DNA of 64,000 nucleotides, taken from positions 3,596,001 through 3,660,000 of the forward strand of contig NZ_CP108100.1 in assembly GCF_036195045.1 (NCBI RefSeq), in the 5' to 3' direction. Below, piece after piece: positions 1 to 64,000 of the stretch. This DNA is from Streptomyces sp. NBC_00236 (GTDB lineage: Bacteria; Actinomycetota; Actinomycetes; Streptomycetales; Streptomycetaceae). The notes beneath the pieces are model-generated. The model was not told the DNA's origin, ran no database searches, and saw only the letters and a list, made by a program, of their open reading frames with translations. How positions within the stretch are numbered: position 1 is the stretch's first letter; the number at the start of each line of letters is the position of its first letter. Both the position numbers and the translations under genes were made by a program.

Positions 1-270
1 CTCCGGGACGCCGTCCAGGCCGATCCGTCCGTCCCGCACGGTGATCCGGGCCAGTGGCTCGGCGCCGACCGCGGCGAAACGGCAGTCCTCGTCGGGGCCG
101 GCCAGGCTCTCGAAGAGGAACACCTGGTCCTCACCGAGCAGCCGGCGCAGCTCGGCGCCCAGGGCGAGCGGGGGGTGCGGCGGCAACGGGGTGCGCGCCA
201 CGGTCACCCGCAGGGGTTCGGCGACCGCCCCGGGTGGTGCTGCGGCGGGCTCGACGGCGGTCATGGTCAT
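1..270 (-). CDS. trpE: Anthranilate synthase component I-like protein (TrpE family), N-terminal part, cut by the window edge
   Basis: About 90 codons are visible, starting at an ATG at 270 (a second in-frame ATG is at 264), and the frame stays open to the left edge. After a Pro/Ala-rich lead the protein reads LLGEDQVFLFESLAGPDEDC followed by RFAAVGAEPLARI. This is the N-terminal pattern of chorismate-utilising anthranilate synthase subunits (xVFLxES....RxSxxG). The family makes anthranilate from chorismate and glutamine-derived ammonia. The chorismate-binding core and any fused glutaminase domain lie outside the window, so an isochorismate or aminodeoxychorismate synthase relative cannot be excluded. 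It follows trpDCBA and the sugar genes on the same strand after a 141-nt gap, so it may belong to the operon or have its own promoter. The start is uncertain because the ribosome-binding site (AAGAGA) is weak. Confidence 0.72.
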   Translation of the reverse strand, partial: MTMTAVEPAAAPPGAVAEPLRVTVARTPLPPHPPLALGAELRRLLGEDQVFLFESLAGPDEDCRFAAVGAEPLARITVRDGRIGLDGVPE

Positions 271-411
271 CGCGGGCGGTCTCTTTTCGGTACGGGGGTC
301 GGTCAGCGGCTCGATCCCAGCCAACCAACAGCGCGTACCTGCACGGCAGTCCACTGTTCCGGGCCGGCGGCGGACCACTTCACCGCGCTGCCCGGGAGAC
401 CCCCGGGGCCG

Positions 412-1077
412 CTACCGCACCGTTCCGCCCAGGAGTGCGGCAGCAGCCAGCAGGGCGTCCCGGCAGGAGTCCTCGTCGACGCCGGGGACCGAACAGGCCA
501 GCAGCAGCACCCGGCGGGTCTCCGCGGTCACCGCCTGGTGCACGCCGTCGCGGTGGGCGAACTGCGAGAGCACGCGCTTCTCGTCGGCGAGCACCAGACC
601 GCCCGCCTCCAGCGTCACCGGACCGTCCGCGCCGAGTGCGATGAACTCCTCGGTGCCGTCGGTCAGTCGGAGCGCGACCTCACCCTCCAGCATGTCCCGG
701 TCGAACAGGCCGAGCGCGACGAGGTCGCGTACCGCCACCGCGTTGACGGCGTCGACGGCCGGGTTGATCCTCGGCCAGGCGCCGAGCGGCTTGGCCCGCA
801 GCCCCCGGTCGATCAGCGCCTGCACGGAGGGCGGCCGCTTGTCGGGGTGGCTGCCGATCAGGCGGCTCAACTCCCGGTAGGCGGCGACGTTCGGGGCCGC
901 GCGCACCTCGGCCCGGCTCGCCCCGGTCCACTGCGCGTGCGCCTCGGCCCAGACGTCGTCGGCCGGTGCGGGGCCGGCGGCGGGGATCTGCGCCTCCAGG
1001 GTCAGCACCTGGACGCCGGGCACGAGTGCGCGGGCCTCGGGTGTCACGGCGACCTTGCGGAAGGTGGGGGTCGTCAT
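412..1077 (-). CDS. Free-standing B3/B4 tRNA-binding (PheRS editing-type) domain protein
   Basis: A 221-residue protein whose ATG overlaps the stop of the preceding oxidoreductase gene (ATGA), so it is probably translationally coupled. The fold-typical features are an N-terminal segment with a DDVWAEAHAQW helix, the central stretch RGLRAKPLGAWPRINPAVDAVN and a C-terminal segment ending in VLLLACSVPGVDEDSCRDAL. These match stand-alone B3/B4 proteins, which resemble the editing module of the phenylalanyl-tRNA synthetase beta subunit. In PheRS that module hydrolyses mischarged Tyr-tRNA(Phe). Free-standing members are common in bacteria but poorly characterised. In this operon it could edit tRNA mischarged with a non-canonical aromatic amino acid, or handle an aminoacyl or amino-sugar substrate. 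The family is recognised with fair confidence; the role is inference. Confidence 0.75.
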   Translation of the reverse strand: MTTPTFRKVAVTPEARALVPGVQVLTLEAQIPAAGPAPADDVWAEAHAQWTGASRAEVRAAPNVAAYRELSRLIGSHPDKRPPSVQALIDRGLRAKPLGAWPRINPAVDAVNAVAVRDLVALGLFDRDMLEGEVALRLTDGTEEFIALGADGPVTLEAGGLVLADEKRVLSQFAHRDGVHQAVTAETRRVLLLACSVPGVDEDSCRDALLAAAALLGGTVR

Positions 1078-2387
1078 CGGGTTCCTCCGGAGAAGGTGAA
1101 GGTGTCCAGCGTATGCAGGTTCAGGTCCTCGGCCGTGAGGACGCGTTCGGTGTCGATGAGGATGTTGTAGTGGTTCGGCGCGTGGCACTCGTCGAATCCG
1201 GCCACCCGTCCGATCGGCCCGTCCGGCCCCGACACCACGTCGCCCCGGTCGATGACCGTGCCGGAGGGGAACTCGGCGAAGCCCAGGAATCCCACGTGGT
1301 CGACGCGGTCCCCGGTGGCGGAGGGCCGGTCGGTGGTGGTGACCAGCTCGTGGACGTCGCCGGCCCGCACGCAGCGCGACTGCCAGGGCGACAGCCGCAT
1401 CCCGCGGTCCGTGCGCCGGTGGAACAGCAGCTTCACCAAGTGGGCCGAAACAGGCTCCTTGGCGGACATCCGCAGCCGCTGCTCCTTGGTCCGCCCGATG
1501 CCGTACGCCTCCTCGACGAGGTCGACGATGTGCGGACCCCGGTCCGGTCCGCTGCGTCCGTCGCGCACGACGCGGTGGAAGTCCGCCATGATGCCCGCGT
1601 ACTCGTGGTCGAGGGAGGACTTGAACGCCTCGAAGCCGTCCAGCATGTCGGCGTGCAGCTCCCGGCCGTCCTTGAGGTGCACGGTGATGTCCTTGCGCTC
1701 ACCGGTCTCCAGGGCCCAGTCCAGGTCCACCTGGACGGGTATGCCGCCGGCGGTGGCCAGGGTGAGTTCGGCGACGAACTCGACGCCGGACCTGACGTCC
1801 CCGATCGTGGCGTCGGTCAGCGTGAGGGGGCCGAGCACGGTCTCCAGGGCGTCCAGGGCGTTGGGGCCGTTGTCGATGATGCAACCGCCGCCGCAGCGGT
1901 CGAGGTCCTGGTACCAGCGGTCGGCGCCGGTGTGCTCCTCGATCTTCTCCTGGTAGCGGCTGGTGACGTGCGAGATGAGCTCGGGCTCCGGCAGCCGGTC
2001 CGCCAGGTCCTGGACATGGGTGTTGTAGCGGCGGTGGAAGGCGGTGAACAGGGTCGTGCCGTGCTCGTCGGCCAGCTGGATCAGCCGGTGGGCGTCCGCG
2101 GCGTGGACGGTCAGCGGCTTCTCGCAGCAGACGTGCACACCGGCCCGCAGGGCGTCGGCCACGACCGGGGCGTGCGCGTGGTTGGGCAGGGTGACCACGA
2201 CACCGTCCACCAGCCCGGAGGCGAGGAGGTCGCGGTGGTCCGTGAACATCACGGTCCCCGGCGGGAATCCGGTCAGCTTCGCCTGGTCGAGGTCGCAGAC
2301 GGCGGTCAGCCGCAGCTCCGGGTCGTCCTCGATGGCCTGAAGGAAGAAGGGCGCGATGACGCCCACTCCGATGACTCCGATACGCAT
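1074..2387 (-). CDS. Gfo/Idh/MocA-family NAD(P)-dependent oxidoreductase with an extra C-terminal domain
   Basis: A 437-residue protein. Residues 1-30 (MRIGVIGVGVIAPFFLQAI) form the Rossmann GxGxxA dinucleotide site, and EKP at 89-91 is the hallmark catalytic motif of Gfo/Idh/MocA sugar dehydrogenases. Residues to about 300 complete the usual catalytic domain. Residues about 307-437 form an additional region, rich in Asp and His and containing FDECHAPNHYNILIDTE, that I do not recognise. The usual family length is 330-390. Members oxidise a sugar or cyclitol hydroxyl to a ketone, for example WbpB at C3 of UDP-GlcNAc uronate or inositol dehydrogenases, which prepares a transamination. Two DegT aminotransferases lie in the same operon, which fits that chemistry. 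The stop overlaps the next start by 4 nt. Confidence 0.85.
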   Translation of the reverse strand: MRIGVIGVGVIAPFFLQAIEDDPELRLTAVCDLDQAKLTGFPPGTVMFTDHRDLLASGLVDGVVVTLPNHAHAPVVADALRAGVHVCCEKPLTVHAADAHRLIQLADEHGTTLFTAFHRRYNTHVQDLADRLPEPELISHVTSRYQEKIEEHTGADRWYQDLDRCGGGCIIDNGPNALDALETVLGPLTLTDATIGDVRSGVEFVAELTLATAGGIPVQVDLDWALETGERKDITVHLKDGRELHADMLDGFEAFKSSLDHEYAGIMADFHRVVRDGRSGPDRGPHIVDLVEEAYGIGRTKEQRLRMSAKEPVSAHLVKLLFHRRTDRGMRLSPWQSRCVRAGDVHELVTTTDRPSATGDRVDHVGFLGFAEFPSGTVIDRGDVVSGPDGPIGRVAGFDECHAPNHYNILIDTERVLTAEDLNLHTLDTFTFSGGTR

Positions 2388-2453
2388 GATGGTTCGGTCC
2401 TCTCCGTGTGCTGCGTGGATGGGTGTGCGGATGGGTGCGCGGCTCTGCCGTCG

Positions 2454-2514
2454 GGCGACCGGCCGGAGGCTGCGTGCGGCGCGCTTCAGGCGACCGGCTG
2501 GAGGCTGCGTGCGG
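2454..2514. repeat. Imperfect direct repeat (26 bp, period 35) duplicating the 3' end of the Ldh-family gene
   Basis: Copies at 2454-2479 and 2489-2514 differ at one position. The copy at 2489-2514 contains the last codons and stop of the dehydrogenase gene on the minus strand; the other lies just downstream in the 98-nt gap before the Gfo/Idh/MocA gene. It looks like a slippage or tandem-duplication product at a gene 3' end. Confidence 0.8.
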
Positions 2515-3601
2515 TCAGTGCCTCGGGCGCCCGGACCGTCAGCTGCTCGGCGAGCGCCGCCAGGCCCTCGGCCACCGGTCCCGGCAGCTCCACGCCCTCG
2601 CGCTGCGACTGCGCGTACCGCAGGGCCTCGGGGGCGCCCGGGTAGGTGACGCCCCGCGTCGCGTACGCGGCGGCCGGGGAGTTCGCGACCGTGTCGAGCA
2701 GGATCCGGTTCTCGGCGGCGATGGCGTGCGCGGAGCCGAACGCCGACGGGTCGATCACGATCGCGGTGTGGCCGACGTTGTCGTCGCCCGCCGGTTCGCC
2801 CTTCAGCACGCCGGGCCGGGGGCCGTACGCCGCGCCGGAGAGCGGGCCGCACAGCAGGTCCACCAGGAGGGCGAGCCCGAAGCCCTTGGCGCCACCGGTC
2901 GCGGCGGGCCCGCCGAGCCAGGCGACGTCGGCCTCCTCGGCCATGAAGTCGGCCGGGTCGGAGGTCGGGGTGCCGTCGTGGCGGACCAGCCACTCCTGCG
3001 GGACCTCCCGGCCCTCCCGGTGGGCGGCCTTGATCTTTCCGGTGGCGACCACGGTGGTGCTCATGTCGAGGACGAACGGCGCGCCCTCGGTCACCGGGAC
3101 GGCCGCGCTCAGCGGATTGGTGCCGAGCATCCGGACGGTGCCGCCGAGCGGCGGGGCGACGCCCTGGGCGCCGCAGTTCGTCATCGCCAGGCCGATCAGC
3201 CCGGCGGCGGCCGCCTTCTGCGTGTAGTAGCCGGCGCTGCCGAAGTGGGTGCTGTTGCGTACGGCGACCATGCCGATGCCGGTCTGCCGCGCCTTGGCCA
3301 TGGCGATGTCCATGGCCAGGTCCATGGTGACCAGGCCGAGCCCGCGGTCCCCGTCGAGCAGGGCGGCCCCGGCGGTCTCCTGCACGATGCGCGGTGCGGC
3401 GCCCGCGTCGATCCGGCCGTCGAGCAGGCGGGGGGCGTAGATGTTCACCAGCCCGTTGGTGCCGTGCGTGGTGAAACCGTTCGCGTCGGCGTACGTGATG
3501 ACGTCGGCGGCGGTACGTGCCGATTCGGCGTCCAGGCCGCACTCCGTGAGGACGTTGCGGACGAAGGCGGTGAGCTCGGCGAGGGGAACACGAACGGTCA
3601 T
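2486..3601 (-). CDS. Ldh_2 family (malate/L-lactate/ureidoglycolate-type) dehydrogenase
   Basis: A 371-residue NAD(P)-dependent oxidoreductase of the malate/L-lactate dehydrogenase superfamily, which is unrelated to classical LDH. Family marks are GFTTHGTNGL near the N-terminus (substrate-binding His), the NSTHFGSAGYYTQKAA block and GTNPLSAAVP with TEGAPFVLDMSTT further on. Length is normal. Relatives interconvert alpha-hydroxy and alpha-keto acids or reduce cyclic imines. The specific substrate is unknown; in this operon a 2-hydroxy/2-keto acid or a sugar-derived keto acid is plausible. The ATG at 3601 is preceded by GAGGAC at good spacing. The gap to the upstream M20 gene is 33 nt. Confidence 0.85.
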   Translation of the reverse strand: MTVRVPLAELTAFVRNVLTECGLDAESARTAADVITYADANGFTTHGTNGLVNIYAPRLLDGRIDAGAAPRIVQETAGAALLDGDRGLGLVTMDLAMDIAMAKARQTGIGMVAVRNSTHFGSAGYYTQKAAAAGLIGLAMTNCGAQGVAPPLGGTVRMLGTNPLSAAVPVTEGAPFVLDMSTTVVATGKIKAAHREGREVPQEWLVRHDGTPTSDPADFMAEEADVAWLGGPAATGGAKGFGLALLVDLLCGPLSGAAYGPRPGVLKGEPAGDDNVGHTAIVIDPSAFGSAHAIAAENRILLDTVANSPAAAYATRGVTYPGAPEALRYAQSQREGVELPGPVAEGLAALAEQLTVRAPEALTARSLQPVA

Positions 3602-3634
3602 GGCAAGTCCTCTGTCTTGTGGGTGAATTGGCTT

Positions 3635-4942
3635 TCAGGCGGTGTGCGCGGCGAACGCGTGCACCAGGTCCTTGATGCGCAGGGCGTACGTGTCCAGGTC
3701 GTCCAGGTGCACGAACTCGTCCGCGGTGTGCGCCCCGTTGGCGTCGAGGCGGCCGGGGCCGCAGGCGACGACATAGCGGCCGGGGCCCGGCGCCCAGATG
3801 GCGTCGCAGGTGAAGGCGGAGCCGTCGGCGAGGCCGTCGTGCCGGACGAACCCGGCCTCGTTCAGCAGGAGTTCGGCCTCGGGGTCACGGTTGTTCAGGG
3901 TGGGCAGACCCTGCTTCAGCCAGTCGAGGCGGACGATCCGGCGCCAGTCCTTCACCGTGCGGCGGCTGAACGGGTCATGGGCGTGCAGATGGGAGAACTC
4001 GGTACGGGCCTCCTCGATCAGCACTTCGAGGGAGGCCGCGAGCAGCTCGGCCTGCTCGGTCGCCGGGTAGGCGATGTTGAGGAGCAACTGCCCCGATCCG
4101 TACACCCGGTTGTGCGCGTTGCCGGTGTGCAGGCCGGAGACGCAGAGCTTGGCTCCCATGCCGTGGGCGAGCGGGCCGAGCCGGCGGGCGAGGAAGTCCG
4201 CGAGGAAGCCCAGCAGCACGGTGGCGTTGTGCCCGTCCGCGGGGTGGTCGTCGGTGGAGTCCTGGCCCGCCACCGTGATCCGCGGGGTCATCGCGGCGGT
4301 GCACCCGTCCATGAAGGTGTTGCCGGTCGGTTCGGCGAACACCATCAGGCGGCCGGTGTGGCCCGCGTCGATCAGCGCCCGCGTCCCGTACGTGCCCATC
4401 GCGCCGCCCTCCTCACCGGGCACGGACGCGATCTGCACCTCGATCCGGCCGTCGAGCCCCGGGTCCTCGGCGAAGGCGGCGGCGATCCCGGCCGCGGCGG
4501 CGACACCCGGGCCCTTGTCGTCGACGGCGCCCCGGCCGTGCAGGACCCGGCCCTCCAGGCGCGGCGGGACGTGCGGGCCGACCGTGTCCATGTGGAAGTT
4601 CACGACCAGCCGGCGCTCCTGCGGCTGCGGGGATCCGTACGCGACCACCACGGAGGGCTGTCCGTCCAGGAACCCGGACAGGTCCCGGCCGGCCACCTCC
4701 CGTACCGTGGCCGGCACTTCGGGCCGCTCCAGCAGTTCGGCCGCGGGCGGCCCGTGCAGTGCGGTGCGGAAGCCGCGCTCGGCGGCGCCGGCCAGGAACA
4801 CCCGCTGCGCGCGGGCCGCTCCGTCCAGGGGGCCGCCCTCCAGGGGCGAGACCGAGTCGACGGCCATCAGCTCGGTCAGCCACTGGAGGTCCGCGGCCGC
4901 GAGGCCGCCCTCGGTGCGGGTCGTGCGGGCCGTCTCAGCCAT
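3635..4942 (-). CDS. M20 family metallopeptidase/amidohydrolase (ArgE/DapE/carboxypeptidase G2 type)
   Basis: A 435-residue protein of the M20 zinc hydrolase family. Visible metal-site motifs are NFHMDTVGPH (His plus the following catalytic Asp), GRGAVDDKGPGVAAA (bridging Asp) and VPGEEGGAMGTYG (catalytic Glu-Glu). A lid/dimerisation domain follows, and a C-terminal GAHTADEFVHLDDL block supplies the last His. M20 enzymes hydrolyse amide bonds in N-acyl amino acids, dipeptides or N-acetylated amines. In this operon it could de-N-acylate an amino-sugar intermediate or release a masked product. There is no signal peptide, so it acts in the cytosol. The start overlaps the end of the isomerase gene by 8 nt, which suggests coupling. 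Confidence 0.87.
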   Translation of the reverse strand: MAETARTTRTEGGLAAADLQWLTELMAVDSVSPLEGGPLDGAARAQRVFLAGAAERGFRTALHGPPAAELLERPEVPATVREVAGRDLSGFLDGQPSVVVAYGSPQPQERRLVVNFHMDTVGPHVPPRLEGRVLHGRGAVDDKGPGVAAAAGIAAAFAEDPGLDGRIEVQIASVPGEEGGAMGTYGTRALIDAGHTGRLMVFAEPTGNTFMDGCTAAMTPRITVAGQDSTDDHPADGHNATVLLGFLADFLARRLGPLAHGMGAKLCVSGLHTGNAHNRVYGSGQLLLNIAYPATEQAELLAASLEVLIEEARTEFSHLHAHDPFSRRTVKDWRRIVRLDWLKQGLPTLNNRDPEAELLLNEAGFVRHDGLADGSAFTCDAIWAPGPGRYVVACGPGRLDANGAHTADEFVHLDDLDTYALRIKDLVHAFAAHTA

Positions 4943-5846
4943 GGTGGCTCTCCTCCCAGTACGTACGGCTGTCCGTGATGTCGATGCCGAGCAGCGCGGC
5001 GCAGCGCCGGGCGTACGTGCGGTAGCCGTCGGCGAGTGCGGCCGGATCGCCCGAAAGACCGAGGTGCGGGATGTGGGCGAGATGCGGCTCCAGGCTGTAG
5101 TAGCCGCGGTAGCCGTGCTCCTCCAGCAGCCGCACGCACGCGGCGACGTGGGCCGTGCCCTCGCCGGGCATCGTGAACTCGGCCTGTCCGCCGGAGCGGA
5201 TCCCGTCCTTGATGTGCACGTGCTCCACCCACGGCAGCACCCGGCGCAGGAAGTCGAGGGAGTCGTAGCCGTAGGCGAGCCCGTTGCCCGTGTCGAACAG
5301 CAGCCGCAGGCGAGGGCTCGCGACCTCCTCCAGCATGTGCACGGTGTGCGCGGCGCTCTGCCCGGCCCAGCCCTGGCAGTTCTCGTGCAGCAGGGTCACA
5401 CCGAGGCGCTCGGCCTCCCGGGCCAGCGTCCGCATCCGGCGCAGCGACTCGGTCCGCCACTCGCGCTCCGGCCGGCCGTCGTTGGGGTACGACATGACGC
5501 GCAGCCGGTCGCAGCCGAGCAGCGCCGCCGCCTTCGCGGAGCGCTCCAGCGCCGCGAGCTCTCCGTCCATTCCGGTGGCGACGGTGGTGGACCAGGAGCC
5601 CACCGGGGTGTCCACGACCGGCACCCGCAGGCCCGCGACGATGGTGCGCCGGGCCAGGTCGGCGGCGTCGCCGGCGGGCAGCTCGTGCAGTCCGAGGCCG
5701 TCGACGGTACGCAACTCGATGGCGTCCATGCCCAGTTCGTGGTGGATGGCCAGCTGGCCTGCCAGATCGGGGGCGGCCTCGTCCCCGATGCCGCACAGCC
5801 GGTCCGCGGTGATGCCCAGGAGGTTCGGCACAGACACCGCGCTCAC
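4935..5846 (-). CDS. Sugar phosphate isomerase/epimerase, xylose isomerase-like TIM barrel
   Basis: A 303-residue protein resembling the AP-endonuclease-2 / xylose-isomerase-like barrel family (IolE, IolI, hydroxypyruvate isomerase). Typical elements are HENCQGWAG near mid-protein (metal-binding Glu and Asn), LLFDTGNGLAYGYDSLDFLRR, VEHVHIKDG (metal His and Asp) and GYYSLEPH near the end. Such enzymes isomerise or epimerise sugars and inososes, or dehydrate inososes, through a divalent metal. Together with the Gfo/Idh/MocA enzyme and two DegT aminotransferases this resembles aminocyclitol or amino-sugar assembly. The first GTG (5846) overlaps the previous stop (GTGA) but directly abuts the GGGGAG ribosome-binding site, so the in-frame GTG at 5837 may be the true start. 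Confidence 0.82.
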   Translation of the reverse strand: MSAVSVPNLLGITADRLCGIGDEAAPDLAGQLAIHHELGMDAIELRTVDGLGLHELPAGDAADLARRTIVAGLRVPVVDTPVGSWSTTVATGMDGELAALERSAKAAALLGCDRLRVMSYPNDGRPEREWRTESLRRMRTLAREAERLGVTLLHENCQGWAGQSAAHTVHMLEEVASPRLRLLFDTGNGLAYGYDSLDFLRRVLPWVEHVHIKDGIRSGGQAEFTMPGEGTAHVAACVRLLEEHGYRGYYSLEPHLAHIPHLGLSGDPAALADGYRTYARRCAALLGIDITDSRTYWEESHHG

Positions 5847-6967
5847 CTCCCCGCTGCGTAGAAGCGGCTGACGGCGGCCACGACCTGCTCGGCAGCCCCC
5901 GGCGCCATGTCCGGGTGCAGGGGCAGTGCGAGCGCCTCACGGGAGAGCTGCTCGGCCACGGGGAAGTCACCGGGCCCGTACCCGAGGTGGGCGAAGGCGG
6001 GCTGGAGGTGGAGGGGGCGCGGGTAGTAGACGGCCGTCTCGATGCCCTGGCCGGCCAGATGGGCGCGGAGTTCCTCGCGCTGCTGGGCGCGCACCACGTA
6101 GGTGTAGACGGAGCGGCCCTCGAACCCGGCCGGCGGGGGAAGCAGCGCCGGTCCGAGCGGGCGCAGGCCCTCCTCGTACACGGCGGCGATCTCGCGGCGC
6201 CTGGCCAGGAGCCGGTCCAGGTGCGGGAGTTTGCGCAGCAGGAAGCCGGCGCTCAGCTCGTCCATCCGGCAGTTGAAGCCGAGGAGCTCGTGGTAGAAGC
6301 GCTTGCCGGCGGGCTGGCCGTGGTTGCGCAGCATCCGGGCGGTACGGGCCAGGTCGTCGTCGTCCGTGACGATCATCCCGGCGTCGCCGATGCCGCCCGC
6401 GGGCTTCGCCGGGAAGAAGGAGTAGACCCCGGCGTGCCCGTGCCGGCCGGCGGGCTTGCCGTCCACCTCGGCGCCCAGCGCGATCGCGCTGTCCTCGACC
6501 AGGTGCAGCGAGTGCCGGGCGGCGATCTCCGCGAAGGCGCCCATCTTCGGGGAGCCGCTGAACAGATAGGCCGGCAGGAGCGCCCGGGTGCGGTCGGTGA
6601 CGGCGGCCTCGGCGGCGGCCGGGTCGAGCAGGCCCGTCTCGTACTCGACGTCGGCGAAGACGGGGCGGGCTCCGCGCAGGGCGACGGTGGAGGCGGTGGA
6701 GACGAACGAGAACGCGGGGGTGACGACCTCGTCCCCGTCGCCGAGGCCGAGCGCGGCCAGGACCACGGTCAGTGCTCCGGTGCCGCTCGCCACGGCGACG
6801 GCGTGCGCCGCCCCGGTGCGTGCGGCGATCTCCGCCTCCAGCCGCTCGACCCGGGACTTCAGGATGAACTCGTCGCTCTCGGCGACCTCCTGGAAGACCT
6901 CCACGAGGTCGTCGGCCCAGTCGGCCGAGCGGGCGGGCCAGTCGAAGTACGGGATGACGGTGGTCAC
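5843..6967 (-). CDS. DegT/DnrJ/EryC1/StrS family sugar aminotransferase (first of two)
   Basis: A 374-residue PLP-dependent aminotransferase. SGTGALTVVLAALGLGDGDE binds the PLP phosphate, LVEDSAIALGAE holds the Asp that contacts the pyridine nitrogen, and FFPAKPAGGIGDAGMI carries the Schiff-base Lys at about residue 188. Length is normal for the family, which transfers an amino group from Glu or Gln to keto sugars or keto cyclitols. The next gene upstream is a second member, clearly diverged, which implies two different amination steps or two substrates. The start overlaps the neighbouring stop by 4 nt. Substrate unknown; UDP-3-keto uronates (WbpE-like) or inososes (StsC-like) are options. 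Confidence 0.9.
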   Translation of the reverse strand: MTTVIPYFDWPARSADWADDLVEVFQEVAESDEFILKSRVERLEAEIAARTGAAHAVAVASGTGALTVVLAALGLGDGDEVVTPAFSFVSTASTVALRGARPVFADVEYETGLLDPAAAEAAVTDRTRALLPAYLFSGSPKMGAFAEIAARHSLHLVEDSAIALGAEVDGKPAGRHGHAGVYSFFPAKPAGGIGDAGMIVTDDDDLARTARMLRNHGQPAGKRFYHELLGFNCRMDELSAGFLLRKLPHLDRLLARRREIAAVYEEGLRPLGPALLPPPAGFEGRSVYTYVVRAQQREELRAHLAGQGIETAVYYPRPLHLQPAFAHLGYGPGDFPVAEQLSREALALPLHPDMAPGAAEQVVAAVSRFYAAGR

Positions 6968-8124
6968 GATGCGGCTCCGTAGAAGGCGTGGACGAGGGCG
7001 GCGACGCGGTCGGCCTGCTCATCGGTGAGGTCGGGGTAGAGGGGCAGCGCCAGGGCGCGCCGCGCGGACGCTTCGGACACCGGGACGGGGTGGCGGGAGC
7101 CGGGCAGCGGGGCGAGCAGCGGCTGCTGGGTGAGCGGGCGCGGGTAGTACGCCTCGGTCCCGACCCCGTGGGCCTCCAGGTACGCGGCCAGCTCGTCGCG
7201 GCGGTCGCACTCGATCAGGTACACGTAATAGACCTGGTTGCTCGGCGTCTTGGCGGGCGCCATCCACGGCGTCGTCACGGTCCCGGCGAGCGGGGCGAGC
7301 AGCCGGTCGTAGCGGGCGGCCAGTTCGGCTCGCCGCCCGATCTCCTCGCCGAGGCGCTCCAGGCGGTGCAGCAGGAACGCCGACTGCAGTTCGTCGCAGC
7401 GGCTGTTGTAGCCGATCTCCTGGTAGACGTACGCACCGTCGGTGTCGTACGCGCCGTCCGTGCCCTGGCCGTGCAGGCGCAGCCGCCGGGCGGACGCGGC
7501 GATGTCGTCGTCGTCCGTGAGGAGCATGCCGGCGTCGCCGAGCGAGCCGAGGGTCTTGGTGGGGAAGAAGGAGAGCACCCCGCCGCTGCCCCACAGGCCG
7601 GCGTGCACCCCGCCCGCCCGCATGTCGATGCCCTCGGCACTGTCCTCCAGCAGGAGCAGCCCGTGCCGGTCGGCCAGGTCCTTCAGCGCCTCCATGTCGG
7701 CCATCTGCGAGAACAGGTGCACCGGCATGATCGCCTTGGTGCGCTCGGTGATCGCGGCCTCGGCGCGCTCCGGGTCCATCGCGTAGCTGCCGGGCAGCAC
7801 GTCCACGAGCACCGGCTCGGCGCCCACGTGCAGGACGCACGACGCGCTGGCGAAGAAGGTGTACGCGGGGACGATGACCTCGTCGCCGGGGCCGATGCCC
7901 GCCGCCCGGAGGAGGATCACGAGGGCGTCGGTCCCGTTGGCGACGGCCACCGCGTGCCGGGCGCCGGTGCGCGCGGCGATCGCGGCCTCCAGTTCGGCGG
8001 TGACCGGGCCCGAGGTGAACCGGCCGGAGGCGGCGACCTGGCGGACCATGGCCTCCAGTCGGTCCCGGTCCCGGCGGGCGGAGGCGGCCCCGCTGAAGAA
8101 CGGGATGGCGGTGGCGTCACTCAT
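6964..8124 (-). CDS. DegT/DnrJ/EryC1/StrS family sugar aminotransferase (second of two)
   Basis: A 386-residue PLP enzyme. ANGTDALVILLRAAGIGPGD forms the phosphate cup, LLEDSAEGI holds the pyridine-contacting Asp and SFFPTKTLGSLGDAGM carries the PLP Lys at about residue 190. The xxxFFPxKxLGxxGDAG form is typical of aminotransferases acting on nucleotide-linked keto sugars (WbpE, QdtB, FdtB). I chose the ATG at 8124 because it overlaps the trpA stop by 4 nt and starts right at the conserved IPFFSGAAS region; a longer reading frame upstream only shadows trpA. It probably works in sequence with the neighbouring aminotransferase. Confidence 0.9.
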   Translation of the reverse strand: MSDATAIPFFSGAASARRDRDRLEAMVRQVAASGRFTSGPVTAELEAAIAARTGARHAVAVANGTDALVILLRAAGIGPGDEVIVPAYTFFASASCVLHVGAEPVLVDVLPGSYAMDPERAEAAITERTKAIMPVHLFSQMADMEALKDLADRHGLLLLEDSAEGIDMRAGGVHAGLWGSGGVLSFFPTKTLGSLGDAGMLLTDDDDIAASARRLRLHGQGTDGAYDTDGAYVYQEIGYNSRCDELQSAFLLHRLERLGEEIGRRAELAARYDRLLAPLAGTVTTPWMAPAKTPSNQVYYVYLIECDRRDELAAYLEAHGVGTEAYYPRPLTQQPLLAPLPGSRHPVPVSEASARRALALPLYPDLTDEQADRVAALVHAFYGAAS

Positions 8125-8914
8125 CGCGTGGCCGCCTTGAGGGAGGAGATCAGCCCCGTGACGGCCTGGCGGCGGCCCGCCGCGTCCCGGGCGGCGCCGA
8201 TGGCCTGGAGCAGCGCGCTGCCCACGATCACGCCGTCCGTCTTGCCGTGCAGCGACGCCACGTGCTCGGGGCGGGAGATGCCGAAGCCGACGGCCATCGG
8301 GGTGTCGCCGGCCGCGCGGACCCGCTCCAGGTAGGCGTCGAGGCCCGGGTCCAGGTCCTTGCGGACTCCGGTGACGCCGTTGGCGGCCAGCACGTACAGG
8401 AAGCCGCGGGAGGCGGCGGCGGAGGCCGCGATGCGCTCGGCCGAGCTGCCGGGTGCGGTGAAGAACGTCTGGCCCAGCTCGTTGGCCTCGGCGTGCGCCA
8501 GCCACTCGGCGCCCTCGCTGACCGGCAGGTCGGGGACGACGAACCCGTCGACGCCGGCCGACCTGGCGTCGTCGTACAGCTGGGTGAGGCCGTAGCGCAG
8601 GAACGGGTTGCAGTAGCCCATCAGCACGATCGGCGCCTCGACGCCTGCGGCACGCGCCTCGGCGACGACGTCGAGGGTGGCGGCGGCGGTGGTGCCGGTG
8701 TCCAGGGCGGCCTGGCCGGTGGCCTGGATGACCGGTCCGTCACCCAGCGGGTCGGAGAACGGGACACCGAGCTCGATCACATCGGCGCCGGCCTCCACCG
8801 CGGCGGAGATCAGGCCGACGGTCTCGCCGAGCAGCGGGTAGCCGGAGGTGATGTAGGCGACGAGGGTGGTCTCGTCCTTGGTCCGGTTGTCGGTGAAGGT
8901 CTGTTCGATGCGCT

Positions 8915-8918
<4 letters not shown>
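8121..8918 (-). CDS. trpA: Tryptophan synthase alpha chain
   Basis: A 265-residue TIM barrel that cleaves indole-3-glycerol phosphate to indole and glyceraldehyde-3-phosphate and channels indole to the beta subunit. The catalytic Glu and Asp are both present in [18 protein letters not shown] (E49 and D60). The phosphate-binding GVTGVRKDL and VGFGIS loops are also there. The overlap with trpB is 4 nt, so the alpha and beta chains are probably made in equal amounts. Nothing suggests loss of function. Its place among sugar-modifying genes suggests it serves a pathway other than bulk tryptophan supply. Confidence 0.95.
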
Positions 8919-10098
<1,180 letters not shown>

Positions 10099-10102
<4 letters not shown>

Positions 10103-10896
10103 GAGGCCACCTCCAGAATCTGGACCCCGGTGTAGGACCGCAGCTGGGCGGCGGGGTCGGGGCTGCTGAGCAGGGACTCGCCGATGAGCGCGGCGTCGAA
10201 GCCGTGCGCGGCGATGCGTTCGATGTCGGGGCGGCCCGACAGGCCGCTCTCGCTGACGGTCAGCACGCCGCGCGGGATGTCGCGGCGCAGCCTGGCCGAG
10301 TTGTCCAGGTCGACCGAGAAGGTCTGCAGGTCCCGGTTGTTGATGCCGACGATGCGGGCGCCGGCGGTCAGGGCCCGGTCCACCTCGTCCTGGGTGAAGG
10401 TCTCCACCAGCGCGTCGAGGCCGAGGCCGTGCGCGGTGCGCACCAGGTCGGTCAGCAGCGCGTCGTCGACGGCGCGGGCGATGATCAGGATGCCGTCGGC
10501 GCCGCTGTCGTGGGCGAGCGTCACCTGGCGGACGTCGACCAGGAAGTCCTTGAACATGACGGGGACGGTGACGTCCGGGTGCTCCGCGACCGTGCGGACC
10601 AGCTCGGGCGAGCCGCCGAAGTAGGGCGAGTCGGCGAGCACGGAGATGGCCGAGGCGCCTCCCTCGATGTAACTGCGGGCGGTGGGGACGGCCAGCGCGG
10701 GGTCGAGCAGCCGGCCCTTGGACGGGGACGCGGGCTTGATCTCGGCGATGACCGAGATGTCGGGGCCGCCGAGCGCGGCGGCGAACCGGCCGGGTACGGC
10801 GGGTGTCCTGCGGCCGCGGGCTGCGGCGTCGGCTGCCGCCGGGCCGCTCCAGGCGGCACGTTTGGCGGCGACGATGTCGTCGAGGTGCGTGGCCAT
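10099..10896 (-). CDS. trpC: Indole-3-glycerol phosphate synthase
   Basis: A 265-residue TIM barrel that closes the indole ring from carboxyphenylamino-deoxyribulose phosphate with loss of CO2 and water. [10 protein letters not shown] (catalytic Lys and substrate loop), [11 protein letters not shown] (second catalytic Lys), [11 protein letters not shown] region (written [11 protein letters not shown] here) and VSESGLSGR are all intact. No TrpF (phosphoribosylanthranilate isomerase) is encoded in the window. Streptomyces use the bifunctional HisA/PriA for that step, so the gap does not break the pathway. It overlaps trpB by 4 nt and trpD by 1 nt. Confidence 0.95.
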
Positions 10897-11999
10897 CAGG
10901 TGGTCTCCGGGGTAGTGATCGGGGTGGTCTGCGGGGCCCGGGCGGTCCTCGGGGCCGGGGCGGCCTTCGTCGTCCGGCTGCGGGCGAGCCGGCCGGTCAG
11001 GGCGGCCGGGGCTCCCTGCTCCACGGCGCTGCGCGCCAGGGCGACGCCGGACGCCAGGTCCGGGGCGTGACCGGACAGTTGGAGCACGGCCGCCGCGTTC
11101 AGCAGGACGGTGTCCAGCAACGGTGCGGGGGCCGTCCCGTCGAGGACCTGGCGGGCGAGGACCGCGTTGCGTGCCGCGTCACCGCCCGCCAGTTCGGCCC
11201 GTCCGGCCGCTCGCAGCGGCAGCCCGGCCGGGTCGACGGTGAACTCGGTGAGCTCGCCGCCGTCCACCTGGAGCACCCGTGCGGGGCCCGCGGTGGTCAG
11301 TTCGTCCATCCCGTCGAAGCCCTGGATGACCCAGGTCCGCCGGTAGCCGAGCCGCAGGGCGGCCTGCGCCAGCACCTCCTGGTCCTGCCGGGTCGCCGTG
11401 CCGATGAGCCGGCCGGTCAGCGGGACCGGGTTGGCGAGCGGGCCGGACAGGTTGAACAGGGTGCGGAAGCCGAGCCGGCGGCGGACCGGGGCCAGTCTCC
11501 GCAGCGCCGGATGGAGCGCGGGTGCGAAGAGGAACGCGAACCGGTGCTCGGCCAGCAGCTCCGTGAGGCGCTCCCCGGGGTCGAGGTCGATCCCGAGGGC
11601 CTCCAGCAGGTCGGCGCTCCCGCACTGCGAAGTCGCCGCCCGGTTACCGGCCTTGGCCACGGTCGCCCCGGCCGAGGCGGCGACCAGACCGGCGAGCGTG
11701 GAGATGTTGACCGAGCCGCTGCCGTCACCGCCGGTGCCGACCACATCGACCGCCGGGCCCGTCCAGGCGACCCGCCTGGCCACCGCCAGCACCGCCTCCA
11801 CCGCTGCCGCCACCAGGACCGGGCTCGCCCCGCCCACCGCGACCGCGGTCAGGAAGGCAGCGGCGTCCACCTCGTCCGTGGCCTCGTCCAGCAGCTCCGC
11901 CACCGCCGCCCGGGCCGCCTCGGCCGACACCGTACGACCCGCGACCGCGTCCCGGGTGACGGTGGGGAGCGCACGGCCGGCGAGCAGGGTGGCCGCCAT
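10896..11999 (-). CDS. trpD: Anthranilate phosphoribosyltransferase
   Basis: A 367-residue enzyme that joins anthranilate to PRPP. The signature motifs are [17 protein letters not shown] (PRPP pyrophosphate loop) and [21 protein letters not shown] (anthranilate and Mg sites). The canonical bacterial second motif reads K-H-G-N-R; here it is K-A-G-N-R, so His is replaced by Ala next to the anthranilate site. That change could reflect a modified substrate or simple drift. I chose the ATG at 11999 because it overlaps the dehydrogenase stop by 1 nt (TGATG type); upstream sequence in frame is a shadow of the dehydrogenase gene. A Thr/Pro/Ala-rich tail of about 35 residues ends the protein. Confidence 0.93.
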
Positions 12000-13339
12000 C
12001 AGAGCACCGCCACATTGCTGGCCGCCGTGAGCTTGTTGTGGGTGTCGAGCACGACCGGCGGGATGCCCCACAGCAGGTCCTGCTCCAGGCCGGGCACCGG
12101 GGTGACCATCACCGCCGCGTCCAGCTGCGCCAGCTCCACCACCGCCCAGTCGGCCGACGTGACCGGCTCCCCGTCGACGACGAGCCCCGGCACCAGCGGG
12201 TCGTGGTACGAGACGACGGCCCCGGCGGCCCGCAGGCCCCGGATGACGTCCAGGGCGGGCGCGTTGCGCAGATCGGCGACGCCGGACTTGTAACTGACCC
12301 CGACCACCAGCACCTTGGCGCCCCTCAGGGAGGAGCCGCGCGCCTCGACGAGCTCGGCGAGCCGCTCCACGACCTGCCAGGGCCGCTGCTCCACGCGCTC
12401 GAACGCGGCGGCCACCAGGTCCATTCCGGTGCCGGCCCGGTGCGCGGCCTCCCGCAGGAACAGCGGATCGACCGGGATGCACTCGCCGCCGACGCCCGGC
12501 CCCGGGTAGTGCGGGAGGAAGCCGTAGGGCTTGGTGGCCGCGGCGTCGATCACCTCGCGGACCGGTATGTCCAACGCCCGGCACAGGTCGGACAGTTCGA
12601 GCGTGAGGCTGATGTTGACCAGCCGGAAGGTGTTCTCGAAGACCTTGGAGAGTTCGGCGACCTCGGTCCGGGACACCGGGACGACCGTCTCGCAGACCAG
12701 CCCGAACAGGGCCGCCGCGCGGCGGGTGCACTCCTCGGTGAGGCCGCCCACTACCTTCGGGGTGTTCGACAGGTTCCAGCCGCTCGTGTTGGCGGGGTCG
12801 ACCCGCTCCGGGGCCATCGCCACGTGGAAGTCGGTGCCCGGCTCCAGGCCGGTGGCGCGGGCCAGGGCGGCCGCCGCGGTGGCGGTGGTGCCCGGCGGGA
12901 CCGTGGACTGCAGGATCAGCAGCGTCCCGCGGCGCAGCAGCGGCGCCACCGAGTCCATCGCGGCCCCCACGTAGTCCAGGTTGGCCTGCTGGTCACCGGT
13001 GACCGGGGTGGGGACGCAGACGATCAGGACGTCGGATCCGGCGAGCTCGCCGGACTCGGTGGTCGCCTTCAACCGCTCGCCGACCGCGGCCAGTTCGGAG
13101 TCGCTCACGTCCGGAAGGTAGGAACTGCCGCGGGCCACCCGGCCGACGCGCTCGGCGTCGGTGTCCATCCCGAGGACCCGGAGGCCGGCCGCGGCGAAGC
13201 CGAGACCGAGCGGCAGACCGGTGTATCCGAGGCCGACGATTCCCACCCGCAGGGTGCGGCGTTCGATCTTCTCGTCGAAGACGCTTGCGCCGTCCCGCCC
13301 ATGGATCACGGGAGCGAGTACGCCAGTCATTTCAGCCAT
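11999..13339 (-). CDS. Nucleotide-sugar dehydrogenase (UDP-GlcNAc/UDP-ManNAc 6-dehydrogenase type), first gene of the operon
   Basis: A 446-residue UDP-sugar C6 dehydrogenase. VGIVGLGYTGLPLGLGFAAA (from about residue 32) is the NAD-binding GxGYxGLP motif, APERVDP is the central helix motif, and GPGVGGECIPVDPLF holds the catalytic Cys at about 287. The GGxCIPVDP form groups it with WecC/WbpA-type enzymes, which make UDP-HexNAc uronates, rather than with UDP-glucose dehydrogenases. GGE replaces the usual GGH. With the Gfo/Idh/MocA enzyme and a DegT aminotransferase it recalls the WbpA-WbpB-WbpE route to 3-aminouronates (inference). The ATG at 13339 has GGGAG 6 nt upstream and lies just downstream of a good promoter. 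Confidence 0.9.
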   Translation of the reverse strand: MAEMTGVLAPVIHGRDGASVFDEKIERRTLRVGIVGLGYTGLPLGLGFAAAGLRVLGMDTDAERVGRVARGSSYLPDVSDSELAAVGERLKATTESGELAGSDVLIVCVPTPVTGDQQANLDYVGAAMDSVAPLLRRGTLLILQSTVPPGTTATAAAALARATGLEPGTDFHVAMAPERVDPANTSGWNLSNTPKVVGGLTEECTRRAAALFGLVCETVVPVSRTEVAELSKVFENTFRLVNISLTLELSDLCRALDIPVREVIDAAATKPYGFLPHYPGPGVGGECIPVDPLFLREAAHRAGTGMDLVAAAFERVEQRPWQVVERLAELVEARGSSLRGAKVLVVGVSYKSGVADLRNAPALDVIRGLRAAGAVVSYHDPLVPGLVVDGEPVTSADWAVVELAQLDAAVMVTPVPGLEQDLLWGIPPVVLDTHNKLTAASNVAVL

Positions 13340-13358
13340 GGGGTTCTCCCTCTGAGTG

Positions 13359-13387
13359 CTATAAATAAAGGCCGTTGGCGTGATCAA
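13359..13387 (-). promoter_or_regulatory. Predicted operon promoter (-35 TTGATC, 17-bp spacer, -10 TTATAG)
   Basis: On the minus strand TTGATC (13382-13387) is followed by 17 bp and TTATAG (13359-13364), a good sigma-70/HrdB-type promoter. It sits about 19 nt upstream of the dehydrogenase ATG, which gives a very short leader containing the GAGGGAG ribosome-binding site. The flanking AT-rich stretch (TATAAATAAA) stands out in this GC-rich DNA. It is the only obvious promoter for the 12-gene run. Confidence 0.6.
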
Positions 13388-13406
13388 GTAGGCCAGTGGG
13401 CGAGGG

Positions 13407-13422
13407 AGACCACCCAGACCAC
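13407..13422. promoter_or_regulatory. Candidate operator: direct repeat AGACCAC, 9-bp period
   Basis: AGACCAC occurs at 13407-13413 and again at 13416-13422 in the divergent intergenic region between the dehydrogenase and MocR genes. MocR-type regulators often bind short direct repeats next to their own gene, so this is a reasonable binding candidate. The repeat is short and could be chance. Confidence 0.3.
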
Positions 13423-13446
13423 TGCGGGGGAGACGGAGCAGACCAG

Positions 13447-14847
13447 ATGGCCTGGCATCTGTCGGTGCAAGTGGACCGGGACTCGGCGGTGCCACTCACC
13501 GCACAGCTCCAGAACGCCATCAAGACCAGGGTCGAGGACCGGGTTCTGCACCCCGGCGCACGCCTGCCGTCGAGCCGTCAACTCGCCCTGGACCTGGGGC
13601 TTTCGCGCAGTGTGGTGGTCGAGGCGTACGAGCAGCTGATCGCCGAGGGCTACCTGGACGCGGTCCGCGGATCGGGCACCCATGTCGCGCGGAAGATGCC
13701 CGACAGCGTCGGCGACACCTCCCTGCTGGACTCCCGTCCGGCGACGAGCGCGCGCTGGGATCTGCGGGTCGGCATAGCGAACCTGTCGAACTTCCCGCGC
13801 CAGGAGTGGCTCAACTCCTATACGAAGGTCCTGCAGAACGTCGGCCGCGAAGGCATGGACTACCCCCCGGTCGCCGGCATCGCCGAACTGCGCAACGAAC
13901 TCTCCGGCTATCTGGGCCGGGTGCGCTCGGTCCACACCGAGCCCGGGCAGGTGATGGTCACCGCGGGATTCGCCCAGGGCCTGGCCCTGCTCTCCGACTC
14001 CCTCCAGCGCCTCGGCATCCATGAACTGGCCATCGAGGAGCCGGGACACAGCGGCCAGCGCCGCTTCATCCTGGACACCGGGCTGACACCCCTGCCGGTC
14101 CCCGTCGACGAGGAGGGCCTGATCGTCGAGGCCCTGGAGCGCTCGGGCGCCCGCGCGGTCCTGGTCACCCCCGCGCACCAGTTCCCGACCGGGGTCATGA
14201 TGTCGCCGGAGCGCCGCGAACAGCTCCTGGCCTGGGCGCGGGCCCGGGACGGCTGGATCATCGAGGACGACTACGACGGCGAGTTCTGGTTCGACCGCGG
14301 GGTCAGGCCCACCGCACTGCAGGAGGGCGACCCGGAGCGGGTGGTCTACGCGGGCACCACGAGCAAGGTCCTGGTCCCCGGTCTGCGGCTGGGCTGGCTG
14401 GCGATACCCCCGAAGCTGTACCCGCTGATGGAGCGGGTCCGCTCCCGCCAGGACCAGGGCTCCGACACCCTCACCCAGCTGGCCTTCGCCGAGCTGATGC
14501 GCAGCGGCCTGCTGGACCGGCACCTGCGCCGGGTCCGCTCCCGCTACCGCTCCCGCCGCGAGGCGCTGGCCGCGGCCGTCCACGAGTCCCTGCCCGAGGC
14601 CCGCATCATCGGCTGCGCGGCCGGCCTGCACAGCTACGCCGTACTGCCCCCGGGCACCGACGAGGCGGCCGTGGTGCACGGCGCCCTGCGCCGCTCGGTC
14701 CTGGTCCGCAGCGGCGCGGCGTTCCGCTTCGGCGGGCCGCCCGGCGAGCCGGGCCTGCTCCTGGGATACGGCTCACTGCCCCTCACCGGCATCTCCGAGG
14801 CCGTGGCGGCCATCGGCGCGTCGTACGAGGAGGCCCGCCGCGGCTGA
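13447..14847 (+). CDS. MocR family transcriptional regulator (GntR HTH fused to an aminotransferase-like domain)
   Basis: A 466-residue protein. Residues about 10-80 are a GntR winged helix (PLTAQLQNAIK, LPSSRQLALDLGLSRSVVVEAYEQL, GYLDAVRGSGTHV). Residues about 105-460 are a fold-type I aminotransferase-like domain with EDDYDGEFWFD and the PLP Lys in YAGTTSKVLVPGLRLGW (about K307), so PLP binding is probably retained. MocR proteins sense PLP adducts or amino compounds and usually regulate the adjacent divergent operon. Here that operon encodes four PLP enzymes or amino-sugar steps, which makes it the likely pathway regulator. The ATG at 13447 is preferred over an upstream in-frame ATG because GGAG lies 8 nt before it. 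Confidence 0.92.
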   Translation: MAWHLSVQVDRDSAVPLTAQLQNAIKTRVEDRVLHPGARLPSSRQLALDLGLSRSVVVEAYEQLIAEGYLDAVRGSGTHVARKMPDSVGDTSLLDSRPATSARWDLRVGIANLSNFPRQEWLNSYTKVLQNVGREGMDYPPVAGIAELRNELSGYLGRVRSVHTEPGQVMVTAGFAQGLALLSDSLQRLGIHELAIEEPGHSGQRRFILDTGLTPLPVPVDEEGLIVEALERSGARAVLVTPAHQFPTGVMMSPERREQLLAWARARDGWIIEDDYDGEFWFDRGVRPTALQEGDPERVVYAGTTSKVLVPGLRLGWLAIPPKLYPLMERVRSRQDQGSDTLTQLAFAELMRSGLLDRHLRRVRSRYRSRREALAAAVHESLPEARIIGCAAGLHSYAVLPPGTDEAAVVHGALRRSVLVRSGAAFRFGGPPGEPGLLLGYGSLPLTGISEAVAAIGASYEEARRG

Positions 14848-14897
14848 GCCCGTACGGCGGTACGAGGAGGCCCGCCGCGGCTGAGCCCGTACGGCGG
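14824..14897. repeat. Perfect 37-bp tandem duplication across the 3' end of the MocR gene
   Basis: The unit at 14824-14860 is repeated exactly at 14861-14897. The first copy includes the last codons (YEEARRG) and the TGA of the regulator; the second copy is non-coding. Perfect identity suggests a recent event or ongoing instability. Confidence 0.92.
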
Positions 14898-14948
14898 CCC
14901 CTCCGCCCGGGGCCACGGGCCCCGGAGCGTCGAGCGGCCACGCGCCCC

Positions 14949-15632
14949 TCAGCGCATCGAGCGGCCCCGGGGTGCCGCGATCAGCTTCTGGGCCAGCGCC
15001 TTGTTCACCGCGTCGATGCGCGACACCGCGTCCAGCTTGTCGAAGATGTTGCGCAGGTGACGCTTGACGGTGCCTTCGGTGATGCCGAGCCTGGCCGCGA
15101 TCTGCCGGTTGCTCATGGCCTCCGCGACGCACGTCAGCACCTCGCGCTCGCGCGGCGACACCGGCCCGGCCTCCTGGTCGTGCGCCTGGTCGCCACCCGC
15201 CGTGTAGCCCGAGCGCGGCACCAGGATGGTGATCTGGTCGTCGTCCCGCGCGGCGTTGCGGACCGCGCTCAGCAGCGCCGCCCGGGAGACGCTCTTGTGC
15301 AGATAGCCCCGGGCGCCCAGCTGCAGCAGCTCATGGACGAGCGGCTGGTCGTCGTACATGGTGAGGATGATGATCCGCAGGCTGGGGAATCGTTCCAGCA
15401 GCCCGCGCACGGCCGCCCGGGGGTGGTGGTCCGGCATCTCGACGTCGAGCAGCAGCACATGCGGCTGGTGCCGCTCCACCAGCTCGACCAGCCCCCGCCC
15501 ACTGCTCGCCTGGGCGACGACCTGCAAGTCGTCCTCAGCGTTGAGCAGTTCGGCCAGCGCCGTGCGCAGCAGCGTGTGGTCGTCGGCCGCCAGGATGCGG
15601 ATCAGTTCAGGTCGCGCGTTCAACGGAATCAC
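14949..15632 (-). CDS. NarL/LuxR-type response regulator
   Basis: A 227-residue two-component regulator. The receiver domain (about 10-130) has the acidic pair in ILAADDHTLL, the phospho-acceptor Asp in LLLDVEMPDHH, the conserved Thr in IILTMYDD and the Lys in GYLHKSVS. The C-terminal LuxR helix-turn-helix is VSPREREVLTCVAEAMSNR followed by QIAARLGITEGTVKRHLRNIF. It overlaps the upstream kinase gene by 26 nt, so the two are one transcript and very probably a cognate pair. The GTG start at 15632 is the first in frame. Its targets are unknown; adjacent biosynthetic accessory genes are candidates. Confidence 0.92.
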   Translation of the reverse strand: MIPLNARPELIRILAADDHTLLRTALAELLNAEDDLQVVAQASSGRGLVELVERHQPHVLLLDVEMPDHHPRAAVRGLLERFPSLRIIILTMYDDQPLVHELLQLGARGYLHKSVSRAALLSAVRNAARDDDQITILVPRSGYTAGGDQAHDQEAGPVSPREREVLTCVAEAMSNRQIAARLGITEGTVKRHLRNIFDKLDAVSRIDAVNKALAQKLIAAPRGRSMR

Positions 15633-16728
15633 CTGGGAGGTCCATCAGCGGGATCGTGAGCGTGACCCGGGTTCCCTCGGGTGCACTGGCGAACAGGATG
15701 GTGCCGCCGAGCAGTTCGACCCGCTCGGTGCACGACGCGATCCCGTTGGCCCGGCCCGCCGTGGCGGCCTCCGAGACGTCGAAGCCGCATCCGTCGTCCT
15801 CGATCAGCGCCTGCAGTTTGTACGGTGCGATGTCCACCGTCGCGAGCACGTGCTCGGCCTCCGCATGCGCCAGGGAGTTGCGCAGGCACTCCCGCACCAC
15901 GAGGAACACCTCGTCGAGCACGTCCTGCGGGGCCCACTCCTCACTGCCGTTGACCTTGATCCGCACCTTGGAGGGGGTGATCTCCATCGATTCGAGGAAC
16001 GCGGTGAACGCCGACTCCAGCGTGCCCTCGCGGTCGGCACGGCGCAGCTGGGTCACCAGGTCGCGGATGATGCCGAGGGCCTCGGTGAGGGTGTCCTTGA
16101 CGGCCCCGATCCGCACGGCGACCTCGTCGGGGCTGGATTCCCAGGTCAGTTCGTGCAGCTCGATACGGCGCAGGGCGAGGCTGACGTGGTTGCCGAGGTG
16201 GTCGTGTATCTCGCGGGCGAGCTGGCGCTGGCTGGCCGCGTTGACCTCCCGCACCGTGTTCAGCAGATAGGTGTCGTGGCCGATCGCGCCGGCCTCCAGC
16301 CGTCTGCCGATCCCCTGCTGCAACGTACGCACACCGGCCTGGAAGCCGTCGAACGCGGCGGGCGAGTCGACCATCGCCTTCCCGAGCGCGTCGAAGACGA
16401 TGTCGAAGAGGATCATCCCGGCACGGATGGAGTGGACGGCGTCGATGCCCTGCGTCGCCCGCGCCACACCCAGGCCCTCGACCTGCTGGATCAGCCGGTC
16501 GCGCACATCGGCCCGGCCGTTGCGCAGGCTGTCCGCGCAGTCCCGGATGATCCGTTCGGCCTGCAGGGCGCAGGTATGCCAGGTCTCTTCGGAAGCGACC
16601 AGGGGGCTTTTGATCTTTTCGAGCCGGCCCCGGTAGTCGGACAGTAATTCATGCGTCCGGCCCAGAAGTTGTTCGGCCGTGTCGGATTCAACAAAACCGG
16701 AATGCATCAAAAGAGCCCCCACCCTCAT
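15607..16728 (-). CDS. Soluble NarL-type sensor histidine kinase
   Basis: A 373-residue kinase with no membrane segment. The N-terminal about 170 residues are helical and of unknown sensing function. The HisKA_3 phospho-acceptor is in QLAREIHDHLGNHVSLALRR, and the ATPase domain has RECLRNSLAHAEAEH (N box), EDDGCGFDVSE (G1) and GRANGIASCTERVELLGG (G2). A cytoplasmic kinase implies an intracellular signal or a partner protein. It is cotranscribed with the overlapping response regulator. The first ATG (16728) lacks a clear ribosome-binding site; the in-frame ATG at 16707 follows a GGTGGGGG run and may be the real start. Confidence 0.88.
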   Translation of the reverse strand: MRVGALLMHSGFVESDTAEQLLGRTHELLSDYRGRLEKIKSPLVASEETWHTCALQAERIIRDCADSLRNGRADVRDRLIQQVEGLGVARATQGIDAVHSIRAGMILFDIVFDALGKAMVDSPAAFDGFQAGVRTLQQGIGRRLEAGAIGHDTYLLNTVREVNAASQRQLAREIHDHLGNHVSLALRRIELHELTWESSPDEVAVRIGAVKDTLTEALGIIRDLVTQLRRADREGTLESAFTAFLESMEITPSKVRIKVNGSEEWAPQDVLDEVFLVVRECLRNSLAHAEAEHVLATVDIAPYKLQALIEDDGCGFDVSEAATAGRANGIASCTERVELLGGTILFASAPEGTRVTLTIPLMDLPGDSVERAT

Positions 16729-16770
16729 CAGAAACCGACTGTCGGATCATCATCGTACGGTTACGGAATG

Positions 16771-17541
16771 TCAACACGACTCCACCCGTCCCACGTTCTG
16801 AGACAAGTTGCGTGACGGCCACGAGAAAACGCTTACCGCAGCCTCTGACATCGCCGTGGCGACGCAACCCACATATCCGTCGGGGCAGTCCACATCGTGA
16901 ACGTACCAGTCGGCGGAATCACCTGACCGGTGCGCGCGCCGCAGTCCGCCCGCCCCGGGAGCGCCGACCGACACCGGTATCCGCAGACCGGTTCCCGCCG
17001 CTTTGCCCACCGCCTCGACCGCGGTCCAGGTGCGGAATCCAGCAATCCGGTCTTGCGCCCCCACCGCGGGCACACGCCCCCAGTCGAAGGTCGCGCGGAG
17101 CCGCTCGACGTCCACGCCGACCGCGCCCGGCTCCCCGGCCACGCCCACCAGGGCGGCGGCTCCGGAATGAGACAGGCTGAAGCCGAGATCAGGCCACGGC
17201 CCGTCCACGAGCACAGGCCGTCCGCGGCCGCAGCCGCCGCACACCTCCGGCTCGGGACAGCGGCGGGTGAAACGGGGCAGACCGGGAGCGACGCCGAGGT
17301 AGCCGCCGAGCACGGTCCTCAGCGCGAGATGCGCCCGGCGGTAGCGCCACTGCGCACGGGGGTGACGGATCCGCGCCGCACGGGCGCGTTCGCCGGGATC
17401 GAGGACCAGGTCCGCACGCTCGGGCGGCACATGGTCCAGCGGGACGGACCAGACATGGATCTCCCCCGGCGCGAGAACCGGGATGCTCGGGAAAGGAGAC
17501 GAGGACGAAGAGGGCAGGGACGGGGACAGGAGGGTACGCAT
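16771..17541 (-). CDS. Sfp-type 4'-phosphopantetheinyl transferase
   Basis: A 256-residue enzyme that loads the phosphopantetheine arm from CoA onto carrier proteins of polyketide, peptide or fatty-acid synthases. Motifs are FSLSHSGAAALVGV, the Mg-binding VGVDVERLR, and TWTAVEAVGKAAGTGL, a variant of the W-x-x-K-E-A-x-x-K motif with the first Lys replaced by Ala-Val. Length fits the Sfp/AcpT group. I chose the ATG at 17541 because the longer frame adds only a short basic lead without a ribosome-binding site. Sfp-type enzymes usually travel with assembly-line clusters; no carrier protein is in this window, so its clients must lie elsewhere. Confidence 0.88.
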   Translation of the reverse strand: MRTLLSPSLPSSSSSPFPSIPVLAPGEIHVWSVPLDHVPPERADLVLDPGERARAARIRHPRAQWRYRRAHLALRTVLGGYLGVAPGLPRFTRRCPEPEVCGGCGRGRPVLVDGPWPDLGFSLSHSGAAALVGVAGEPGAVGVDVERLRATFDWGRVPAVGAQDRIAGFRTWTAVEAVGKAAGTGLRIPVSVGAPGAGGLRRAHRSGDSADWYVHDVDCPDGYVGCVATAMSEAAVSVFSWPSRNLSQNVGRVESC

Positions 17542-17670
17542 GATGGCTTCCCGGGGTCGGAAACGGACCAGGGCTGCCAACGGCCCATAACGGGAAGCGG
17601 GGTGCCGGAAACGACGGCGCCCGCCTGCTCACCAGCGAAGCGCGGGCGGGAGACGGGCGGGGGGTCCACT

Positions 17671-17829
17671 TCGGCGGTGGACCGGCGTACCAGAACGGAG
17701 GCTCGGGACTCCGGCAGTGGACCCGCATACCGGAACGGAGGCTCAGGACTCCGATGGTGGACCGGCATACCGGAACGGAGGCTCAGGACTCCGGCGATGG
17801 GCCGGCTACCGGAACAGGGGCATAGGACT
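17671..17829. repeat. Array of four imperfect 40-bp tandem repeats
   Basis: Units start at 17671, 17711, 17751 and 17791 and share a core reading GTGGACC-GGC-TAC-GGAACGGAGGCTC-GGACT. The middle two are nearly identical; the outer two are diverged. The 40-bp period is not a multiple of three and no open frame is kept across it on a plausible gene, so it is non-coding. It lies in the 419-nt gap between the divergent phosphopantetheinyl transferase and prenyltransferase genes. The remaining gap sequence shows nothing else clear apart from an inverted repeat near 17885-17910. Confidence 0.88.
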
Positions 17830-17884
17830 CCGGCACAGCCCGCTCCGGCACGGGAGGAATTCCGGAATCCGACCCGCCGGTATT

Positions 17885-17910
17885 CCATGCCTCTTTAGTG
17901 GTAGGCATGG
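17885..17910. promoter_or_regulatory. Inverted repeat CCATGCC / GGCATGG upstream of the prenyltransferase gene
   Basis: Arms at 17885-17891 and 17904-17910 are perfect 7-bp complements separated by 12 nt. The position just upstream of the probable start of the UbiA gene suits an operator or a translation-affecting stem. Function unknown. Confidence 0.35.
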
Positions 17911-17960
17911 CTCATTTGCAGAACAGTCAGGTACCCCTGCCCGTGCCTAGGCTCCTGGGC

Positions 17961-18902
17961 ATGCCTATGGCGACGATACGGCCACTGCCTGTGACTGCAC
18001 CCAGTGGTTCGAAGTACCGGATTCCAAGCATTCTGCGACTCTGCATCGAAGAATCCCGCCCCGCCGTTCTGATGGCCTTCCAGCTCCGCTATTTCGCCGG
18101 TATCGCACTGGCGCTCGCGGCGGATCCGGCCCTCGGCACCCGACCGGTTCTTCAGGCGGTGTTCGGCTCCCTCGCATGGTTCGGCGCCATCTTCTACACC
18201 TATCTCTACAACGGATGCACGGATTACCACGAGGACCGGGTCAACGGCTCGGCCCGCCCGATCGCGAGCGGCCGGCTGCCCCGTCACACCGCACTGCTCG
18301 TCGCCCGCGGTGCGGCCGTCGCCTCGCTGATATCCGCGGCGTGCGCCGGGTTCGGCCCCCTGCTGCTGTGCACGGCCATGCTCCTGCTCGGGCACGCCTA
18401 CTCCGCACCCCGCACCGTCTGGAAGAACAGCACACCCGCGGCGATGGGCGTCGTGTTCCTCTCCGGGCTTCTCACCTACGCCGCAGGCCCCCTCGCGCTC
18501 GGCGTCTCGCCCAGCTCACCCGCGCTGTTCCTCACGGCCCTCGCCATGTCCCTGTGGATGGCGCTCGTCGGCGCGGTCGCCAAGGACTTCTCCGACATCG
18601 AAGGTGACACCGCGGCCGGCCGCCGGACCTGGGCCGTCACCCTGGGCGAACGACGCACCCGCGTCCTGGTCGCGGCCGGCGCCGTCGCCGTGGGCACCCT
18701 CTTCACCGCCGGAGCGCTGCGCTGGGCGCCGGAGCAACTGCCCACCGCCTGCGTGGTCCTGGTGGGCGGCCTGGCCCTGGCCGCCGTGACGCTCGCGGGC
18801 CACGCCACCGACGACCGCCATCTGCGCCGCCGCCCGTACCGCTTCTTCATGGTCACGCAGCACTGCGCACATCTGGCCCTGCTCGGCCAGGCCGTCGCCT
18901 GA
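17961..18902 (+). CDS. UbiA family prenyltransferase
   Basis: An integral-membrane prenyltransferase of about 313 residues with eight or nine hydrophobic segments. Both Mg-diphosphate motifs of the UbiA superfamily are present: NGCTDYHED (NxxxDxxxD) followed by RVNGSARPIASG, and KDFSDIEGD (DxxxD type) followed by TAAGRRTWAVTLG. These enzymes attach an isoprenoid chain to an aromatic or other acceptor. The neighbouring phosphopantetheinyl transferase and malonyl transacylase suggest a meroterpenoid or prenylated polyketide or indole role rather than menaquinone or haem (inference). The start is uncertain: an ATG at 17907 and a GTG at 17898 are also in frame and none has a strong ribosome-binding site. 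Confidence 0.85.
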   Translation: MPMATIRPLPVTAPSGSKYRIPSILRLCIEESRPAVLMAFQLRYFAGIALALAADPALGTRPVLQAVFGSLAWFGAIFYTYLYNGCTDYHEDRVNGSARPIASGRLPRHTALLVARGAAVASLISAACAGFGPLLLCTAMLLLGHAYSAPRTVWKNSTPAAMGVVFLSGLLTYAAGPLALGVSPSSPALFLTALAMSLWMALVGAVAKDFSDIEGDTAAGRRTWAVTLGERRTRVLVAAGAVAVGTLFTAGALRWAPEQLPTACVVLVGGLALAAVTLAGHATDDRHLRRRPYRFFMVTQHCAHLALLGQAVA

Positions 18903-19189
18903 TATGCGGATCGACACGCGAAACCGGCCCGGAAACACAAAGGAACACCCCCCCTCCCAAAGGCGCATTCAGCCACCACTCAAGTGCAACGCAGCGTCCT
19001 TACAGGGTGGTTGAAGTGGTTTCATCACCGGAGAAAGCAACGGATCGCAACAATGCGATCCGGACCGCGGTATCCGGGAATGGGAAAGTCACTGACGCCA
19101 GTGGCGGGGAACGCGTGTCAGTGGACGGTGACGCGTCACCCACCACGCAGTGGCATATCGCCCCGGCCGCAGGAAGGAGACGGAAGACG

Positions 19190-20128
19190 ATGGCGAGCAC
19201 CCGACTGGCGCTCATGTTCCCCGGCCAGGGAGCGCAGCGTCCTGGCATGGGCCTGCCCTGGCACCGCACCCCCGGCTGGTCCGTGGTGGCCGAGGTCTCC
19301 GAGGCCGCCGGCCGGGACATGGAGGCCCTGCTGCTGGACGCCGGCACGGAGACGCTGCGGCGCACCGACAACGCCCAGCTGACCACCTTCACCCTGGCCA
19401 TGGTGGCGCTGACGGAGCTGCGCCGCCAGCACCCGCTGGCCGCCTTCCCCGGCGCCTGCGCCGGACACAGCCTGGGCGAGTACTCCGCACTCGTCGCCGC
19501 CGGGATCCTCGACCCGCAGGACGCGGTCCGGCTGATCGTGGCACGCGGCGCGGCCATGCAGACGGCCTGCGCCCGGGCGGACGGAGCGATGGCCGCGATC
19601 CTCGGCCTGGACGCCGCACAGGCCCAGCTCGTGGTCGACGAGATCCACGCGGACGGCGGCCAGGTGTGGGTGGCGAACCTCAACTCACCGCAGCAGACGG
19701 TGATCGCGGGCCACGCGGCCGATGTCGAACGCTGCTCCCGGGCGGCGGAGCGGGCAGGGGCGGCCAAAGTGGTGGCCCTGACGGTCGGCGGCGCCTTCCA
19801 CACCCCGCTGATGGCCGAAGCGGTCGAGCCCTTCGCCGCGGCCCTCGCCACGGCCCGGTTCATGCCGGGCCACTCCGCGGTCGTCTCCAACGTGGACGCC
19901 CGCGCCCACCGCGGCGGGCCGCACTGGGCGGAACTCCTCCGTCACCAGCTCACGGCACCGGTGCGCTGGGCGGACACGCTGCACACCCTCACCACGGAAC
20001 TGGCCTGCGACCGCCTCATGGAGATCGGCCCCGGCAGGACCCTGACGGGCCTCGCCAAGGCCACCGTCCCCCGGGTCCCCCGCGACACGTTCTCCGACCC
20101 GCAGACCTCCCTGGCCCCCGCAGCCTGA
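19190..20128 (+). CDS. Stand-alone malonyl-CoA:ACP transacylase (FabD-like)
   Basis: A 312-residue acyltransferase. LALMFPGQGAQRPGMG is the N-terminal signature, GACAGHSLGEYSALVAAG carries the nucleophile Ser (about S94), and TVGGAFHTPLM holds the catalytic His. The enzyme moves malonyl (or another acyl) groups from CoA to an acyl carrier protein. There are no adjacent FabH, ACP or FabF genes, so it is not the housekeeping fatty-acid cluster. Discrete enzymes of this kind serve type II or trans-AT polyketide synthases or act as proofreaders. The ATG at 19190 follows AAGGAG with good spacing. Next to the phosphopantetheinyl transferase and prenyltransferase it suggests an accessory set for a metabolite made elsewhere. 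Confidence 0.88.
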   Translation: MASTRLALMFPGQGAQRPGMGLPWHRTPGWSVVAEVSEAAGRDMEALLLDAGTETLRRTDNAQLTTFTLAMVALTELRRQHPLAAFPGACAGHSLGEYSALVAAGILDPQDAVRLIVARGAAMQTACARADGAMAAILGLDAAQAQLVVDEIHADGGQVWVANLNSPQQTVIAGHAADVERCSRAAERAGAAKVVALTVGGAFHTPLMAEAVEPFAAALATARFMPGHSAVVSNVDARAHRGGPHWAELLRHQLTAPVRWADTLHTLTTELACDRLMEIGPGRTLTGLAKATVPRVPRDTFSDPQTSLAPAA

Positions 20129-20291
20129 CCACAGGCCACCCCACGGAGCACCCACACCACCCAACCCCATCCCCCGCGGAGCACCCGCACCACTCAACCC
20201 CGTCCGGCACGCACCCCACGAAGCACCCGCACCACTCAAGCCCGTCCCCCACGGAGCACCCGCACCACTCAAGCCCGTCCGGCGATTGAGG
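20129..20291. repeat. Four imperfect copies of a 30-40 nt repeat ending in a Streptomyces dispersed element
   Basis: The motif GGAGCACCCGCACCACTCAA followed by CCCCGTCC-type sequence recurs about four times between the transacylase stop and 20291 with small changes. The last copy runs into AGCCCGTCCGGCGATTGAGG (20272-20291), which also occurs at 49180-49199. The array is non-coding. Confidence 0.75.
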
Positions 20292-20353
20292 ACGGAACCC
20301 CGCACCCCGCGGGGACCCGCACCACCCCCGTACATCCCCCGCGGGGGTGCACA

Positions 20354-20388
20354 AAGGGCCGTCACCCGGATCCCGGGTGACGGCCCTT
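20354..20388. terminator. Strong bidirectional hairpin between the transacylase and lysS genes
   Basis: A perfect 16-bp stem (20354-20369 with 20373-20388) and a 3-nt loop lies between two convergent genes. It can end transcription in both directions. Confidence 0.85.
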
Positions 20389-20392
20389 CCCC

Positions 20393-20420
20393 GTACAGGC
20401 GTACAGGCGTACAGGCGTAC
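20393..20420. repeat. 8-bp microsatellite-like repeat (GTACAGGC, about 3.5 copies)
   Basis: GTACAGGC is repeated three times plus GTAC, ending 7 nt from the lysS stop codon on the minus strand. Non-coding. Confidence 0.9.
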
Positions 20421-20427
20421 CTACGCG

Positions 20428-22185
20428 CTACGCGCCCAGCAGCGTCCGCACCCGCTCCGCACCCACCGCGAGCAGCAGCGTGGGCAGCCGCGGACCCGTG
20501 TCCCGGCTGACCAGCAGCCGGTACAGCAGCGCGAAGAACGACCGCTGCGCCGCCTTCAGCTCCGGCGTCGGCTTGGCATCGGCCTCCAGCCCCTCCATCA
20601 CCTTCGGCACGCCGTAGACGAGCGTGGTCAGCCCGTCCAGCGACCAGTGCGAGTCCAGCCCCTCAAGGAGCAGCCGCAGCGACTCGCGCCCCTGCTCGTC
20701 CAGCGAACCGAGCAGCTCCTTGTCCGGCTCGCCCCGGACGACGGTGCGGGCCTCGGCCGGGACCTGGGTGGTGATCCAGTTCTCGGCCCGGTCGAGCCGC
20801 GGCCTGGCCTCGTCCAGCGACGTCAGCGGGTTCTCGGGGTCCAGCTCGCTGAGGATGCGCAGCGTCTGGTCCTCGGCCCCGGCCGTGATGTCGGCGACCG
20901 ACGCGAGGGTCCGGTACGGCAGCGGACGCGGCGTGCTCGGCAGCTCACCGGCGGCCGTACCGATGGCCCGGGCGTACGCGGCGGCGTCCGCCGGCAGCAC
21001 GGAACCGTCGGCGACCTTGCGGCCCAGCGAGTCCCACTCGTCGTAGAGCCGCTGGATCTCCTGGTCGAAGGCGATCTTGAAGGACTGGTTGGGCCTGCGG
21101 CGCGCGTACAGCCAGCGCAGCAGCGGCGCCTCCATGATCTTCAGCGCGTCGGCCGGGGTCGGCACGCCGCCCTTGGAGGAGGACATCTTCGCCATGCCGG
21201 AGATGCCGACGAACGCGTACATCGGTCCGATCGGCTGCACCCCGTCGAAGATCTCGCGGACGATCTGGCCGCCGACGACGAACGACGACCCGGGCGAGGA
21301 GTGGTCCACCCCGCTCGGCTCGAAGATCACGCCCTCGTACGCCCAGCGCATCGGCCAGTCGACCTTCCAGACGAGCTTGCCGCGGTTGAACTCCTTGAGC
21401 CGCACCGTCTCGGCGAAGCCGCAGGCCGTGCAGGTGTAGTTCAGCTCGGTGCTCTCGTCGTCGTACGACGTGACCGTCGTGAGGTCCTTCTCGCAGTTGC
21501 CGCAGTAGGGCTTGTACGGGAAGTAGCCGGCCGAGCCGCCGCTGCCGTCGTCCTCGCTCGCCGCACCGGAACCAGCCTCGGCCTCCAGCTCGGCCTCGTC
21601 GACCTTCTTCTGCTGCTGCGGCTTCTTCCCGCCCTTGGCACCGCCGGCCGCCGGGTCCTTCTTGGTCCGGTAGCGGTCGAGCACGGCGTCGATGTCGGCG
21701 CGGTGGCGCATCGCGTGCAGGATCTGCTCGCGATAGGTGCCCGCCAGGTACTGCTCCGTCTGGCTGATCCCGTCGTACTCGACACCCAGCTCGTCCAGGG
21801 CCGCCGTCATGGCGGCCTTGAAGTGCTCGGCCCAGTTCGCGTAAGCGGAACCGGCCGGAGCGGGCACCGAGGTCAGCGGCTTGCCGATGTGATCGGCCCA
21901 GGACGCGTCGACGCCCTCGACCCCGTTCGGCACCTTGCGGTAGCGGTCGTAGTCGTCCCACGAGATCAGGTGCCGGACGGTGTACCCGCGGCGGCGGATC
22001 TCGTCGGCGACCAGGTGCGGGGTCATGACCTCACGCAGGTTGCCCAGGTGGATCGGGCCCGACGGGGAGAGGCCGGACGCGACGACGACCGGTTTGCCAG
22101 GCGCACGACGCTCCGATTCGGCGATGACCTCGTCCGCGAAGCGGGAGACCCAGTCGGTCTCGGTGCTGCTCTGACTCTGAGCCAC
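20428..22185 (-). CDS. lysS: Lysyl-tRNA synthetase, class I
   Basis: About 585 residues of class I LysRS, the archaeal-type enzyme found in streptomycetes beside or instead of the class II form. SGLSPSGPIHLGNLRE is the HIGH-like motif and AKMSSSKGGVP the KMSKS loop. YTCTACGFAE and PYCGNCEK form a zinc-binding Cys cluster in the insertion. I chose the GTG at 22185 because AGAAGGA lies about 10 nt upstream; a GTG 9 nt earlier abuts the ribosome-binding site. A low-complexity Lys/Gln/Glu/Ala linker lies near residues 195-225. It charges tRNA(Lys) with lysine and is divergent from argS. Confidence 0.95.
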   Translation of the reverse strand: MAQSQSSTETDWVSRFADEVIAESERRAPGKPVVVASGLSPSGPIHLGNLREVMTPHLVADEIRRRGYTVRHLISWDDYDRYRKVPNGVEGVDASWADHIGKPLTSVPAPAGSAYANWAEHFKAAMTAALDELGVEYDGISQTEQYLAGTYREQILHAMRHRADIDAVLDRYRTKKDPAAGGAKGGKKPQQQKKVDEAELEAEAGSGAASEDDGSGGSAGYFPYKPYCGNCEKDLTTVTSYDDESTELNYTCTACGFAETVRLKEFNRGKLVWKVDWPMRWAYEGVIFEPSGVDHSSPGSSFVVGGQIVREIFDGVQPIGPMYAFVGISGMAKMSSSKGGVPTPADALKIMEAPLLRWLYARRRPNQSFKIAFDQEIQRLYDEWDSLGRKVADGSVLPADAAAYARAIGTAAGELPSTPRPLPYRTLASVADITAGAEDQTLRILSELDPENPLTSLDEARPRLDRAENWITTQVPAEARTVVRGEPDKELLGSLDEQGRESLRLLLEGLDSHWSLDGLTTLVYGVPKVMEGLEADAKPTPELKAAQRSFFALLYRLLVSRDTGPRLPTLLLAVGAERVRTLLGA

Positions 22186-22373
22186 GGTCGGCACGTCCTT
22201 CTCTCTTGTAGGACTCATAGGGGCGAGGACCATTCTCCCAGGTACCGCCCACAGCGCGAAAACGCCTTTACGGGGCGCGCGGCCGCGCTTGTCAAGCGAG
22301 GCTCGTAAACCGCTTTACGCCCGTGGGATACTTGGGCCATCCCTTGTACCCCTACGGAAACGGCAGCCAGCTC

Positions 22374-24149
22374 ATGGCCTCGGTCAATTCCCTCGCTTCC
22401 ACGCTCCAGCAGCAGCTGGCGGACGCCCTGACGGCAGCTCTGCCGGATGCCGGTACCGCGGACCCGCTGCTGCGCCGAAGCGACCGGGCCGACTTCCAGG
22501 CCAACGGCATCCTGGCGCTGGCCAAGAAGCTCAAGGGCAACCCGCGCGAGCTGGCCGCCCAGGTCACCGGCGCCCTCCCGGCGAGCGACCTGATCAAGGA
22601 CATCGAGGTCTCCGGACCCGGCTTCCTGAACATCACGCTCTCGGACAAGGCGATCATCCAGACCCTCGCCGCCCGTGCCGCGGACGACGAGGACCGGCTC
22701 GGGGTGCCGTACAACAGCGCCGCCGGCACCACCGTCATCGACTACGCCCAGCCGAACGTGGCCAAGGAGATGCACGTCGGCCACCTGCGGTCCGCCGTGA
22801 TCGGCGACGCGATGGTGCAGATCCTGGAGTTCACCGGCGAGTCCGTCGTCCGGCGCCACCACATCGGCGACTGGGGCACCCAGTTCGGCATGCTCATCCA
22901 GTACCTGGTCGAGCACCCCGACGAGCTGAACCACGAGGGCGACCAGGCGGCCGACGGCGAGGCCGCCATGTCGTCCCTGAACCGGCTCTACAAGGCGTCG
23001 AGGGCCCTCTTCGACTCCGACGAGGAGTTCAAGGACCGCTCACGGAACCGGGTCGTCGCCCTCCAGGCGGGCGATCCGGAGACGCTCGCCATGTGGCAGC
23101 GGTTCGTCGACGAGTCGAAGATCTACTTCTACTCGGTCTTCGACAAGCTCGACATGGAGATCAACGACCCCGACATCGTCGGCGAGTCCGGTTACAACGA
23201 CATGCTGGAGGAGACCTGCCGGATCCTGGAGGAGACGGGCGTCGCCGTCCGCTCCGAGGGTGCGCTGTGCGTCTTCTTCGACGACGTGAAGGGCCCGGAC
23301 GGCAACCCGACCCCGCTGATCGTCAAGAAGACGAACGGCGGCTACGGCTACGCGGCGACCGACCTCTCGGCGGTCCGCGACCGGGTGCAGAACCTCAAGG
23401 CGAGCACCCTGCTGTACGTGGTGGACGTGCGGCAGTCCCTGCACTTCAGGATGGTCTTCGAGACGGCCCGGCGGGCCGGCTGGCTGAACGACGGCGTCAC
23501 GACGCACCAGCTGGCCTTCGGCACCGTGCTCGGCAAGGACGGCAAGCCGTTCAAGACCCGTGAGGGCGTCACGGTCCGGCTGGAGGACCTGCTCGACGAG
23601 GCGGTCGAGCGGGCGACGGCCGTCGTCCGGGAGAAGGCCGAGAAGATCGGCCTCTCCGAGGAGGAGATCGTCGAGAACGGCCGGTACGTCGGCATCGGCG
23701 CCGTGAAGTACGCGGACCTGTCGACCTCCGCCGTACGGGACTACAAGTTCGACCTGGACCAGATGGTGTCGCTGCACGGCGACACGTCGGTGTACCTCCA
23801 GTACGCCTACGCCCGGATCCGCTCCATCCTGCGCAAGGCCGGCGACGCGAAGCCGGTCGCGCACCCGGAGCTGGAACTGGCCCCGGCCGAGCGGGCGCTC
23901 GGCCTGCACCTGGACCAGTTCGGCGAGGTGCTGTCCGAGGTGGCGGCGGGCTACGAGCCGCACAAGCTGGCCGCGTACCTCTACCAGCTCGCCTCGCACC
24001 TCACCACGTTCTACGACCAGTGCCAGGTCCTGAGCGACGACAACCCGGCCGAGGTGGTCGAGAACCGCCTCTTCCTCGTCGAGCTCACCGCCCGCACCCT
24101 GCACAAGGGCATGGCGCTGCTCGGCATCAGGACCCCCGAGCGCCTCTGA
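22374..24149 (+). CDS. argS: Arginyl-tRNA synthetase
   Basis: A 591-residue class I synthetase. The N-terminal Add-1 domain recognises tRNA. Active-site motifs are [23 protein letters not shown] (written here in part: HVGHLRS is the HIGH motif) and [16 protein letters not shown] in place of a canonical KMSKS, which is normal for many ArgRS. The C-terminal DALR anticodon-binding domain contains [17 protein letters not shown] and ends in [18 protein letters not shown]. The ATG at 22374 gives the conserved MASVNSLAS start. It is housekeeping, divergently transcribed from lysS. Confidence 0.96.
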
Positions 24150-24170
24150 CCCGAGCGGTCCGACGTCTGA

Positions 24171-24210
24171 GGGCCCGGCACACACCGGTACATCGGTGTG
24201 TGCCGGGCCC
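24171..24210. terminator. Terminator hairpin downstream of argS
   Basis: A perfect 17-bp GC-rich stem (24171-24187 with 24194-24210) and a 6-nt loop begins 22 nt after the argS stop. It has no long T tract, as is common for Streptomyces terminators. Confidence 0.9.
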
Positions 24211-24346
24211 TGCTTTGTCCGTTCCACGGGTCGAGCCCCCGGAGCGGCCGAAGCCCGGGAGGCCGGCGAAGCACGCGTCGCGGACGTGGCCCCGGGTACC
24301 TTCCCGCGACGTCGTCGTCCGCACATCCGACTGCCCCGGGTGCGGC

Positions 24347-24694
24347 TCAGGCAGCGCCCAGGAGTCCGAGCACCTTCTTGACCGCCTCGACGACCGGCTC
24401 CCCGACCGTCGACACCGTGGCCGCGATACCGGCGACCGCCAGCAGCGCGCGATGCCTGTCCTCAGGTGCCTGCGGCGCGTCGGAGTCGCCGGTGAGGGCG
24501 GGCAGGTTGTCGTCCAGGACCCGGGCGCTGGCGGGAGGGAGCTGACCCCGCAGCTCCTCGATCAGCCCGAGCAGTTCCCGCACCGCCTCCTGGAGCTCCG
24601 GAGAGACAGATGCGGCGCCCGCAGGCGAGAAGTGGTTGTTCTGGATTCCCGTGTTCCCCGTGCCGCCGTACATGTTCACGTTGTCGCCGCTCAT
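24347..24694 (-). CDS. Small protein with an N-terminal GDNVNMYGG motif; function unknown
   Basis: A 115-residue protein. It begins MSGDNVNMYGGTGNTGIQNN, then has a predicted coiled or helical stretch (SPELQEAVRELLGLIEELRGQL), a short linker and an amphipathic or hydrophobic C-terminus (AVAGIAATVSTVGEPVVEAV). Its ATG overlaps the stop of the upstream DUF6232-type gene (ATGA). The first 20 residues nearly repeat the last 18 of that upstream protein. The Gly/Asn-rich G-x-G-N-x-G-I-x-N pattern recalls RHIM-like or bacterial amyloid signalling motifs that sit at protein ends in adjacent gene pairs. That link is inference. No enzymatic domain is visible. Confidence 0.7.
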   Translation of the reverse strand: MSGDNVNMYGGTGNTGIQNNHFSPAGAASVSPELQEAVRELLGLIEELRGQLPPASARVLDDNLPALTGDSDAPQAPEDRHRALLAVAGIAATVSTVGEPVVEAVKKVLGLLGAA

Positions 24695-24744
24695 GAATTC
24701 GCTATCCCCACATTCCCGGATCCGCCGTACATGTTCACGTTGTC
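24663..24744. repeat. 23-bp direct repeat (period 59) encoding the shared motif of two adjacent proteins
   Basis: An identical 23-bp stretch occurs at 24663-24685 and 24722-24744. One copy encodes DNVNMYGG at the N-terminus of the small protein, the other the same residues at the C-terminus of the DUF6232-type protein. DNA-level identity suggests duplication or gene conversion. Confidence 0.88.
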
Positions 24745-25299
24745 CCCGAAGTGGTAGATCTGGGGACTCGCGCTGATGCCCTCCACCCGCACAGTGAACT
24801 CCGCTTCCGGATGGTCGATGGCATACGCGATCCGACCGACGAGTTCGATCAGGTGGTTCGGGTCGTGGCTGGTCACCATCGCCGTCGACGGCCCGGACGT
24901 CTCCACGGCCAGCACGAAGTGCGGGCGCGCCGACAGGACCTGCATCAGCTCCACCAGGTAGAAGATCAGCGCACCCACCGTCCCGAGCCACGCGAGGGTG
25001 ATGAACGGTCCACCGCTGCTCTCTCCCCGGCCGAGGGACGACACTCCGTCCACCAGCAGGATGAGAACGGTCAGGCCCACCGCCAGCGCGAGGGTCAACG
25101 CCACGCGCTTACTGAAGAGCATGAGCGCTTCCTTGCGACGCGGACGCAGCACGAACGTGAACACGCGGGCGATGTTCTCCAGCGGATATGCGGCCGGCCC
25201 GACCCACAGCAGCCGTTTACTGACCCTGAGGTCGACCGCGCGCACCAGGGGCGGCGTCGGCGCGCCCACGGGTCGCGGTGGTATGGCCGGTGGCTCCAT
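24691..25299 (-). CDS. DUF6232-type membrane protein with a C-terminal GDNVNMYGG motif
   Basis: A 202-residue protein. An N-terminal segment (VRAVDLRVSKRLLWVGPAAYPLENIARVF) precedes two membrane helices (about ALTLALAVGLTVLILLV and PFITLAWLGTVGALIFYLVEL). A cytoplasmic domain containing RPHFVLAVETSGPSTAMVTS and DPNHLIELVGRIAYAIDHPE follows. This order matches Streptomyces proteins annotated DUF6232, whose function is unknown. The last 18 residues, GDNVNMYGGSGNVGIANS, echo the start of the next protein. The stop overlaps that gene's ATG, so the pair is probably coupled and may interact through the shared motif. Confidence 0.72.
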   Translation of the reverse strand: MEPPAIPPRPVGAPTPPLVRAVDLRVSKRLLWVGPAAYPLENIARVFTFVLRPRRKEALMLFSKRVALTLALAVGLTVLILLVDGVSSLGRGESSGGPFITLAWLGTVGALIFYLVELMQVLSARPHFVLAVETSGPSTAMVTSHDPNHLIELVGRIAYAIDHPEAEFTVRVEGISASPQIYHFGDNVNMYGGSGNVGIANS

Positions 25300-25583
25300 G
25301 GCTCCCCCTCGAATGATCCGCTCGCTGCGAAGGGCCCATTAAGCGTCGCACCTCCGTTCAATGCAAGTGGAAATCAACTCACCGACGCGATACCGCCCGG
25401 GGGTTGGCGCAATCGCCGCCTGTCCCACCCTCCACGCCAGGTCCCACGCATACGGAAGATCCCGCGTACACATGGCCCGAACTGCGAAATCGTCACCCGA
25501 TCTCCGTTGACCGGCCTCCGGCCCGCGGGCGATAGTGACGCGGCCGATTCCACGTCGGCTGCGTCATCAGGGGTGGGGATCTC

Positions 25584-27167
25584 ATGCAGAACACCGAACA
25601 CGACACGTCGCCCGAAGAGGCACCGGAAGCAGTCGCGGCGCAGGAGAAGGCGGCCGCCGCAAATGAGGTCCAGGCCGCCCTCGGCGGCCGGAGACCCGCC
25701 GAAGCCCGCGCGCAGGCGACCGCCGCACTGGAGCGGTACGGCCCCGATCCCCTCCTCTACACACTGCTGGGCCGGGCCCACGTCGCCGAGAACGAGGACG
25801 ACCACGACGACGAGGCCGAACGCGCCTACCGCCGGGGCCTGGACGCCTTCCCCGACGACCTCGGCCTGCTCACGGCGTACGCCGAACTCTGCCTGGAATC
25901 CGACGCGCTCGACCGCCCCGGCCGCCACGCCCGCGGCCCCGGCCTCGTCGCCCGGGTCGGCGAACTGGCCCCGGACTCACCGCACATGCTCCGCCTGGAC
26001 GGGATCAGCAAGGGCATCGGCGGCCTCATGGCGGCGACGGGCGGCGGCAGGCCCTCACTCGCCACGCCCATCCCGCTCTCCGCCGCGCACACGCAACGCC
26101 ACGACGTCCGCGCCGCCCTGGCCGCTGCCCCGAACCTCGCCGAAGCCACCCGCCTCGCCGAGGAGGAATCCCGGCACTACCCGTACGACCTGCGCCGGTT
26201 GATCCGCGCCGAAACCCTGGCCTCCCTCGGCCGCCCGGGCCGCCGGCTGCTCACGGCACCGGTCCGGGCCCCGTACCTGACTGTGACCCTCGCCCTCGCG
26301 CTGGGGGCCTTGGCCATGATCCCCAGGTCCGCGTCCCCGCTGTCCCTGTGGGCCGCTGCCGCCGCCCTGCTCATCTTCATCCCGAACCGCCTGCTCGGCG
26401 CCCTGGAACACCGGGCCCGCACCCGTGCCGCATCCCGCCTCCAGCCGCCCCCTGCCGACACCGACCCCTCGTACACCCTGTTGCCGCCACCCCCCGCACC
26501 CGGCGCCCGCGATGCCGCCGTGGTCGTGACGGCCGTCGCCCTGGGGGCCTTCGCACTGTTCTCCCCCGCGTTGCTCGTGACCTCCTCCGACACCGACGAC
26601 CCGCACAGCACGGGACCGGCATCGGTACCGGCACCCACGTCGTTCCGTGGCCGGCCCCTGCTCTCCGCGCAACCGGCCGTCGACGGCGTCGACTCGAAGA
26701 TGGCCGGGATGTGGGTCAATGCCTTCGACACCTCGTTCGCCTACCTCTACGGCACCATGGAACAGCTGGCGTCCTACGGTGCCCAGCCCGCCGCCTACGC
26801 CTTCGGCTCGACCGGTGACGGCCTCGACGCACCGCCCGACGTGGCCGACGGCACCCGGCTCGGCCTCACCGAGTCCGACGCGGTCATCGACGACAGCTGG
26901 GACGCGAGCCCCGGCATCACGGGCGGCCGGCTGCACTGCGTCTCGTACGCGGCCGACACGGAAGCGGAGGGCGCGCACACCGCCTGCTCGTGGACCGACA
27001 GCCGCAGCTACGGCACGCTCGTCCTCAACGAACCGGGCCTGGACCACGAGACCGCCGCGGCGGCCGCACGCGAGATGCGGGACGCGATCCTTCGGGAGGG
27101 CACCGCGAGTGGCACCCAGGCCCTGGGCGGTCACCGTGACGGCCCGGATGTCAGCGGCGGCGCCTAG
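25584..27167 (+). CDS. TPR-like membrane protein with an extracytoplasmic C-terminal domain
   Basis: A 527-residue protein I do not recognise by name. Residues about 20-215 are Ala-rich helical pairs resembling tetratricopeptide repeats (GRRPAEARAQATAALERYGP, AERAYRRGLDAFPDDLGLLT, ATRLAEEESRHYPYDLRRL). Hydrophobic helices follow near 230-250 (YLTVTLALALGALAMI), 255-270 (LWAAAAALLIFIP) and 310-330 (AAVVVTAVALGAFALFSPALL). The last about 190 residues are probably outside the cell, with two Cys (LHCVSYA and HTACSW) that could pair. It lies 9 nt upstream of a DUF4253 gene and probably shares its transcript. Confidence 0.65.
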   Translation: MQNTEHDTSPEEAPEAVAAQEKAAAANEVQAALGGRRPAEARAQATAALERYGPDPLLYTLLGRAHVAENEDDHDDEAERAYRRGLDAFPDDLGLLTAYAELCLESDALDRPGRHARGPGLVARVGELAPDSPHMLRLDGISKGIGGLMAATGGGRPSLATPIPLSAAHTQRHDVRAALAAAPNLAEATRLAEEESRHYPYDLRRLIRAETLASLGRPGRRLLTAPVRAPYLTVTLALALGALAMIPRSASPLSLWAAAAALLIFIPNRLLGALEHRARTRAASRLQPPPADTDPSYTLLPPPPAPGARDAAVVVTAVALGAFALFSPALLVTSSDTDDPHSTGPASVPAPTSFRGRPLLSAQPAVDGVDSKMAGMWVNAFDTSFAYLYGTMEQLASYGAQPAAYAFGSTGDGLDAPPDVADGTRLGLTESDAVIDDSWDASPGITGGRLHCVSYAADTEAEGAHTACSWTDSRSYGTLVLNEPGLDHETAAAAAREMRDAILREGTASGTQALGGHRDGPDVSGGA

Positions 27168-27176
27168 GGTTTCGAC

Positions 27177-27974
27177 ATGGCGACACTCCCGAACCCACTC
27201 CGCTCCCCGGCCGACGCGGGACTCGAACTCCCGCCCGGCACCTTCGTGGACACCACGATCGACGAGGTGTGGCACGAACCCCTCCTCTGGTACGCGGACG
27301 CACCCGCCGCCCCCGGCAGTTGGGCCGCGCTGCGCGCCTCCGGGCGGCCCGTCGGCCTGCTGCCCGTCCTGATCGACGGCGGCATGCGCGACCAGTGGCC
27401 CGAGGCATGGGATCTCGGCCCGGCCAGGACCTCGTACCCCGGCGACCACGACGCGGAAGAGGTCCTGAGCCAGATCTGGGAGGCGTACGCCCCCGAGGAG
27501 CTCGGCCTCGACGAGGCCGCGGCCGACTGGCCGGGCCTCGCCCCCGTGCCGGCCGAGGCGGCGAGCGAGGAACCCGACACGTCGGCGGCGGGCCTCGCGG
27601 ACTTCCTGACCGATGCGAGCGGGCCGATGACCGGACTGCGGGCGGCCCTCGTGCCCGCGCGCCGCAGCGCGGACATACCGGCGGCGATCGGCTGGTCGGG
27701 ACCGCTCAACCACGAGAACGACGTGGCGCGGCTCTGCGCGGTGCTGCGTTCCTGGGAGGACCGGTTCGGGGCACGGGTCGTGGTGCTCGGCTTCGACACG
27801 ATGGTCGTCTCGGTGAGCCGCCCACCGACCACCATCGCGGAGTCCGAGGCCCTGGCCGCCGAGCACTTCGCGTTCTGCCCGGACAACATCCAGCAGTCCA
27901 CGCTCAACAGCCTGGACGCGTACGCGGAGAAGGCCGTGCTCAACCAGCAGACCTGGGCCTTCTGGTGGGACTGA
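27177..27974 (+). CDS. DUF4253 domain-containing protein
   Basis: A 265-residue soluble protein. The C-terminal half, from about NHENDVARLCAVLRSWEDRF through VVVLGFDTMVVSVSRPPT to the end EHFAFCPDNIQQ / TLNSLDAYAEKAV / QQTWAFWWD, matches the DUF4253 pattern. That family is common in Streptomyces and has been associated with SUKH/polymorphic-toxin immunity-like contexts, but its role is not established. The start 9 nt after the preceding stop indicates cotranscription with the TPR-like membrane protein. Confidence 0.82.
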   Translation: MATLPNPLRSPADAGLELPPGTFVDTTIDEVWHEPLLWYADAPAAPGSWAALRASGRPVGLLPVLIDGGMRDQWPEAWDLGPARTSYPGDHDAEEVLSQIWEAYAPEELGLDEAAADWPGLAPVPAEAASEEPDTSAAGLADFLTDASGPMTGLRAALVPARRSADIPAAIGWSGPLNHENDVARLCAVLRSWEDRFGARVVVLGFDTMVVSVSRPPTTIAESEALAAEHFAFCPDNIQQSTLNSLDAYAEKAVLNQQTWAFWWD

Positions 27975-28074
27975 GCCCCCGGCACATCGTCAGGGCGCTC
28001 CGAGGAGGTCGCGGAGTCCGGCGACGAGTGCGGTTCGAGCCCCGAACTCGCACATCGACCGACCGGATTCACTC

Positions 28075-28090
28075 ATTGGTCTTGACCAAT
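28075..28090. promoter_or_regulatory. DasR-responsive-element-like palindrome (ATTGGTCTTGACCAAT)
   Basis: A 7-bp perfect inverted repeat with a 2-nt centre, 75 nt upstream of the surface-protein gene. It matches the DasR consensus ACTGGTCTAGACCAGT at 13 of 16 positions, including TGGTCT and GACCA. DasR is the GntR-type repressor that links N-acetylglucosamine to metabolism and development in streptomycetes. The site lies in a locally AT-rich promoter region. Confidence 0.6.
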
Positions 28091-28164
28091 ATTCGAATGT
28101 GTGAAAATCATGATCGGAGCTGCCACAGAACCTTCATAACTGCTCCGCAGGAGAACCACACGCC

Positions 28165-29448
28165 ATGCGCATACCCACCACCGCCGCCCTCGCGGCGATC
28201 GGCGGCGCCCTCGTACTCGGGCTCACCGTCACTCCGGCCGCCCAGGCCGCCCCCGGTACCGCGGACTGCACCACCGACGCCTTCGGAATCGCAGGGAAGT
28301 ACGGCGAGTTCGTCCTCGGGGACGATGTCCACTCCCCCGACGCCGAAGGCGCTGTGGCCGTCGGCGGCGACGCCGACTTCCGGGGCGGCTTCAGCGTCGC
28401 CAACGAGCTCTCGGCCGCCGAGGTCGACGCCCTGCCCGGCCGGGCGGCACTCGTCGTACGCGGCGACCTGCTCAACGGTGGTTCGGCCACCGTCGTGATG
28501 AAGGGCAACGCGGTCGTCGGCGGCACGGTCAAGGACCGCGCCGTCGAACTGCACCAGGGCACCTTCGCGAAGAAGGCCGACCTCATCGACTTCGAGGCGG
28601 AGTTCACCAGGCTCCGGTCCTACTCCACCGCACTGGCCGAAGAGCCCGCGACCCCCGGCGCCCAGGTGCGGCTCGAAGGGAACCGGCTGACGCTGGAGGG
28701 CGGCGACAGCGGCCGTAACGTCTTCTCGGTACCGGCGGACCAACTGGAGAAGGCCAAGGAGGTCTTCATCAAGGTTCCGGCCGGGGCCACGACGATCGTC
28801 AACGTCAGCGGCCAGGACTACGACATGGCAGCGGCCGGCACCACGGGCTTCTTCCTGTCGGGTGGTCAGGACTTCGTCCTGGACGACAAGCTGCAGAGCG
28901 CGTCCGAGGGCAAGGTGCGCGCCGGTCTGCTCTGGAACTTCCCCGACGCCACCGAGGTCACCAAGAACAGCCAGGCCGCCTGGCCCGGCAGCGTGCTCGC
29001 CCCCAAGGCCCACCTGGAGCTCGGAACGGCCGCACCGGTCAACGGTTCGGTGTGGGTGGCCTCCCTGCACGGTTCCGGCGGCGCCGAGACGCACCACTTC
29101 CCGTTCACCGGCTGCCTCCCCGAGGTCCCCGGCAAGGAGACCCCGTCGCCCGGCGCGACCCCGAGCAGCACCCCCGCGACGACACCGCCGGCGACCGGAA
29201 CCCCGTCGGCCTCGGTGCCACCGTCGGCGAGCACCACGCCCACTGACGGCCCGTCCGGGTCCGCGACACCCGGCACCCCGTCCCCGTCCGACAGCTCCGC
29301 ACCCGGCGCCACCGGCGACGGCGGAGGTGACGGCGACCTGGCATCGACCGGCAGCAACGGCACGATCCCGATCGTCATCGGCGGCGCGGCCGTACTCGCC
29401 GCAGGCGCCGGCCTCGTCGTGGTGGCCCGCCGCCGCAAGCAGGCCTGA
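28165..29448 (+). CDS. Choice-of-anchor A surface protein with LAXTG sortase signal
   Basis: A 427-residue secreted protein. A signal peptide (AALAAIGGALVLGLTVTPAAQA, cut near residue 28) is followed by a choice-of-anchor A adhesin-like domain to about residue 315 (FGIAGKYGEFVLGDDVHSPD, then EGAVAVGGDADFRGGFSVA). A Pro/Ser/Thr-rich wall-spanning stalk of about 70 residues follows. The C-terminus has LASTG, a hydrophobic helix (IPIVIGGAAVLAAGAGLVVVA) and RRRKQA. LAXTG is the recognition motif of Streptomyces class E sortases, so the protein is probably linked to peptidoglycan. AGGAG precedes the ATG. A DasR-like site lies upstream. Adhesion or matrix binding is a family-level guess. Confidence 0.9.
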   Translation: MRIPTTAALAAIGGALVLGLTVTPAAQAAPGTADCTTDAFGIAGKYGEFVLGDDVHSPDAEGAVAVGGDADFRGGFSVANELSAAEVDALPGRAALVVRGDLLNGGSATVVMKGNAVVGGTVKDRAVELHQGTFAKKADLIDFEAEFTRLRSYSTALAEEPATPGAQVRLEGNRLTLEGGDSGRNVFSVPADQLEKAKEVFIKVPAGATTIVNVSGQDYDMAAAGTTGFFLSGGQDFVLDDKLQSASEGKVRAGLLWNFPDATEVTKNSQAAWPGSVLAPKAHLELGTAAPVNGSVWVASLHGSGGAETHHFPFTGCLPEVPGKETPSPGATPSSTPATTPPATGTPSASVPPSASTTPTDGPSGSATPGTPSPSDSSAPGATGDGGGDGDLASTGSNGTIPIVIGGAAVLAAGAGLVVVARRRKQA

Positions 29449-29654
29449 CCTCCCGTGTGACACGCCGGGCGCGGATCCACCGCGCCCGGCTCCTCCGCCA
29501 CGAGTGCCGCCCGGCGTCTCCGCCACCGCCCCCGCCCGTCACCGGTCGAAGGTGCCGACCCGGATCGCGACGGCTCGCGTCGGGCCGCCGTTCGACGGCC
29601 CCACCTGACCACCCGGTCCAGTCCGATCGAGGTTGCCCGCCGGACCGGCCGACG

Positions 29655-31097
29655 TCAGTTGCCCGCCGCCTCCAGCGACTCCGAGATGTCCTCCCACTCG
29701 GCCGTGTCCCGCCGGTACTCGTACACGGGCCGGTTCCTCATACCGGAAGTACGGAACGGCTTGCCGTTGTCGTCGACGCGCAGCATCCCGCTCCGGCCCC
29801 CACTGGACCACTCCACTTCCAGGTACCAGGTCACATCGTGGTCCTCGGTGTGCGCGTCGAGGCGGAACACCTCCACGTCGCTGGAGCTCACCTGGTAGGG
29901 GAAGTTCTTCGCCGCTACAGCCTCGCCTCCGCTCTCACCGGCGACCGGCCGCGACACGGGCTGGCCGTCGTCCAGGTCGATGTTGAACGTCTGCGGCACG
30001 ATGCCGCTCCCGCAGCCCTCCCCCATCGAGTACGCGGGCCAGTCGGTCGCGGGCTCCTGCTTCACCACCCGGACATGGAGCGCCTTCAGGACGACCGCCT
30101 CCTGCGACTCCCCCTGCAAGGTGAGTTCGAGCAGCATCTTGCCCGCGTCCACCCCGCCCAGCTGCGCCGCCCAGCTGCGCCTGGCCCGGTCCGCGGCGTC
30201 GGGCACCGGCGGCATGCCCTTGGGGTCCCGGTCGAGCAGGAAGTACTGCCCGCAGGGCCAGTCCCAGTTGTACGCACTGAGGGTCGCGGTCACCGGCACG
30301 GCCTGCGATCCGGCTGCCCCCTTCTCTCCCTTCCCGTCCGCGCCTTGCGCAGCGGTGGACTTCGCGGCCGTGGCGGAGGGTGACGCGGAGCCGGTGGTCG
30401 CGGACGGCGAGGGCTTCGAAGGACTCGGCGACGGAGACGTGCTGCCGCTCCGGCTCGGCGTGACCGGTGCACTGCTGCGGGGCGTGTCCATCCCCTCCTC
30501 GCGCGTGCGCTCGCCCGAGTAGTGGTTGATCGCCAACGCCGTGGGCACGGTGAGCGCCACGACGGCGGCGGTCGCGAGCAGGACCCGCAGCCGCTTGCCG
30601 GACAACCGGCCCGTGGCCGACGCGGCACCGGCGCTCCGCGCATCCGGCGTCACGTCCTCGACGTCCGACTCCGGCACCGCCTCCGGTTCCGGCACCGCCT
30701 CCGGTTCCGGCCCACGTCCCGATCCGCGTCCCGGCTCCGGCTCAGGCCCGTTCACCGGCTCCGGCTCCGCCGCCGCAGGCGGGGCCGAGAGCTCCGACGT
30801 CACCAACGACGGCTCGAACGTCCCAGCGGCCTCGGTCTTCCGGGCACCCCGCCGCTTCGCCTCGTCGGCGAGGATCCACTGCCGGTGCAGCGCCACCAGC
30901 TCGTCAGACGTAGCACGGCACACGCGCGCGAAACGCTCGACCGGCGCGTAGTCGTGCGGGACCGCCTCGCCGTTGCAGTACCGGTGAATCGTGGAGGTGC
31001 TCATGTGGAGCTTCCGGGCGAGCGCTCCGTAGCTCAGCCCGGAGCGCTCCTTCAGCCCTCTGAGCAATGCCGCGAAGTCCTGGATCTCCGTGCTCAC
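29655..31097 (-). CDS. Membrane-anchored XRE-type HTH protein with a large extracytoplasmic domain
   Basis: A 480-residue protein. Residues about 5-75 are an XRE helix-turn-helix (FAALLRGLKERSGLSYGALA, KLHMSTSTIHRYCNGEAVP). An acidic, repetitive Pro/Glu linker (EPEAVPEPEAVPES) leads to one membrane helix (LRVLLATAAVVALTVPTALAI). A Ser/Thr/Pro-rich stretch and a folded extracytoplasmic domain of about 210 residues, with Trp and Cys residues (NWDWPCGQYFLLDRDPKGMPP, GEGCGSGIVPQ), complete it. This layout is common in streptomycetes and suggests a one-component membrane regulator or envelope scaffold; no function is established. It starts at GTG 31097. Confidence 0.8.
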   Translation of the reverse strand: MSTEIQDFAALLRGLKERSGLSYGALARKLHMSTSTIHRYCNGEAVPHDYAPVERFARVCRATSDELVALHRQWILADEAKRRGARKTEAAGTFEPSLVTSELSAPPAAAEPEPVNGPEPEPGRGSGRGPEPEAVPEPEAVPESDVEDVTPDARSAGAASATGRLSGKRLRVLLATAAVVALTVPTALAINHYSGERTREEGMDTPRSSAPVTPSRSGSTSPSPSPSKPSPSATTGSASPSATAAKSTAAQGADGKGEKGAAGSQAVPVTATLSAYNWDWPCGQYFLLDRDPKGMPPVPDAADRARRSWAAQLGGVDAGKMLLELTLQGESQEAVVLKALHVRVVKQEPATDWPAYSMGEGCGSGIVPQTFNIDLDDGQPVSRPVAGESGGEAVAAKNFPYQVSSSDVEVFRLDAHTEDHDVTWYLEVEWSSGGRSGMLRVDDNGKPFRTSGMRNRPVYEYRRDTAEWEDISESLEAAGN

Positions 31098-31323
31098 CCT
31101 GACCGTTCCCCTCTCCTACCCTCCCGGAACGGCGTCCCAGGCAGGTGATGTATTCGCAGGTCAGAGGCCGTTTTTCCGTTCCAGCGTCCCGTACCCGCCG
31201 GCAATCGTTGCCACCGGATCCGACGGCCCGACACGATGGTGGAACACACCGCAGCGGCACCCCGGCAAGGGCGAGCAGCGCGACTCGTACACCCACCAAC
31301 TCTGCCCGCCACCGGGAGCCGCC

Positions 31324-31422
31324 GTGCGTACTCGTCCTCAACTCAGCCTGACCGACGCAGTCGCCACAGGAGTTCTGATCGCCTCTGTCGCGACCGTCAT
31401 CGCACTCCTGTGGCACCTCTGA
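31324..31422 (+). CDS. Possible 32-residue single-pass membrane peptide
   Basis: A GTG at 31324 preceded by GGGAG at 5-nt spacing opens a 32-codon frame. Its product has a charged start (RTRPQLS) and one hydrophobic helix (DAVATGVLIASVATVIALLW), ending HL-stop. It lies between the divergent HTH gene and the DUF4232 lipoprotein genes. The size, ribosome-binding site and clean membrane helix favour a real gene, but there is no homology evidence. Confidence 0.4.
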   Translation: MRTRPQLSLTDAVATGVLIASVATVIALLWHL

Positions 31423-31514
31423 CCACACGTCATTGTCCAGTACATCCGTCAGGCCCCGGTGCGCCAAAGCGGCGCCCCACACACCGCAACACTCGACGAA
31501 CGGAAATCCATCTC

Positions 31515-32255
31515 ATGCGTACCCTCAACTTCCGCCGCGCCGCCCGTACCTCCGCCCTCGGCGCCGTCGCACTGATCGCCTCGCTGTCCCTGACGGCCTG
31601 CCAGGGCGATGACCCGGAGCCGTACGACGCCCTTCCCTCCGCTTCCGCCGGCTCGGCCTCGAAGACCCCGGCCGAGAGCGCCGGATCCTCCGGTGACAAG
31701 GGCACGGCGGCCCCGGATGCCGACCAGGGCAAGGACTCCACCGGCTCGGGCTCCGGCGGCGGCACGTCCACGACGAAGCCGAAGGACAACGGCGGCAACG
31801 ACACCGGCGACGACAGCGGCGACGCGGTCACGGTGACCTGCACCGGAGCGAACACCAAGCTGTCGATCACCGAGGTGAGCCGCCCCGTCAACCACATGCT
31901 GCTCACGATGACCAACACCGGTTCGAAGGCCTGCAACGCCTACTACTACCCGTACCTGAAGTTCGGCGAGGCCCAGTCCGTGCCGAACACCTTCGACGAG
32001 AGCAAGCCGCAGGCAGTGGCGACCATCAACCCGGGCGAGTCCGCCTACGCCGGCGTCCTGACCTCGTCCGCCGACGGCAGCGGCTCGAACGGCTACGACA
32101 CCAAGGACCTGGAAGTCAGCTTCCAGAACCGCGACGGCAACTCCGACAACACCGGCTCGTCGGTCAGCGTTCCGCTCTCCAAGAGCGTCCACGTGGACAG
32201 CAGCCTGACCGTCTCCTACTGGCAGATGAGCATGGACGACGCGCTCACCTACTGA
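31515..32255 (+). CDS. DUF4232-type lipoprotein (first of a tandem pair)
   Basis: A 246-residue secreted lipoprotein. The signal peptide ends in a lipobox (SLSLTACQGDD, Cys about residue 30). A low-complexity Ser/Gly/Asp/Lys stretch follows to about residue 110. The folded DUF4232-like domain contains VTCTGANTKLSITEVSRPVN, HMLLTMTNTGSKACNAYYYP and a C-terminal YWQMSMDDALTY. Two Cys (TCTG and KACN) probably form a disulfide. The paralogue 53 nt downstream shares the same architecture and ends in TYWQTEMADALTY. Role unknown; an envelope-surface function is inferred. Confidence 0.82.
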   Translation: MRTLNFRRAARTSALGAVALIASLSLTACQGDDPEPYDALPSASAGSASKTPAESAGSSGDKGTAAPDADQGKDSTGSGSGGGTSTTKPKDNGGNDTGDDSGDAVTVTCTGANTKLSITEVSRPVNHMLLTMTNTGSKACNAYYYPYLKFGEAQSVPNTFDESKPQAVATINPGESAYAGVLTSSADGSGSNGYDTKDLEVSFQNRDGNSDNTGSSVSVPLSKSVHVDSSLTVSYWQMSMDDALTY

Positions 32256-32308
32256 CCCGCCACAGACCACGACCACTGAGATTTCACGACTTCACGGGGA
32301 GAACCACC

Positions 32309-33061
32309 ATGCGCAGCAACCGCTTCCGCACCACCACCCTCGCCGCCACCGCCCTCCTGGCCGCCCTCTCCCTCACTGCGTGCGGCAGTGAGACCGCCGG
32401 CAGCGAGAGCGCCAAGGCGGGAGCGGCCGCTCCGGCCGCCCACCAGGCCGTCAAGCAGTCCCTGCCCCCGGCACCGGCCGCGGCCGCTCAGGAGAAGACC
32501 CCCGACACCGGCACCGGCAGCAGGCCCGAGGACATCGCCTCTCCCCCCGCCAGGAGCAACGGGAAGAACACCACCGGCACCACGAACCGGACAGACAGCA
32601 GCAGCAGCAAGGGCAGCACCACCACCACCGCCCGCACCCCCGTCACGTGCGACGGCGCCAACACCCGGGCCGCCGTCACCACGGTGAGTCGCCCCCTCAA
32701 CCACCTGCTGCTGACCCTGACCAACACGGGTGACCGCCCCTGCTACGCGTACTACGCGCCGGCGCTCCGCTTCGACGATGCGCAGGCCGCCTTCCCGGTC
32801 CTGGACGACAGCATGCCGCAGGCCGTCGTGACGCTCGACCCGGGCAAGTCCGCGTACGCCGGCATCGGTCTGACCGGAGAGCCCGGCGCCGGCCCGTCCC
32901 CGCGCGAGGCCACGCGCCTTCAGGTGCACTTCTCCGGCAGGAGCGGCGAGGGCTCCACGGGCACCCCGGTCACCCTGACGCTCCCGTCCGACACCTACTG
33001 GGACGACAACGGCTTCGTCACCTACTGGCAGACCGAGATGGCGGACGCGCTCACCTACTGA
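32309..33061 (+). CDS. DUF4232-type lipoprotein (second of a tandem pair)
   Basis: A 250-residue paralogue of the preceding protein. The lipobox is SLTACGSET. A Ala/Pro/Ser/Thr-rich linker with a serine run follows, then the DUF4232-like domain (VTCDGANTRAAVTTVSRPLN, HLLLTLTNTGDRPCYAYYAP) and the same C-terminus (YWQTEMADALTY). The second Cys (RPCYAYY) is conserved relative to its partner. The linkers are unrelated in sequence while the domains align, which fits an old tandem duplication. It is followed by a terminator hairpin and probably cotranscribed with its partner. Confidence 0.82.
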   Translation: MRSNRFRTTTLAATALLAALSLTACGSETAGSESAKAGAAAPAAHQAVKQSLPPAPAAAAQEKTPDTGTGSRPEDIASPPARSNGKNTTGTTNRTDSSSSKGSTTTTARTPVTCDGANTRAAVTTVSRPLNHLLLTLTNTGDRPCYAYYAPALRFDDAQAAFPVLDDSMPQAVVTLDPGKSAYAGIGLTGEPGAGPSPREATRLQVHFSGRSGEGSTGTPVTLTLPSDTYWDDNGFVTYWQTEMADALTY

Positions 33062-33074
33062 GCCCCGTCACCTC

Positions 33075-33112
33075 CGGACCGGTCCTCCGCCACGTGCGGC
33101 AGGGCCGGTCCG
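33075..33112. terminator. Terminator hairpin after the DUF4232 pair
   Basis: Arms CGGACCGG (33075-33082) and CCGGTCCG (33105-33112) enclose a smaller CCGC/GCGG stem. It sits between the convergent DUF4232 and DUF3224 genes. Confidence 0.7.
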
Positions 33113-33146
33113 TCCGCGTACCCGCCGCAGAAGGCCGTGACGCGGG

Positions 33147-33566
33147 TCAACCGGCATCGGAGCCGAGGTCGAAGTCGAACCAGATCCGGTGCGTACCGTC
33201 CTCGTCAACGGCCAGCCCGCCGCCCCCGCGCATCCCGGCGAGGGCGCCGGTCCCACTCGACGGCACGATCGCGAAGAACTCGTTCGCGCGGTCGTCGCCG
33301 CTCGTCGCGGCCGAGTGCACGAAGTTGAACGTGCCCTCGCGGCCGTCGACCGCGCCTTCGAAGGACTCCATCGCCACGTACGTACCCACGCCGGCCGCCT
33401 GGTCGAAGGCGGCGGTGAACACGGTCGTCGAACGGCCCACGATCTCGCCCTCGAAGCTCTTCACGAGGGTCGCGACGCCGACGGGCAGTGCGGTGGTGAT
33501 CTCGGGACCGGGCTTCAGGTCAGCCGGGACGAAGGAGGTGACGGTAAAGGTTCCGGAAGCTCTCAT
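33147..33566 (-). CDS. DUF3224 domain-containing protein
   Basis: A 139-residue beta-barrel-like protein. MRASGTFTVTSFVPADLKPG, VATLVKSFEGEIVGRSTTVF, YVAMESFEGAVDGREGTFNF and HSAATSGDDRANEFFAIVPS are typical of the DUF3224 family (allene-oxide-cyclase-like barrels), which streptomycetes carry in several copies. The substrate is unknown. I chose the ATG at 33566 because upstream in-frame sequence overlaps the divergent HEAT-like gene and has no ribosome-binding site. Confidence 0.85.
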   Translation of the reverse strand: MRASGTFTVTSFVPADLKPGPEITTALPVGVATLVKSFEGEIVGRSTTVFTAAFDQAAGVGTYVAMESFEGAVDGREGTFNFVHSAATSGDDRANEFFAIVPSSGTGALAGMRGGGGLAVDEDGTHRIWFDFDLGSDAG

Positions 33567-33674
33567 GGCGCCGATCGTAGGGAGACAGCCGGGGTACGCG
33601 GCGGAGAACCCGCGGATGCGGCCCCTGTCCGCCCACAGCGCCACGCTCCGGCCGGCTCTTCTACCATCGGCGCC

Positions 33675-34478
33675 ATGGCCATGTTCGTCCACCTGACACC
33701 CGCAGCCAACGCGGCCCGTATCCGCAAGACCGGGATACGGGCGGTCAGCCATGACCGCGAAGGCGTCAAAGGCCTGTTCTGCTTCCCGGTCCTGCCCTCC
33801 TACACGCTGACCCACCAGTGGCTGCGCGAACTCGCCCGCCACGGCGGCCCGCGGGGCCTCGTCGCCGTCCACCTACGACTGCCGGACGATGAACCCGTCA
33901 CGGTCGGCCACTACAGCAACCGCCCCGCCCCCACCGCCACCACGGCAAGCGAAGCGGTCCGCCGGCTGGCCGCCCTGGAGGACCCGCGCGGCTGGGAGGT
34001 CTTCGTCCCACGGGCCGCGGCCCGGTCCGAGGTCCACCGCGTGCACACGGTCCGGCAGGTCACCGGCTGGCGCTACTTCCCCGGCTCCAACGGCACGGCA
34101 CCCTGCACCTGTTACGGCTGCCGGGTACGCGGCGAGTACGGTTCCCAGCGCCTGCGCCGCCGCAAGCCGCACCCGCTGGACGGACCGGCACCCGCGCCCG
34201 CCGTCCTCCTCAGCCGTATCGCCGACGCGGGCGACCCCGGCGACGCCGCACAGCTGTGCGCGACCCTGCACTGGTTCGGCTTCCGGCGACGCGGACCGGT
34301 CGACCGACTGGCCCACCTCGCCGACCATCCCGACGCGGACGTCCGCGTGGCCCTGGTCGAGGCCGTGGCCCGCTGGCGAACGCCCGGAGTCGACGCGCTG
34401 CTCCGACGACTGGCCGAGGACCCGGACGAAGACGTACGCGAGGCGGTCGAGTTCACCGACCGCCTGACCCCGGCCTGA
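33675..34478 (+). CDS. HEAT-repeat-like protein of unknown function
   Basis: A 267-residue protein. The N-terminal half (MAMFVHLTPAANAARIRKTG, GLFCFPVLPSYTLTHQWLRE) resembles small bacterial proteins with an ADP-ribosyltransferase-like or toxin-like opening, but I cannot assign it. TCYGCRVRGEYGSQRLRRR is a Cys-containing centre (CTCYGC). The C-terminal about 90 residues are HEAT-like helical pairs (PVDRLAHLADHPDADVRVAL, VEAVARWRTPGVDALLRRLA, EDPDEDVREAVEF). It is divergent from the DUF3224 gene. Confidence 0.7.
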   Translation: MAMFVHLTPAANAARIRKTGIRAVSHDREGVKGLFCFPVLPSYTLTHQWLRELARHGGPRGLVAVHLRLPDDEPVTVGHYSNRPAPTATTASEAVRRLAALEDPRGWEVFVPRAAARSEVHRVHTVRQVTGWRYFPGSNGTAPCTCYGCRVRGEYGSQRLRRRKPHPLDGPAPAPAVLLSRIADAGDPGDAAQLCATLHWFGFRRRGPVDRLAHLADHPDADVRVALVEAVARWRTPGVDALLRRLAEDPDEDVREAVEFTDRLTPA

Positions 34479-34496
34479 CCGGCCGCCCGAACACCC

Positions 34497-34892
34497 TCAC
34501 CCGAACTCGCACCACACGACCTTCCCGGGCACCCGCTCGCCCACGCCCCACCGGTCCGCCAGCGCCTCCACGATCACCAGCCCCCGCCCCGACTCCCCGT
34601 CGGGCTCCCGCACCCCGGGCTCCCCGTCGCCGCTGTCGTGCACCTCGACCCGGACCCGCCCCTCGTCCCGCAGCCACAGCATCACCCGGTACCCGCGCCC
34701 CGGCGGCACCCCGTGCACCAGCGCGTTGGTGGCCAGCTCGCTCACACACACCAGCACGTCGTCCGCCCGCACCTCGCCGAACCCCCAGTCGGCCAGCGCG
34801 CTCCGTACGAACTCCCGGGCCGCCCGGACCGACCGGCGCTCCCGCCGGAAGAACCGCTCGCGCAGCAACGGGAGTTGCATCGTTTCGTTCAT
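34497..34892 (-). CDS. Anti-sigma-factor-like ATP-binding protein (HATPase_c, RsbW/SpoIIAB fold)
   Basis: A 131-residue GHKL ATPase domain without a phospho-acceptor domain. ADDVLVCVSELATNALVHGV is the N box, EVHDSGDGEPG the G1 box and ESGRGLVIVEALADRWGV the G2 box. Such proteins are very numerous in streptomycetes and often sit beside a DUF5753/XRE regulator and a DUF397 protein, as here. That arrangement is known from the abaA and whiJ loci, which affect development and antibiotic production. It is divergent from the XRE gene across a 113-nt region with two inverted repeats. Confidence 0.88.
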   Translation of the reverse strand: MNETMQLPLLRERFFRRERRSVRAAREFVRSALADWGFGEVRADDVLVCVSELATNALVHGVPPGRGYRVMLWLRDEGRVRVEVHDSGDGEPGVREPDGESGRGLVIVEALADRWGVGERVPGKVVWCEFG

Positions 34893-34901
34893 GCGGCGAG
34901 C

Positions 34902-34960
34902 GTCACACCCAGTGACTACGCTGTCGCAGTGCGCGCGCCCGTACGGATTTCTTGTACGGG
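34902..34960. promoter_or_regulatory. Two inverted repeats in the divergent promoter of the AbaA/WhiJ-like locus
   Basis: GTCAC (34902-34906) pairs with GTGAC (34912-34916), and CCCGTAC (34938-34944) with GTACGGG (34954-34960). They fall between the HATPase gene and the XRE gene and are candidate operators for the latter. Confidence 0.4.
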
Positions 34961-35005
34961 CCCCGCGCGCGTGAAGCACGAATGCGGGCGGGAAGTGGGG
35001 ACCGT

Positions 35006-35830
35006 ATGCAACCCAGGAAGCGGCAGCGCAAGAACGCGTCGGCAATGAGGCTGGTGGGCGCGTTGGTTGCCCAGTTCCGCACGGCGGCCGGGATGACCCA
35101 GCGTCAACTGGCGGAACAGACGTGCACCCAGCCGGAGACCATCGCCTCGATCGAGCAGGGCAGACGCGCCCTCCAACTGCCTCTGGCGCGCCGCCTGGAC
35201 ACTTTGCTGGAGACGAAGGGGGCGCTAGGGACGGCGGTGGAGAACATGCCGGAGGTGGACCTGATCCCGGCGTGGGCGGAGGAGTACATGGACCTGGAGC
35301 GGGAGGCGCTCGCCCTGTCCTGGTACGACAACCAGGTCGTTCCCGGGCTCCTCCAGACGGAGGCGTACGCACGTGCGGTGTTCCGCAACAGGGTCCCGGT
35401 CTTCAGCGAGGAGAAGATCGGGGACCAGACGGCAGGGCGCCTGGGGCGACAGGAGATCCTGCGACGCGCCCAGCCCCCGACCATCAGCTTCGTGATCTGG
35501 GAGCCGGTCGTGAGACTGCAACTCGTCGACGACGAGGAGCATGCGGAGCAGCTGAGGCACCTGCGCGCGTGCGCCGCGCTCCCCGGCATCTGCCTCCAGG
35601 TACTCCCTCTGAGCCACCGCACACACGCCGGGCTCGACGGACCCTTCATCCTGCTGGAGACACCGGACTACCAGCACGTCGCCTACTCGGAAACACAGCG
35701 CGGCAGCCTGCTCGTCTCCGACCCCGACGAGGTCAGCATCCTGTCCCAGAAATATGCGATGCTGCGAGCTCAGGCCCTCAACCCCGAAGACACCGTGGGT
35801 CTGTTGGACAGCCTGCTGGGAGAGCAATGA
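35006..35830 (+). CDS. XRE-family regulator with DUF5753 domain (WhiJ/AbaA type)
   Basis: A 274-residue regulator. The helix-turn-helix is in residues about 12-70 (VGALVAQFRTAAGMTQRQLA, EQTCTQPETIASIEQGRRAL). DUF5753 follows (ALSWYDNQVVPGLLQTEAYA, GRLGRQEILRRAQPPTISFV, WEPVVRLQLVDDEEHAEQLR) and ends near GLLDSLLGEQ. WhiJ-type regulators are thought to be modulated by small DUF397 partner proteins; the adjacent gene encodes one and overlaps this stop by 4 nt. The ATG at 35006 is preferred to upstream in-frame codons because GGAAGTGGGG precedes it. Confidence 0.9.
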   Translation: MQPRKRQRKNASAMRLVGALVAQFRTAAGMTQRQLAEQTCTQPETIASIEQGRRALQLPLARRLDTLLETKGALGTAVENMPEVDLIPAWAEEYMDLEREALALSWYDNQVVPGLLQTEAYARAVFRNRVPVFSEEKIGDQTAGRLGRQEILRRAQPPTISFVIWEPVVRLQLVDDEEHAEQLRHLRACAALPGICLQVLPLSHRTHAGLDGPFILLETPDYQHVAYSETQRGSLLVSDPDEVSILSQKYAMLRAQALNPEDTVGLLDSLLGEQ

Positions 35831-36066
35831 GCACCGCATACACGTGGTTCAAGTCCAGCTACAGCGGCAGCGAGGGCGGCGCCTGCCTCGAAGTCGCCTA
35901 CGACTGGCAGAAGTCGAGCTACAGCGGCGACGAGGGCGGCGCCTGCGTCGAGATCGCCGCCCACCCCGCCGCCGTCCACGTCCGCGACTCCAAGAACCCC
36001 GAGGGCCCCACGCTCACCCTCGCCCCCACCACCTGGACGGCCTTCGCCACCCACATCGGCTCCTGA
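35827..36066 (+). CDS. DUF397 domain protein with a duplicated core
   Basis: A 79-residue partner of the upstream WhiJ-type regulator. The DUF397 core W-x-KSSYSG-x-EGGAC-x-E occurs twice (WFKSSYSGSEGGACLEVA and WQKSSYSGDEGGACVEIA), followed by the usual VHVRDSKNPEGPTLTLAP and WTAFATHI. One core is the norm, though double copies exist. The ATG overlaps the regulator's stop (ATGA), so the two are coupled. It probably acts as a small modulator of the regulator's DNA binding, as proposed for whiJ loci. Confidence 0.9.
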   Translation: MSTAYTWFKSSYSGSEGGACLEVAYDWQKSSYSGDEGGACVEIAAHPAAVHVRDSKNPEGPTLTLAPTTWTAFATHIGS

Positions 36067-36095
36067 ACGACGCACGACCGACGCCCCCGCGGCGG

Positions 36096-36980
36096 CTACG
36101 CCGTGACAGCGAGCTCCCGGCGACATTCGGCGCAGTTTCCGGGTTCGGGGGCCCTGAAGGCGCGGTCGCAGCCGTCGCAGTTCTGCAGCGGGTCGTAGAG
36201 CGGGGGCCGTTCGGCGGGCGGGAGCGGCGACGGGAACCGCTTGGTCAGCCGGTCCTCAAGGAACTTCACCGGGAACTTCACCGGCACCGGCAGGTCCGTG
36301 GTAAGCGCTCGTCCGAGGGCGGCAGGAGTGGCTTTGCGTTCGAACCAGGCGGCGACGGCGGGGGTGAGCTCCCGGATGTCGTCCTCGGAGAGCTCGAACT
36401 CGGTTGCCCGCTGGTTCAGGTCCAACAGGAACGCCGAGGCCATCCGATCCAACTCGGGGCTCGGCTTCTCCGGCCGGGGCGCCGGGACCTTCGGCGGCAC
36501 CACCTTCGCCGGCACCGCCGGTCCGGGAGCGGGCATCGGCGGATTGGGCGTGATGTGGACGGGGTCCGGGGCTTGCGCGCCAGCTGAACGCATCTGCTTC
36601 GCTGGCAACTCGGGAGCGGGAACGGCCGCCGGGGTCACCTTGCAGGGCCGGTCGTACGAGATCGTGCGGGTGATGACGCGGCCGGACGGCAGGCGCTCGC
36701 GGGTGCGCTGGAGGTAGCCGTGCTTCTCCAGGTCCCGCAGAGCTGCGGCGATGCGCGCCTCGCTCTCGGGGAAGCGCTCGACCAGGCACTTGATGCCGAC
36801 CTTCGCGCCTGGAGGCAGCGACTGGATGTGCGTGGCGAGGCCGATCGCGATGAGCGAGAGCTCGTGGTGCTGGGCGAGGTGGTTGCCGATGACCGTGAAG
36901 TGGCTGCTGTGGCGCACCTTCACGTGGACGACGCCGCCGGACGGGGCGTGGGAGGGGGAGATAACCTGCTGGGTATCCAT
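36096..36980 (-). CDS. Winged-helix protein with a C-terminal zinc-ribbon-like motif
   Basis: A 294-residue protein. Residues about 20-110 form a winged helix-turn-helix (HHELSLIAIGLATHIQSLPP, ARIAAALRDLEKHGYLQRTR) resembling replication-initiator or DnaD-type domains of streptomycete helix-turn-helix proteins. A Pro/Ala/Val-rich linker (about 120-175) follows, then a helical region (LDRMASAFLLDLNQRATEFE). The end carries CDGC and CAEC pairs spaced by about 12 residues, which could bind zinc. Proteins of this layout occur in many copies in Streptomyces; a regulatory role is likely but not established. Confidence 0.7.
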   Translation of the reverse strand: MDTQQVISPSHAPSGGVVHVKVRHSSHFTVIGNHLAQHHELSLIAIGLATHIQSLPPGAKVGIKCLVERFPESEARIAAALRDLEKHGYLQRTRERLPSGRVITRTISYDRPCKVTPAAVPAPELPAKQMRSAGAQAPDPVHITPNPPMPAPGPAVPAKVVPPKVPAPRPEKPSPELDRMASAFLLDLNQRATEFELSEDDIRELTPAVAAWFERKATPAALGRALTTDLPVPVKFPVKFLEDRLTKRFPSPLPPAERPPLYDPLQNCDGCDRAFRAPEPGNCAECRRELAVTA

Positions 36981-37650
36981 CGGGAAGGGTTCTTCTTCCT
37001 CGGCGGTCAGGCCCTCGCTCGGGATGGCAATCCCGGCGGGGGCCGTCTCAGTCTGAAGTTTGGTTTCGTGAGCATATGCCAGGCAACCGGGGCGAAATCC
37101 AGCTCAGTTGGGCCATGTCACCCGTGCGAGTGACGAGGCCCGCGAACGGCCACGCGCACGCGCACTCATGCGCGCGGGGGCCCGCAGAGGTCCACCGGGG
37201 TGGGTTGGGTTTGGTTGATTTCTTCTTCCCAAAGGACTTAAAAGCTTTTTACGTCGTGGGCCGCCGCGTCGCGGCCCACCGCGTCGTACGTCAGCGGGTC
37301 GCGGCCCACCGGGTCGTGGTTTCCGGACCCGGTACGTACGACCTCCGCCCGGACGGTCGACCGCCCGGAATCGTCCGGGGCGCAGGAGCCCGTCACCGGC
37401 GGGAGTGAAGGCGCCGTCCTCGCCGGCAATTTCCGGCAGCCACTCCGCGCAGGCTCTCTCCAGGCGGCTCCACCGCAGCCCCCCAGCCCGCCCGTTCCGG
37501 ATCTCTTCGCCGCCACGGCTTGCGAGCATGCTTCCTGCACGCGCATGCGGATGAGGGGTGGGACCAGTGGCCTGGTGGGCGGAAAGGTTCCTGTGGGACG
37601 GGGAGCGTCCTGAGTTGATATGGAGCCCATTGAAATCCGTGGGGCCCCTC
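36981..37650. other. 670-nt intergenic region without a convincing gene
   Basis: This stretch holds an AT-rich, palindromic segment around 37225-37255 (ACTTAAAAGCTTTTTACG), unusual for the window. Next to it are short direct repeats of GTCGCGGCCCACCG type near 37268-37312. Open frames in it lack coding bias and ribosome-binding sites. No tRNA fold or attachment-site core could be established. Confidence 0.5.
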
Positions 37651-37673
37651 AAGGGCTTGCCGGGCAAGCCCTT
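37651..37673 (-). terminator. Hairpin overlapping the stop codon of the small membrane-protein gene
   Basis: AAGGGCTTGC (37651-37660) pairs perfectly with GCAAGCCCTT (37664-37673) across a 3-nt loop. The stem reaches the TAA of the adjacent gene. It looks like a compact terminator. Confidence 0.65.
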
Positions 37674-38115
37674 ACCACTCGTCGCGCCACTGCGAAAATT
37701 TTAGGCCCGGTCCAAGCTTGACCGAAGTGGCGTCCTCGACGCGCTGGTTCGGAGTGTGCTCGCTGGTCGAGCTCTCTACCGGCCCTTCGGCGAGACCCCC
37801 TTCATGGAAGGGAACCCGGTCGACGACCTCGCCCTCATCGTTGAGAAAGTCCAGAGTGCCCGTAATGGTGTTGTAGTGCTGTTCGCGTAGAATGCCGTCC
37901 ACCGTCATCCGCACCGTCTTCTCCTTCCCCGACGGGCGGGACAGGTGAAGATGCTCACGCGCAGTCCGAGCCACCGCGGGTGACGTGGCTTCCGTGCTGG
38001 CCGGGAAGAGCTCGTTTTCACGCTTGTCGTCCACGGCGTAGAGGAGCAGGCCGAGCAGTGCGGCAGATACTGCCGCTACGGCGGCCCACGGCAGAAGACG
38101 TGATCGGCGAGACAT
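37672..38115 (-). CDS. Small single-pass membrane or exported protein, unknown function
   Basis: A 147-residue protein. RRSRLLPWAAVAAVSAALLG leads an N-terminal membrane helix (to about residue 27), followed by a soluble domain outside the cell with EKTVRMTVDGILREQHYNTI, TGTLDFLNDEGEVVDRVPFH and GLKFSQWRDEW at the end. I do not recognise the family. The ATG at 38115 is chosen because the hydrophobic helix begins right after it. Lower GC at its 3' end and the flanking gene-poor DNA suggest an accessory gene. Confidence 0.65.
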   Translation of the reverse strand: MSRRSRLLPWAAVAAVSAALLGLLLYAVDDKRENELFPASTEATSPAVARTAREHLHLSRPSGKEKTVRMTVDGILREQHYNTITGTLDFLNDEGEVVDRVPFHEGGLAEGPVESSTSEHTPNQRVEDATSVKLGPGLKFSQWRDEW

Positions 38116-38314
38116 CCTGGCATCCTTGCACGTCGTCTCCGTGCCCTCCAGACCATGGCTGCCACACTTCCGTTTGCCGGCTTCGTCGGCCGCTGGTGTG
38201 GAGTCCGGGCGCGCTGCCACCCTCCCGGCCTTGATCGGCCAGGTTGGCAACCGCCTTCGGCCGAACCGTCATTTGGGTCACGACCAGCCAGGGTCGCCCA
38301 ACAAGATCGTGTGA

Positions 38315-38485
38315 CGAGCTCAAAGGTTCGGTCAGAGCCAGGAGGAAGTCTCAGCCGCTCTGGGCGAGCCGATCACGGGACGGGGCGAGATCTACGCGCG
38401 GTGGTATCCCTTCGCCGGAGTTGGCGTCGACACCCACTACGACCAGGAGACTGATTCGGGTGGTGGAGCCTCGGAGCCCGCGTAG
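38315..38485 (+). pseudogene. Possible gene remnant
   Basis: A 56-codon stop-to-stop frame with protein-like composition (EEVSAALGEPITGRGEIYAR, WYPFAGVGVDTHYDQETD) but no start codon or ribosome-binding site. It could be the 3' fragment of a lost gene. The rest of the 442-nt gap between the small membrane-protein gene and hemB (38116-38557) shows nothing else I can support. Confidence 0.22.
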
Positions 38486-38557
38486 GAGCCGCCAGGGCTT
38501 GAGGGTGACCTGACCCGCGGCGCGGCGCTCGCCACGGGCCCCCGCCTCAGCGACCGC

Positions 38558-39556
38558 TCACGCGCGCCGCAGCTTCTGCGCGACCTCCGTCGCCCAGTAC
38601 GTCAGGATCATCTGCGCACCCGCCCGCCGGATCCCGGTCAGGCTCTCCAGGATCGCCGCGTCCCGGTCGATCCAGCCCTTCTCCGCGGCGGCCTCGATCA
38701 TCGCGTACTCGCCACTGATCTGGTACGCGGCGACCGGCACGTCCACGGAGTCCGCGACCTTGGCCAGGACGTCGAGGTACGGGCCGGCCGGCTTGACCAT
38801 GACCATGTCCGCGCCCTCGGCGAGGTCGAGCGCCAGCTCGCGCATCGACTCGCGGAGGTTGGCCGGGTCCTGCTGGTACGTCTTGCGGTCGCCCTTGAGC
38901 GAGGAGCCGACGGCCTCGCGGAACGGGCCGTAGAAGGCGGAGGAGTACTTCGCCGTGTACGCGAGGATCGACACGTCCTCGTACCCGGTCTGGTCCAGCG
39001 CGTCGCGGATCACACCGACCTGGCCGTCCATCATGCCGCTGGGGCCGACCACATGGGCGCCCGCGTCGGCCTGGACCTGGGCCATCTCCGCGTACCGCTC
39101 CAGCGTCGCGTCGTTGTCGACGCGGCCGTCCTCGGTCAGCACACCGCAGTGGCCGTGGTCGGTGGTCTCGTCCAGGCAGAGGTCGGACATGACGACGAGA
39201 TCGTCACCGACCTCCTCGCGCACCGCACGCAGTCCGAGCTGGAGGATGCCGTCCGGGTCGGTGCCTGCCGTGCCTCGGGCGTCCTTCTTCTCGTCCAGGG
39301 GGACGCCGAACAGCATGATGCCGGAGACGCCCGCCGAGACCGCGTCGACCGCGGCCTTCCGCAGGGTGTCCAGGGTGTGCTGCTGCACGCCGGGCATGGC
39401 CGAGATGGCGACGGGGGCGTCGATGCCCTCGCGCACGAACGCGGGCAGGATCAGGTTCGCCGGGTCGAGCCGGGTCTCGGCGACCATCCGCCGCATGACG
39501 GGGGTCGTCCGCAGCCGTCGGGGGCGAGAGCCGGGGAAGTTTCCGTACACAGTCAT
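38558..39556 (-). CDS. hemB: Delta-aminolevulinic acid dehydratase (porphobilinogen synthase)
   Basis: A 332-residue TIM-barrel enzyme that condenses two 5-aminolevulinates to porphobilinogen in haem and corrin biosynthesis. [18 protein letters not shown] is the metal-site region, [20 protein letters not shown] contains one catalytic Lys and [12 protein letters not shown] the Schiff-base Lys. The metal site [14 protein letters not shown] lacks the full Cys-Cys-Cys zinc triad, as in Mg-dependent enzymes of many actinobacteria. It is separated from cobA/hemD by 121 nt and lies last in the rex-hem cluster. Confidence 0.96.
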
Positions 39557-39677
39557 CCTTCGAGACTAGACCCGTACACATCACGCTCTTGCCGACACTG
39601 GTGCCGGAAAAACGGGCAGGGGCCCGGCCGCTTCACGGAGAAGCGGACCGGACCCCAGAGACCTTCCGCGGGTGCGC

Positions 39678-41345
39678 TCAGGTCGTCGTACGACGCCGCC
39701 GCGCACCCGGACGGCGCTCGCTCGGCCGCGTCACCGGGTCACCGGCCTCCTTCGCCGCGTCCCGGCGCTGCGCGCCGAACTCGGCGAGGGCCTCGGCCAG
39801 CTTGTGCACCGAGGGCTCCGGGGAGAGGACGTCGACACGCAGGCCGTGCTCCTCGGCGGTCTTCGCCGTGGCCGGGCCGATGCACGCGATGACCGTCACG
39901 TTGTGCGGCTTGCCGGCGATGCCGACCAGGTTGCGCACGGTCGAGGACGAGGTGAAGAGCACCGCGTCGAAACCGCCGCCCTTGATCGCCTCACGCGTGT
40001 CGGCGGGCGGCGGCGAGGCGCGGACCGTGCGGTACGCGGTGACGTCGTCGACCTCCCAGCCGAGCTCGATGAGCCCGGCCACCAGCGTCTCGGTGGCGAT
40101 GTCCGCACGCGGCAGGAAGACACGGTCGATCGGGTCGAAGACCGGGTCGTACGGCGGCCAGTCCTCCAGCAGACCCGCGGCCGACTGCTCACCCGAGGGC
40201 ACCAGGTCCGGCTTCACACCGAAGTCGACGAGCGCGGCGGCGGTCTGCTCGCCGACGGCCGCGACCTTGATCCCGGCGAAGGCACGGGCGTCGAGCCCGT
40301 ACTCCTCGAACTTCTCCCGGACCGCCTTCACCGCGTTGACCGAGGTGAACGCGATCCACTCGTAGCGGCCCGTGACCAGGCCCTTGACCGCCCGCTCCAT
40401 CTGCTGCGGCGTACGCGGCGGCTCGACGGCGATCGTCGGGACCTCGTGCGGCACGGCACCGTACGAACGCAGCTGATCGGAGAGCGACGCCGCCTGCTCC
40501 TTCGTACGCGGCACGAGCACCTTCCAGCCGAACATCGGCTTGGACTCGAACCACGCGAGCTGGTCGCGCTGGGCGGCGGAGCTGCGCTCCCCGACCACGG
40601 CTATGACGGGCTGGTGCCCGTCCGGGGACGGCAGGATCTTGCCCTGCTTGAAGACCTGGGCGATCGTGCCGAGCGTCGCCGTCCAGGTGCGCTGGCGCGT
40701 CGTCGTACCGGCGACCGTCACGGTCAGCGGGGTGTCGGGCTTGCGGCCCGCCGAGACCAGCTCGCCGGCGGCCGCGGCCACCGCGTCGAGCTGCGTCGAG
40801 ATCACGCACGTGGAGTCGCTGGCGCCGACCTCGCTCCAGCAGCGGTCCGAGGCGGTACGGGCGTCGATGAAGCGGACGTCCGCGCCCTGCGCGTCGCGCA
40901 GCGGCACCCCGGCGTACGCGGGCACGCCCACGGCGTTGGCGACGCCCGGCACGACCTCGAACGGGATGCCCGCGGCGGCGCAGGCCAGCATCTCACCGCC
41001 CGCGTTGCCGTCGAGACCGGGGTCACCGGAGACGGCACGGACGACCCGCCTGCCGCCCTTCGCGGCCTCCATGACAAGATTGACCGCATCCCTGAGAACG
41101 GGAACACCGGCGGCTGTTGACTGCGCGTCAACAACCGTCAGCTCAGGCGTGCTTACGCCTGCCCGCGCATGACAGCGGACGACGCCGAGAACGTCCGGCT
41201 CGGCGACAAGAACGTCCGCGCTCGCAAGCGCCTCGACGGCGCGCAGAGTCAGCAGTCCCGGGTCGCCGGGACCGGCGCCGAGGAAGGTGACGTGCCCTGC
41301 GGACAGGACCGGGTAATCGGATGCGGCGTGGCCGGTGGGGCTCAA
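39678..41345 (-). CDS. hemD: Fused uroporphyrinogen-III C-methyltransferase / uroporphyrinogen-III synthase
   Basis: A 555-residue two-domain protein. Residues about 15-255 are a CobA/SUMT methyltransferase (VTFLGAGPGDPGLLTLRAVE, AVSGDPGLDGNAGGEMLA), which starts sirohaem and B12 synthesis. Residues about 270-530 are HemD (WKVLVPRTKEQAASLSDQLR, WIAFTSVNAVKAV, VLFTSSSTVRNLVG), which closes uroporphyrinogen III. The fusion is typical of Streptomyces. I chose TTG at 41345: it overlaps the hemC stop and has GGGGGAG 8 nt upstream. A basic RRPGARRRRTTT tail ends the protein. Confidence 0.92.
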   Translation of the reverse strand: MSPTGHAASDYPVLSAGHVTFLGAGPGDPGLLTLRAVEALASADVLVAEPDVLGVVRCHARAGVSTPELTVVDAQSTAAGVPVLRDAVNLVMEAAKGGRRVVRAVSGDPGLDGNAGGEMLACAAAGIPFEVVPGVANAVGVPAYAGVPLRDAQGADVRFIDARTASDRCWSEVGASDSTCVISTQLDAVAAAAGELVSAGRKPDTPLTVTVAGTTTRQRTWTATLGTIAQVFKQGKILPSPDGHQPVIAVVGERSSAAQRDQLAWFESKPMFGWKVLVPRTKEQAASLSDQLRSYGAVPHEVPTIAVEPPRTPQQMERAVKGLVTGRYEWIAFTSVNAVKAVREKFEEYGLDARAFAGIKVAAVGEQTAAALVDFGVKPDLVPSGEQSAAGLLEDWPPYDPVFDPIDRVFLPRADIATETLVAGLIELGWEVDDVTAYRTVRASPPPADTREAIKGGGFDAVLFTSSSTVRNLVGIAGKPHNVTVIACIGPATAKTAEEHGLRVDVLSPEPSVHKLAEALAEFGAQRRDAAKEAGDPVTRPSERRPGARRRRTTT

Positions 41346-42328
41346 AGTGCTCGCTCCCCCATAAGACCGGCCGCACCCTTGGCGAGCATCTCGGCCGCGA
41401 GTTCGCGACCGAGGGCCGCCGCGTCGTCGTGCGACGTGGGGACGGGACCGGTGGTGGACATCTGTACCAGCGAGGAACCGTCGATGGAACCGACGACACC
41501 GCGCAGGCGCAGTTCGTTGACAGCCTGGCCGTCGGCCAGGAGGTCGGCCAGCGCACCCACAGGTGCGGAGCAGCCGGCCTCCAGGGCGGCGAGCAGGGCA
41601 CGTTCGGCGGTCACGGCGGCCCGGGTGTACGGGTCGTCGAGCTCGGCGAGCGCGGCGGCGAGGTCGGCGCTGCTGGCAGCGCACTCGATCGCCAGTGCTC
41701 CCTGGCCGGGAGCGGGCAGAACGGTGTCGACCGACAGGAAATCGGTCACCTCACCGCTCCGTCCGAGGCGGCTGAGCCCGGCCGCGGCGAGTACCACCGC
41801 GTCGAGTTCACCGCTTCGCACAAATCCGATACGCGTATCGACGTTGCCCCGGATCGGCACGGTCTCGATGTCGAGGCCGTGACTGCGGGCGTACGCGTTG
41901 AGCTGCGCCATGCGGCGCGGCGAGCCGGTGCCGACACGGGCACCGGACGGCAGCTGCTCGAAGGTCAGCCCGTCGCGCGCCACCAGGGCGTCGCGCGGGT
42001 CCTCGCGCACCGGCACGGCGGCCAGCACGAGACCCTCGGGCTGCGCGGTCGGCAGGTCCTTGAGCGAGTGGACGGCGAAGTCCACCTCGCCGCGCAGCAG
42101 CGCGTCACGCAGCGCGGCGACGAAGACGCCGGTGCCACCGATCTGCGCGAGGTGCTCGCGGGAGGTGTCCCCGTACGTGGTGATCTCGACGAGTTCGACG
42201 GCGCGCCCGGTCACCTCGCTGACCGCGTCGGCCACCAGGCCGGACTGCGCCATGGCGAGCTTGCTGCGCCGGGTCCCCAGCCTCAGCGGCTGGGGTGGCC
42301 CCGCGCCCAGGGGTGAGTTGTCGGTCAT
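41342..42328 (-). CDS. hemC: Porphobilinogen deaminase (hydroxymethylbilane synthase)
   Basis: A 328-residue enzyme that polymerises four porphobilinogens. LRLGTRRSKLAMAQSG opens the protein, HSLKDLPT carries the conserved Lys and Asp, and LEAGCSAPVGA holds the Cys (about C253) that binds the dipyrromethane cofactor. The ATG overlaps the hemA stop by 4 nt and the stop overlaps the next start, so the haem genes are translated as a coupled unit. Confidence 0.96.
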   Translation of the reverse strand: MTDNSPLGAGPPQPLRLGTRRSKLAMAQSGLVADAVSEVTGRAVELVEITTYGDTSREHLAQIGGTGVFVAALRDALLRGEVDFAVHSLKDLPTAQPEGLVLAAVPVREDPRDALVARDGLTFEQLPSGARVGTGSPRRMAQLNAYARSHGLDIETVPIRGNVDTRIGFVRSGELDAVVLAAAGLSRLGRSGEVTDFLSVDTVLPAPGQGALAIECAASSADLAAALAELDDPYTRAAVTAERALLAALEAGCSAPVGALADLLADGQAVNELRLRGVVGSIDGSSLVQMSTTGPVPTSHDDAAALGRELAAEMLAKGAAGLMGERAL

Positions 42329-43821
42329 GACCGCCCTCGATTCGGGTCGTTCAGGTCTGCCCGGGAGACGGCGGCGACCGTCTGCGGGTCGAGGTCGAAG
42401 AGTTCCCGCAGCGCATCGGCGTACCCGGCGCCGCCGGGCTCGCTGGCGAGCTGCTTGACCCGCACGGTGGGCGCGTGCAGGAGCTTGTCGACGACGCGGC
42501 GCACGGTCTGCGAGATCTCGGCGCGCTGCTTCTCGTCCAGGTCGGGGAGGCGGCCGTCCAGCCGTGCGATCTCGCCCGCGACCACTCCGGCGGCCATCGT
42601 GCGCAGGGCGACGACGGTGGGAGTGATGTGGGCGGCGCGCTGGGCGGCACCGAAGGCGGCGACCTCGTCGGCGACGATGCTGCGCACCTGGTCCACATCG
42701 GCGGCCATCGGGGCGTCCGCGGACGCCTCCGCGAGCGACTCGATGTCGACGAGGCGCACACCGTCGAGGCGGGCGGCGCCGCCGTCGATGTCGCGCGGCA
42801 TGGCCAGGTCCAGCAGGGCGAGCCGGACGGGCCCGGTGGACTGGGCCGGGATCCGGCGGACGGCGCGGGCCTGCGCGGTCGCGGTGGCGGAACCGTTCTC
42901 CACCCACGCGGCGTGCTGCTCGTCCGGCTCGGCGAGCGGGGCCGACGCGGGTGCGGCGGGCGCCTCGTGCGCGGGGGCGAAGTCCAGCCCGAGCGCTCCG
43001 GCGACGGCCTCGGCGCTCAGGACGAGCCCGGTGGCTCCGGTGCAGGAGACGACGACGTCGGCACGTGTCAGTTCGTCGGAGACCGCGGCCATCTCCACGG
43101 CGTGGGCGGCCACTCCCGTACCGCCGGCCTGGTTGAGGATCTCGACCAGACGGTCGGCGCGGGCCCGGGTGCGGTTGGCGACGACGATCTCGGCGACACC
43201 GGTACGGGCCAGGGTCGCGGCGGCCAGCGAGGACATCGAGCCCGCGCCGATCACCAGGGCGCGCTTGCCCTGCGCCCAGGCCGCGGGATCACGGCCGTCG
43301 GCGAGCTGTTCCAGGCCGAAGGTGACGAGCGACTGCCCGGCGCGGTCGATCCCGGTCTCGCTGTGGGCGCGCTTGCCGACCCGCAGGGCCTGCTGGAAGA
43401 GGTCGTTCAGCAGCCGGCCGGCGGTGTGGAGCTCCTGCCCCAGCGCCAGCGCGTCCTTGATCTGGCCGAGGATCTGTCCCTCGCCCACGACCATCGAGTC
43501 CAGTCCGCAGGCCACCGAGAACAGGTGGTGGACGGCCCGGTCCTCGTAGTGCACGTAGAGATAGGGAGTGAGCTCGTCCAGGCCGACGCCGCTGTGCTGG
43601 GCGAGCAGCGTGGACAGCTCGGCGACGCCCGCGTGGAACTTGTCCACGTCGGCGTACAGCTCGATGCGGTTGCAGGTGGCGAGGACGGCGGCCTCGACCG
43701 CGGGCTCTGCGGCGAGGGTGTCCTCAAGCAGCTTGGCCTGGCTGTCGGCGGACAGCGAGGCCCGCTCCAGCACGGAGACGGGGGCGCTGCGGTGGCTCAG
43801 CCCTACGACAAGGAGACTCAT
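42325..43821 (-). CDS. hemA: Glutamyl-tRNA reductase
   Basis: A 498-residue NADPH-dependent enzyme that reduces Glu-tRNA(Glu) to glutamate-1-semialdehyde, the first committed step of C5 haem synthesis. VGLSHRSAPVSVLERASLS and VLATCNRIELYAD (catalytic Cys) form the catalytic domain. VIGAGSMSSLAAATLARTG is the NADPH site, with an actinobacterial insertion (about 290-335, EPDEQHAAWVENGSATATAQ). The C-terminal dimerisation helix includes DKLLHAPTVRVKQLA. It overlaps rex and hemC by 4 nt each, so Rex control of the upstream promoter should extend to it. Confidence 0.96.
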   Translation of the reverse strand: MSLLVVGLSHRSAPVSVLERASLSADSQAKLLEDTLAAEPAVEAAVLATCNRIELYADVDKFHAGVAELSTLLAQHSGVGLDELTPYLYVHYEDRAVHHLFSVACGLDSMVVGEGQILGQIKDALALGQELHTAGRLLNDLFQQALRVGKRAHSETGIDRAGQSLVTFGLEQLADGRDPAAWAQGKRALVIGAGSMSSLAAATLARTGVAEIVVANRTRARADRLVEILNQAGGTGVAAHAVEMAAVSDELTRADVVVSCTGATGLVLSAEAVAGALGLDFAPAHEAPAAPASAPLAEPDEQHAAWVENGSATATAQARAVRRIPAQSTGPVRLALLDLAMPRDIDGGAARLDGVRLVDIESLAEASADAPMAADVDQVRSIVADEVAAFGAAQRAAHITPTVVALRTMAAGVVAGEIARLDGRLPDLDEKQRAEISQTVRRVVDKLLHAPTVRVKQLASEPGGAGYADALRELFDLDPQTVAAVSRADLNDPNRGRS

Positions 43822-44591
43822 GCCGGCATCACGGCGGGCATGTCCCCGTCGGGTCCCTTCCGGCTGCTGGTCGCGGCGCGCACGGGCGGCGCGGCCGGGT
43901 CCGGTCCGCTGTCGGCGGAAGCGGCGTCCTCGCCGGCCTTGCGCTGCTCGTGGAAGGCGAGGATCTGCAGCTCGATGGAGAGGTCGACCTTGCGCACGTC
44001 GACGCCGTCGGGCACCGAGAGCACGGTCGGGGCGAAGTTCAGGATGGAGGTGACGCCCGCGGCGACGAGCCGGTCGCAGACCTGCTGGGCGGCGCCGGGC
44101 GGGGTCGTGATCACACCGATCGAGACGCCGTTCTCGCTGATGATGCGGTCCAGGTCGTCGGCGTGCTGGACGGGGATCCCGGCGACCGGCGTTCCGGCCA
44201 TCGCGGGATCGGCGTCGATCAGCGCGGCGACCCGGAAGCCGCGGGAGGCGAAACCGCCGTAGTTGGCGAGCGCGGCGCCGAGGTTACCGATGCCGACGAT
44301 GGCGACCGGCCAGTCCTGGGTGAGGCCGAGTTCGCGCGAGATCTGGTAGACGAGGTACTCGACGTCGTAGCCGACACCGCGGGTCCCGTAAGAACCGAGA
44401 TAGCTGAAGTCCTTGCGCAGCTTCGCGGAGTTGACCCCCGCCGCCGCAGCGAGCTCCTCGGAGGAGACCGTGGGGACCGAACGCTCGGAGAGCGCGGTCA
44501 GCGCACGGAGATACAGCGGAAGTCGGGCGACGGTGGCCTCGGGAATTCCTCGGCTACGGGTCGCCGGTCGGTGATTTCGGCCAGTTGCCAC
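43818..44591 (-). CDS. rex: Redox-sensing transcriptional repressor Rex
   Basis: A 257-residue repressor that senses the NADH/NAD+ ratio. The N-terminal winged helix (ATVARLPLYLRALTALSERS, SSEELAAAAGVNSAKLRKDF, SYLGSYGTRGVGYDVEYL) binds the ROP site. The Rossmann domain (VAIVGIGNLGAALANYGGF) binds NADH. A charged Pro/Ala tail ends the protein. I chose GTG 44591 because AGGAG lies 5 nt upstream and it yields the usual MATGRNHR start. A perfect-looking Rex operator overlaps its own promoter, which indicates autoregulation of rex-hemACD. Confidence 0.96.
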   Translation of the reverse strand: MATGRNHRPATRSRGIPEATVARLPLYLRALTALSERSVPTVSSEELAAAAGVNSAKLRKDFSYLGSYGTRGVGYDVEYLVYQISRELGLTQDWPVAIVGIGNLGAALANYGGFASRGFRVAALIDADPAMAGTPVAGIPVQHADDLDRIISENGVSIGVITTPPGAAQQVCDRLVAAGVTSILNFAPTVLSVPDGVDVRKVDLSIELQILAFHEQRKAGEDAASADSGPDPAAPPVRAATSSRKGPDGDMPAVMPA

Positions 44592-44656
44592 GGTGCTCCT
44601 GCGGGATGAGCGGGGCTGCAGGCGGCCGTATGTCCCAAGACCGCCCCGTCGAATGC

Positions 44657-44685
44657 AGGCTATGTCTTTGTGAACGCGTGCACAA
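44657..44685 (-). promoter_or_regulatory. rex-hem promoter (-35 TTGTGC, 17-bp spacer, -10 TAGCCT)
   Basis: On the minus strand TTGTGC (44680-44685) and TAGCCT (44657-44662) are 17 bp apart, and the -35 hexamer lies inside the Rex operator. Bound Rex would block RNA polymerase directly. Confidence 0.65.
44668..44685. promoter_or_regulatory. Rex operator (ROP) TTGTGAACGCGTGCACAA
   Basis: The 18-bp near-palindrome matches the Rex consensus TTGTGAAxxxxTTCACAA with one changed base in one arm. It lies 77-94 nt upstream of the rex start. Confidence 0.88.
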
Positions 44686-44863
44686 AGATGGTGTCCGTTT
44701 TGTCCGGTCAAAGTGACCGGGGTCACGCGCACTCGTCGCGCGATCCAGGAACCGCGGATCGCATCAGCCCGTTGCAGGCCCGAAGGGGGCAAAGCGGAAC
44801 ACACTCCTCACAGCCACGCCCCCGAGACCACTCAAAACGCCCACGATGGTAACCAGGTTTCAC

Positions 44864-45148
44864 TCAGGAAAGCAGCGCGCTGCGCAGTCTTGCCGGGTCC
44901 ACGCGCCAGAACGTGTGCTGTTCGTTATCTACGAGCACCACGGGGATCTGCTCCCAGTACTCCTTGTACAACTCCTCGTCCCGGGTGATGTCCTTCTCCT
45001 CCCAGGAAGCACCGGTCTCCTCGCAGACCGCCCGCACCACCGCCCGGGCGTCGTCGCAGAGGTGACACCCCGGCTTCCCGACCAGGGTCACCACGCGGTC
45101 GGCGGGCTTCTTCTTCGTACGACGCAGCAGGGCACTCATACCTTTCAT
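44864..45148 (-). CDS. Glutaredoxin-like protein
   Basis: A 94-residue thioredoxin-fold protein. VVTLVGKPGCHLCDDARAVV contains a C-x-x-C active site (CHLC), and PVVLVDNEQHTFWRVDP supplies the cis-Pro region. This small glutaredoxin-like family (DUF836 type) regularly lies beside rex in streptomycetes. An in-frame ATG at 45139 is an alternative start. It probably takes part in thiol redox balance; its partner is not known. Confidence 0.85.
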   Translation of the reverse strand: MKGMSALLRRTKKKPADRVVTLVGKPGCHLCDDARAVVRAVCEETGASWEEKDITRDEELYKEYWEQIPVVLVDNEQHTFWRVDPARLRSALLS

Positions 45149-45365
45149 TCTGCGCCGCCCCCGGGCCCGATCCGACCTCCGCGCGGCCCCTGCCCGGCCC
45201 CGCTTCGGCCCCGAACCGGCCCCGAACCGGCCCCGAAGCGGTCTTGAGCCGGCCTTGAACCATTACGCCCGGGAATCGCCCGTTTAACGCGTCGGTCTCC
45301 GAGAGTTCACGCCGCCGCATCCCGGCAGGTCGGGAAGGAGCGGGGTGACTGGCTATGCTCACGGC

Positions 45366-46310
45366 ATGGCCGCTCTTGGATGGCTCACACCGCGTAGGCG
45401 TTCCGCGACAGCACGCAGCGTGCTGGCCGGCGAAGCAGCGGCGGAGGCAGCACGGAAGTCCTCGCTCGCCGCCGAGCAGTCCGACGGTGCCGAGGACGGC
45501 GCCGCGCAGGACGGGGAACCCGAGTTCCCCGTCGTCGGCGACGACCGGGCCGCCGCCTTCTTCGACCTCGACAACACCGTCATGCAGGGCGCCGCGATCT
45601 TCCACTTCGGCCGCGGCCTGTACAAGCGGAAGTTCTTCGAGCGCCGCGAGCTCACCCGGTTCGCCTGGCAGCAGGCCTGGTTCCGGCTGGCCGGCGTCGA
45701 GGACCCCGAACACATGCAGGACGCCCGCGACAGCGCCCTGTCCATCGTCAAGGGCCATCGCGTCTCCGAGCTGATGTCGATCGGCGAGGAGATCTACGAC
45801 GAGTACATGGCCGACCGCATCTGGCCCGGCACCCGCGCGCTCGCCCAGGCCCACCTCGACGCCGGCCAGAAGGTCTGGCTGGTCACCGCCGCCCCGGTGG
45901 AGACCGCCACGATCATCGCCCGCCGGCTCGGCCTGACCGGCGCGCTGGGCACCGTCGCCGAATCGGTCGACGGCGTCTACACCGGGCGCCTGGTCGGCGA
46001 ACCCCTGCACGGCCCGGCGAAGGCCGAGGCGGTACGCGCCCTGGCCGCGGCCGAGGGACTGGACCTGGCCCGCTGCGCGGCGTACAGCGACTCGCACAAC
46101 GACATCCCGATGCTGTCCCTGGTCGGGCACCCGTACGCGATCAACCCGGACACCAAGCTCCGCAAGCACGCGCGCGCCCGGGACTGGCGGCTGCGCGACT
46201 ACCGGACCGGCCGCAAGGCCGCCAAGGTCGGCATCCCGGCCGCCGCCGGCGTGGGCGCCCTCGCCGGCGGCACCGCGGCAGCCGTCGCCCTGCACCGCCG
46301 TCGCCACTGA
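45366..46310 (+). CDS. HAD-IB family phosphatase (SerB/CicA-like)
   Basis: A 314-residue HAD hydrolase. The nucleophile motif is [13 protein letters not shown] (DxDxT), motif II is [10 protein letters not shown], and motif III/IV is [14 protein letters not shown] helical cap ([40 protein letters not shown]) sits between. The C-terminus has a basic stretch and an Ala/Gly helix ([20 protein letters not shown]) that may touch the membrane, ending LHRRRH. The CicA/HAD-IB group acts on phosphoserine- or glycerophosphate-like substrates. Its 3' end is copied twice downstream. The ATG at 45366 is chosen over an upstream GTG for lack of a better ribosome-binding site. Confidence 0.88.
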
Positions 46311-46650
46311 CCCTCCCCGGCCGCAGGCCACCGGGGCCGCAGGCCACCGGGGCCGCAGGCCACCGGGGCCGGGCCACGCCCGGCCCCCTGCACCGCCGTC
46401 GCCACTGACCCTCCCCGGCCGCAGGCCACCGGGGCCGCAGGCCACCGGGGCCGGGCCACGCCCGGCCCCCTGCACCGCCGTCGCCACTGACCCTCCCCGG
46501 CCGCAGGCCGCCGGGGCCGCAGGCCGCCGGGGCCGCAGGCCGCCGGGGCCGCAGGCCGCCGGGGCCGCAGGCCGCCGGGGCCGCAGGCCACCGGGGCCGC
46601 AGGCCACCGGGGCCGCAGGCCGCCGGGGCCGGGCCACGCCCGGCCCCCTG
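46291..46650. repeat. Nested repeat array: triplicated 3' end of the HAD gene plus thirteen 16-bp units
   Basis: A 30-bp segment containing the last codons and stop of the HAD gene occurs at 46291-46320, 46389-46418 and 46471-46500. Each copy is followed by tandem 16-bp units (CCGCAGGCCACCGGGG or a one-base variant): three, two and eight copies. Each block then ends in a GGGGCCGGGC-CAC-GCCCGGCCCC hairpin. The array fills most of the 643-nt gap before bldN. From about 46660 to 46953 lies the bldN upstream region with ordinary sequence. Confidence 0.93.
46365..46387. terminator. Hairpin following the HAD gene, first of three copies
   Basis: GGGGCCGGGC (46365-46374) and GCCCGGCCCC (46378-46387) pair perfectly across a 3-nt loop. 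The hairpin is repeated in the two downstream copies of the block, so termination is likely redundant. Confidence 0.7.
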
Positions 46651-46892
46651 CCGCCAATCGGGACCCCATACCCACCGACCGCTCCGGCCAGTCGGGTTAC
46701 CCGCACTCGACCACAACCCGTCGCGGCCTGTGACAGATCTCGAAGTAATCCGATCAATAACCGGTCACGATGTGCTACTTGATGCGTCGAATAGTCGCTA
46801 CAGAAGCGACGTAATCGATGATTTGAGCAACTGGGTGTAGCACTGCCTGTACGAAGCGTTATTCTCCTCAGACGCATTCCGGAACCCACCAC

Positions 46893-46908
46893 TCACTACG
46901 ACGAGTGA
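46893..46908. promoter_or_regulatory. Inverted repeat TCACT-N6-AGTGA upstream of bldN
   Basis: Arms at 46893-46897 and 46904-46908, 46 nt before the GTG. bldN is a known BldD target in S. coelicolor; this repeat resembles a BldD site in its TCAC/GTGA ends but its spacing is 2 nt longer than the published consensus, so the assignment is tentative. Confidence 0.35.
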
Positions 46909-46953
46909 CGGTTTCGCACTGCACGTGATGGAAGCTCTGCCTCTGGGAGTCCC

Positions 46954-47730
46954 GTGTACCCACACGTCGGGGTTGACGCCTCGGGCCTGGCTACGCTGCG
47001 CGCAACGGTCGGCGACCGCTTGCGCGGCTTCGTCCCCACCGCGTACGCCGTACCCGCCTTTGCCACCCCTGCACCTGCCGGCCCCTGCTACGCCCTGGCC
47101 GAACGCGGCGCGGCGGTCGGAAGACGCAGCAACCGCGGCGCAACGACCACGTCCACCGTTCGTCGGCCGACCGCCGACAGCGACAGCGCGCGCATGATGG
47201 ATCTCGTCGAGCGCGCACAGGCCGGTGAGGCTGACGCCTTCGGCCGCCTCTATGACCAGTACAGCGACACCGTGTACCGCTACATCTACTACCGGGTGGG
47301 CGGCAAGGCGACGGCGGAGGACCTCACGAGTGAGACCTTCCTCCGCGCCCTGCGGCGCATCTCCACCTTCACCTGGCAGGGCCGCGACTTCGGCGCCTGG
47401 CTGGTCACCATCGCTCGCAACCTGGTCGCCGACCACTTCAAATCCAGTCGTTTCCGACTGGAAGTGACCACCGGCGAGATGCTCGACGCCAACGAGGTCG
47501 AGCGCAGCCCCGAGGACTCCGTCCTGGAGTCCCTCTCCAATGCCGCACTGCTGCAAGCCGTGCGCCGACTCAACCCCCAGCAGCAGGAGTGCGTGACCCT
47601 GCGCTTCCTGCAAGGCCTCTCGGTCGCCGAGACCGCCCGGGTGATGGGCAAGAACGAGGGCGCGATCAAGACCCTGCAGTACCGCGCCGTCCGCACTCTC
47701 GCCCGGCTCCTTCCGGACGATGCCCGCTGA
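46954..47730 (+). CDS. bldN: Developmental ECF sigma factor BldN
   Basis: A 258-residue ECF sigma factor needed for aerial hyphae formation. Like S. coelicolor BldN it has a long N-terminal extension (about 80 residues, MYPHVGVDASGLATLRATVG onward) that is removed to give the active protein. Sigma region 2 spans MMDLVERAQAGEADAFGRLY to TFTWQGRDFGAWLVTIARNL, and region 4 spans AVRRLNPQQQECVTLRFLQG to NEGAIKTLQYRAVRTLARLL. GTG 46954 has GGGAG upstream. The next gene encodes its anti-sigma factor. BldN transcribes chaplin and rodlin genes in the model species. Confidence 0.94.
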   Translation: MYPHVGVDASGLATLRATVGDRLRGFVPTAYAVPAFATPAPAGPCYALAERGAAVGRRSNRGATTTSTVRRPTADSDSARMMDLVERAQAGEADAFGRLYDQYSDTVYRYIYYRVGGKATAEDLTSETFLRALRRISTFTWQGRDFGAWLVTIARNLVADHFKSSRFRLEVTTGEMLDANEVERSPEDSVLESLSNAALLQAVRRLNPQQQECVTLRFLQGLSVAETARVMGKNEGAIKTLQYRAVRTLARLLPDDAR

Positions 47731-47955
47731 CCCGACCCCGGACCGAGTCACTCTCGGCGACATGTTCATCACGCACTGGTCCGATCATCTTTCGTGCGTA
47801 ACCCCAATGCCGCGCCGCTCGTTGTGCCGGTTGCAGGCTCCCTGTCGTCACTCCATGTCCGCAGACACTCACTCAATCGTGTGGATGCGCTCAAGGTGTG
47901 CAACCTTCCGGACCCACAGGGGAGTCGACCGTCATGACGAGAGGAGGTGCCGCCA

Positions 47956-49152
47956 GTGATCGCAAACGTTTCGGCACACCGGCGGGCGAACGCCTTCGCC
48001 CAGGCCCTGGAGGAGCAGTCGCTCCGCGGTGCGGCGGCCGTACAGCCCGAGGACCCGGCCGAACAGGCCGGCCCCGGACCGCTGTTGGCCCTGGCGAACG
48101 GCCTCGGTGAGCTACCGAAGCCGGAGTTGGATCCCGAGGTCAAAGTGGTGCAGCGAGCCCAGCTCGTCGCCGCCATGGAGGCCATGTTCGCCGAGGGCGG
48201 CGCGTCCGCGGACCCTACGGTGCCCGAACAACGGGGCAAGGGGGCCCACCGGGCCTCGCCACTCCGGAAACTGCGCCCCAGATCCCGCTGGACGAAGGGC
48301 CTCGCGGCCGGCGGACTCACCGTCGGTGTGGCCGCGGGAGCCTTCGGCGGAGTGGCCGCTGCCAGTTCCGACGCCCTGCCGGGTGACTCCCTCTACGGGC
48401 TGAAGCGCGGCATGGAGGACATCCACCTCGGCCTCGCCGACAGTGACACCGACCGCGGCGAGGTCTACCTGGACCAGGCCTCGACCCGGCTCAGCGAAGC
48501 CCGCAGGCTGATGGAGCGCGCCCGCTCCGGCGACCTGGACCACGAGCAGCTCGGCGAGGTCCGACGCACGCTGGGCCGCATGACCCACGACGCCACGGAG
48601 GGCCACCGCCTGCTCCACGCCGCCTACGAACGCGACGGCGCGATCGGCCCCATCCAGACCCTCGAGTCGTTCTCCCGCACCCACCGCGACAGCTGGAGCA
48701 ACCTCCGCGACCGCCTCCCCGTACAGCTGACCGACATCGGCGACCAGGTGAGCTCGGTCTTCGCAGCCATAGACCAAGAGGTCGAACCGCTGCAGTCGCT
48801 GCTCCCCCGCCCCCCGGAGACGGACAGCGGATCCAAGGAGTCCGGCACCACCGGCAACGGCTCGGCGCCGTCCTCCCGTTCGCACGCCCCGTCGCCCTCG
48901 TCGCCCTCCGGCACGCACGACGGCGGTACGGGTACCAGCTCCTCGCCCCGCCCGTCGGGCTCGGGCAGCAGCCCCGCGGACGGCCTGATCGGCGGCGGCA
49001 CGGACGGCCTCTTCGACCCGCCGTCCCCCGACGCCACCACACCGTCCCAGGACACACCGAGCACGACCCCGTCGCCGGACATCACCCTGCCGCCCCTGCT
49101 CCCCGGCCTGATCGGCGGCCTGGGAATCGACGCCCAGGACGACAAGAACTGA
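47956..49152 (+). CDS. rsbN: Anti-sigma factor RsbN (DUF5667), regulator of BldN
   Basis: A 398-residue membrane protein. The N-terminal about 110 residues are cytoplasmic (SAHRRANAFAQALEEQSLRG; PELDPEVKVVQRAQLVAAME), with a membrane helix at about 115-140 (GLAAGGLTVGVAAGAFGGVA). The outer region holds DUF5667 (LPGDSLYGLKRGMEDIHLGL, LDQASTRLSEARRLMERARS) and a long Ser/Pro/Thr/Gly tail. In S. coelicolor this protein (SCO3324) binds and inhibits BldN. GTG 47956 is preferred because an extended Shine-Dalgarno (GAGGAGG) lies at good distance; the GTG at 47947 overlaps it. A strong hairpin follows. Confidence 0.93.
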   Translation: MIANVSAHRRANAFAQALEEQSLRGAAAVQPEDPAEQAGPGPLLALANGLGELPKPELDPEVKVVQRAQLVAAMEAMFAEGGASADPTVPEQRGKGAHRASPLRKLRPRSRWTKGLAAGGLTVGVAAGAFGGVAAASSDALPGDSLYGLKRGMEDIHLGLADSDTDRGEVYLDQASTRLSEARRLMERARSGDLDHEQLGEVRRTLGRMTHDATEGHRLLHAAYERDGAIGPIQTLESFSRTHRDSWSNLRDRLPVQLTDIGDQVSSVFAAIDQEVEPLQSLLPRPPETDSGSKESGTTGNGSAPSSRSHAPSPSSPSGTHDGGTGTSSSPRPSGSGSSPADGLIGGGTDGLFDPPSPDATTPSQDTPSTTPSPDITLPPLLPGLIGGLGIDAQDDKN

Positions 49153-49157
49153 TAAAC

Positions 49158-49194
49158 ATCGCCGGACGGGCACGAACCAAGCCCGTCCGGCGAT
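49158..49194. terminator. Terminator hairpin after rsbN containing the dispersed Streptomyces element
   Basis: A perfect 14-bp stem (49158-49171 with 49181-49194) and a 9-nt loop starts 6 nt after the rsbN stop. Its right arm is part of AGCCCGTCCGGCGATTGAGG, also seen at 20272-20291. Confidence 0.88.
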
Positions 49195-49250
49195 TGAGGA
49201 CAAAGCCCGCGCCCAGGGCGCACCGGCACCCGCACCGCACCCGCACAACG

Positions 49251-50279
49251 TCAGAAGAACACCGAACGCCGCTGCACCAGCAACTTGTACAGCGTGTGCT
49301 GAATCTGCTCCCGCACCTGATCCGTCAGGTTGAACATCAGCATCGGATCCTCCGCCGCCTCCACCGGATACCCGTCCGTGGGAATGGGCTCACCGAACTG
49401 GATCGTCCACTTCGTCGGCAACGGCAGGGCCCCCAGCGGCCCCAGCCACGGAAACGTCGGCGTGATCGGGAAGTACGGAATGCCCAGCAGCCGCGCCAGC
49501 GTCTTCGAGTTGCCGATCATCGGGTAGATCTCCTCCGCCCCCACGATCGAGCACGGCACGATCGGCACCCCGGCCCGCAACGCCGTGGACACGAAGCCGC
49601 CCCGCCCGAAGCGCTGGAGCTTGTACCGCTCGCCGAACGGCTTGCCGATGCCCTTGAACCCCTCCGGCATCACACCGACGACCTCGCCCTGCCGCAGCAG
49701 CCGCTCCGCGTCCTCCGCACAGGCCAGCGTGTGCCCGGCCTTGCGGGCCAGCTCGTTCACGACCGGCAGCATGAAGACCAGGTCCGCCGCGAGCAGCCGC
49801 AGATGCCGCCCCGCCGGATGGTTGTCGTGCACCGCGACCTGGAGCATCAGCCCGTCCAGCGGCAGCGTCCCCGAGTGGTTGGACACGATGAGCGCCCCGC
49901 CGTCCGACGGGATGTTCTCGATGCCCTTCACCTCGACCCGGAAGTACTTCTCGTACACCGGCCGCAGCATCGACATCAGGACCTGGTCGGTGAGCTCCTC
50001 GTCGTAACCGAACTCGTCGACGTCGTACTCGCCCGTGACCCGCCGCCGCAGGAACGCGAGCCCGCCCGCGATCCGCCGGTCCCAGCCACCACCACCCGGG
50101 CCCTCAGAGACCACCACAGCCTCCTCCTGCCCCTCCGGTGGCGGCGAGGTACCCGGCTGTCCGGGCAGGGCGCTGACGGACCCTGTGCCGCGTCCCGAGG
50201 GCCGCCGGCGCGCGGCACGCGCCACACCCCCCGACCGCGAACGGTCGTCGTCGAACGGAATGACCTTGGCATCCGCCAT
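49251..50279 (-). CDS. Lysophospholipid acyltransferase family protein (PlsC-like)
   Basis: A 342-residue acyltransferase. A disordered N-terminus precedes the catalytic domain. GALIVSNHSGTLPLDGLMLQ replaces the standard H-x4-D motif with H-S-G-T-L-P-L-D, as seen in a known actinobacterial branch. EVVGVMPEGFKGIGKPFGER is the phosphate-binding PEG motif and FGRGGFVSTALRAGVPIVPC the third motif. It probably acylates lysophosphatidate or a similar glycerophosphate at the membrane. It lies 15 nt from the SDR gene and may be cotranscribed with it. The usual Streptomyces neighbours (bldN side) are kept. Confidence 0.88.
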   Translation of the reverse strand: MADAKVIPFDDDRSRSGGVARAARRRPSGRGTGSVSALPGQPGTSPPPEGQEEAVVVSEGPGGGGWDRRIAGGLAFLRRRVTGEYDVDEFGYDEELTDQVLMSMLRPVYEKYFRVEVKGIENIPSDGGALIVSNHSGTLPLDGLMLQVAVHDNHPAGRHLRLLAADLVFMLPVVNELARKAGHTLACAEDAERLLRQGEVVGVMPEGFKGIGKPFGERYKLQRFGRGGFVSTALRAGVPIVPCSIVGAEEIYPMIGNSKTLARLLGIPYFPITPTFPWLGPLGALPLPTKWTIQFGEPIPTDGYPVEAAEDPMLMFNLTDQVREQIQHTLYKLLVQRRSVFF

Positions 50280-50294
50280 CGTCGGTGCGCTCCT

Positions 50295-51383
50295 CTACCT
50301 GGCGCTCGGAGTCGGGTGTGTGTCGCCGCTGCTCCCCGGGGCCCTGCCGGTCCCCCCGGCGAACGGCAGCGCGGCCAGCCTGTCGACGGCCCGGCCCACC
50401 ACCGCGGGCGGCAGCAGCCCCGGCCCACGGCTGCGCGCGAACTCGGCGAAGGTCTCCGCCGTGGAGAACCGCGGGCGGAAGCCCAGGGTCTCGCGCATCT
50501 GGACCGTGGAGACCACCCTGCCATGGGTGAGCAGCCGGATCTGTTCCGGCGAGAAGTCCGTCATGCCGACCGTACGCAGCGCCTGCCCGACCCACGTGAC
50601 CGCGGGCAGCAGCAGCGGCATCGTCGGCCGCCCCAGCCGCCGCGCGCACTGCGAGAGCAGCAGCACCCCGTCCCCCGCGATGTTGAACGTGCCGCTGTTC
50701 AGCGTCCCGCGCCGCGGCTCGCCCGAGGCGATGCCGAGAACGTCGAGGACGTCGTCCTCGTGGACGAACTGGAGCCTCGGGTCGTACCCGAACACCGTCG
50801 GCAGGACCGGCAGCGCCAGATAGTCGGCGAGCGGCGAGTCCGGGTCGGGCCCCAGGATGTTCGCGAACCTCAGCACGCACACGGCCACGTCCGGCCTGCG
50901 GCGCGCGAAGCCCCGCACGTACCCCTCGACCTCCGCCGCGTCCTTCGCGAAGCCACCGCCGGGCAGCGACTTGGGCGGCGTCGTCTCGTGGAAGACCGCC
51001 GGATCGCGGGGCGCGGAGCCGTACACGCCCGTACTGGACTTGACCACCATCCGCCGGACCGACGGCGCCTTCTGACAGGCGCCGAGCAACTGCATCGTGC
51101 CGATGACGTTGGTCTCCTTGACCGCGGTACGCCCCTGGGCCCCGAGCGCCTTGCCGCTGACGTCCAGGTGCACGACCGTGTCGACCATGTGCTCGGCGAG
51201 GACCCTGGCGATGGCGGGCTGGCGGATGTCCGCGCGCACGAAGACGGCGTCGCCCAGCCGGTCCCCGGGCGCGACCGCGTCGACCGCGATCACCCGGTCC
51301 ACATCCGGTTCACGCTGGATGCGCCGCACGAACCGGCCGCCCAGCTGCCGGGCCGCTCCCGTGACGAGCACGACCTTCCCCAA
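50295..51383 (-). CDS. NAD-dependent epimerase/dehydratase (extended SDR)
   Basis: A 362-residue Rossmann enzyme. VVLVTGAARQLGGRFVRRI is the NAD site (TGxxxxxG). VVKSSTGVYGSAPRD holds the Ser/Thr region; the usual YxxxK is replaced by FAKDAAEVEGYVRG, so classical short-chain chemistry may be altered. RFANILGPD and LQFVHEDDVLDVL are extended-SDR marks. The start is TTG at 51383 with GGAAGG 8 nt upstream. The substrate is unknown; NAD-dependent nucleotide-sugar or lipid-linked sugar modification is the family norm. Confidence 0.86.
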   Translation of the reverse strand: MGKVVLVTGAARQLGGRFVRRIQREPDVDRVIAVDAVAPGDRLGDAVFVRADIRQPAIARVLAEHMVDTVVHLDVSGKALGAQGRTAVKETNVIGTMQLLGACQKAPSVRRMVVKSSTGVYGSAPRDPAVFHETTPPKSLPGGGFAKDAAEVEGYVRGFARRRPDVAVCVLRFANILGPDPDSPLADYLALPVLPTVFGYDPRLQFVHEDDVLDVLGIASGEPRRGTLNSGTFNIAGDGVLLLSQCARRLGRPTMPLLLPAVTWVGQALRTVGMTDFSPEQIRLLTHGRVVSTVQMRETLGFRPRFSTAETFAEFARSRGPGLLPPAVVGRAVDRLAALPFAGGTGRAPGSSGDTHPTPSAR

Positions 51384-51570
51384 GATCAGCGCCTTCCGTC
51401 GGTCTCCCGTGAGGTGAGTGGAAGGGGCGCCCGCGAAAAGGCACTCCCCCGGTCGTCACCGTAGCGGGTGGATGTTGCCCTGTGACGTCTGCGCGGCTGC
51501 GTTCTCCCGCGTCTTGGCCCGAATGTGCGCACCCGCCGTCCACACCGCCGCGTACCGGGCCCGCACAGCA

Positions 51571-51607
51571 CCGCAGCCCTCCCGCCTCATCGGCGAAAGG
51601 GCTGCGG
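51571..51607 (-). terminator. Terminator hairpin after the bS22 gene
   Basis: CCGCAGCCCT (51571-51580) pairs with AGGGCTGCGG (51598-51607), 21 nt downstream of the bS22 stop on the minus strand. Confidence 0.7.
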
Positions 51608-51627
51608 ATCTCACGAACTGCGTTCGC

Positions 51628-51726
51628 TTACTTCTTGTTGCGACGCTGAACGCGCGTGCGCTTGAGCAGCTTGCGGTGCTTCTTCTTGGCCATCCGCTTA
51701 CGCCGCTTCTTGATAACAGAGCCCAC
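51628..51726 (-). CDS. Small ribosomal protein bS22 (AURKAIP1/COX24 domain)
   Basis: A 32-residue, very basic peptide: [20 protein letters not shown] followed by [12 protein letters not shown], starting at GTG 51726. It corresponds to the tiny actinobacterial 30S subunit protein bS22 found at the decoding side of mycobacterial ribosomes and annotated at this locus in Streptomyces. More than half the residues are Lys or Arg. It is a separate short gene and easily missed because of its size. Confidence 0.92.
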
Positions 51727-51836
51727 GACTACCCTCGCTCACTTCTTCTTCACTGGTGCGGGGCGTCTGGGCCCACACGACCTACGTCGGCCTAGCCTAC
51801 CCGCCACCGCGTGAGGTACGTAATCCGAGGGGAACG

Positions 51837-52049
51837 TCAGGCCGTCCCCACCCCCACGAAGGACTCGCGGAGATACTCGTGAACCGCTTGCTCCGGCACC
51901 CGGAAGGACCTTCCCACCCGGATCGCCGGCAGATGACCGCTGTGCACCAAGCGGTACACGGTCATCTTCGACACTCGCATGACCGAGGCGACTTCCGCCA
52001 CGGTCAGAAACTTGACCTCGTTGAGAGGCCTCTCGCTGTCAGCAGCCAT
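51837..52049 (-). CDS. Excisionase-family (MerR-like) DNA-binding protein, BdtA-like
   Basis: A 70-residue single winged-helix protein: FLTVAEVASVMRVSKMTVYR and LVHSGHLPAIRVGRSFRVPE are the Xis/excisionase HTH pattern. A short basic/acidic N-terminus precedes it. At this position streptomycetes encode a conserved developmental regulator (BldC-like relatives; SCO3328/BdtA in S. coelicolor), and the surrounding order agrees. It is not linked to an integrase, so it acts as a regulator rather than a phage excisionase. The ATG at 52049 is preferred to the upstream longer start. Confidence 0.88.
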   Translation of the reverse strand: MAADSERPLNEVKFLTVAEVASVMRVSKMTVYRLVHSGHLPAIRVGRSFRVPEQAVHEYLRESFVGVGTA

Positions 52050-52177
52050 GACCCACCTGTACCTTCCGCACGAGACGCGCACCGGCTTCCCCTCCGGTGA
52101 CTCTTCGTCGTTGTGCGCTCACTCCCCAGATTAGGGGCGGGTGATGCGAGTGGGGAAGAGGAGAGACGATCGGCCGC

Positions 52178-52993
52178 CTACTGTGACAGACACGCCCGAT
52201 TGAGCACATAGCGCGTCAGCGGCAGGTAGTACGCGGACCGCACGCCGTCGTCGAGCGGAACGGCGACCGCCACCCGGCCCTCCGCCTCCCCGACGAACAG
52301 CGCCGGATCGTCCGTATCCGCCAGGCCGATCGCCTCGATGCCCAGCTGACCTGCCCCGCAGACCCAGCCGTGGTCCCCCACGACCAGTTCCGGCAGCGGC
52401 CCGCGGGCCTCCGCGGCAGCCTCCAGCGCCACCCTCAGCGGCAGCGGTGAGTGGGTGTGTGCGCCGGTGCCACCACCGGGCACCCGCGCGCCGGGTTCGC
52501 GCACCAGCGCGACTCCCCGTACGTAGTCGAGGTGGTACGTGCGTACCCCGAACCGGGTCGTTATGTCGATACGTCGCCCCTGCGCGGGGGTGAGTACGGC
52601 ACACCCGACCGCCGACAGCGCGTCTGCCAGCGCTGCGTAGAAGCCGATCAGCCGATGCGGATGCCCCGTCCCGAACAGCACCGGCGCCCGCCGGACCGCC
52701 GCGTCCGACAAACGCTCGGCAAACGCGTCAAGACCCGCCATCGTCCGCTCCGGATCGATCACGTCGGGACCCGACACATGGGCCGGGTCGTCCGAGACCC
52801 CGCACTTGTCGGCCATGAGCCGCAGCAGGTCCCGCTCCCCCCACCCCCGTCCGGGGTCGAGTCCGAGCGTCACCCGCGGGTCCCTGGCCGCGAACAGCCG
52901 ATAACTCCGCAGGCTCGTCTCCCGCGAGGTGGCCACGGGCCCGGCCAGCCGGGCCGCCAGCAGATGCGCACGCAGCGCTCCGGTGCTCAACAC
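52178..52993 (-). CDS. Phosphatase-like protein conserved in Streptomyces
   Basis: About 271 residues. TGHPHRLIGFYAALADALSA and RRIDITTRFGVRTYHLDYVR are conserved blocks, and VVGDHGWVCGAGQLGIEAIG and ADTDDPALFVGEAEGRVAVA sit in the C-terminal half. S. coelicolor has an equivalent gene annotated as a phosphatase between the excisionase-like regulator and acuC; I do not see a standard phosphatase motif, so the function is weakly supported. GTG 52993 follows GGGGGAG and is preferred to an upstream TTG. Confidence 0.75.
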   Translation of the reverse strand: MLSTGALRAHLLAARLAGPVATSRETSLRSYRLFAARDPRVTLGLDPGRGWGERDLLRLMADKCGVSDDPAHVSGPDVIDPERTMAGLDAFAERLSDAAVRRAPVLFGTGHPHRLIGFYAALADALSAVGCAVLTPAQGRRIDITTRFGVRTYHLDYVRGVALVREPGARVPGGGTGAHTHSPLPLRVALEAAAEARGPLPELVVGDHGWVCGAGQLGIEAIGLADTDDPALFVGEAEGRVAVAVPLDDGVRSAYYLPLTRYVLNRACLSQ

Positions 52994-53087
52994 CCTGCCG
53001 ATGCTCCCCCACCGCCGGCGCCCGGGGGCCAAAACCCGGATTCCGCCCCACAGTTGGCGTAACCGGAACGCGCCACCGTTCCGGCCG

Positions 53088-54257
53088 TCAGGTCAGCAGC
53101 CCCCGCAGCGGAAACGCCGCACGCCGGGTCGCGAGCACCGCCTGATCCAGCCGGTCCGCCGGGTCGTAACCGTCCTCCCACGCCTTCCACGACGGAGTAC
53201 GCCCGTCCGTCATCCGGGCCGGGCCCAACTGCCGGGTCCTGGCGTAGACCTCGTCGCGCCAGGACGACGGGATCACCGACTCCGGATCCACGGGCGCGTG
53301 CGCGGCGATCCCCACCAGATGGGTCCAGGACCGCGGCACCACGTCCACCACCGCGTAACCGCCCCCGCCGAGCGCCACCCAGCGCCCGTCCGCGTACTCG
53401 TGCGCCAGATCGTGGCAGGCCGCCATCACGGCCCGCTGCGCGTCCAGCGACACGGCGAGATGGGCCAGCGGGTCCTCGAAGTGCGTGTCCGCCCCGTGCT
53501 GCGTCACCAGCACCTGCGGCCGGAAGTCCGCCAGCAGCTCCGGGACCACCGCGTGGAACGCCCGCAGCCATCCCGCGTCGCCCGTGCCGGCCGGCAGCGC
53601 CACATTGACCGCACCGCCCTCACCCGCCCCGGCACCGGTCTCCTCCGGCCACCCGGTCTGCGGGAACAGGGTGCGCGGGTGCTCGTGCAGCGAGACGGTC
53701 AGCACCCTCGGGTCCTCCCAGAACGCCGCCTGCACCCCGTCACCGTGATGCACGTCCACATCGACGTACGCGACCCGCTCCGCCCCCAGCTCCAGCAGCC
53801 GCGCGATGGCGAGCGCCGGATCGTTGTAGATGCAGAATCCCGCAGCGCCGCCGGGCATGGCGTGATGGAGCCCGCCGGAGAAGTTGACGGCGTGCCCGGT
53901 CTCGCCCCGCCACACGGCCTCGGCCGCCGCCACCGACTGTCCGGCGATCAGCGCCGAAACCTCGTGCATCCCCGCGAACGCCGGATCGTCCGTCGTCCCG
54001 ATCCCGTACTTCTGGTCCGCGGCCCGGGGATCGGCGGACGCGGCCCGCACGGCCGCCACGTAGTCCGACCGGTGCACGAGCCGCAGCGTGGAGTCCCCGG
54101 CCGCCTTGGCCGCCACGACATCCACTGCACGGTCGAGACCGAACGCCCGTACCAGGCCCATCGTCAGGGCGAGCCTGACCGGGTCCATGGGATGACTGTC
54201 CCCGAAGTCGTATCCCGTTACTGCGTCATCCCACATCAACTGTGCGCGGCCGCTCAT
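53088..54257 (-). CDS. acuC: Acetoin utilization protein AcuC (class I histone-deacetylase-like)
   Basis: A 389-residue zinc amidohydrolase of the AcuC/HDAC superfamily. GGLHHAMPGGAAGFCIYNDP carries the His pair, VDVDVHHGDGVQ the zinc Asp and His, and TVSLHEHPRTLFPQTG the following conserved block. VTQHGADTHFEDPL supplies a second zinc Asp and ALGGGGYAVVDVVP the Gly-rich end. AcuC deacetylates acetyl-CoA synthetase in Bacillus and so controls acetate use. The start overlaps the downstream MFS-gene end by 32 nt on the same strand, so the two are cotranscribed. Confidence 0.92.
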   Translation of the reverse strand: MSGRAQLMWDDAVTGYDFGDSHPMDPVRLALTMGLVRAFGLDRAVDVVAAKAAGDSTLRLVHRSDYVAAVRAASADPRAADQKYGIGTTDDPAFAGMHEVSALIAGQSVAAAEAVWRGETGHAVNFSGGLHHAMPGGAAGFCIYNDPALAIARLLELGAERVAYVDVDVHHGDGVQAAFWEDPRVLTVSLHEHPRTLFPQTGWPEETGAGAGEGGAVNVALPAGTGDAGWLRAFHAVVPELLADFRPQVLVTQHGADTHFEDPLAHLAVSLDAQRAVMAACHDLAHEYADGRWVALGGGGYAVVDVVPRSWTHLVGIAAHAPVDPESVIPSSWRDEVYARTRQLGPARMTDGRTPSWKAWEDGYDPADRLDQAVLATRRAAFPLRGLLT

Positions 54258-55431
54258 GCCCGCCACCGTATCGGGCAGGCTCCGGGCCGAACGACTTGGC
54301 GTACACCAGCGTCGCGAGCACCAGCACCATGGGCACGAGCATCGCGCCCCGGTAGCTCCACGCGTCCCCGAGCGCCCCCACCAGGGGCGAGCCGACAAGG
54401 AAACCCACGTAGTTGAAGATGTTCAGCCGGGCGATGGCGGTATCGCTCGCCCCGGGGAACATCCGCCCGGCGGCCGCGAAGGTCTGCGGCACGATCACGC
54501 AGAGCCCCAGCCCCAGCATGGTGAACCCGAGCATCCCCACCCAGGCCCCACCCGCGACGGCCACCACCCCGAACCCGGCAGCGGCCAGCACACTCCCGAA
54601 CCGCACCACGGCCACGGCACCGAACCGCCGCACCCCGAAGTCCCCGACGGCCCGCCCCAGCAGCGTCGTCACCATGTAGACGTTGTACGGGACCGTCGAG
54701 AGCTGCTCCGAACTCCCCAGCACGTCCTGGAGGTACTTCGCACTCCAGTTGGAGACCGTCGAGTCCCCGATGTACGCGAAACACATCACCAGACAGAGCG
54801 GCATCAGGAGCTTGAACGAGACCGCCCCGGCCGCACCCCGCGCCGCACCCTGCTGCTGCTCGTCCTCCTGCTTCCCCTCGACGTACCACCGGCTCCCGAC
54901 GAACGCGACGGGCAGCAGCACGACGACCACCGGAAGGTACGAGACCAGCAGCGAGAGATCCCAGTGCGCTCCGGCCCACGCCATGGACGCCCCGGCGATC
55001 CCGCCCAGGCTGTACGCGGCATGGAAGCCGAGCATGATGGAACGCCCGTACGCCCGCTGGAGACTGACCCCCATCATGTTCATGGAGGCGTCCAGCGCAC
55101 CCACGGACAGCCCGAACACACCGAGCGCCAGGGCCGCTTCCCACACCTCGCTCCCGGCACCGACGCCGAGCAGCGCAAGCAGCACCACCGGCTGCGCCCA
55201 CCGCAGGACGACCCTCGGTCGTACCCGTGCGACCACCTTCTCGGTGACCACGCTGCCCACACCGGCCAGGATCGGCACGGCGGCGAGGAACACGGGCAGC
55301 AGGCCGTCGGATATCCCGTACCGGTCCTGAATGGCGGGGATCCGGGTCACGAGGAGAGCGAAGGTGACGCCCTGCACGAAGAAGCTCAGTGCAAGGGAGG
55401 CTCTGCCGTGCCGCAAACGTGCGTCTGTCAT
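54226..55431 (-). CDS. MFS transporter, twelve membrane helices
   Basis: A 401-residue major facilitator. Twelve hydrophobic segments are visible, for example LALSFFVQGVTFALLVTRIP, PVFLAAVPILAGVGSVV, VVLLALLGVGAGSEVWEAAL, LSLLVSYLPVVVVLLPVAFV and GMLGFTMLGLGLCVIVPQTF. GFHAAYSLGGIAGASMAWAG is a loop/helix seen in this drug/sugar-type group. A central cytoplasmic loop holds EGKQEDEQQQGAARG. Substrate unknown. Its 3' end overlaps the acuC start. Confidence 0.9.
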   Translation of the reverse strand: MTDARLRHGRASLALSFFVQGVTFALLVTRIPAIQDRYGISDGLLPVFLAAVPILAGVGSVVTEKVVARVRPRVVLRWAQPVVLLALLGVGAGSEVWEAALALGVFGLSVGALDASMNMMGVSLQRAYGRSIMLGFHAAYSLGGIAGASMAWAGAHWDLSLLVSYLPVVVVLLPVAFVGSRWYVEGKQEDEQQQGAARGAAGAVSFKLLMPLCLVMCFAYIGDSTVSNWSAKYLQDVLGSSEQLSTVPYNVYMVTTLLGRAVGDFGVRRFGAVAVVRFGSVLAAAGFGVVAVAGGAWVGMLGFTMLGLGLCVIVPQTFAAAGRMFPGASDTAIARLNIFNYVGFLVGSPLVGALGDAWSYRGAMLVPMVLVLATLVYAKSFGPEPARYGGGHERPRTVDVG

Positions 55432-55473
55432 GGGCGCGAGCGTAGGGCCAGTCTCTACCCATGGGTAGACGCG

Positions 55474-56118
55474 TCAGGCAAGCAATTCCCGCAGCTGTCC
55501 CATGTCGGAGAAATGCCCGGTCACACCGGCCAGCCGGTCCGCCGGCATCATCGACGTGAACCCGTACACGTCCATGCCCGCGGCCCGGGCCGCTTCCACG
55601 CCGAGCGGGCTGTCCTCGATGACGACGCACCGTTCGGGAGCGACACCCATCCGCTCGGCGGCGAAGAGGAACAGGTCGGGCGCCGGCTTCCCCCGGCCCA
55701 CGTCCTCGGCCGAGAAGATCCACTCCTCCTCGAACCACTGATCGAGCCCGGTCCGGTGATGACTGACCCGGATCCGCTCGTGGCTGCTGGAGGAGGCGAC
55801 GCAGTACGGGATCCCGTCGGCGACGAGCTCCCCCAGCACCTCCTGCACGCCGGGGACGGGTTCCAGCTCCCGCTGGAACGCGGCGAAGATCCGTGAGTGG
55901 AGCGTGTCGTCGAAGTCCGCGGGCAGCTTCTCCCCGCCCCGTTCCTCGACGAGGTCGTGCACGCGGTGCACGGCGGACCCCATGTAGTCGCGGAGGGACT
56001 CCTCGTACGAGGTGGGGTGACCGAGCTCTGTGAGGTAGCCGGCCAGGATGGTGTTGGAGATCGGCTCGCTGTCCACGAGCACACCGTCGTTGTCGAAGAT
56101 GACCAGTTCGTAGCGCAT
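55474..56118 (-). CDS. HAD-IA family phosphatase (beta-phosphoglucomutase-like)
   Basis: A 214-residue hydrolase. LVIFDNDGVLVDSEPISNTI contains the nucleophile Asp pair (DxD), CVASSSSHERIR is motif II, GRGKPAPDLFLFAAERMGV motif III and CVVIEDSPLGVEAARAAGM motif IV. The helical cap spans about 20-80. The subgroup dephosphorylates sugar phosphates or isomerises beta-glucose-1-phosphate. The exact substrate is unknown. It lies directly upstream of the rrn terminator on the same strand. Confidence 0.9.
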   Translation of the reverse strand: MRYELVIFDNDGVLVDSEPISNTILAGYLTELGHPTSYEESLRDYMGSAVHRVHDLVEERGGEKLPADFDDTLHSRIFAAFQRELEPVPGVQEVLGELVADGIPYCVASSSSHERIRVSHHRTGLDQWFEEEWIFSAEDVGRGKPAPDLFLFAAERMGVAPERCVVIEDSPLGVEAARAAGMDVYGFTSMMPADRLAGVTGHFSDMGQLRELLA

Positions 56119-56148
56119 GCCATGACCTTAAACGGTCGGAACGCAGAA

Positions 56149-56177
56149 AAGCCCCGTGCCACAAGGGCACGGGGCTT
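56149..56177 (-). terminator. rRNA operon terminator
   Basis: A perfect 12-bp stem (56149-56160 with 56166-56177) and 5-nt loop lies 14 nt past the 5S gene and is followed on the minus strand by a TTTT run. Confidence 0.92.
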
Positions 56178-56191
56178 AACTATTCAAAAGG

Positions 56192-56311
56192 AGTTCGGCG
56201 GCGTCCTACTCTCCCACAGGGTCCCCCCTGCAGTACCATCGGCGCTGAAAGGCTTAGCTTCCGGGTTCGGAATGTAACCGGGCGTTTCCCTAACGCAATG
56301 ACCACCGAAAC
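56192..56311 (-). rRNA. rrf: 5S ribosomal RNA
   Basis: About 120 nt. On the minus strand it begins GTTTCGGTGGTCATTGCGTT and includes the conserved CGAACCCGGAAGCTAAGCC block; it ends GACGCCGCCGAACT. These are the standard high-GC Gram-positive 5S features. Ends are set by analogy and may shift by a few bases. Confidence 0.95.
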
Positions 56312-56389
56312 ACTATGAAATTAACCAACACCGGAAATAAACACGGCCGTTCGTTATTTCAGAACTAACACAGTGGACGCGAGCAACTG

Positions 56390-61336
<4,947 letters not shown>

Positions 61337-61830
61337 ATGTTTTCCCGTAATCGGGTAGACACCACGAGAGCGGAACGACCAAGTCGGAATATGACCGGCC
61401 GTTCGCTATGTCCTCGCTGTGTGCATTGCCTACCAAGCCCGAAGACTTGTTAGGACTTTCAAAGGAACCTCGAACCTGCCGAAACAGGTCGGGGTATCAA
61501 CATATCTGGCGTTGACTTTTGGCACGCTGTTGAGTTCTCAAGGAACGGACGCTTCCTTTGTACTCACCCTCAGAACATTTTCTGGGGCTTTCCTCCGGGC
61601 GCTTCCCTTCGGTCTTGCGTTTCCAACTCTATCAGACTCTTTCGTGTCCGATTCCCGGTCGAAGCGGGTCTCGCATTTCGCTTTCCAGTTCTTCGCTTTC
61701 GCGCTTTCCCTTTCCGGCGAGTCCGACTCTATCAGATCCTTTCGGGCCTGATTCCCAGTCAGCGGGGCTTGTCCTCGCGGCCGTTGGGCCGTTCCGACGA
61801 GTGAGACGTTAGCGGAATCCGGGGCCCCGA
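61337..61830 (-). promoter_or_regulatory. rrn leader and promoter region
   Basis: About 490 nt upstream of 16S. The stretch TCTGATAGAGT (-10 type TAGAGT) occurs twice exactly 100 bp apart (around 61622-61639 and 61722-61739), consistent with multiple rRNA promoters. Nearer to 16S lies TTGAGAACTCAACAGCGTGC, the conserved streptomycete leader/antitermination box. The rest up to the GlxA-type gene (61831-61989) shows no feature. Confidence 0.75.
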
Positions 61831-61989
61831 CGCTAATCGGGGTCACGTTCCTTCGAACGCGGATTCCTCATTTCGCGAATGCGCACGCAGAGGCAGGCGA
61901 CAGCTGTCGCTCGCTCGTTGTGGTTACTGCGGAATGGCTGTCCGGGGACCGACCGGGGTCGGCGCTCACGTCGGACAACTCGGAGCACA

Positions 61990-63012
61990 CTACGGATGCG
62001 AGGTGGGCGTGTCAACCCCGGTCCCTGTCGGGGTGCGGTGGAAGGCGAGCCGGTAGTCGCGGGGGCTGGTGCCCAGGTGGGTGGCGAAGTGCTGGCGCAT
62101 GGTGATCTCGCTGCCGAAGCCCGTGCGGCGGGCGACCTCGGGCAGCGGGAGGTCGGTGCGCTCCAGCAGCTTCTGAGCTGCTGCGATGCGCTGGGCGATC
62201 AGCCAGCGCAGTGGTGTGGTGCCGGTGCTCGCCTGGAAATGGCGGGCGAAGGAGCGCGGCGACATGCCGGCCCGGTCGGCCAGCTCCGCCACCGTGTGCG
62301 GATCCGCCAAGCGGGTCAGGGCGAAGGCGCGGACATCGGCGAGCGTGTCGGCATCGCGGTCGGTGTGCGGCGTGGGGTGCTCGATGAACTGAGCCTGTGT
62401 GCCGGTGCGGAAGGGGGCCGTGACCATCGAGCGTGCGATCGTCGCCGCCGCCTCGGCTCCGTGGGTCGTCCGTACGAGGTGGAGGCAGAGGTCGATACCG
62501 GCTGCCGTGCCGGCAGACGTCCAGAGATCGTCGTCGTGGACGAACAAGGCGTCCGGTACGACGGTCACCGCGGGATGACTGGTGCGCAGGAGCTCGGTGA
62601 GGTTCCAGTGGGTGACTGCCCGTCGGCCGTCCAGGAGACCCGCCTGGGCCAGGGTGAAGGCGCCTCCGCAGAGGGCCGCGATGGGCGTGGCACGGGCATG
62701 AGCGCGGCGCAGGGCCGCGAGGACCGGTTCCGGGGCCGGCGTCACATGGTCGTCGAGCCCCGGGACGACGATCAGGTCGGCGCGGGCCAGCCAGCTCAGC
62801 GTGCGGTCGGGAGTCAGGGAGAGGCCACCGCGCAACGGGATGGGGGCGTCGGTGGCCGCGGTGCGGCGCAGGTCGAACGGCGGGACTCCACGGTCCGTGC
62901 GGTCCACGCCCCAGACCTCCGTGATGACCGAGACATCGAACGCCCGGACACCGGGGAAGGAGACGAGGGCGATCCGGGTGGGGGCGGGACGAGGTGTCCC
63001 GGGCGTCTGCAT
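61990..63012 (-). CDS. GlxA family transcriptional regulator (DJ-1/PfpI-like domain plus AraC HTH)
   Basis: A 340-residue regulator. Residues about 10-190 form a DJ-1/PfpI-like domain (RIALVSFPGVRAFDVSVITE, LIVVPGLDDHVTPAP, IAALCGGAFTLAQAGLLDGR); the nucleophile-elbow Cys is present (ALCGGA). The C-terminal AraC domain reads LADPHTVAELADRAGMSPRS, FARHFQASTGTTPLRWLIAQ and RTGFGSEITMRQHFATHLGT. Such proteins regulate nitrogen, carnitine or antibiotic metabolism. The divergent isochorismatase-family gene 74 nt away is the likely target (common arrangement). Confidence 0.92.
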   Translation of the reverse strand: MQTPGTPRPAPTRIALVSFPGVRAFDVSVITEVWGVDRTDRGVPPFDLRRTAATDAPIPLRGGLSLTPDRTLSWLARADLIVVPGLDDHVTPAPEPVLAALRRAHARATPIAALCGGAFTLAQAGLLDGRRAVTHWNLTELLRTSHPAVTVVPDALFVHDDDLWTSAGTAAGIDLCLHLVRTTHGAEAAATIARSMVTAPFRTGTQAQFIEHPTPHTDRDADTLADVRAFALTRLADPHTVAELADRAGMSPRSFARHFQASTGTTPLRWLIAQRIAAAQKLLERTDLPLPEVARRTGFGSEITMRQHFATHLGTSPRDYRLAFHRTPTGTGVDTPTSHP

Positions 63013-63086
63013 GGTGGCAGTAAAGCATCGATCGATGGCTTTTTGACCTCTGGGCGGCCGAGGTCCCGGGCGGCAGGATCGTAGCC

Positions 63087-63671
63087 ATGGAGATCACGGA
63101 GAACGCAGCGCTGGTCGTGGTGGATGTGCAGCAGGGATTCGAGGAGGAGGAGTACTGGGGGCCGCGGAACAATCCCGCGGCGGACGAGAACATCGCCGGG
63201 CTGATCGATGCCTGGCAGTCGAGCGGTCGGCCCGTCGTCTTCGTACGGCATGACTCGCCCAAGCCCGATTCGCCCTTGCGGGTGGGATACCCCGGGAACG
63301 ACTTCAAGCCGTACGTGGAGGAGCGGCGGGGAAAGGGCGGCGGAGCGGAACTGTTCGTGACGAAGAGCGTGAACTCGGCGTTCTACGGGACACCGGATCT
63401 GGGGGCGTGGCTGGACGCCGCAGGAGTGCGGCAGATCGTGGTGGCCGGGATCCAGACCAATATGTGCGCGGAGACGACGGCGCGGATGGCGGGGAACCTG
63501 GGGTACGAGGTGTTCTTCGCGCTCGATGCGACGTACACCTTCGACGGGACCGGTCCGTGGGGGTGGACGCTCGGTGCGCAGGAGCTGGCGCGGGCCACCG
63601 CCGTGTCGTTGCACGGCGGTGGGTTCGCGAAGGTGGTGCGCAGTGCGGAGCTGATCGCTGCCGCGGGGTAG
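63087..63671 (+). CDS. Isochorismatase family cysteine hydrolase
   Basis: A 194-residue hydrolase. The catalytic triad is visible: Asp 13 in LVVVDVQQGFE, Lys 93 in FVTKSVNSAFYG and Cys 127 in AGIQTNMCAETTARMAG. Members include isochorismatases, nicotinamidases, biuret and N-carbamoyl hydrolases. Length and the VxDVQQGF start favour a small amidase-like member; the substrate is unknown. It is divergent from a GlxA-type regulator, which probably controls it. Confidence 0.9.
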   Translation: MEITENAALVVVDVQQGFEEEEYWGPRNNPAADENIAGLIDAWQSSGRPVVFVRHDSPKPDSPLRVGYPGNDFKPYVEERRGKGGGAELFVTKSVNSAFYGTPDLGAWLDAAGVRQIVVAGIQTNMCAETTARMAGNLGYEVFFALDATYTFDGTGPWGWTLGAQELARATAVSLHGGGFAKVVRSAELIAAAG

Positions 63672-63672
63672 G

Positions 63673-64000
63673 TCAGCCGTTGCCGGAGGCCAGCTCGCGG
63701 CTGCGGTCGCGGGCCGCTTCGAGGGCGGCGATGAGCGCGGCGCGTACGCCGTGGTTCTCCAGTTCGCGGATGGCGCTGATCGTGGTGCCGGCCGGACTGG
63801 TGACGGCCTCACGGAGCTTGACCGGGTGCTCGCCGCTGTCGCGAAGCATCACGGCGGCGCCGATGGCGGCCTGCACGATGAGGTCGTGGGCCTGGGCGCG
63901 GGGCAGCCCCAGCAGGATGCCGGCGTCCGTCATCGCCTCGACGAGGAAGTAGAAGTAGGCGGGGCCCGAGCCGGACAGGGCGGTGGCCGCGTCCTGCTGG
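63673..64000 (-). CDS. proC: Pyrroline-5-carboxylate reductase, C-terminal part, cut by the window edge
   Basis: About 108 codons end at 63673 and run off the right edge. ALSGSGPAYFYFLVEAMTDA is the proline-biosynthesis signature (PROSITE-type P5CR pattern), followed by HDLIVQAAIGAAVMLRDSGE, KLREAVTSPAGTTISAIREL and ENHGVRAALIAALEAARDRS. This is the all-helical dimerisation domain. ProC reduces pyrroline-5-carboxylate to proline. The NADPH-binding N-terminus lies outside. S. coelicolor has proC at the same place relative to this gene block. Confidence 0.93.
   Translation of the reverse strand, partial: QQDAATALSGSGPAYFYFLVEAMTDAGILLGLPRAQAHDLIVQAAIGAAVMLRDSGEHPVKLREAVTSPAGTTISAIRELENHGVRAALIAALEAARDRSRELASGNG

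Follow-up and report, generated by a model that had tools for sequence, protein, structure and literature searches.

CDA is a lipopeptide made by an NRPS. The CDA cluster of Streptomyces coelicolor contains trpC2D2GE2 and its product contains Trp; the locus described here, in a 64,000-nucleotide stretch of DNA from Streptomyces sp. NBC_00236 (the window), resembles it in that paralogous trp genes lie inside one metabolite cluster (PMC5036795, PMC7042404). Other trp copies elsewhere in the genome, and cluster TrpB proteins inherited as one clade with the cluster, extend the likeness. The two differ in that the CDA cluster has trpC, D, G and E, whereas the present cluster duplicates trpA and trpB too; moreover, no NRPS was recognised in the present cluster and an aminosugar module is interleaved with its trp genes. 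Similarly, in bacilysin and other ATP-grasp peptides (BacD, BL00235, DdaF) a ligase with an LAL domain adjoins enzymes for a non-standard amino acid, as it does here, but our precursor genes are a nucleotide-sugar module and the tryptophan pathway, and the similarity of BacD to the cluster ligase is weak (45 bits). A hexosamine-type 6-dehydrogenase, a Gfo oxidoreductase and a DegT aminotransferase nearest WbpE recall the aminouronate pathway that we take to be WbpA/WbpB/WbpE (WlbA/WlbE); unlike that pathway, the present cluster has no acetyltransferase or glycosyltransferase partner recognised by eye, and it adds a second DegT, a second Gfo, a TIM barrel, an M20 and an Ldh_2 enzyme. The aminoglycoside enzymes GenD2 and KanD2 oxidise a sugar at C3'' for a DegT partner (GenD2/GenS2, KanD2/KanS2). 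Among the matches listed, the modelled fold of our Gfo is nearest GenD2, with KanD2 at rank 14, but identity is only about 22-23% and our protein carries a fused DUF6917 domain. Finally, a KS-alpha linked to the operon, with KS-beta, ACP and KR alongside, is nearest 6kxd (356 bits), presumably the ishigamide ketosynthase; it differs from that type II system in its AfsA, SnoaL and carotenoid-isomerase-like partners, and it lies outside the minimal form of the cluster.

The operon looks like the centre of a larger, cross-genus and undescribed-looking secondary-metabolite cluster, judging from gene content. It consists of twelve genes in a single minus-strand run, with families assigned by Pfam and NCBIfam, and is listed here from its first gene to its twelfth, followed by its neighbours:

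11999..13339, minus strand: UGD, nucleotide-sugar 6-dehydrogenase, operon gene 1 (TIGR03026, 343 bits; motif GPGVGGECIPVD)
10896..11999, minus strand: trpD paralogue, anthranilate phosphoribosyltransferase (TIGR01245, 290 bits, above cut-off; KAGNR replaces KHGNR)
10099..10896, minus strand: trpC, indole-3-glycerol phosphate synthase (NF001377, 238 bits, under the model cut-off of 260; motifs)
8915..10102, minus strand: trpB, tryptophan synthase beta (TIGR00263, 558 bits; clade in tree)
8121..8918, minus strand: trpA, tryptophan synthase alpha (TIGR00262, 230 bits; alignment)
6964..8124, minus strand: DegT1, PLP aminotransferase nearest WbpE (PF01041; WbpE, 248 bits; searched with a query having a longer start, 8130)
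5843..6967, minus strand: DegT2, PLP aminotransferase (PF01041; nearest 7b0d)
4935..5846, minus strand: xylose-isomerase-like TIM barrel, an epimerase, isomerase or dehydratase (PF01261, 109 bits)
3635..4942, minus strand: M20 family amidohydrolase/deacylase (PF01546; motifs)
2486..3601, minus strand: Ldh_2 family NAD(P)-dependent oxidoreductase (PF02615, 345 bits)
1074..2387, minus strand: Gfo/Idh/MocA oxidoreductase with fused C-terminal DUF6917 domain (PF01408, PF22725, PF21891)
412..1077, minus strand: stand-alone B3/4-domain protein (PF03483, 67 bits; weak pheT match)
1..270, minus strand: N-terminus of a trpE paralogue that continues past the window edge (genome 3594774-3596270)
13447..14847, plus strand: divergent MocR-type regulator, GntR plus aminotransferase fold (PF00392, PF00155)
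14949..15632, minus strand: response regulator (labelled by eye from sequence; position conserved in five Streptomyces relatives)
15607..16728, minus strand: histidine kinase (labelled by eye from sequence; position conserved in five Streptomyces relatives)
16771..17580, minus strand: possible Sfp-type phosphopantetheinyl transferase (by eye, from what we take to be its motif; Pfam search without match; position conserved)
17898..18902, plus strand: UbiA-family prenyltransferase (PF01040, 90 bits; position conserved)
19007..20128, plus strand: FabD-like malonyl transacylase (TIGR00128, 244 bits, under the cut-off of 261; position conserved)

The first-pass annotation had described just such a one-strand run, mostly with overlaps of 1-8 nt and followed by a TrpE start, and this layout is borne out. 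Nine of the eleven junctions overlap (by 1, 1, 4, 4, 4, 4, 4, 8 and 4 nt), gaps of 33 and 98 nt separate the genes at the remaining ones, and TrpE starts 141 nt beyond the twelfth gene. The 90-residue trpE piece in the window alone matched no Pfam or NCBIfam family; the full gene, with a trpG-like gene (labelled by eye) behind it, was read in the left flank. The families named earlier for the trp, dehydrogenase, Gfo, two DegT, TIM, M20 and Ldh_2 proteins are the same as those assigned by Pfam and NCBIfam, and the motifs looked for in the operon enzymes are present, the trp proteins keeping nearly all of theirs. The one good promoter claimed for the operon was not confirmed: a sigma-70 scan of 13200-13600 gave none, and the only candidate seen by eye, TTGATC-18 nt-TATAGC, has 8 of 12 matches and lies within the 107 nt that separate the operon from the divergent MocR gene, which is conserved beside the operon in relatives. 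The B3/4-domain protein (PF03483) had not been named.

Does the operon hold the genome's working tryptophan genes? A search for a second set, as had been suggested, found other genomic copies of trpB, trpA and trpD that are 57%, 40% and 37% identical to their cluster counterparts, and on these comparisons the cluster set is a second copy. The possibility that this is a housekeeping operon holding the sole trp genes was rejected because the other copies exist. In a TrpB tree (G002 left out; the long row L146 possibly misplaced, by the program's own warning), the cluster proteins of 13 genomes form one clade, with support of 100/99, apart from 16 others, and all 13 genomes carry another trpB as well. 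An alignment shows that the conserved His of TrpD is changed to Ala, Thr or Val in the cluster proteins, which may therefore use a substrate other than plain anthranilate. One relative has trpF (PF00697) within its cluster. The B3/4 protein, whose domain is one of the PheRS beta subunit, occurs in 13 of 14 trp-bearing clusters, whereas the 13 regions that are free of the trp set all lack it. A duplicated tryptophanyl-tRNA synthetase as self-resistance found no support, since none of seven genomes searched has trpS inside the cluster; Micromonospora CP22 has one copy, five genomes have two full copies, and NBC_00083 has one full copy and two fragments. A tyrosyl-tRNA synthetase inhibitor is known from Micromonospora.

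Thirteen relatives in Streptomyces, Micromonospora and Flexivirga bear the trp genes. Twelve of them share the order UGD-trpDCBA-DegT-DegT-TIM-M20-Ldh2-Gfo, and the thirteenth, Micromonospora andamanensis, has the same order without trpD. The sugar half (UGD-Gfo2-DegT-DegT-TIM-M20-Ldh2-Gfo/DUF6917) looks like a separable module, because it is present, whole or in part, in all 13 other regions read, which are without this trp set. All eight of its genes fall within the stretch read in only five of these (L021, L109, L110, L113, L118); L111, L112 and L117 are without UGD, and L111 also without both DegT genes, L114, L115 and L119 are without Ldh_2, and L022 and L116 have TIM-M20-Gfo only. At the edge of L021 there is a distant TrpB-like gene (32%). 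Eleven of the regions (L109-L119) were picked by hand from the 54 genomes in which Gfo was matched (46 of 392 plus 10 of 394, two common to both). Searching Streptomyces with the Gfo/DUF6917 protein gave matches in 46 of 392 genomes, eight of them full-length, and closely related Gfo proteins (at least 69%) in 5 of 392, its own genome counted. Genes in the fetched regions were called with a simple GC-frame script, so small genes may have been missed; some starts are wrong, and where a call was placed on the strand opposite to a true homologue, tblastn matches were relied on.

What chemistry might the module perform? The closest solved relative of UGD is 4r16, labelled a UDP-ManNAcA dehydrogenase (205 bits), and UGD contains the motif GGxCIPVD, which we take to be of hexosamine type. 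DegT1 has WbpE as its best PDB match (248 bits), and DegT2 matches 7b0d, labelled scyllo-inositol transaminase (265 bits), QdtB (245), 2oga (240) and WbpE (240). None of the sugar enzymes reaches an NCBIfam equivalog cut-off; the top matches of Gfo and the TIM barrel, inositol 2-dehydrogenase (68 bits) and inosose dehydratase (37 bits), are far under theirs. The WbpA-WbpB-WbpE-like steps proposed earlier are plausible in part: oxidation at C6 and amination at C3 of a nucleotide sugar are plausible, because of the UGD motif and the proximity of DegT1 to WbpE, whereas the best match of DegT2 is of another kind. The first oxidation may be performed by a second Gfo, outside the window, rather than by the operon Gfo. 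An AlphaFold2 model of the latter (pLDDT 95.3) has its closest folds, among the matches listed, in GenD2 (rank 1) and L-arabinose 1-dehydrogenase, and the best 50 matches listed for the full model are Gfo-type enzymes. The DUF6917 domain alone, folded from 13 sequences, gave a poor model (mean pLDDT 63). A family search of 296 Actinomycetota genomes, in which Streptomyces made up 9 of the 21 genomes listed, matched DUF6917 only in the window's own protein, and no paper with that name was found in the open-access literature. No nucleotide-cleaving enzyme was recognised in the cluster.

ATP-grasp L-amino-acid ligases encoded to the left of the window account better for the joining step. ATPg1, which lies beside the operon, carries PF13535 and PF18603 (the L-amino-acid ligase C-terminal domain), both above cut-off, and scores 103 bits against the ligase BL00235. 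Each of the 13 trp-bearing relatives encodes a close homologue of it (46-98% identical, E no higher than 1.3e-81), about 7 kb or less from the operon locus retrieved. In the ten with flanks read, this homologue is accompanied by an exporter, a second ATP-grasp protein and another Gfo oxidoreductase. ATPg2 has marginal ATP-grasp matches only, without the LAL domain; a third ligase, in the Micromonospora cluster, has PF13535 and PF18603 above cut-off. With such ligases, a small peptide is a likelier product than a glycoside. Tryptophan is a plausible component of it, since the trp genes hold their position in 13 relatives. The idea put forward in the first-pass annotation, an amino-sugar/tryptophan conjugate, is supported in part: the trp set is a second copy, the nucleotide-sugar chemistry and the tryptophan partner are plausible, the joining step is recast and the single promoter is unconfirmed.

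The cluster comprises a second trp set (trpE, a trpG-like gene and trpD, C, B and A), a sugar module of eight enzymes (dehydrogenase, two Gfo, one of them outside the window, two DegT, TIM barrel, M20 and Ldh_2), two adjacent ATP-grasp proteins, one of which is clearly an L-amino-acid-ligase type, an exporter and a MocR regulator. On balance we favour, with somewhat better than even confidence, the proposal that it makes a small peptide in which tryptophan (or a near analogue) is joined to a non-standard amino acid derived from a nucleotide amino sugar. The dehydrogenase would oxidise UDP-HexNAc at C6, and C3 and one further position would be oxidised by the Gfo pair and aminated by the DegT pair. 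M20 would then take off an acyl group, and the TIM barrel, Ldh_2 and Gfo/DUF6917 would convert the chain to an amino acid. The trp genes would supply the partner, the ATP-grasp enzymes would make the amide bond or bonds, and the peptide would be exported. In the window's Streptomyces clade, the linked type II PKS and accessory genes may contribute an acyl part.

A polyketide synthase, a glycosyltransferase or an NRPS had been suggested as possibly lying to the left of the window; type II PKS genes are there, linked to the operon in 8 of 14 genomes and unlinked or absent in six. The type II polyketide/butyrolactone genes and the trp-aminosugar genes could be two unrelated, adjacent clusters with separate products, a reading that we hold to be a serious possibility, although short of even, and one compatible with our proposal for the second. 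KS-alpha has no linked match in G007-G012 at E 1e-120, nor in the minimal clusters, and the block encodes a HAD phosphatase and a protein with an AfsA domain besides the SnoaL and carotenoid-isomerase-like partners. Yet eight linked genomes, in which the side of the operon that the block occupies varies between species, and a window strain with accessory genes on both operon sides speak for association. The right end of this Streptomyces super-cluster is probably near window position 20128, at the FabD-like gene.

Other readings concern the core itself. If the product acted against the making or use of tryptophan, the copies of trpD, C, B and A would be resistant targets or a growth-restoring supply: extra copies of the downstream trp enzymes accompany the cluster, while its Micromonospora, Flexivirga and NBC_00083 regions gave no match to trpE, TrpD is altered at a conserved position and the B3/4 protein goes with the trp-bearing form. 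We regard this as unlikely, however, because one insensitive enzyme is normally enough for resistance, an L-amino-acid-type ligase requires amino-acid substrates and Micromonospora CP22 is without a second tryptophanyl-tRNA synthetase. That the module makes a nucleotide-activated aminouronate for transfer as a glycoside, in a polysaccharide or a glycosylated indole, was the earlier proposal, and it accords with the hexosamine-type UGD and WbpE-like aminotransferase; we give it little weight, since inspection by eye of the genes called in the minimal clusters revealed no glycosyltransferase (nor an N-acetyltransferase) and the M20, Ldh_2 and TIM barrel enzymes would better suit a pathway that turns over a free sugar acid. 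An aminocyclitol route of inositol-type Gfo oxidation, DegT amination and a TIM-barrel inosose isomerase or dehydratase would follow from the labels of the top Gfo, TIM barrel and DegT2 matches, but the NCBIfam and PDB matches behind it are weak, DegT1 is nearest WbpE and the nucleotide-sugar dehydrogenase would have no place, making this route improbable. Scarcely credible is an ordinary chromosomal tryptophan operon with acquired sugar genes and no special metabolite: its trp proteins do keep nearly all motifs looked for, but the other trp copies, the separate TrpB clade and the scattered occurrence of related Gfo proteins contradict it.

Returning to the sugar-amino-acid peptide, a tryptophanyl (or substituted-tryptophanyl) peptide of this kind might mimic an aminoacyl-adenylate or mislead a tRNA synthetase, an extension that we consider a long shot. 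A TrpD whose anthranilate pocket is opened would then lead to a non-natural tryptophan, the stand-alone B3/4 protein would clear mischarged tRNA and guard the producer, and the sugar-amino-acid module would be common to isoprenoid-linked clusters too, as a general, undescribed building block of natural products. We found no description of the cluster or its gene combination in the open-access literature, which agrees, within that literature, with the earlier statement that no described cluster with this exact gene set is known. The minimal Micromonospora version, about 19 genes lying between apparent housekeeping genes, makes the product open to direct testing. If our proposal is right, there would be a cross-genus cluster family in which a separable sugar-derived amino-acid module is paired with differing partners, tryptophan via ATP-grasp ligases here and possibly isoprenoids elsewhere. 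DUF6917, a family of unknown function, would gain a place in that module, and the cluster would be a clear case in which a single metabolite has had an amino-acid pathway duplicated for it almost in full.

The twelve minus-strand genes at the left of the window belong to a cluster that is real, conserved and undescribed-looking, and no published description of it was found in the open-access literature searched. Gene families were assigned with Pfam and NCBIfam, and the operon reads as follows.

412-13339, minus strand: UGD (nucleotide-sugar 6-dehydrogenase), trpD, trpC, trpB, trpA, two DegT aminotransferases (DegT1, DegT2), a TIM-barrel protein, an M20 hydrolase, an Ldh_2 oxidoreductase, a Gfo/Idh/MocA oxidoreductase and a B3/4-domain protein

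The first-pass annotation described a compact single-strand operon of twelve genes behind one good promoter. The compactness is borne out, with overlaps of 1-8 nt at nine of the eleven junctions, but the promoter is a weak claim: a promoter scan ahead of the operon found none, and by eye the 107 nt between the operon and the MocR gene hold one promoter-like site with 8/12 matches. The Gfo protein ends in a DUF6917 domain. The cluster's trpE continues past the window edge, and a trpG-like gene comes next. The motifs searched for in the operon enzymes are present, and their functional meaning is presumed here.

Are these the only trp genes in the genome? They are a second set, a possibility that the first-pass annotation had marked for checking. 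The window occupies 3596001-3660000 of one 8.33 Mb contig, and a paralogue search covering trpB, trpA and trpD found another trpB at 1873117 (57% identical to the cluster trpB), sharing a 20-kb stretch with another trpA (40%); the other trpD lies at 2000384 (37%). A TrpB search of 13 trp-bearing genomes found in each both the cluster trpB and one or more further copies. In the tree, the cluster TrpB proteins of these 13 form a single clade (support 100/99) against 16 others, which include one from Longimycelium, whose cluster lacks the trp set, and one long row (L146) flagged as unsure by the program. In all 13 aligned cluster TrpD proteins (the window and 12 relatives) the motif KHGNR has become K[A/T/V]GNR; the histidine, which we take to line the anthranilate site, is kept in the genome's other TrpD and in the three solved relatives shown.

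Searching named genomes with the Gfo protein yielded 29 loci. The trp-containing operon is present at 13 of them, from eight close Streptomyces (L009-L015, L023), Streptomyces NBC_00083 (L016), three Micromonospora (L017-L019) and Flexivirga (L020). In Longimycelium (L021) the trp set is missing, and a distant TrpB-like gene (32%) lies at the locus edge; Actinokineospora (L022) has TIM-M20-Gfo only, L024 holds fragments only, and the remaining 13 are distant Gfo proteins. The fragments, at L024:9763-10896 in Streptomyces sp. HPF1205, are of TIM, Gfo and B3/4 genes with no trp match, apparently a decayed cluster copy. Among the trp-bearing clusters, trpD is absent from Micromonospora andamanensis, NBC_00083 includes trpF, and the regions of Micromonospora, Flexivirga and NBC_00083 gave no trpE match. 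Judged by eye, the Micromonospora CP22 cluster lies between pentose-phosphate-like genes and genes that look like secG, tpiA and gapA, and therefore defines a minimal set (Gfo2 is a second Gfo, and ATPg1 and ATPg2 are adjacent ATP-grasp proteins, all three outside the window).

Minimal set, Micromonospora CP22: third ligase-Gfo2-ATPg1-ATPg2-MFS-MocR-UGD-trpDCBA-DegT1-DegT2-TIM-M20-Ldh2-Gfo/DUF6917-B3/4-DMT exporter

Adjoining the Flexivirga cluster, L064:7925-12611 holds a further trp-like set (trpD-like 31%, trpA-like 31%, trpC-like 32%, no trpB match) surrounded by AMP-ligase-, ACP- and acyl-CoA dehydrogenase-like genes (by eye) and a distant ketosynthase; this may be an assembly-line cluster that makes an indole.

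The B3/4 gene is found in 13 of 14 trp-bearing clusters, the window counted, the exception being Flexivirga, where no match was found; it occurs in none of the 13 regions without a trp set (L021, L022, L109-L119). The protein is akin to the PheRS beta editing region (a weak match), and a protective role is a guess.

The sugar half of the cluster is separable from the trp set. Gfo matches at E 1e-60 or better occur in 46 of 392 Streptomyces genomes, and a class-wide sample gave matches in 10 of 394; in the 11 regions read around such matches (L109-L119), neither trp nor B3/4 genes give a match at 1e-6. All eight module genes (UGD, Gfo2, DegT1, DegT2, TIM, M20, Ldh2, Gfo/DUF6917) are present in L109, L110, L113 and L118, as in L021, the second DegT in three of the 11 regions being taken from their gene calls. 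UGD is missing from L111, L112 and L117 (from L111 together with both DegT), Ldh_2 is missing from L114, L115 and L119, and L116 holds TIM-M20-Gfo alone. Two ATP-grasp proteins (34-35%) occur in the trp-less L115. DUF6917 is a separate second match just downstream of Gfo, not a continuous one, in 28 of 33 loci. Across 45 sequences (alignments A1 and A2) its His, Glu, His and His (HE...H...H; residues 346-347, 402 and 406 of the Gfo/DUF6917 protein) are invariant, as those of a metal site would be.

Some trp-less modules have neighbors of other kinds. In three of the 11 regions the module adjoins genes that by eye resemble DXS (L109, L111, L118) or IspH and polyprenyl synthase (L111, L118); there it may feed isoprenoid conjugates. 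UbiA-like genes (by eye) lie in L109 and L112, a single open frame at L111:11613-13955 spans DUF6917-like and DXS-like parts, and EF-hand-like proteins (by eye; L112:3761-4375, L117:11171-11782) adjoin DegT genes.

What chemistry might the module perform? The first-pass annotation proposed C6 and C3 oxidation with C3 amination. UGD, which has the GGxCIPVD motif, is closest to the UDP-ManNAcA dehydrogenase 4r16 (205 bits), DegT1 to WbpE, and DegT2 to 7b0d (labelled scyllo-inositol transaminase), then QdtB, 2oga and WbpE. The Gfo fold most resembles GenD2 and L-arabinose 1-dehydrogenase; KanD2 ranks 14th. The in-operon Gfo also matches 3q2k, which we take to be WlbA, and Gfo2 has weak matches only; either of the two may perform the first oxidation. 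The UGD, DegT and Gfo likenesses fit oxidation and amination around sugar C3. However, no sugar enzyme reaches an NCBIfam equivalog cut-off, and the best, weak matches of Gfo and the TIM barrel are inositol enzymes; an aminocyclitol route therefore stays a rival.

Polyketide genes, which the first-pass annotation thought might lie left of the window, are there: MFS, AfsA-domain, HAD, KR, SnoaL, ACP, KS-alpha, KS-beta and FAD genes, with KS-alpha closest to 6kxd (356 bits). KS-alpha is linked to the operon in G000-G006 and G015, 8 of the 14 genomes, and of these G006 and G015 have it on the opposite side; G007-G012 have no linked match at E 1e-120, and the nearby KS of G007 and Flexivirga is distant (35%). 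On the other side, the MocR, response regulator, histidine kinase, possible phosphopantetheinyl transferase, UbiA and FabD-like genes at 13447-20128 recur in all five Streptomyces relatives read there, with about 9 kb between MocR and the response regulator in G015, and in G006 and G015 the polyketide block sits between UbiA and the FabD-like gene. In the window's Streptomyces clade, therefore, the cluster probably ends near 20128 and the polyketide genes may be part of it. Farther right, 56001-62000 has 56-58% G+C versus about 68-75% elsewhere in the window, suggesting a foreign insert.

Finally, the best ATPg1 matches (46-98% identity) lie close to the operon in all 13 trp-bearing relatives, and Gfo2, ATPg1 and ATPg2 are grouped with an MFS exporter in the ten whose flank was read; Micromonospora has an additional third ligase. 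ATPg1 bears the L-amino-acid-ligase domain LAL_C2, and its PDB matches include ligase BL00235 at 103 bits and BacD at 45 bits; ATPg2 has weak ATP-grasp matches only. The first-pass reading, an amino-sugar conjugate from a candidate undescribed cluster, was partly right. The product is likely a small peptide that ATP-grasp enzymes assemble from tryptophan and a sugar-derived amino acid, and in some Streptomyces it may also be acylated.
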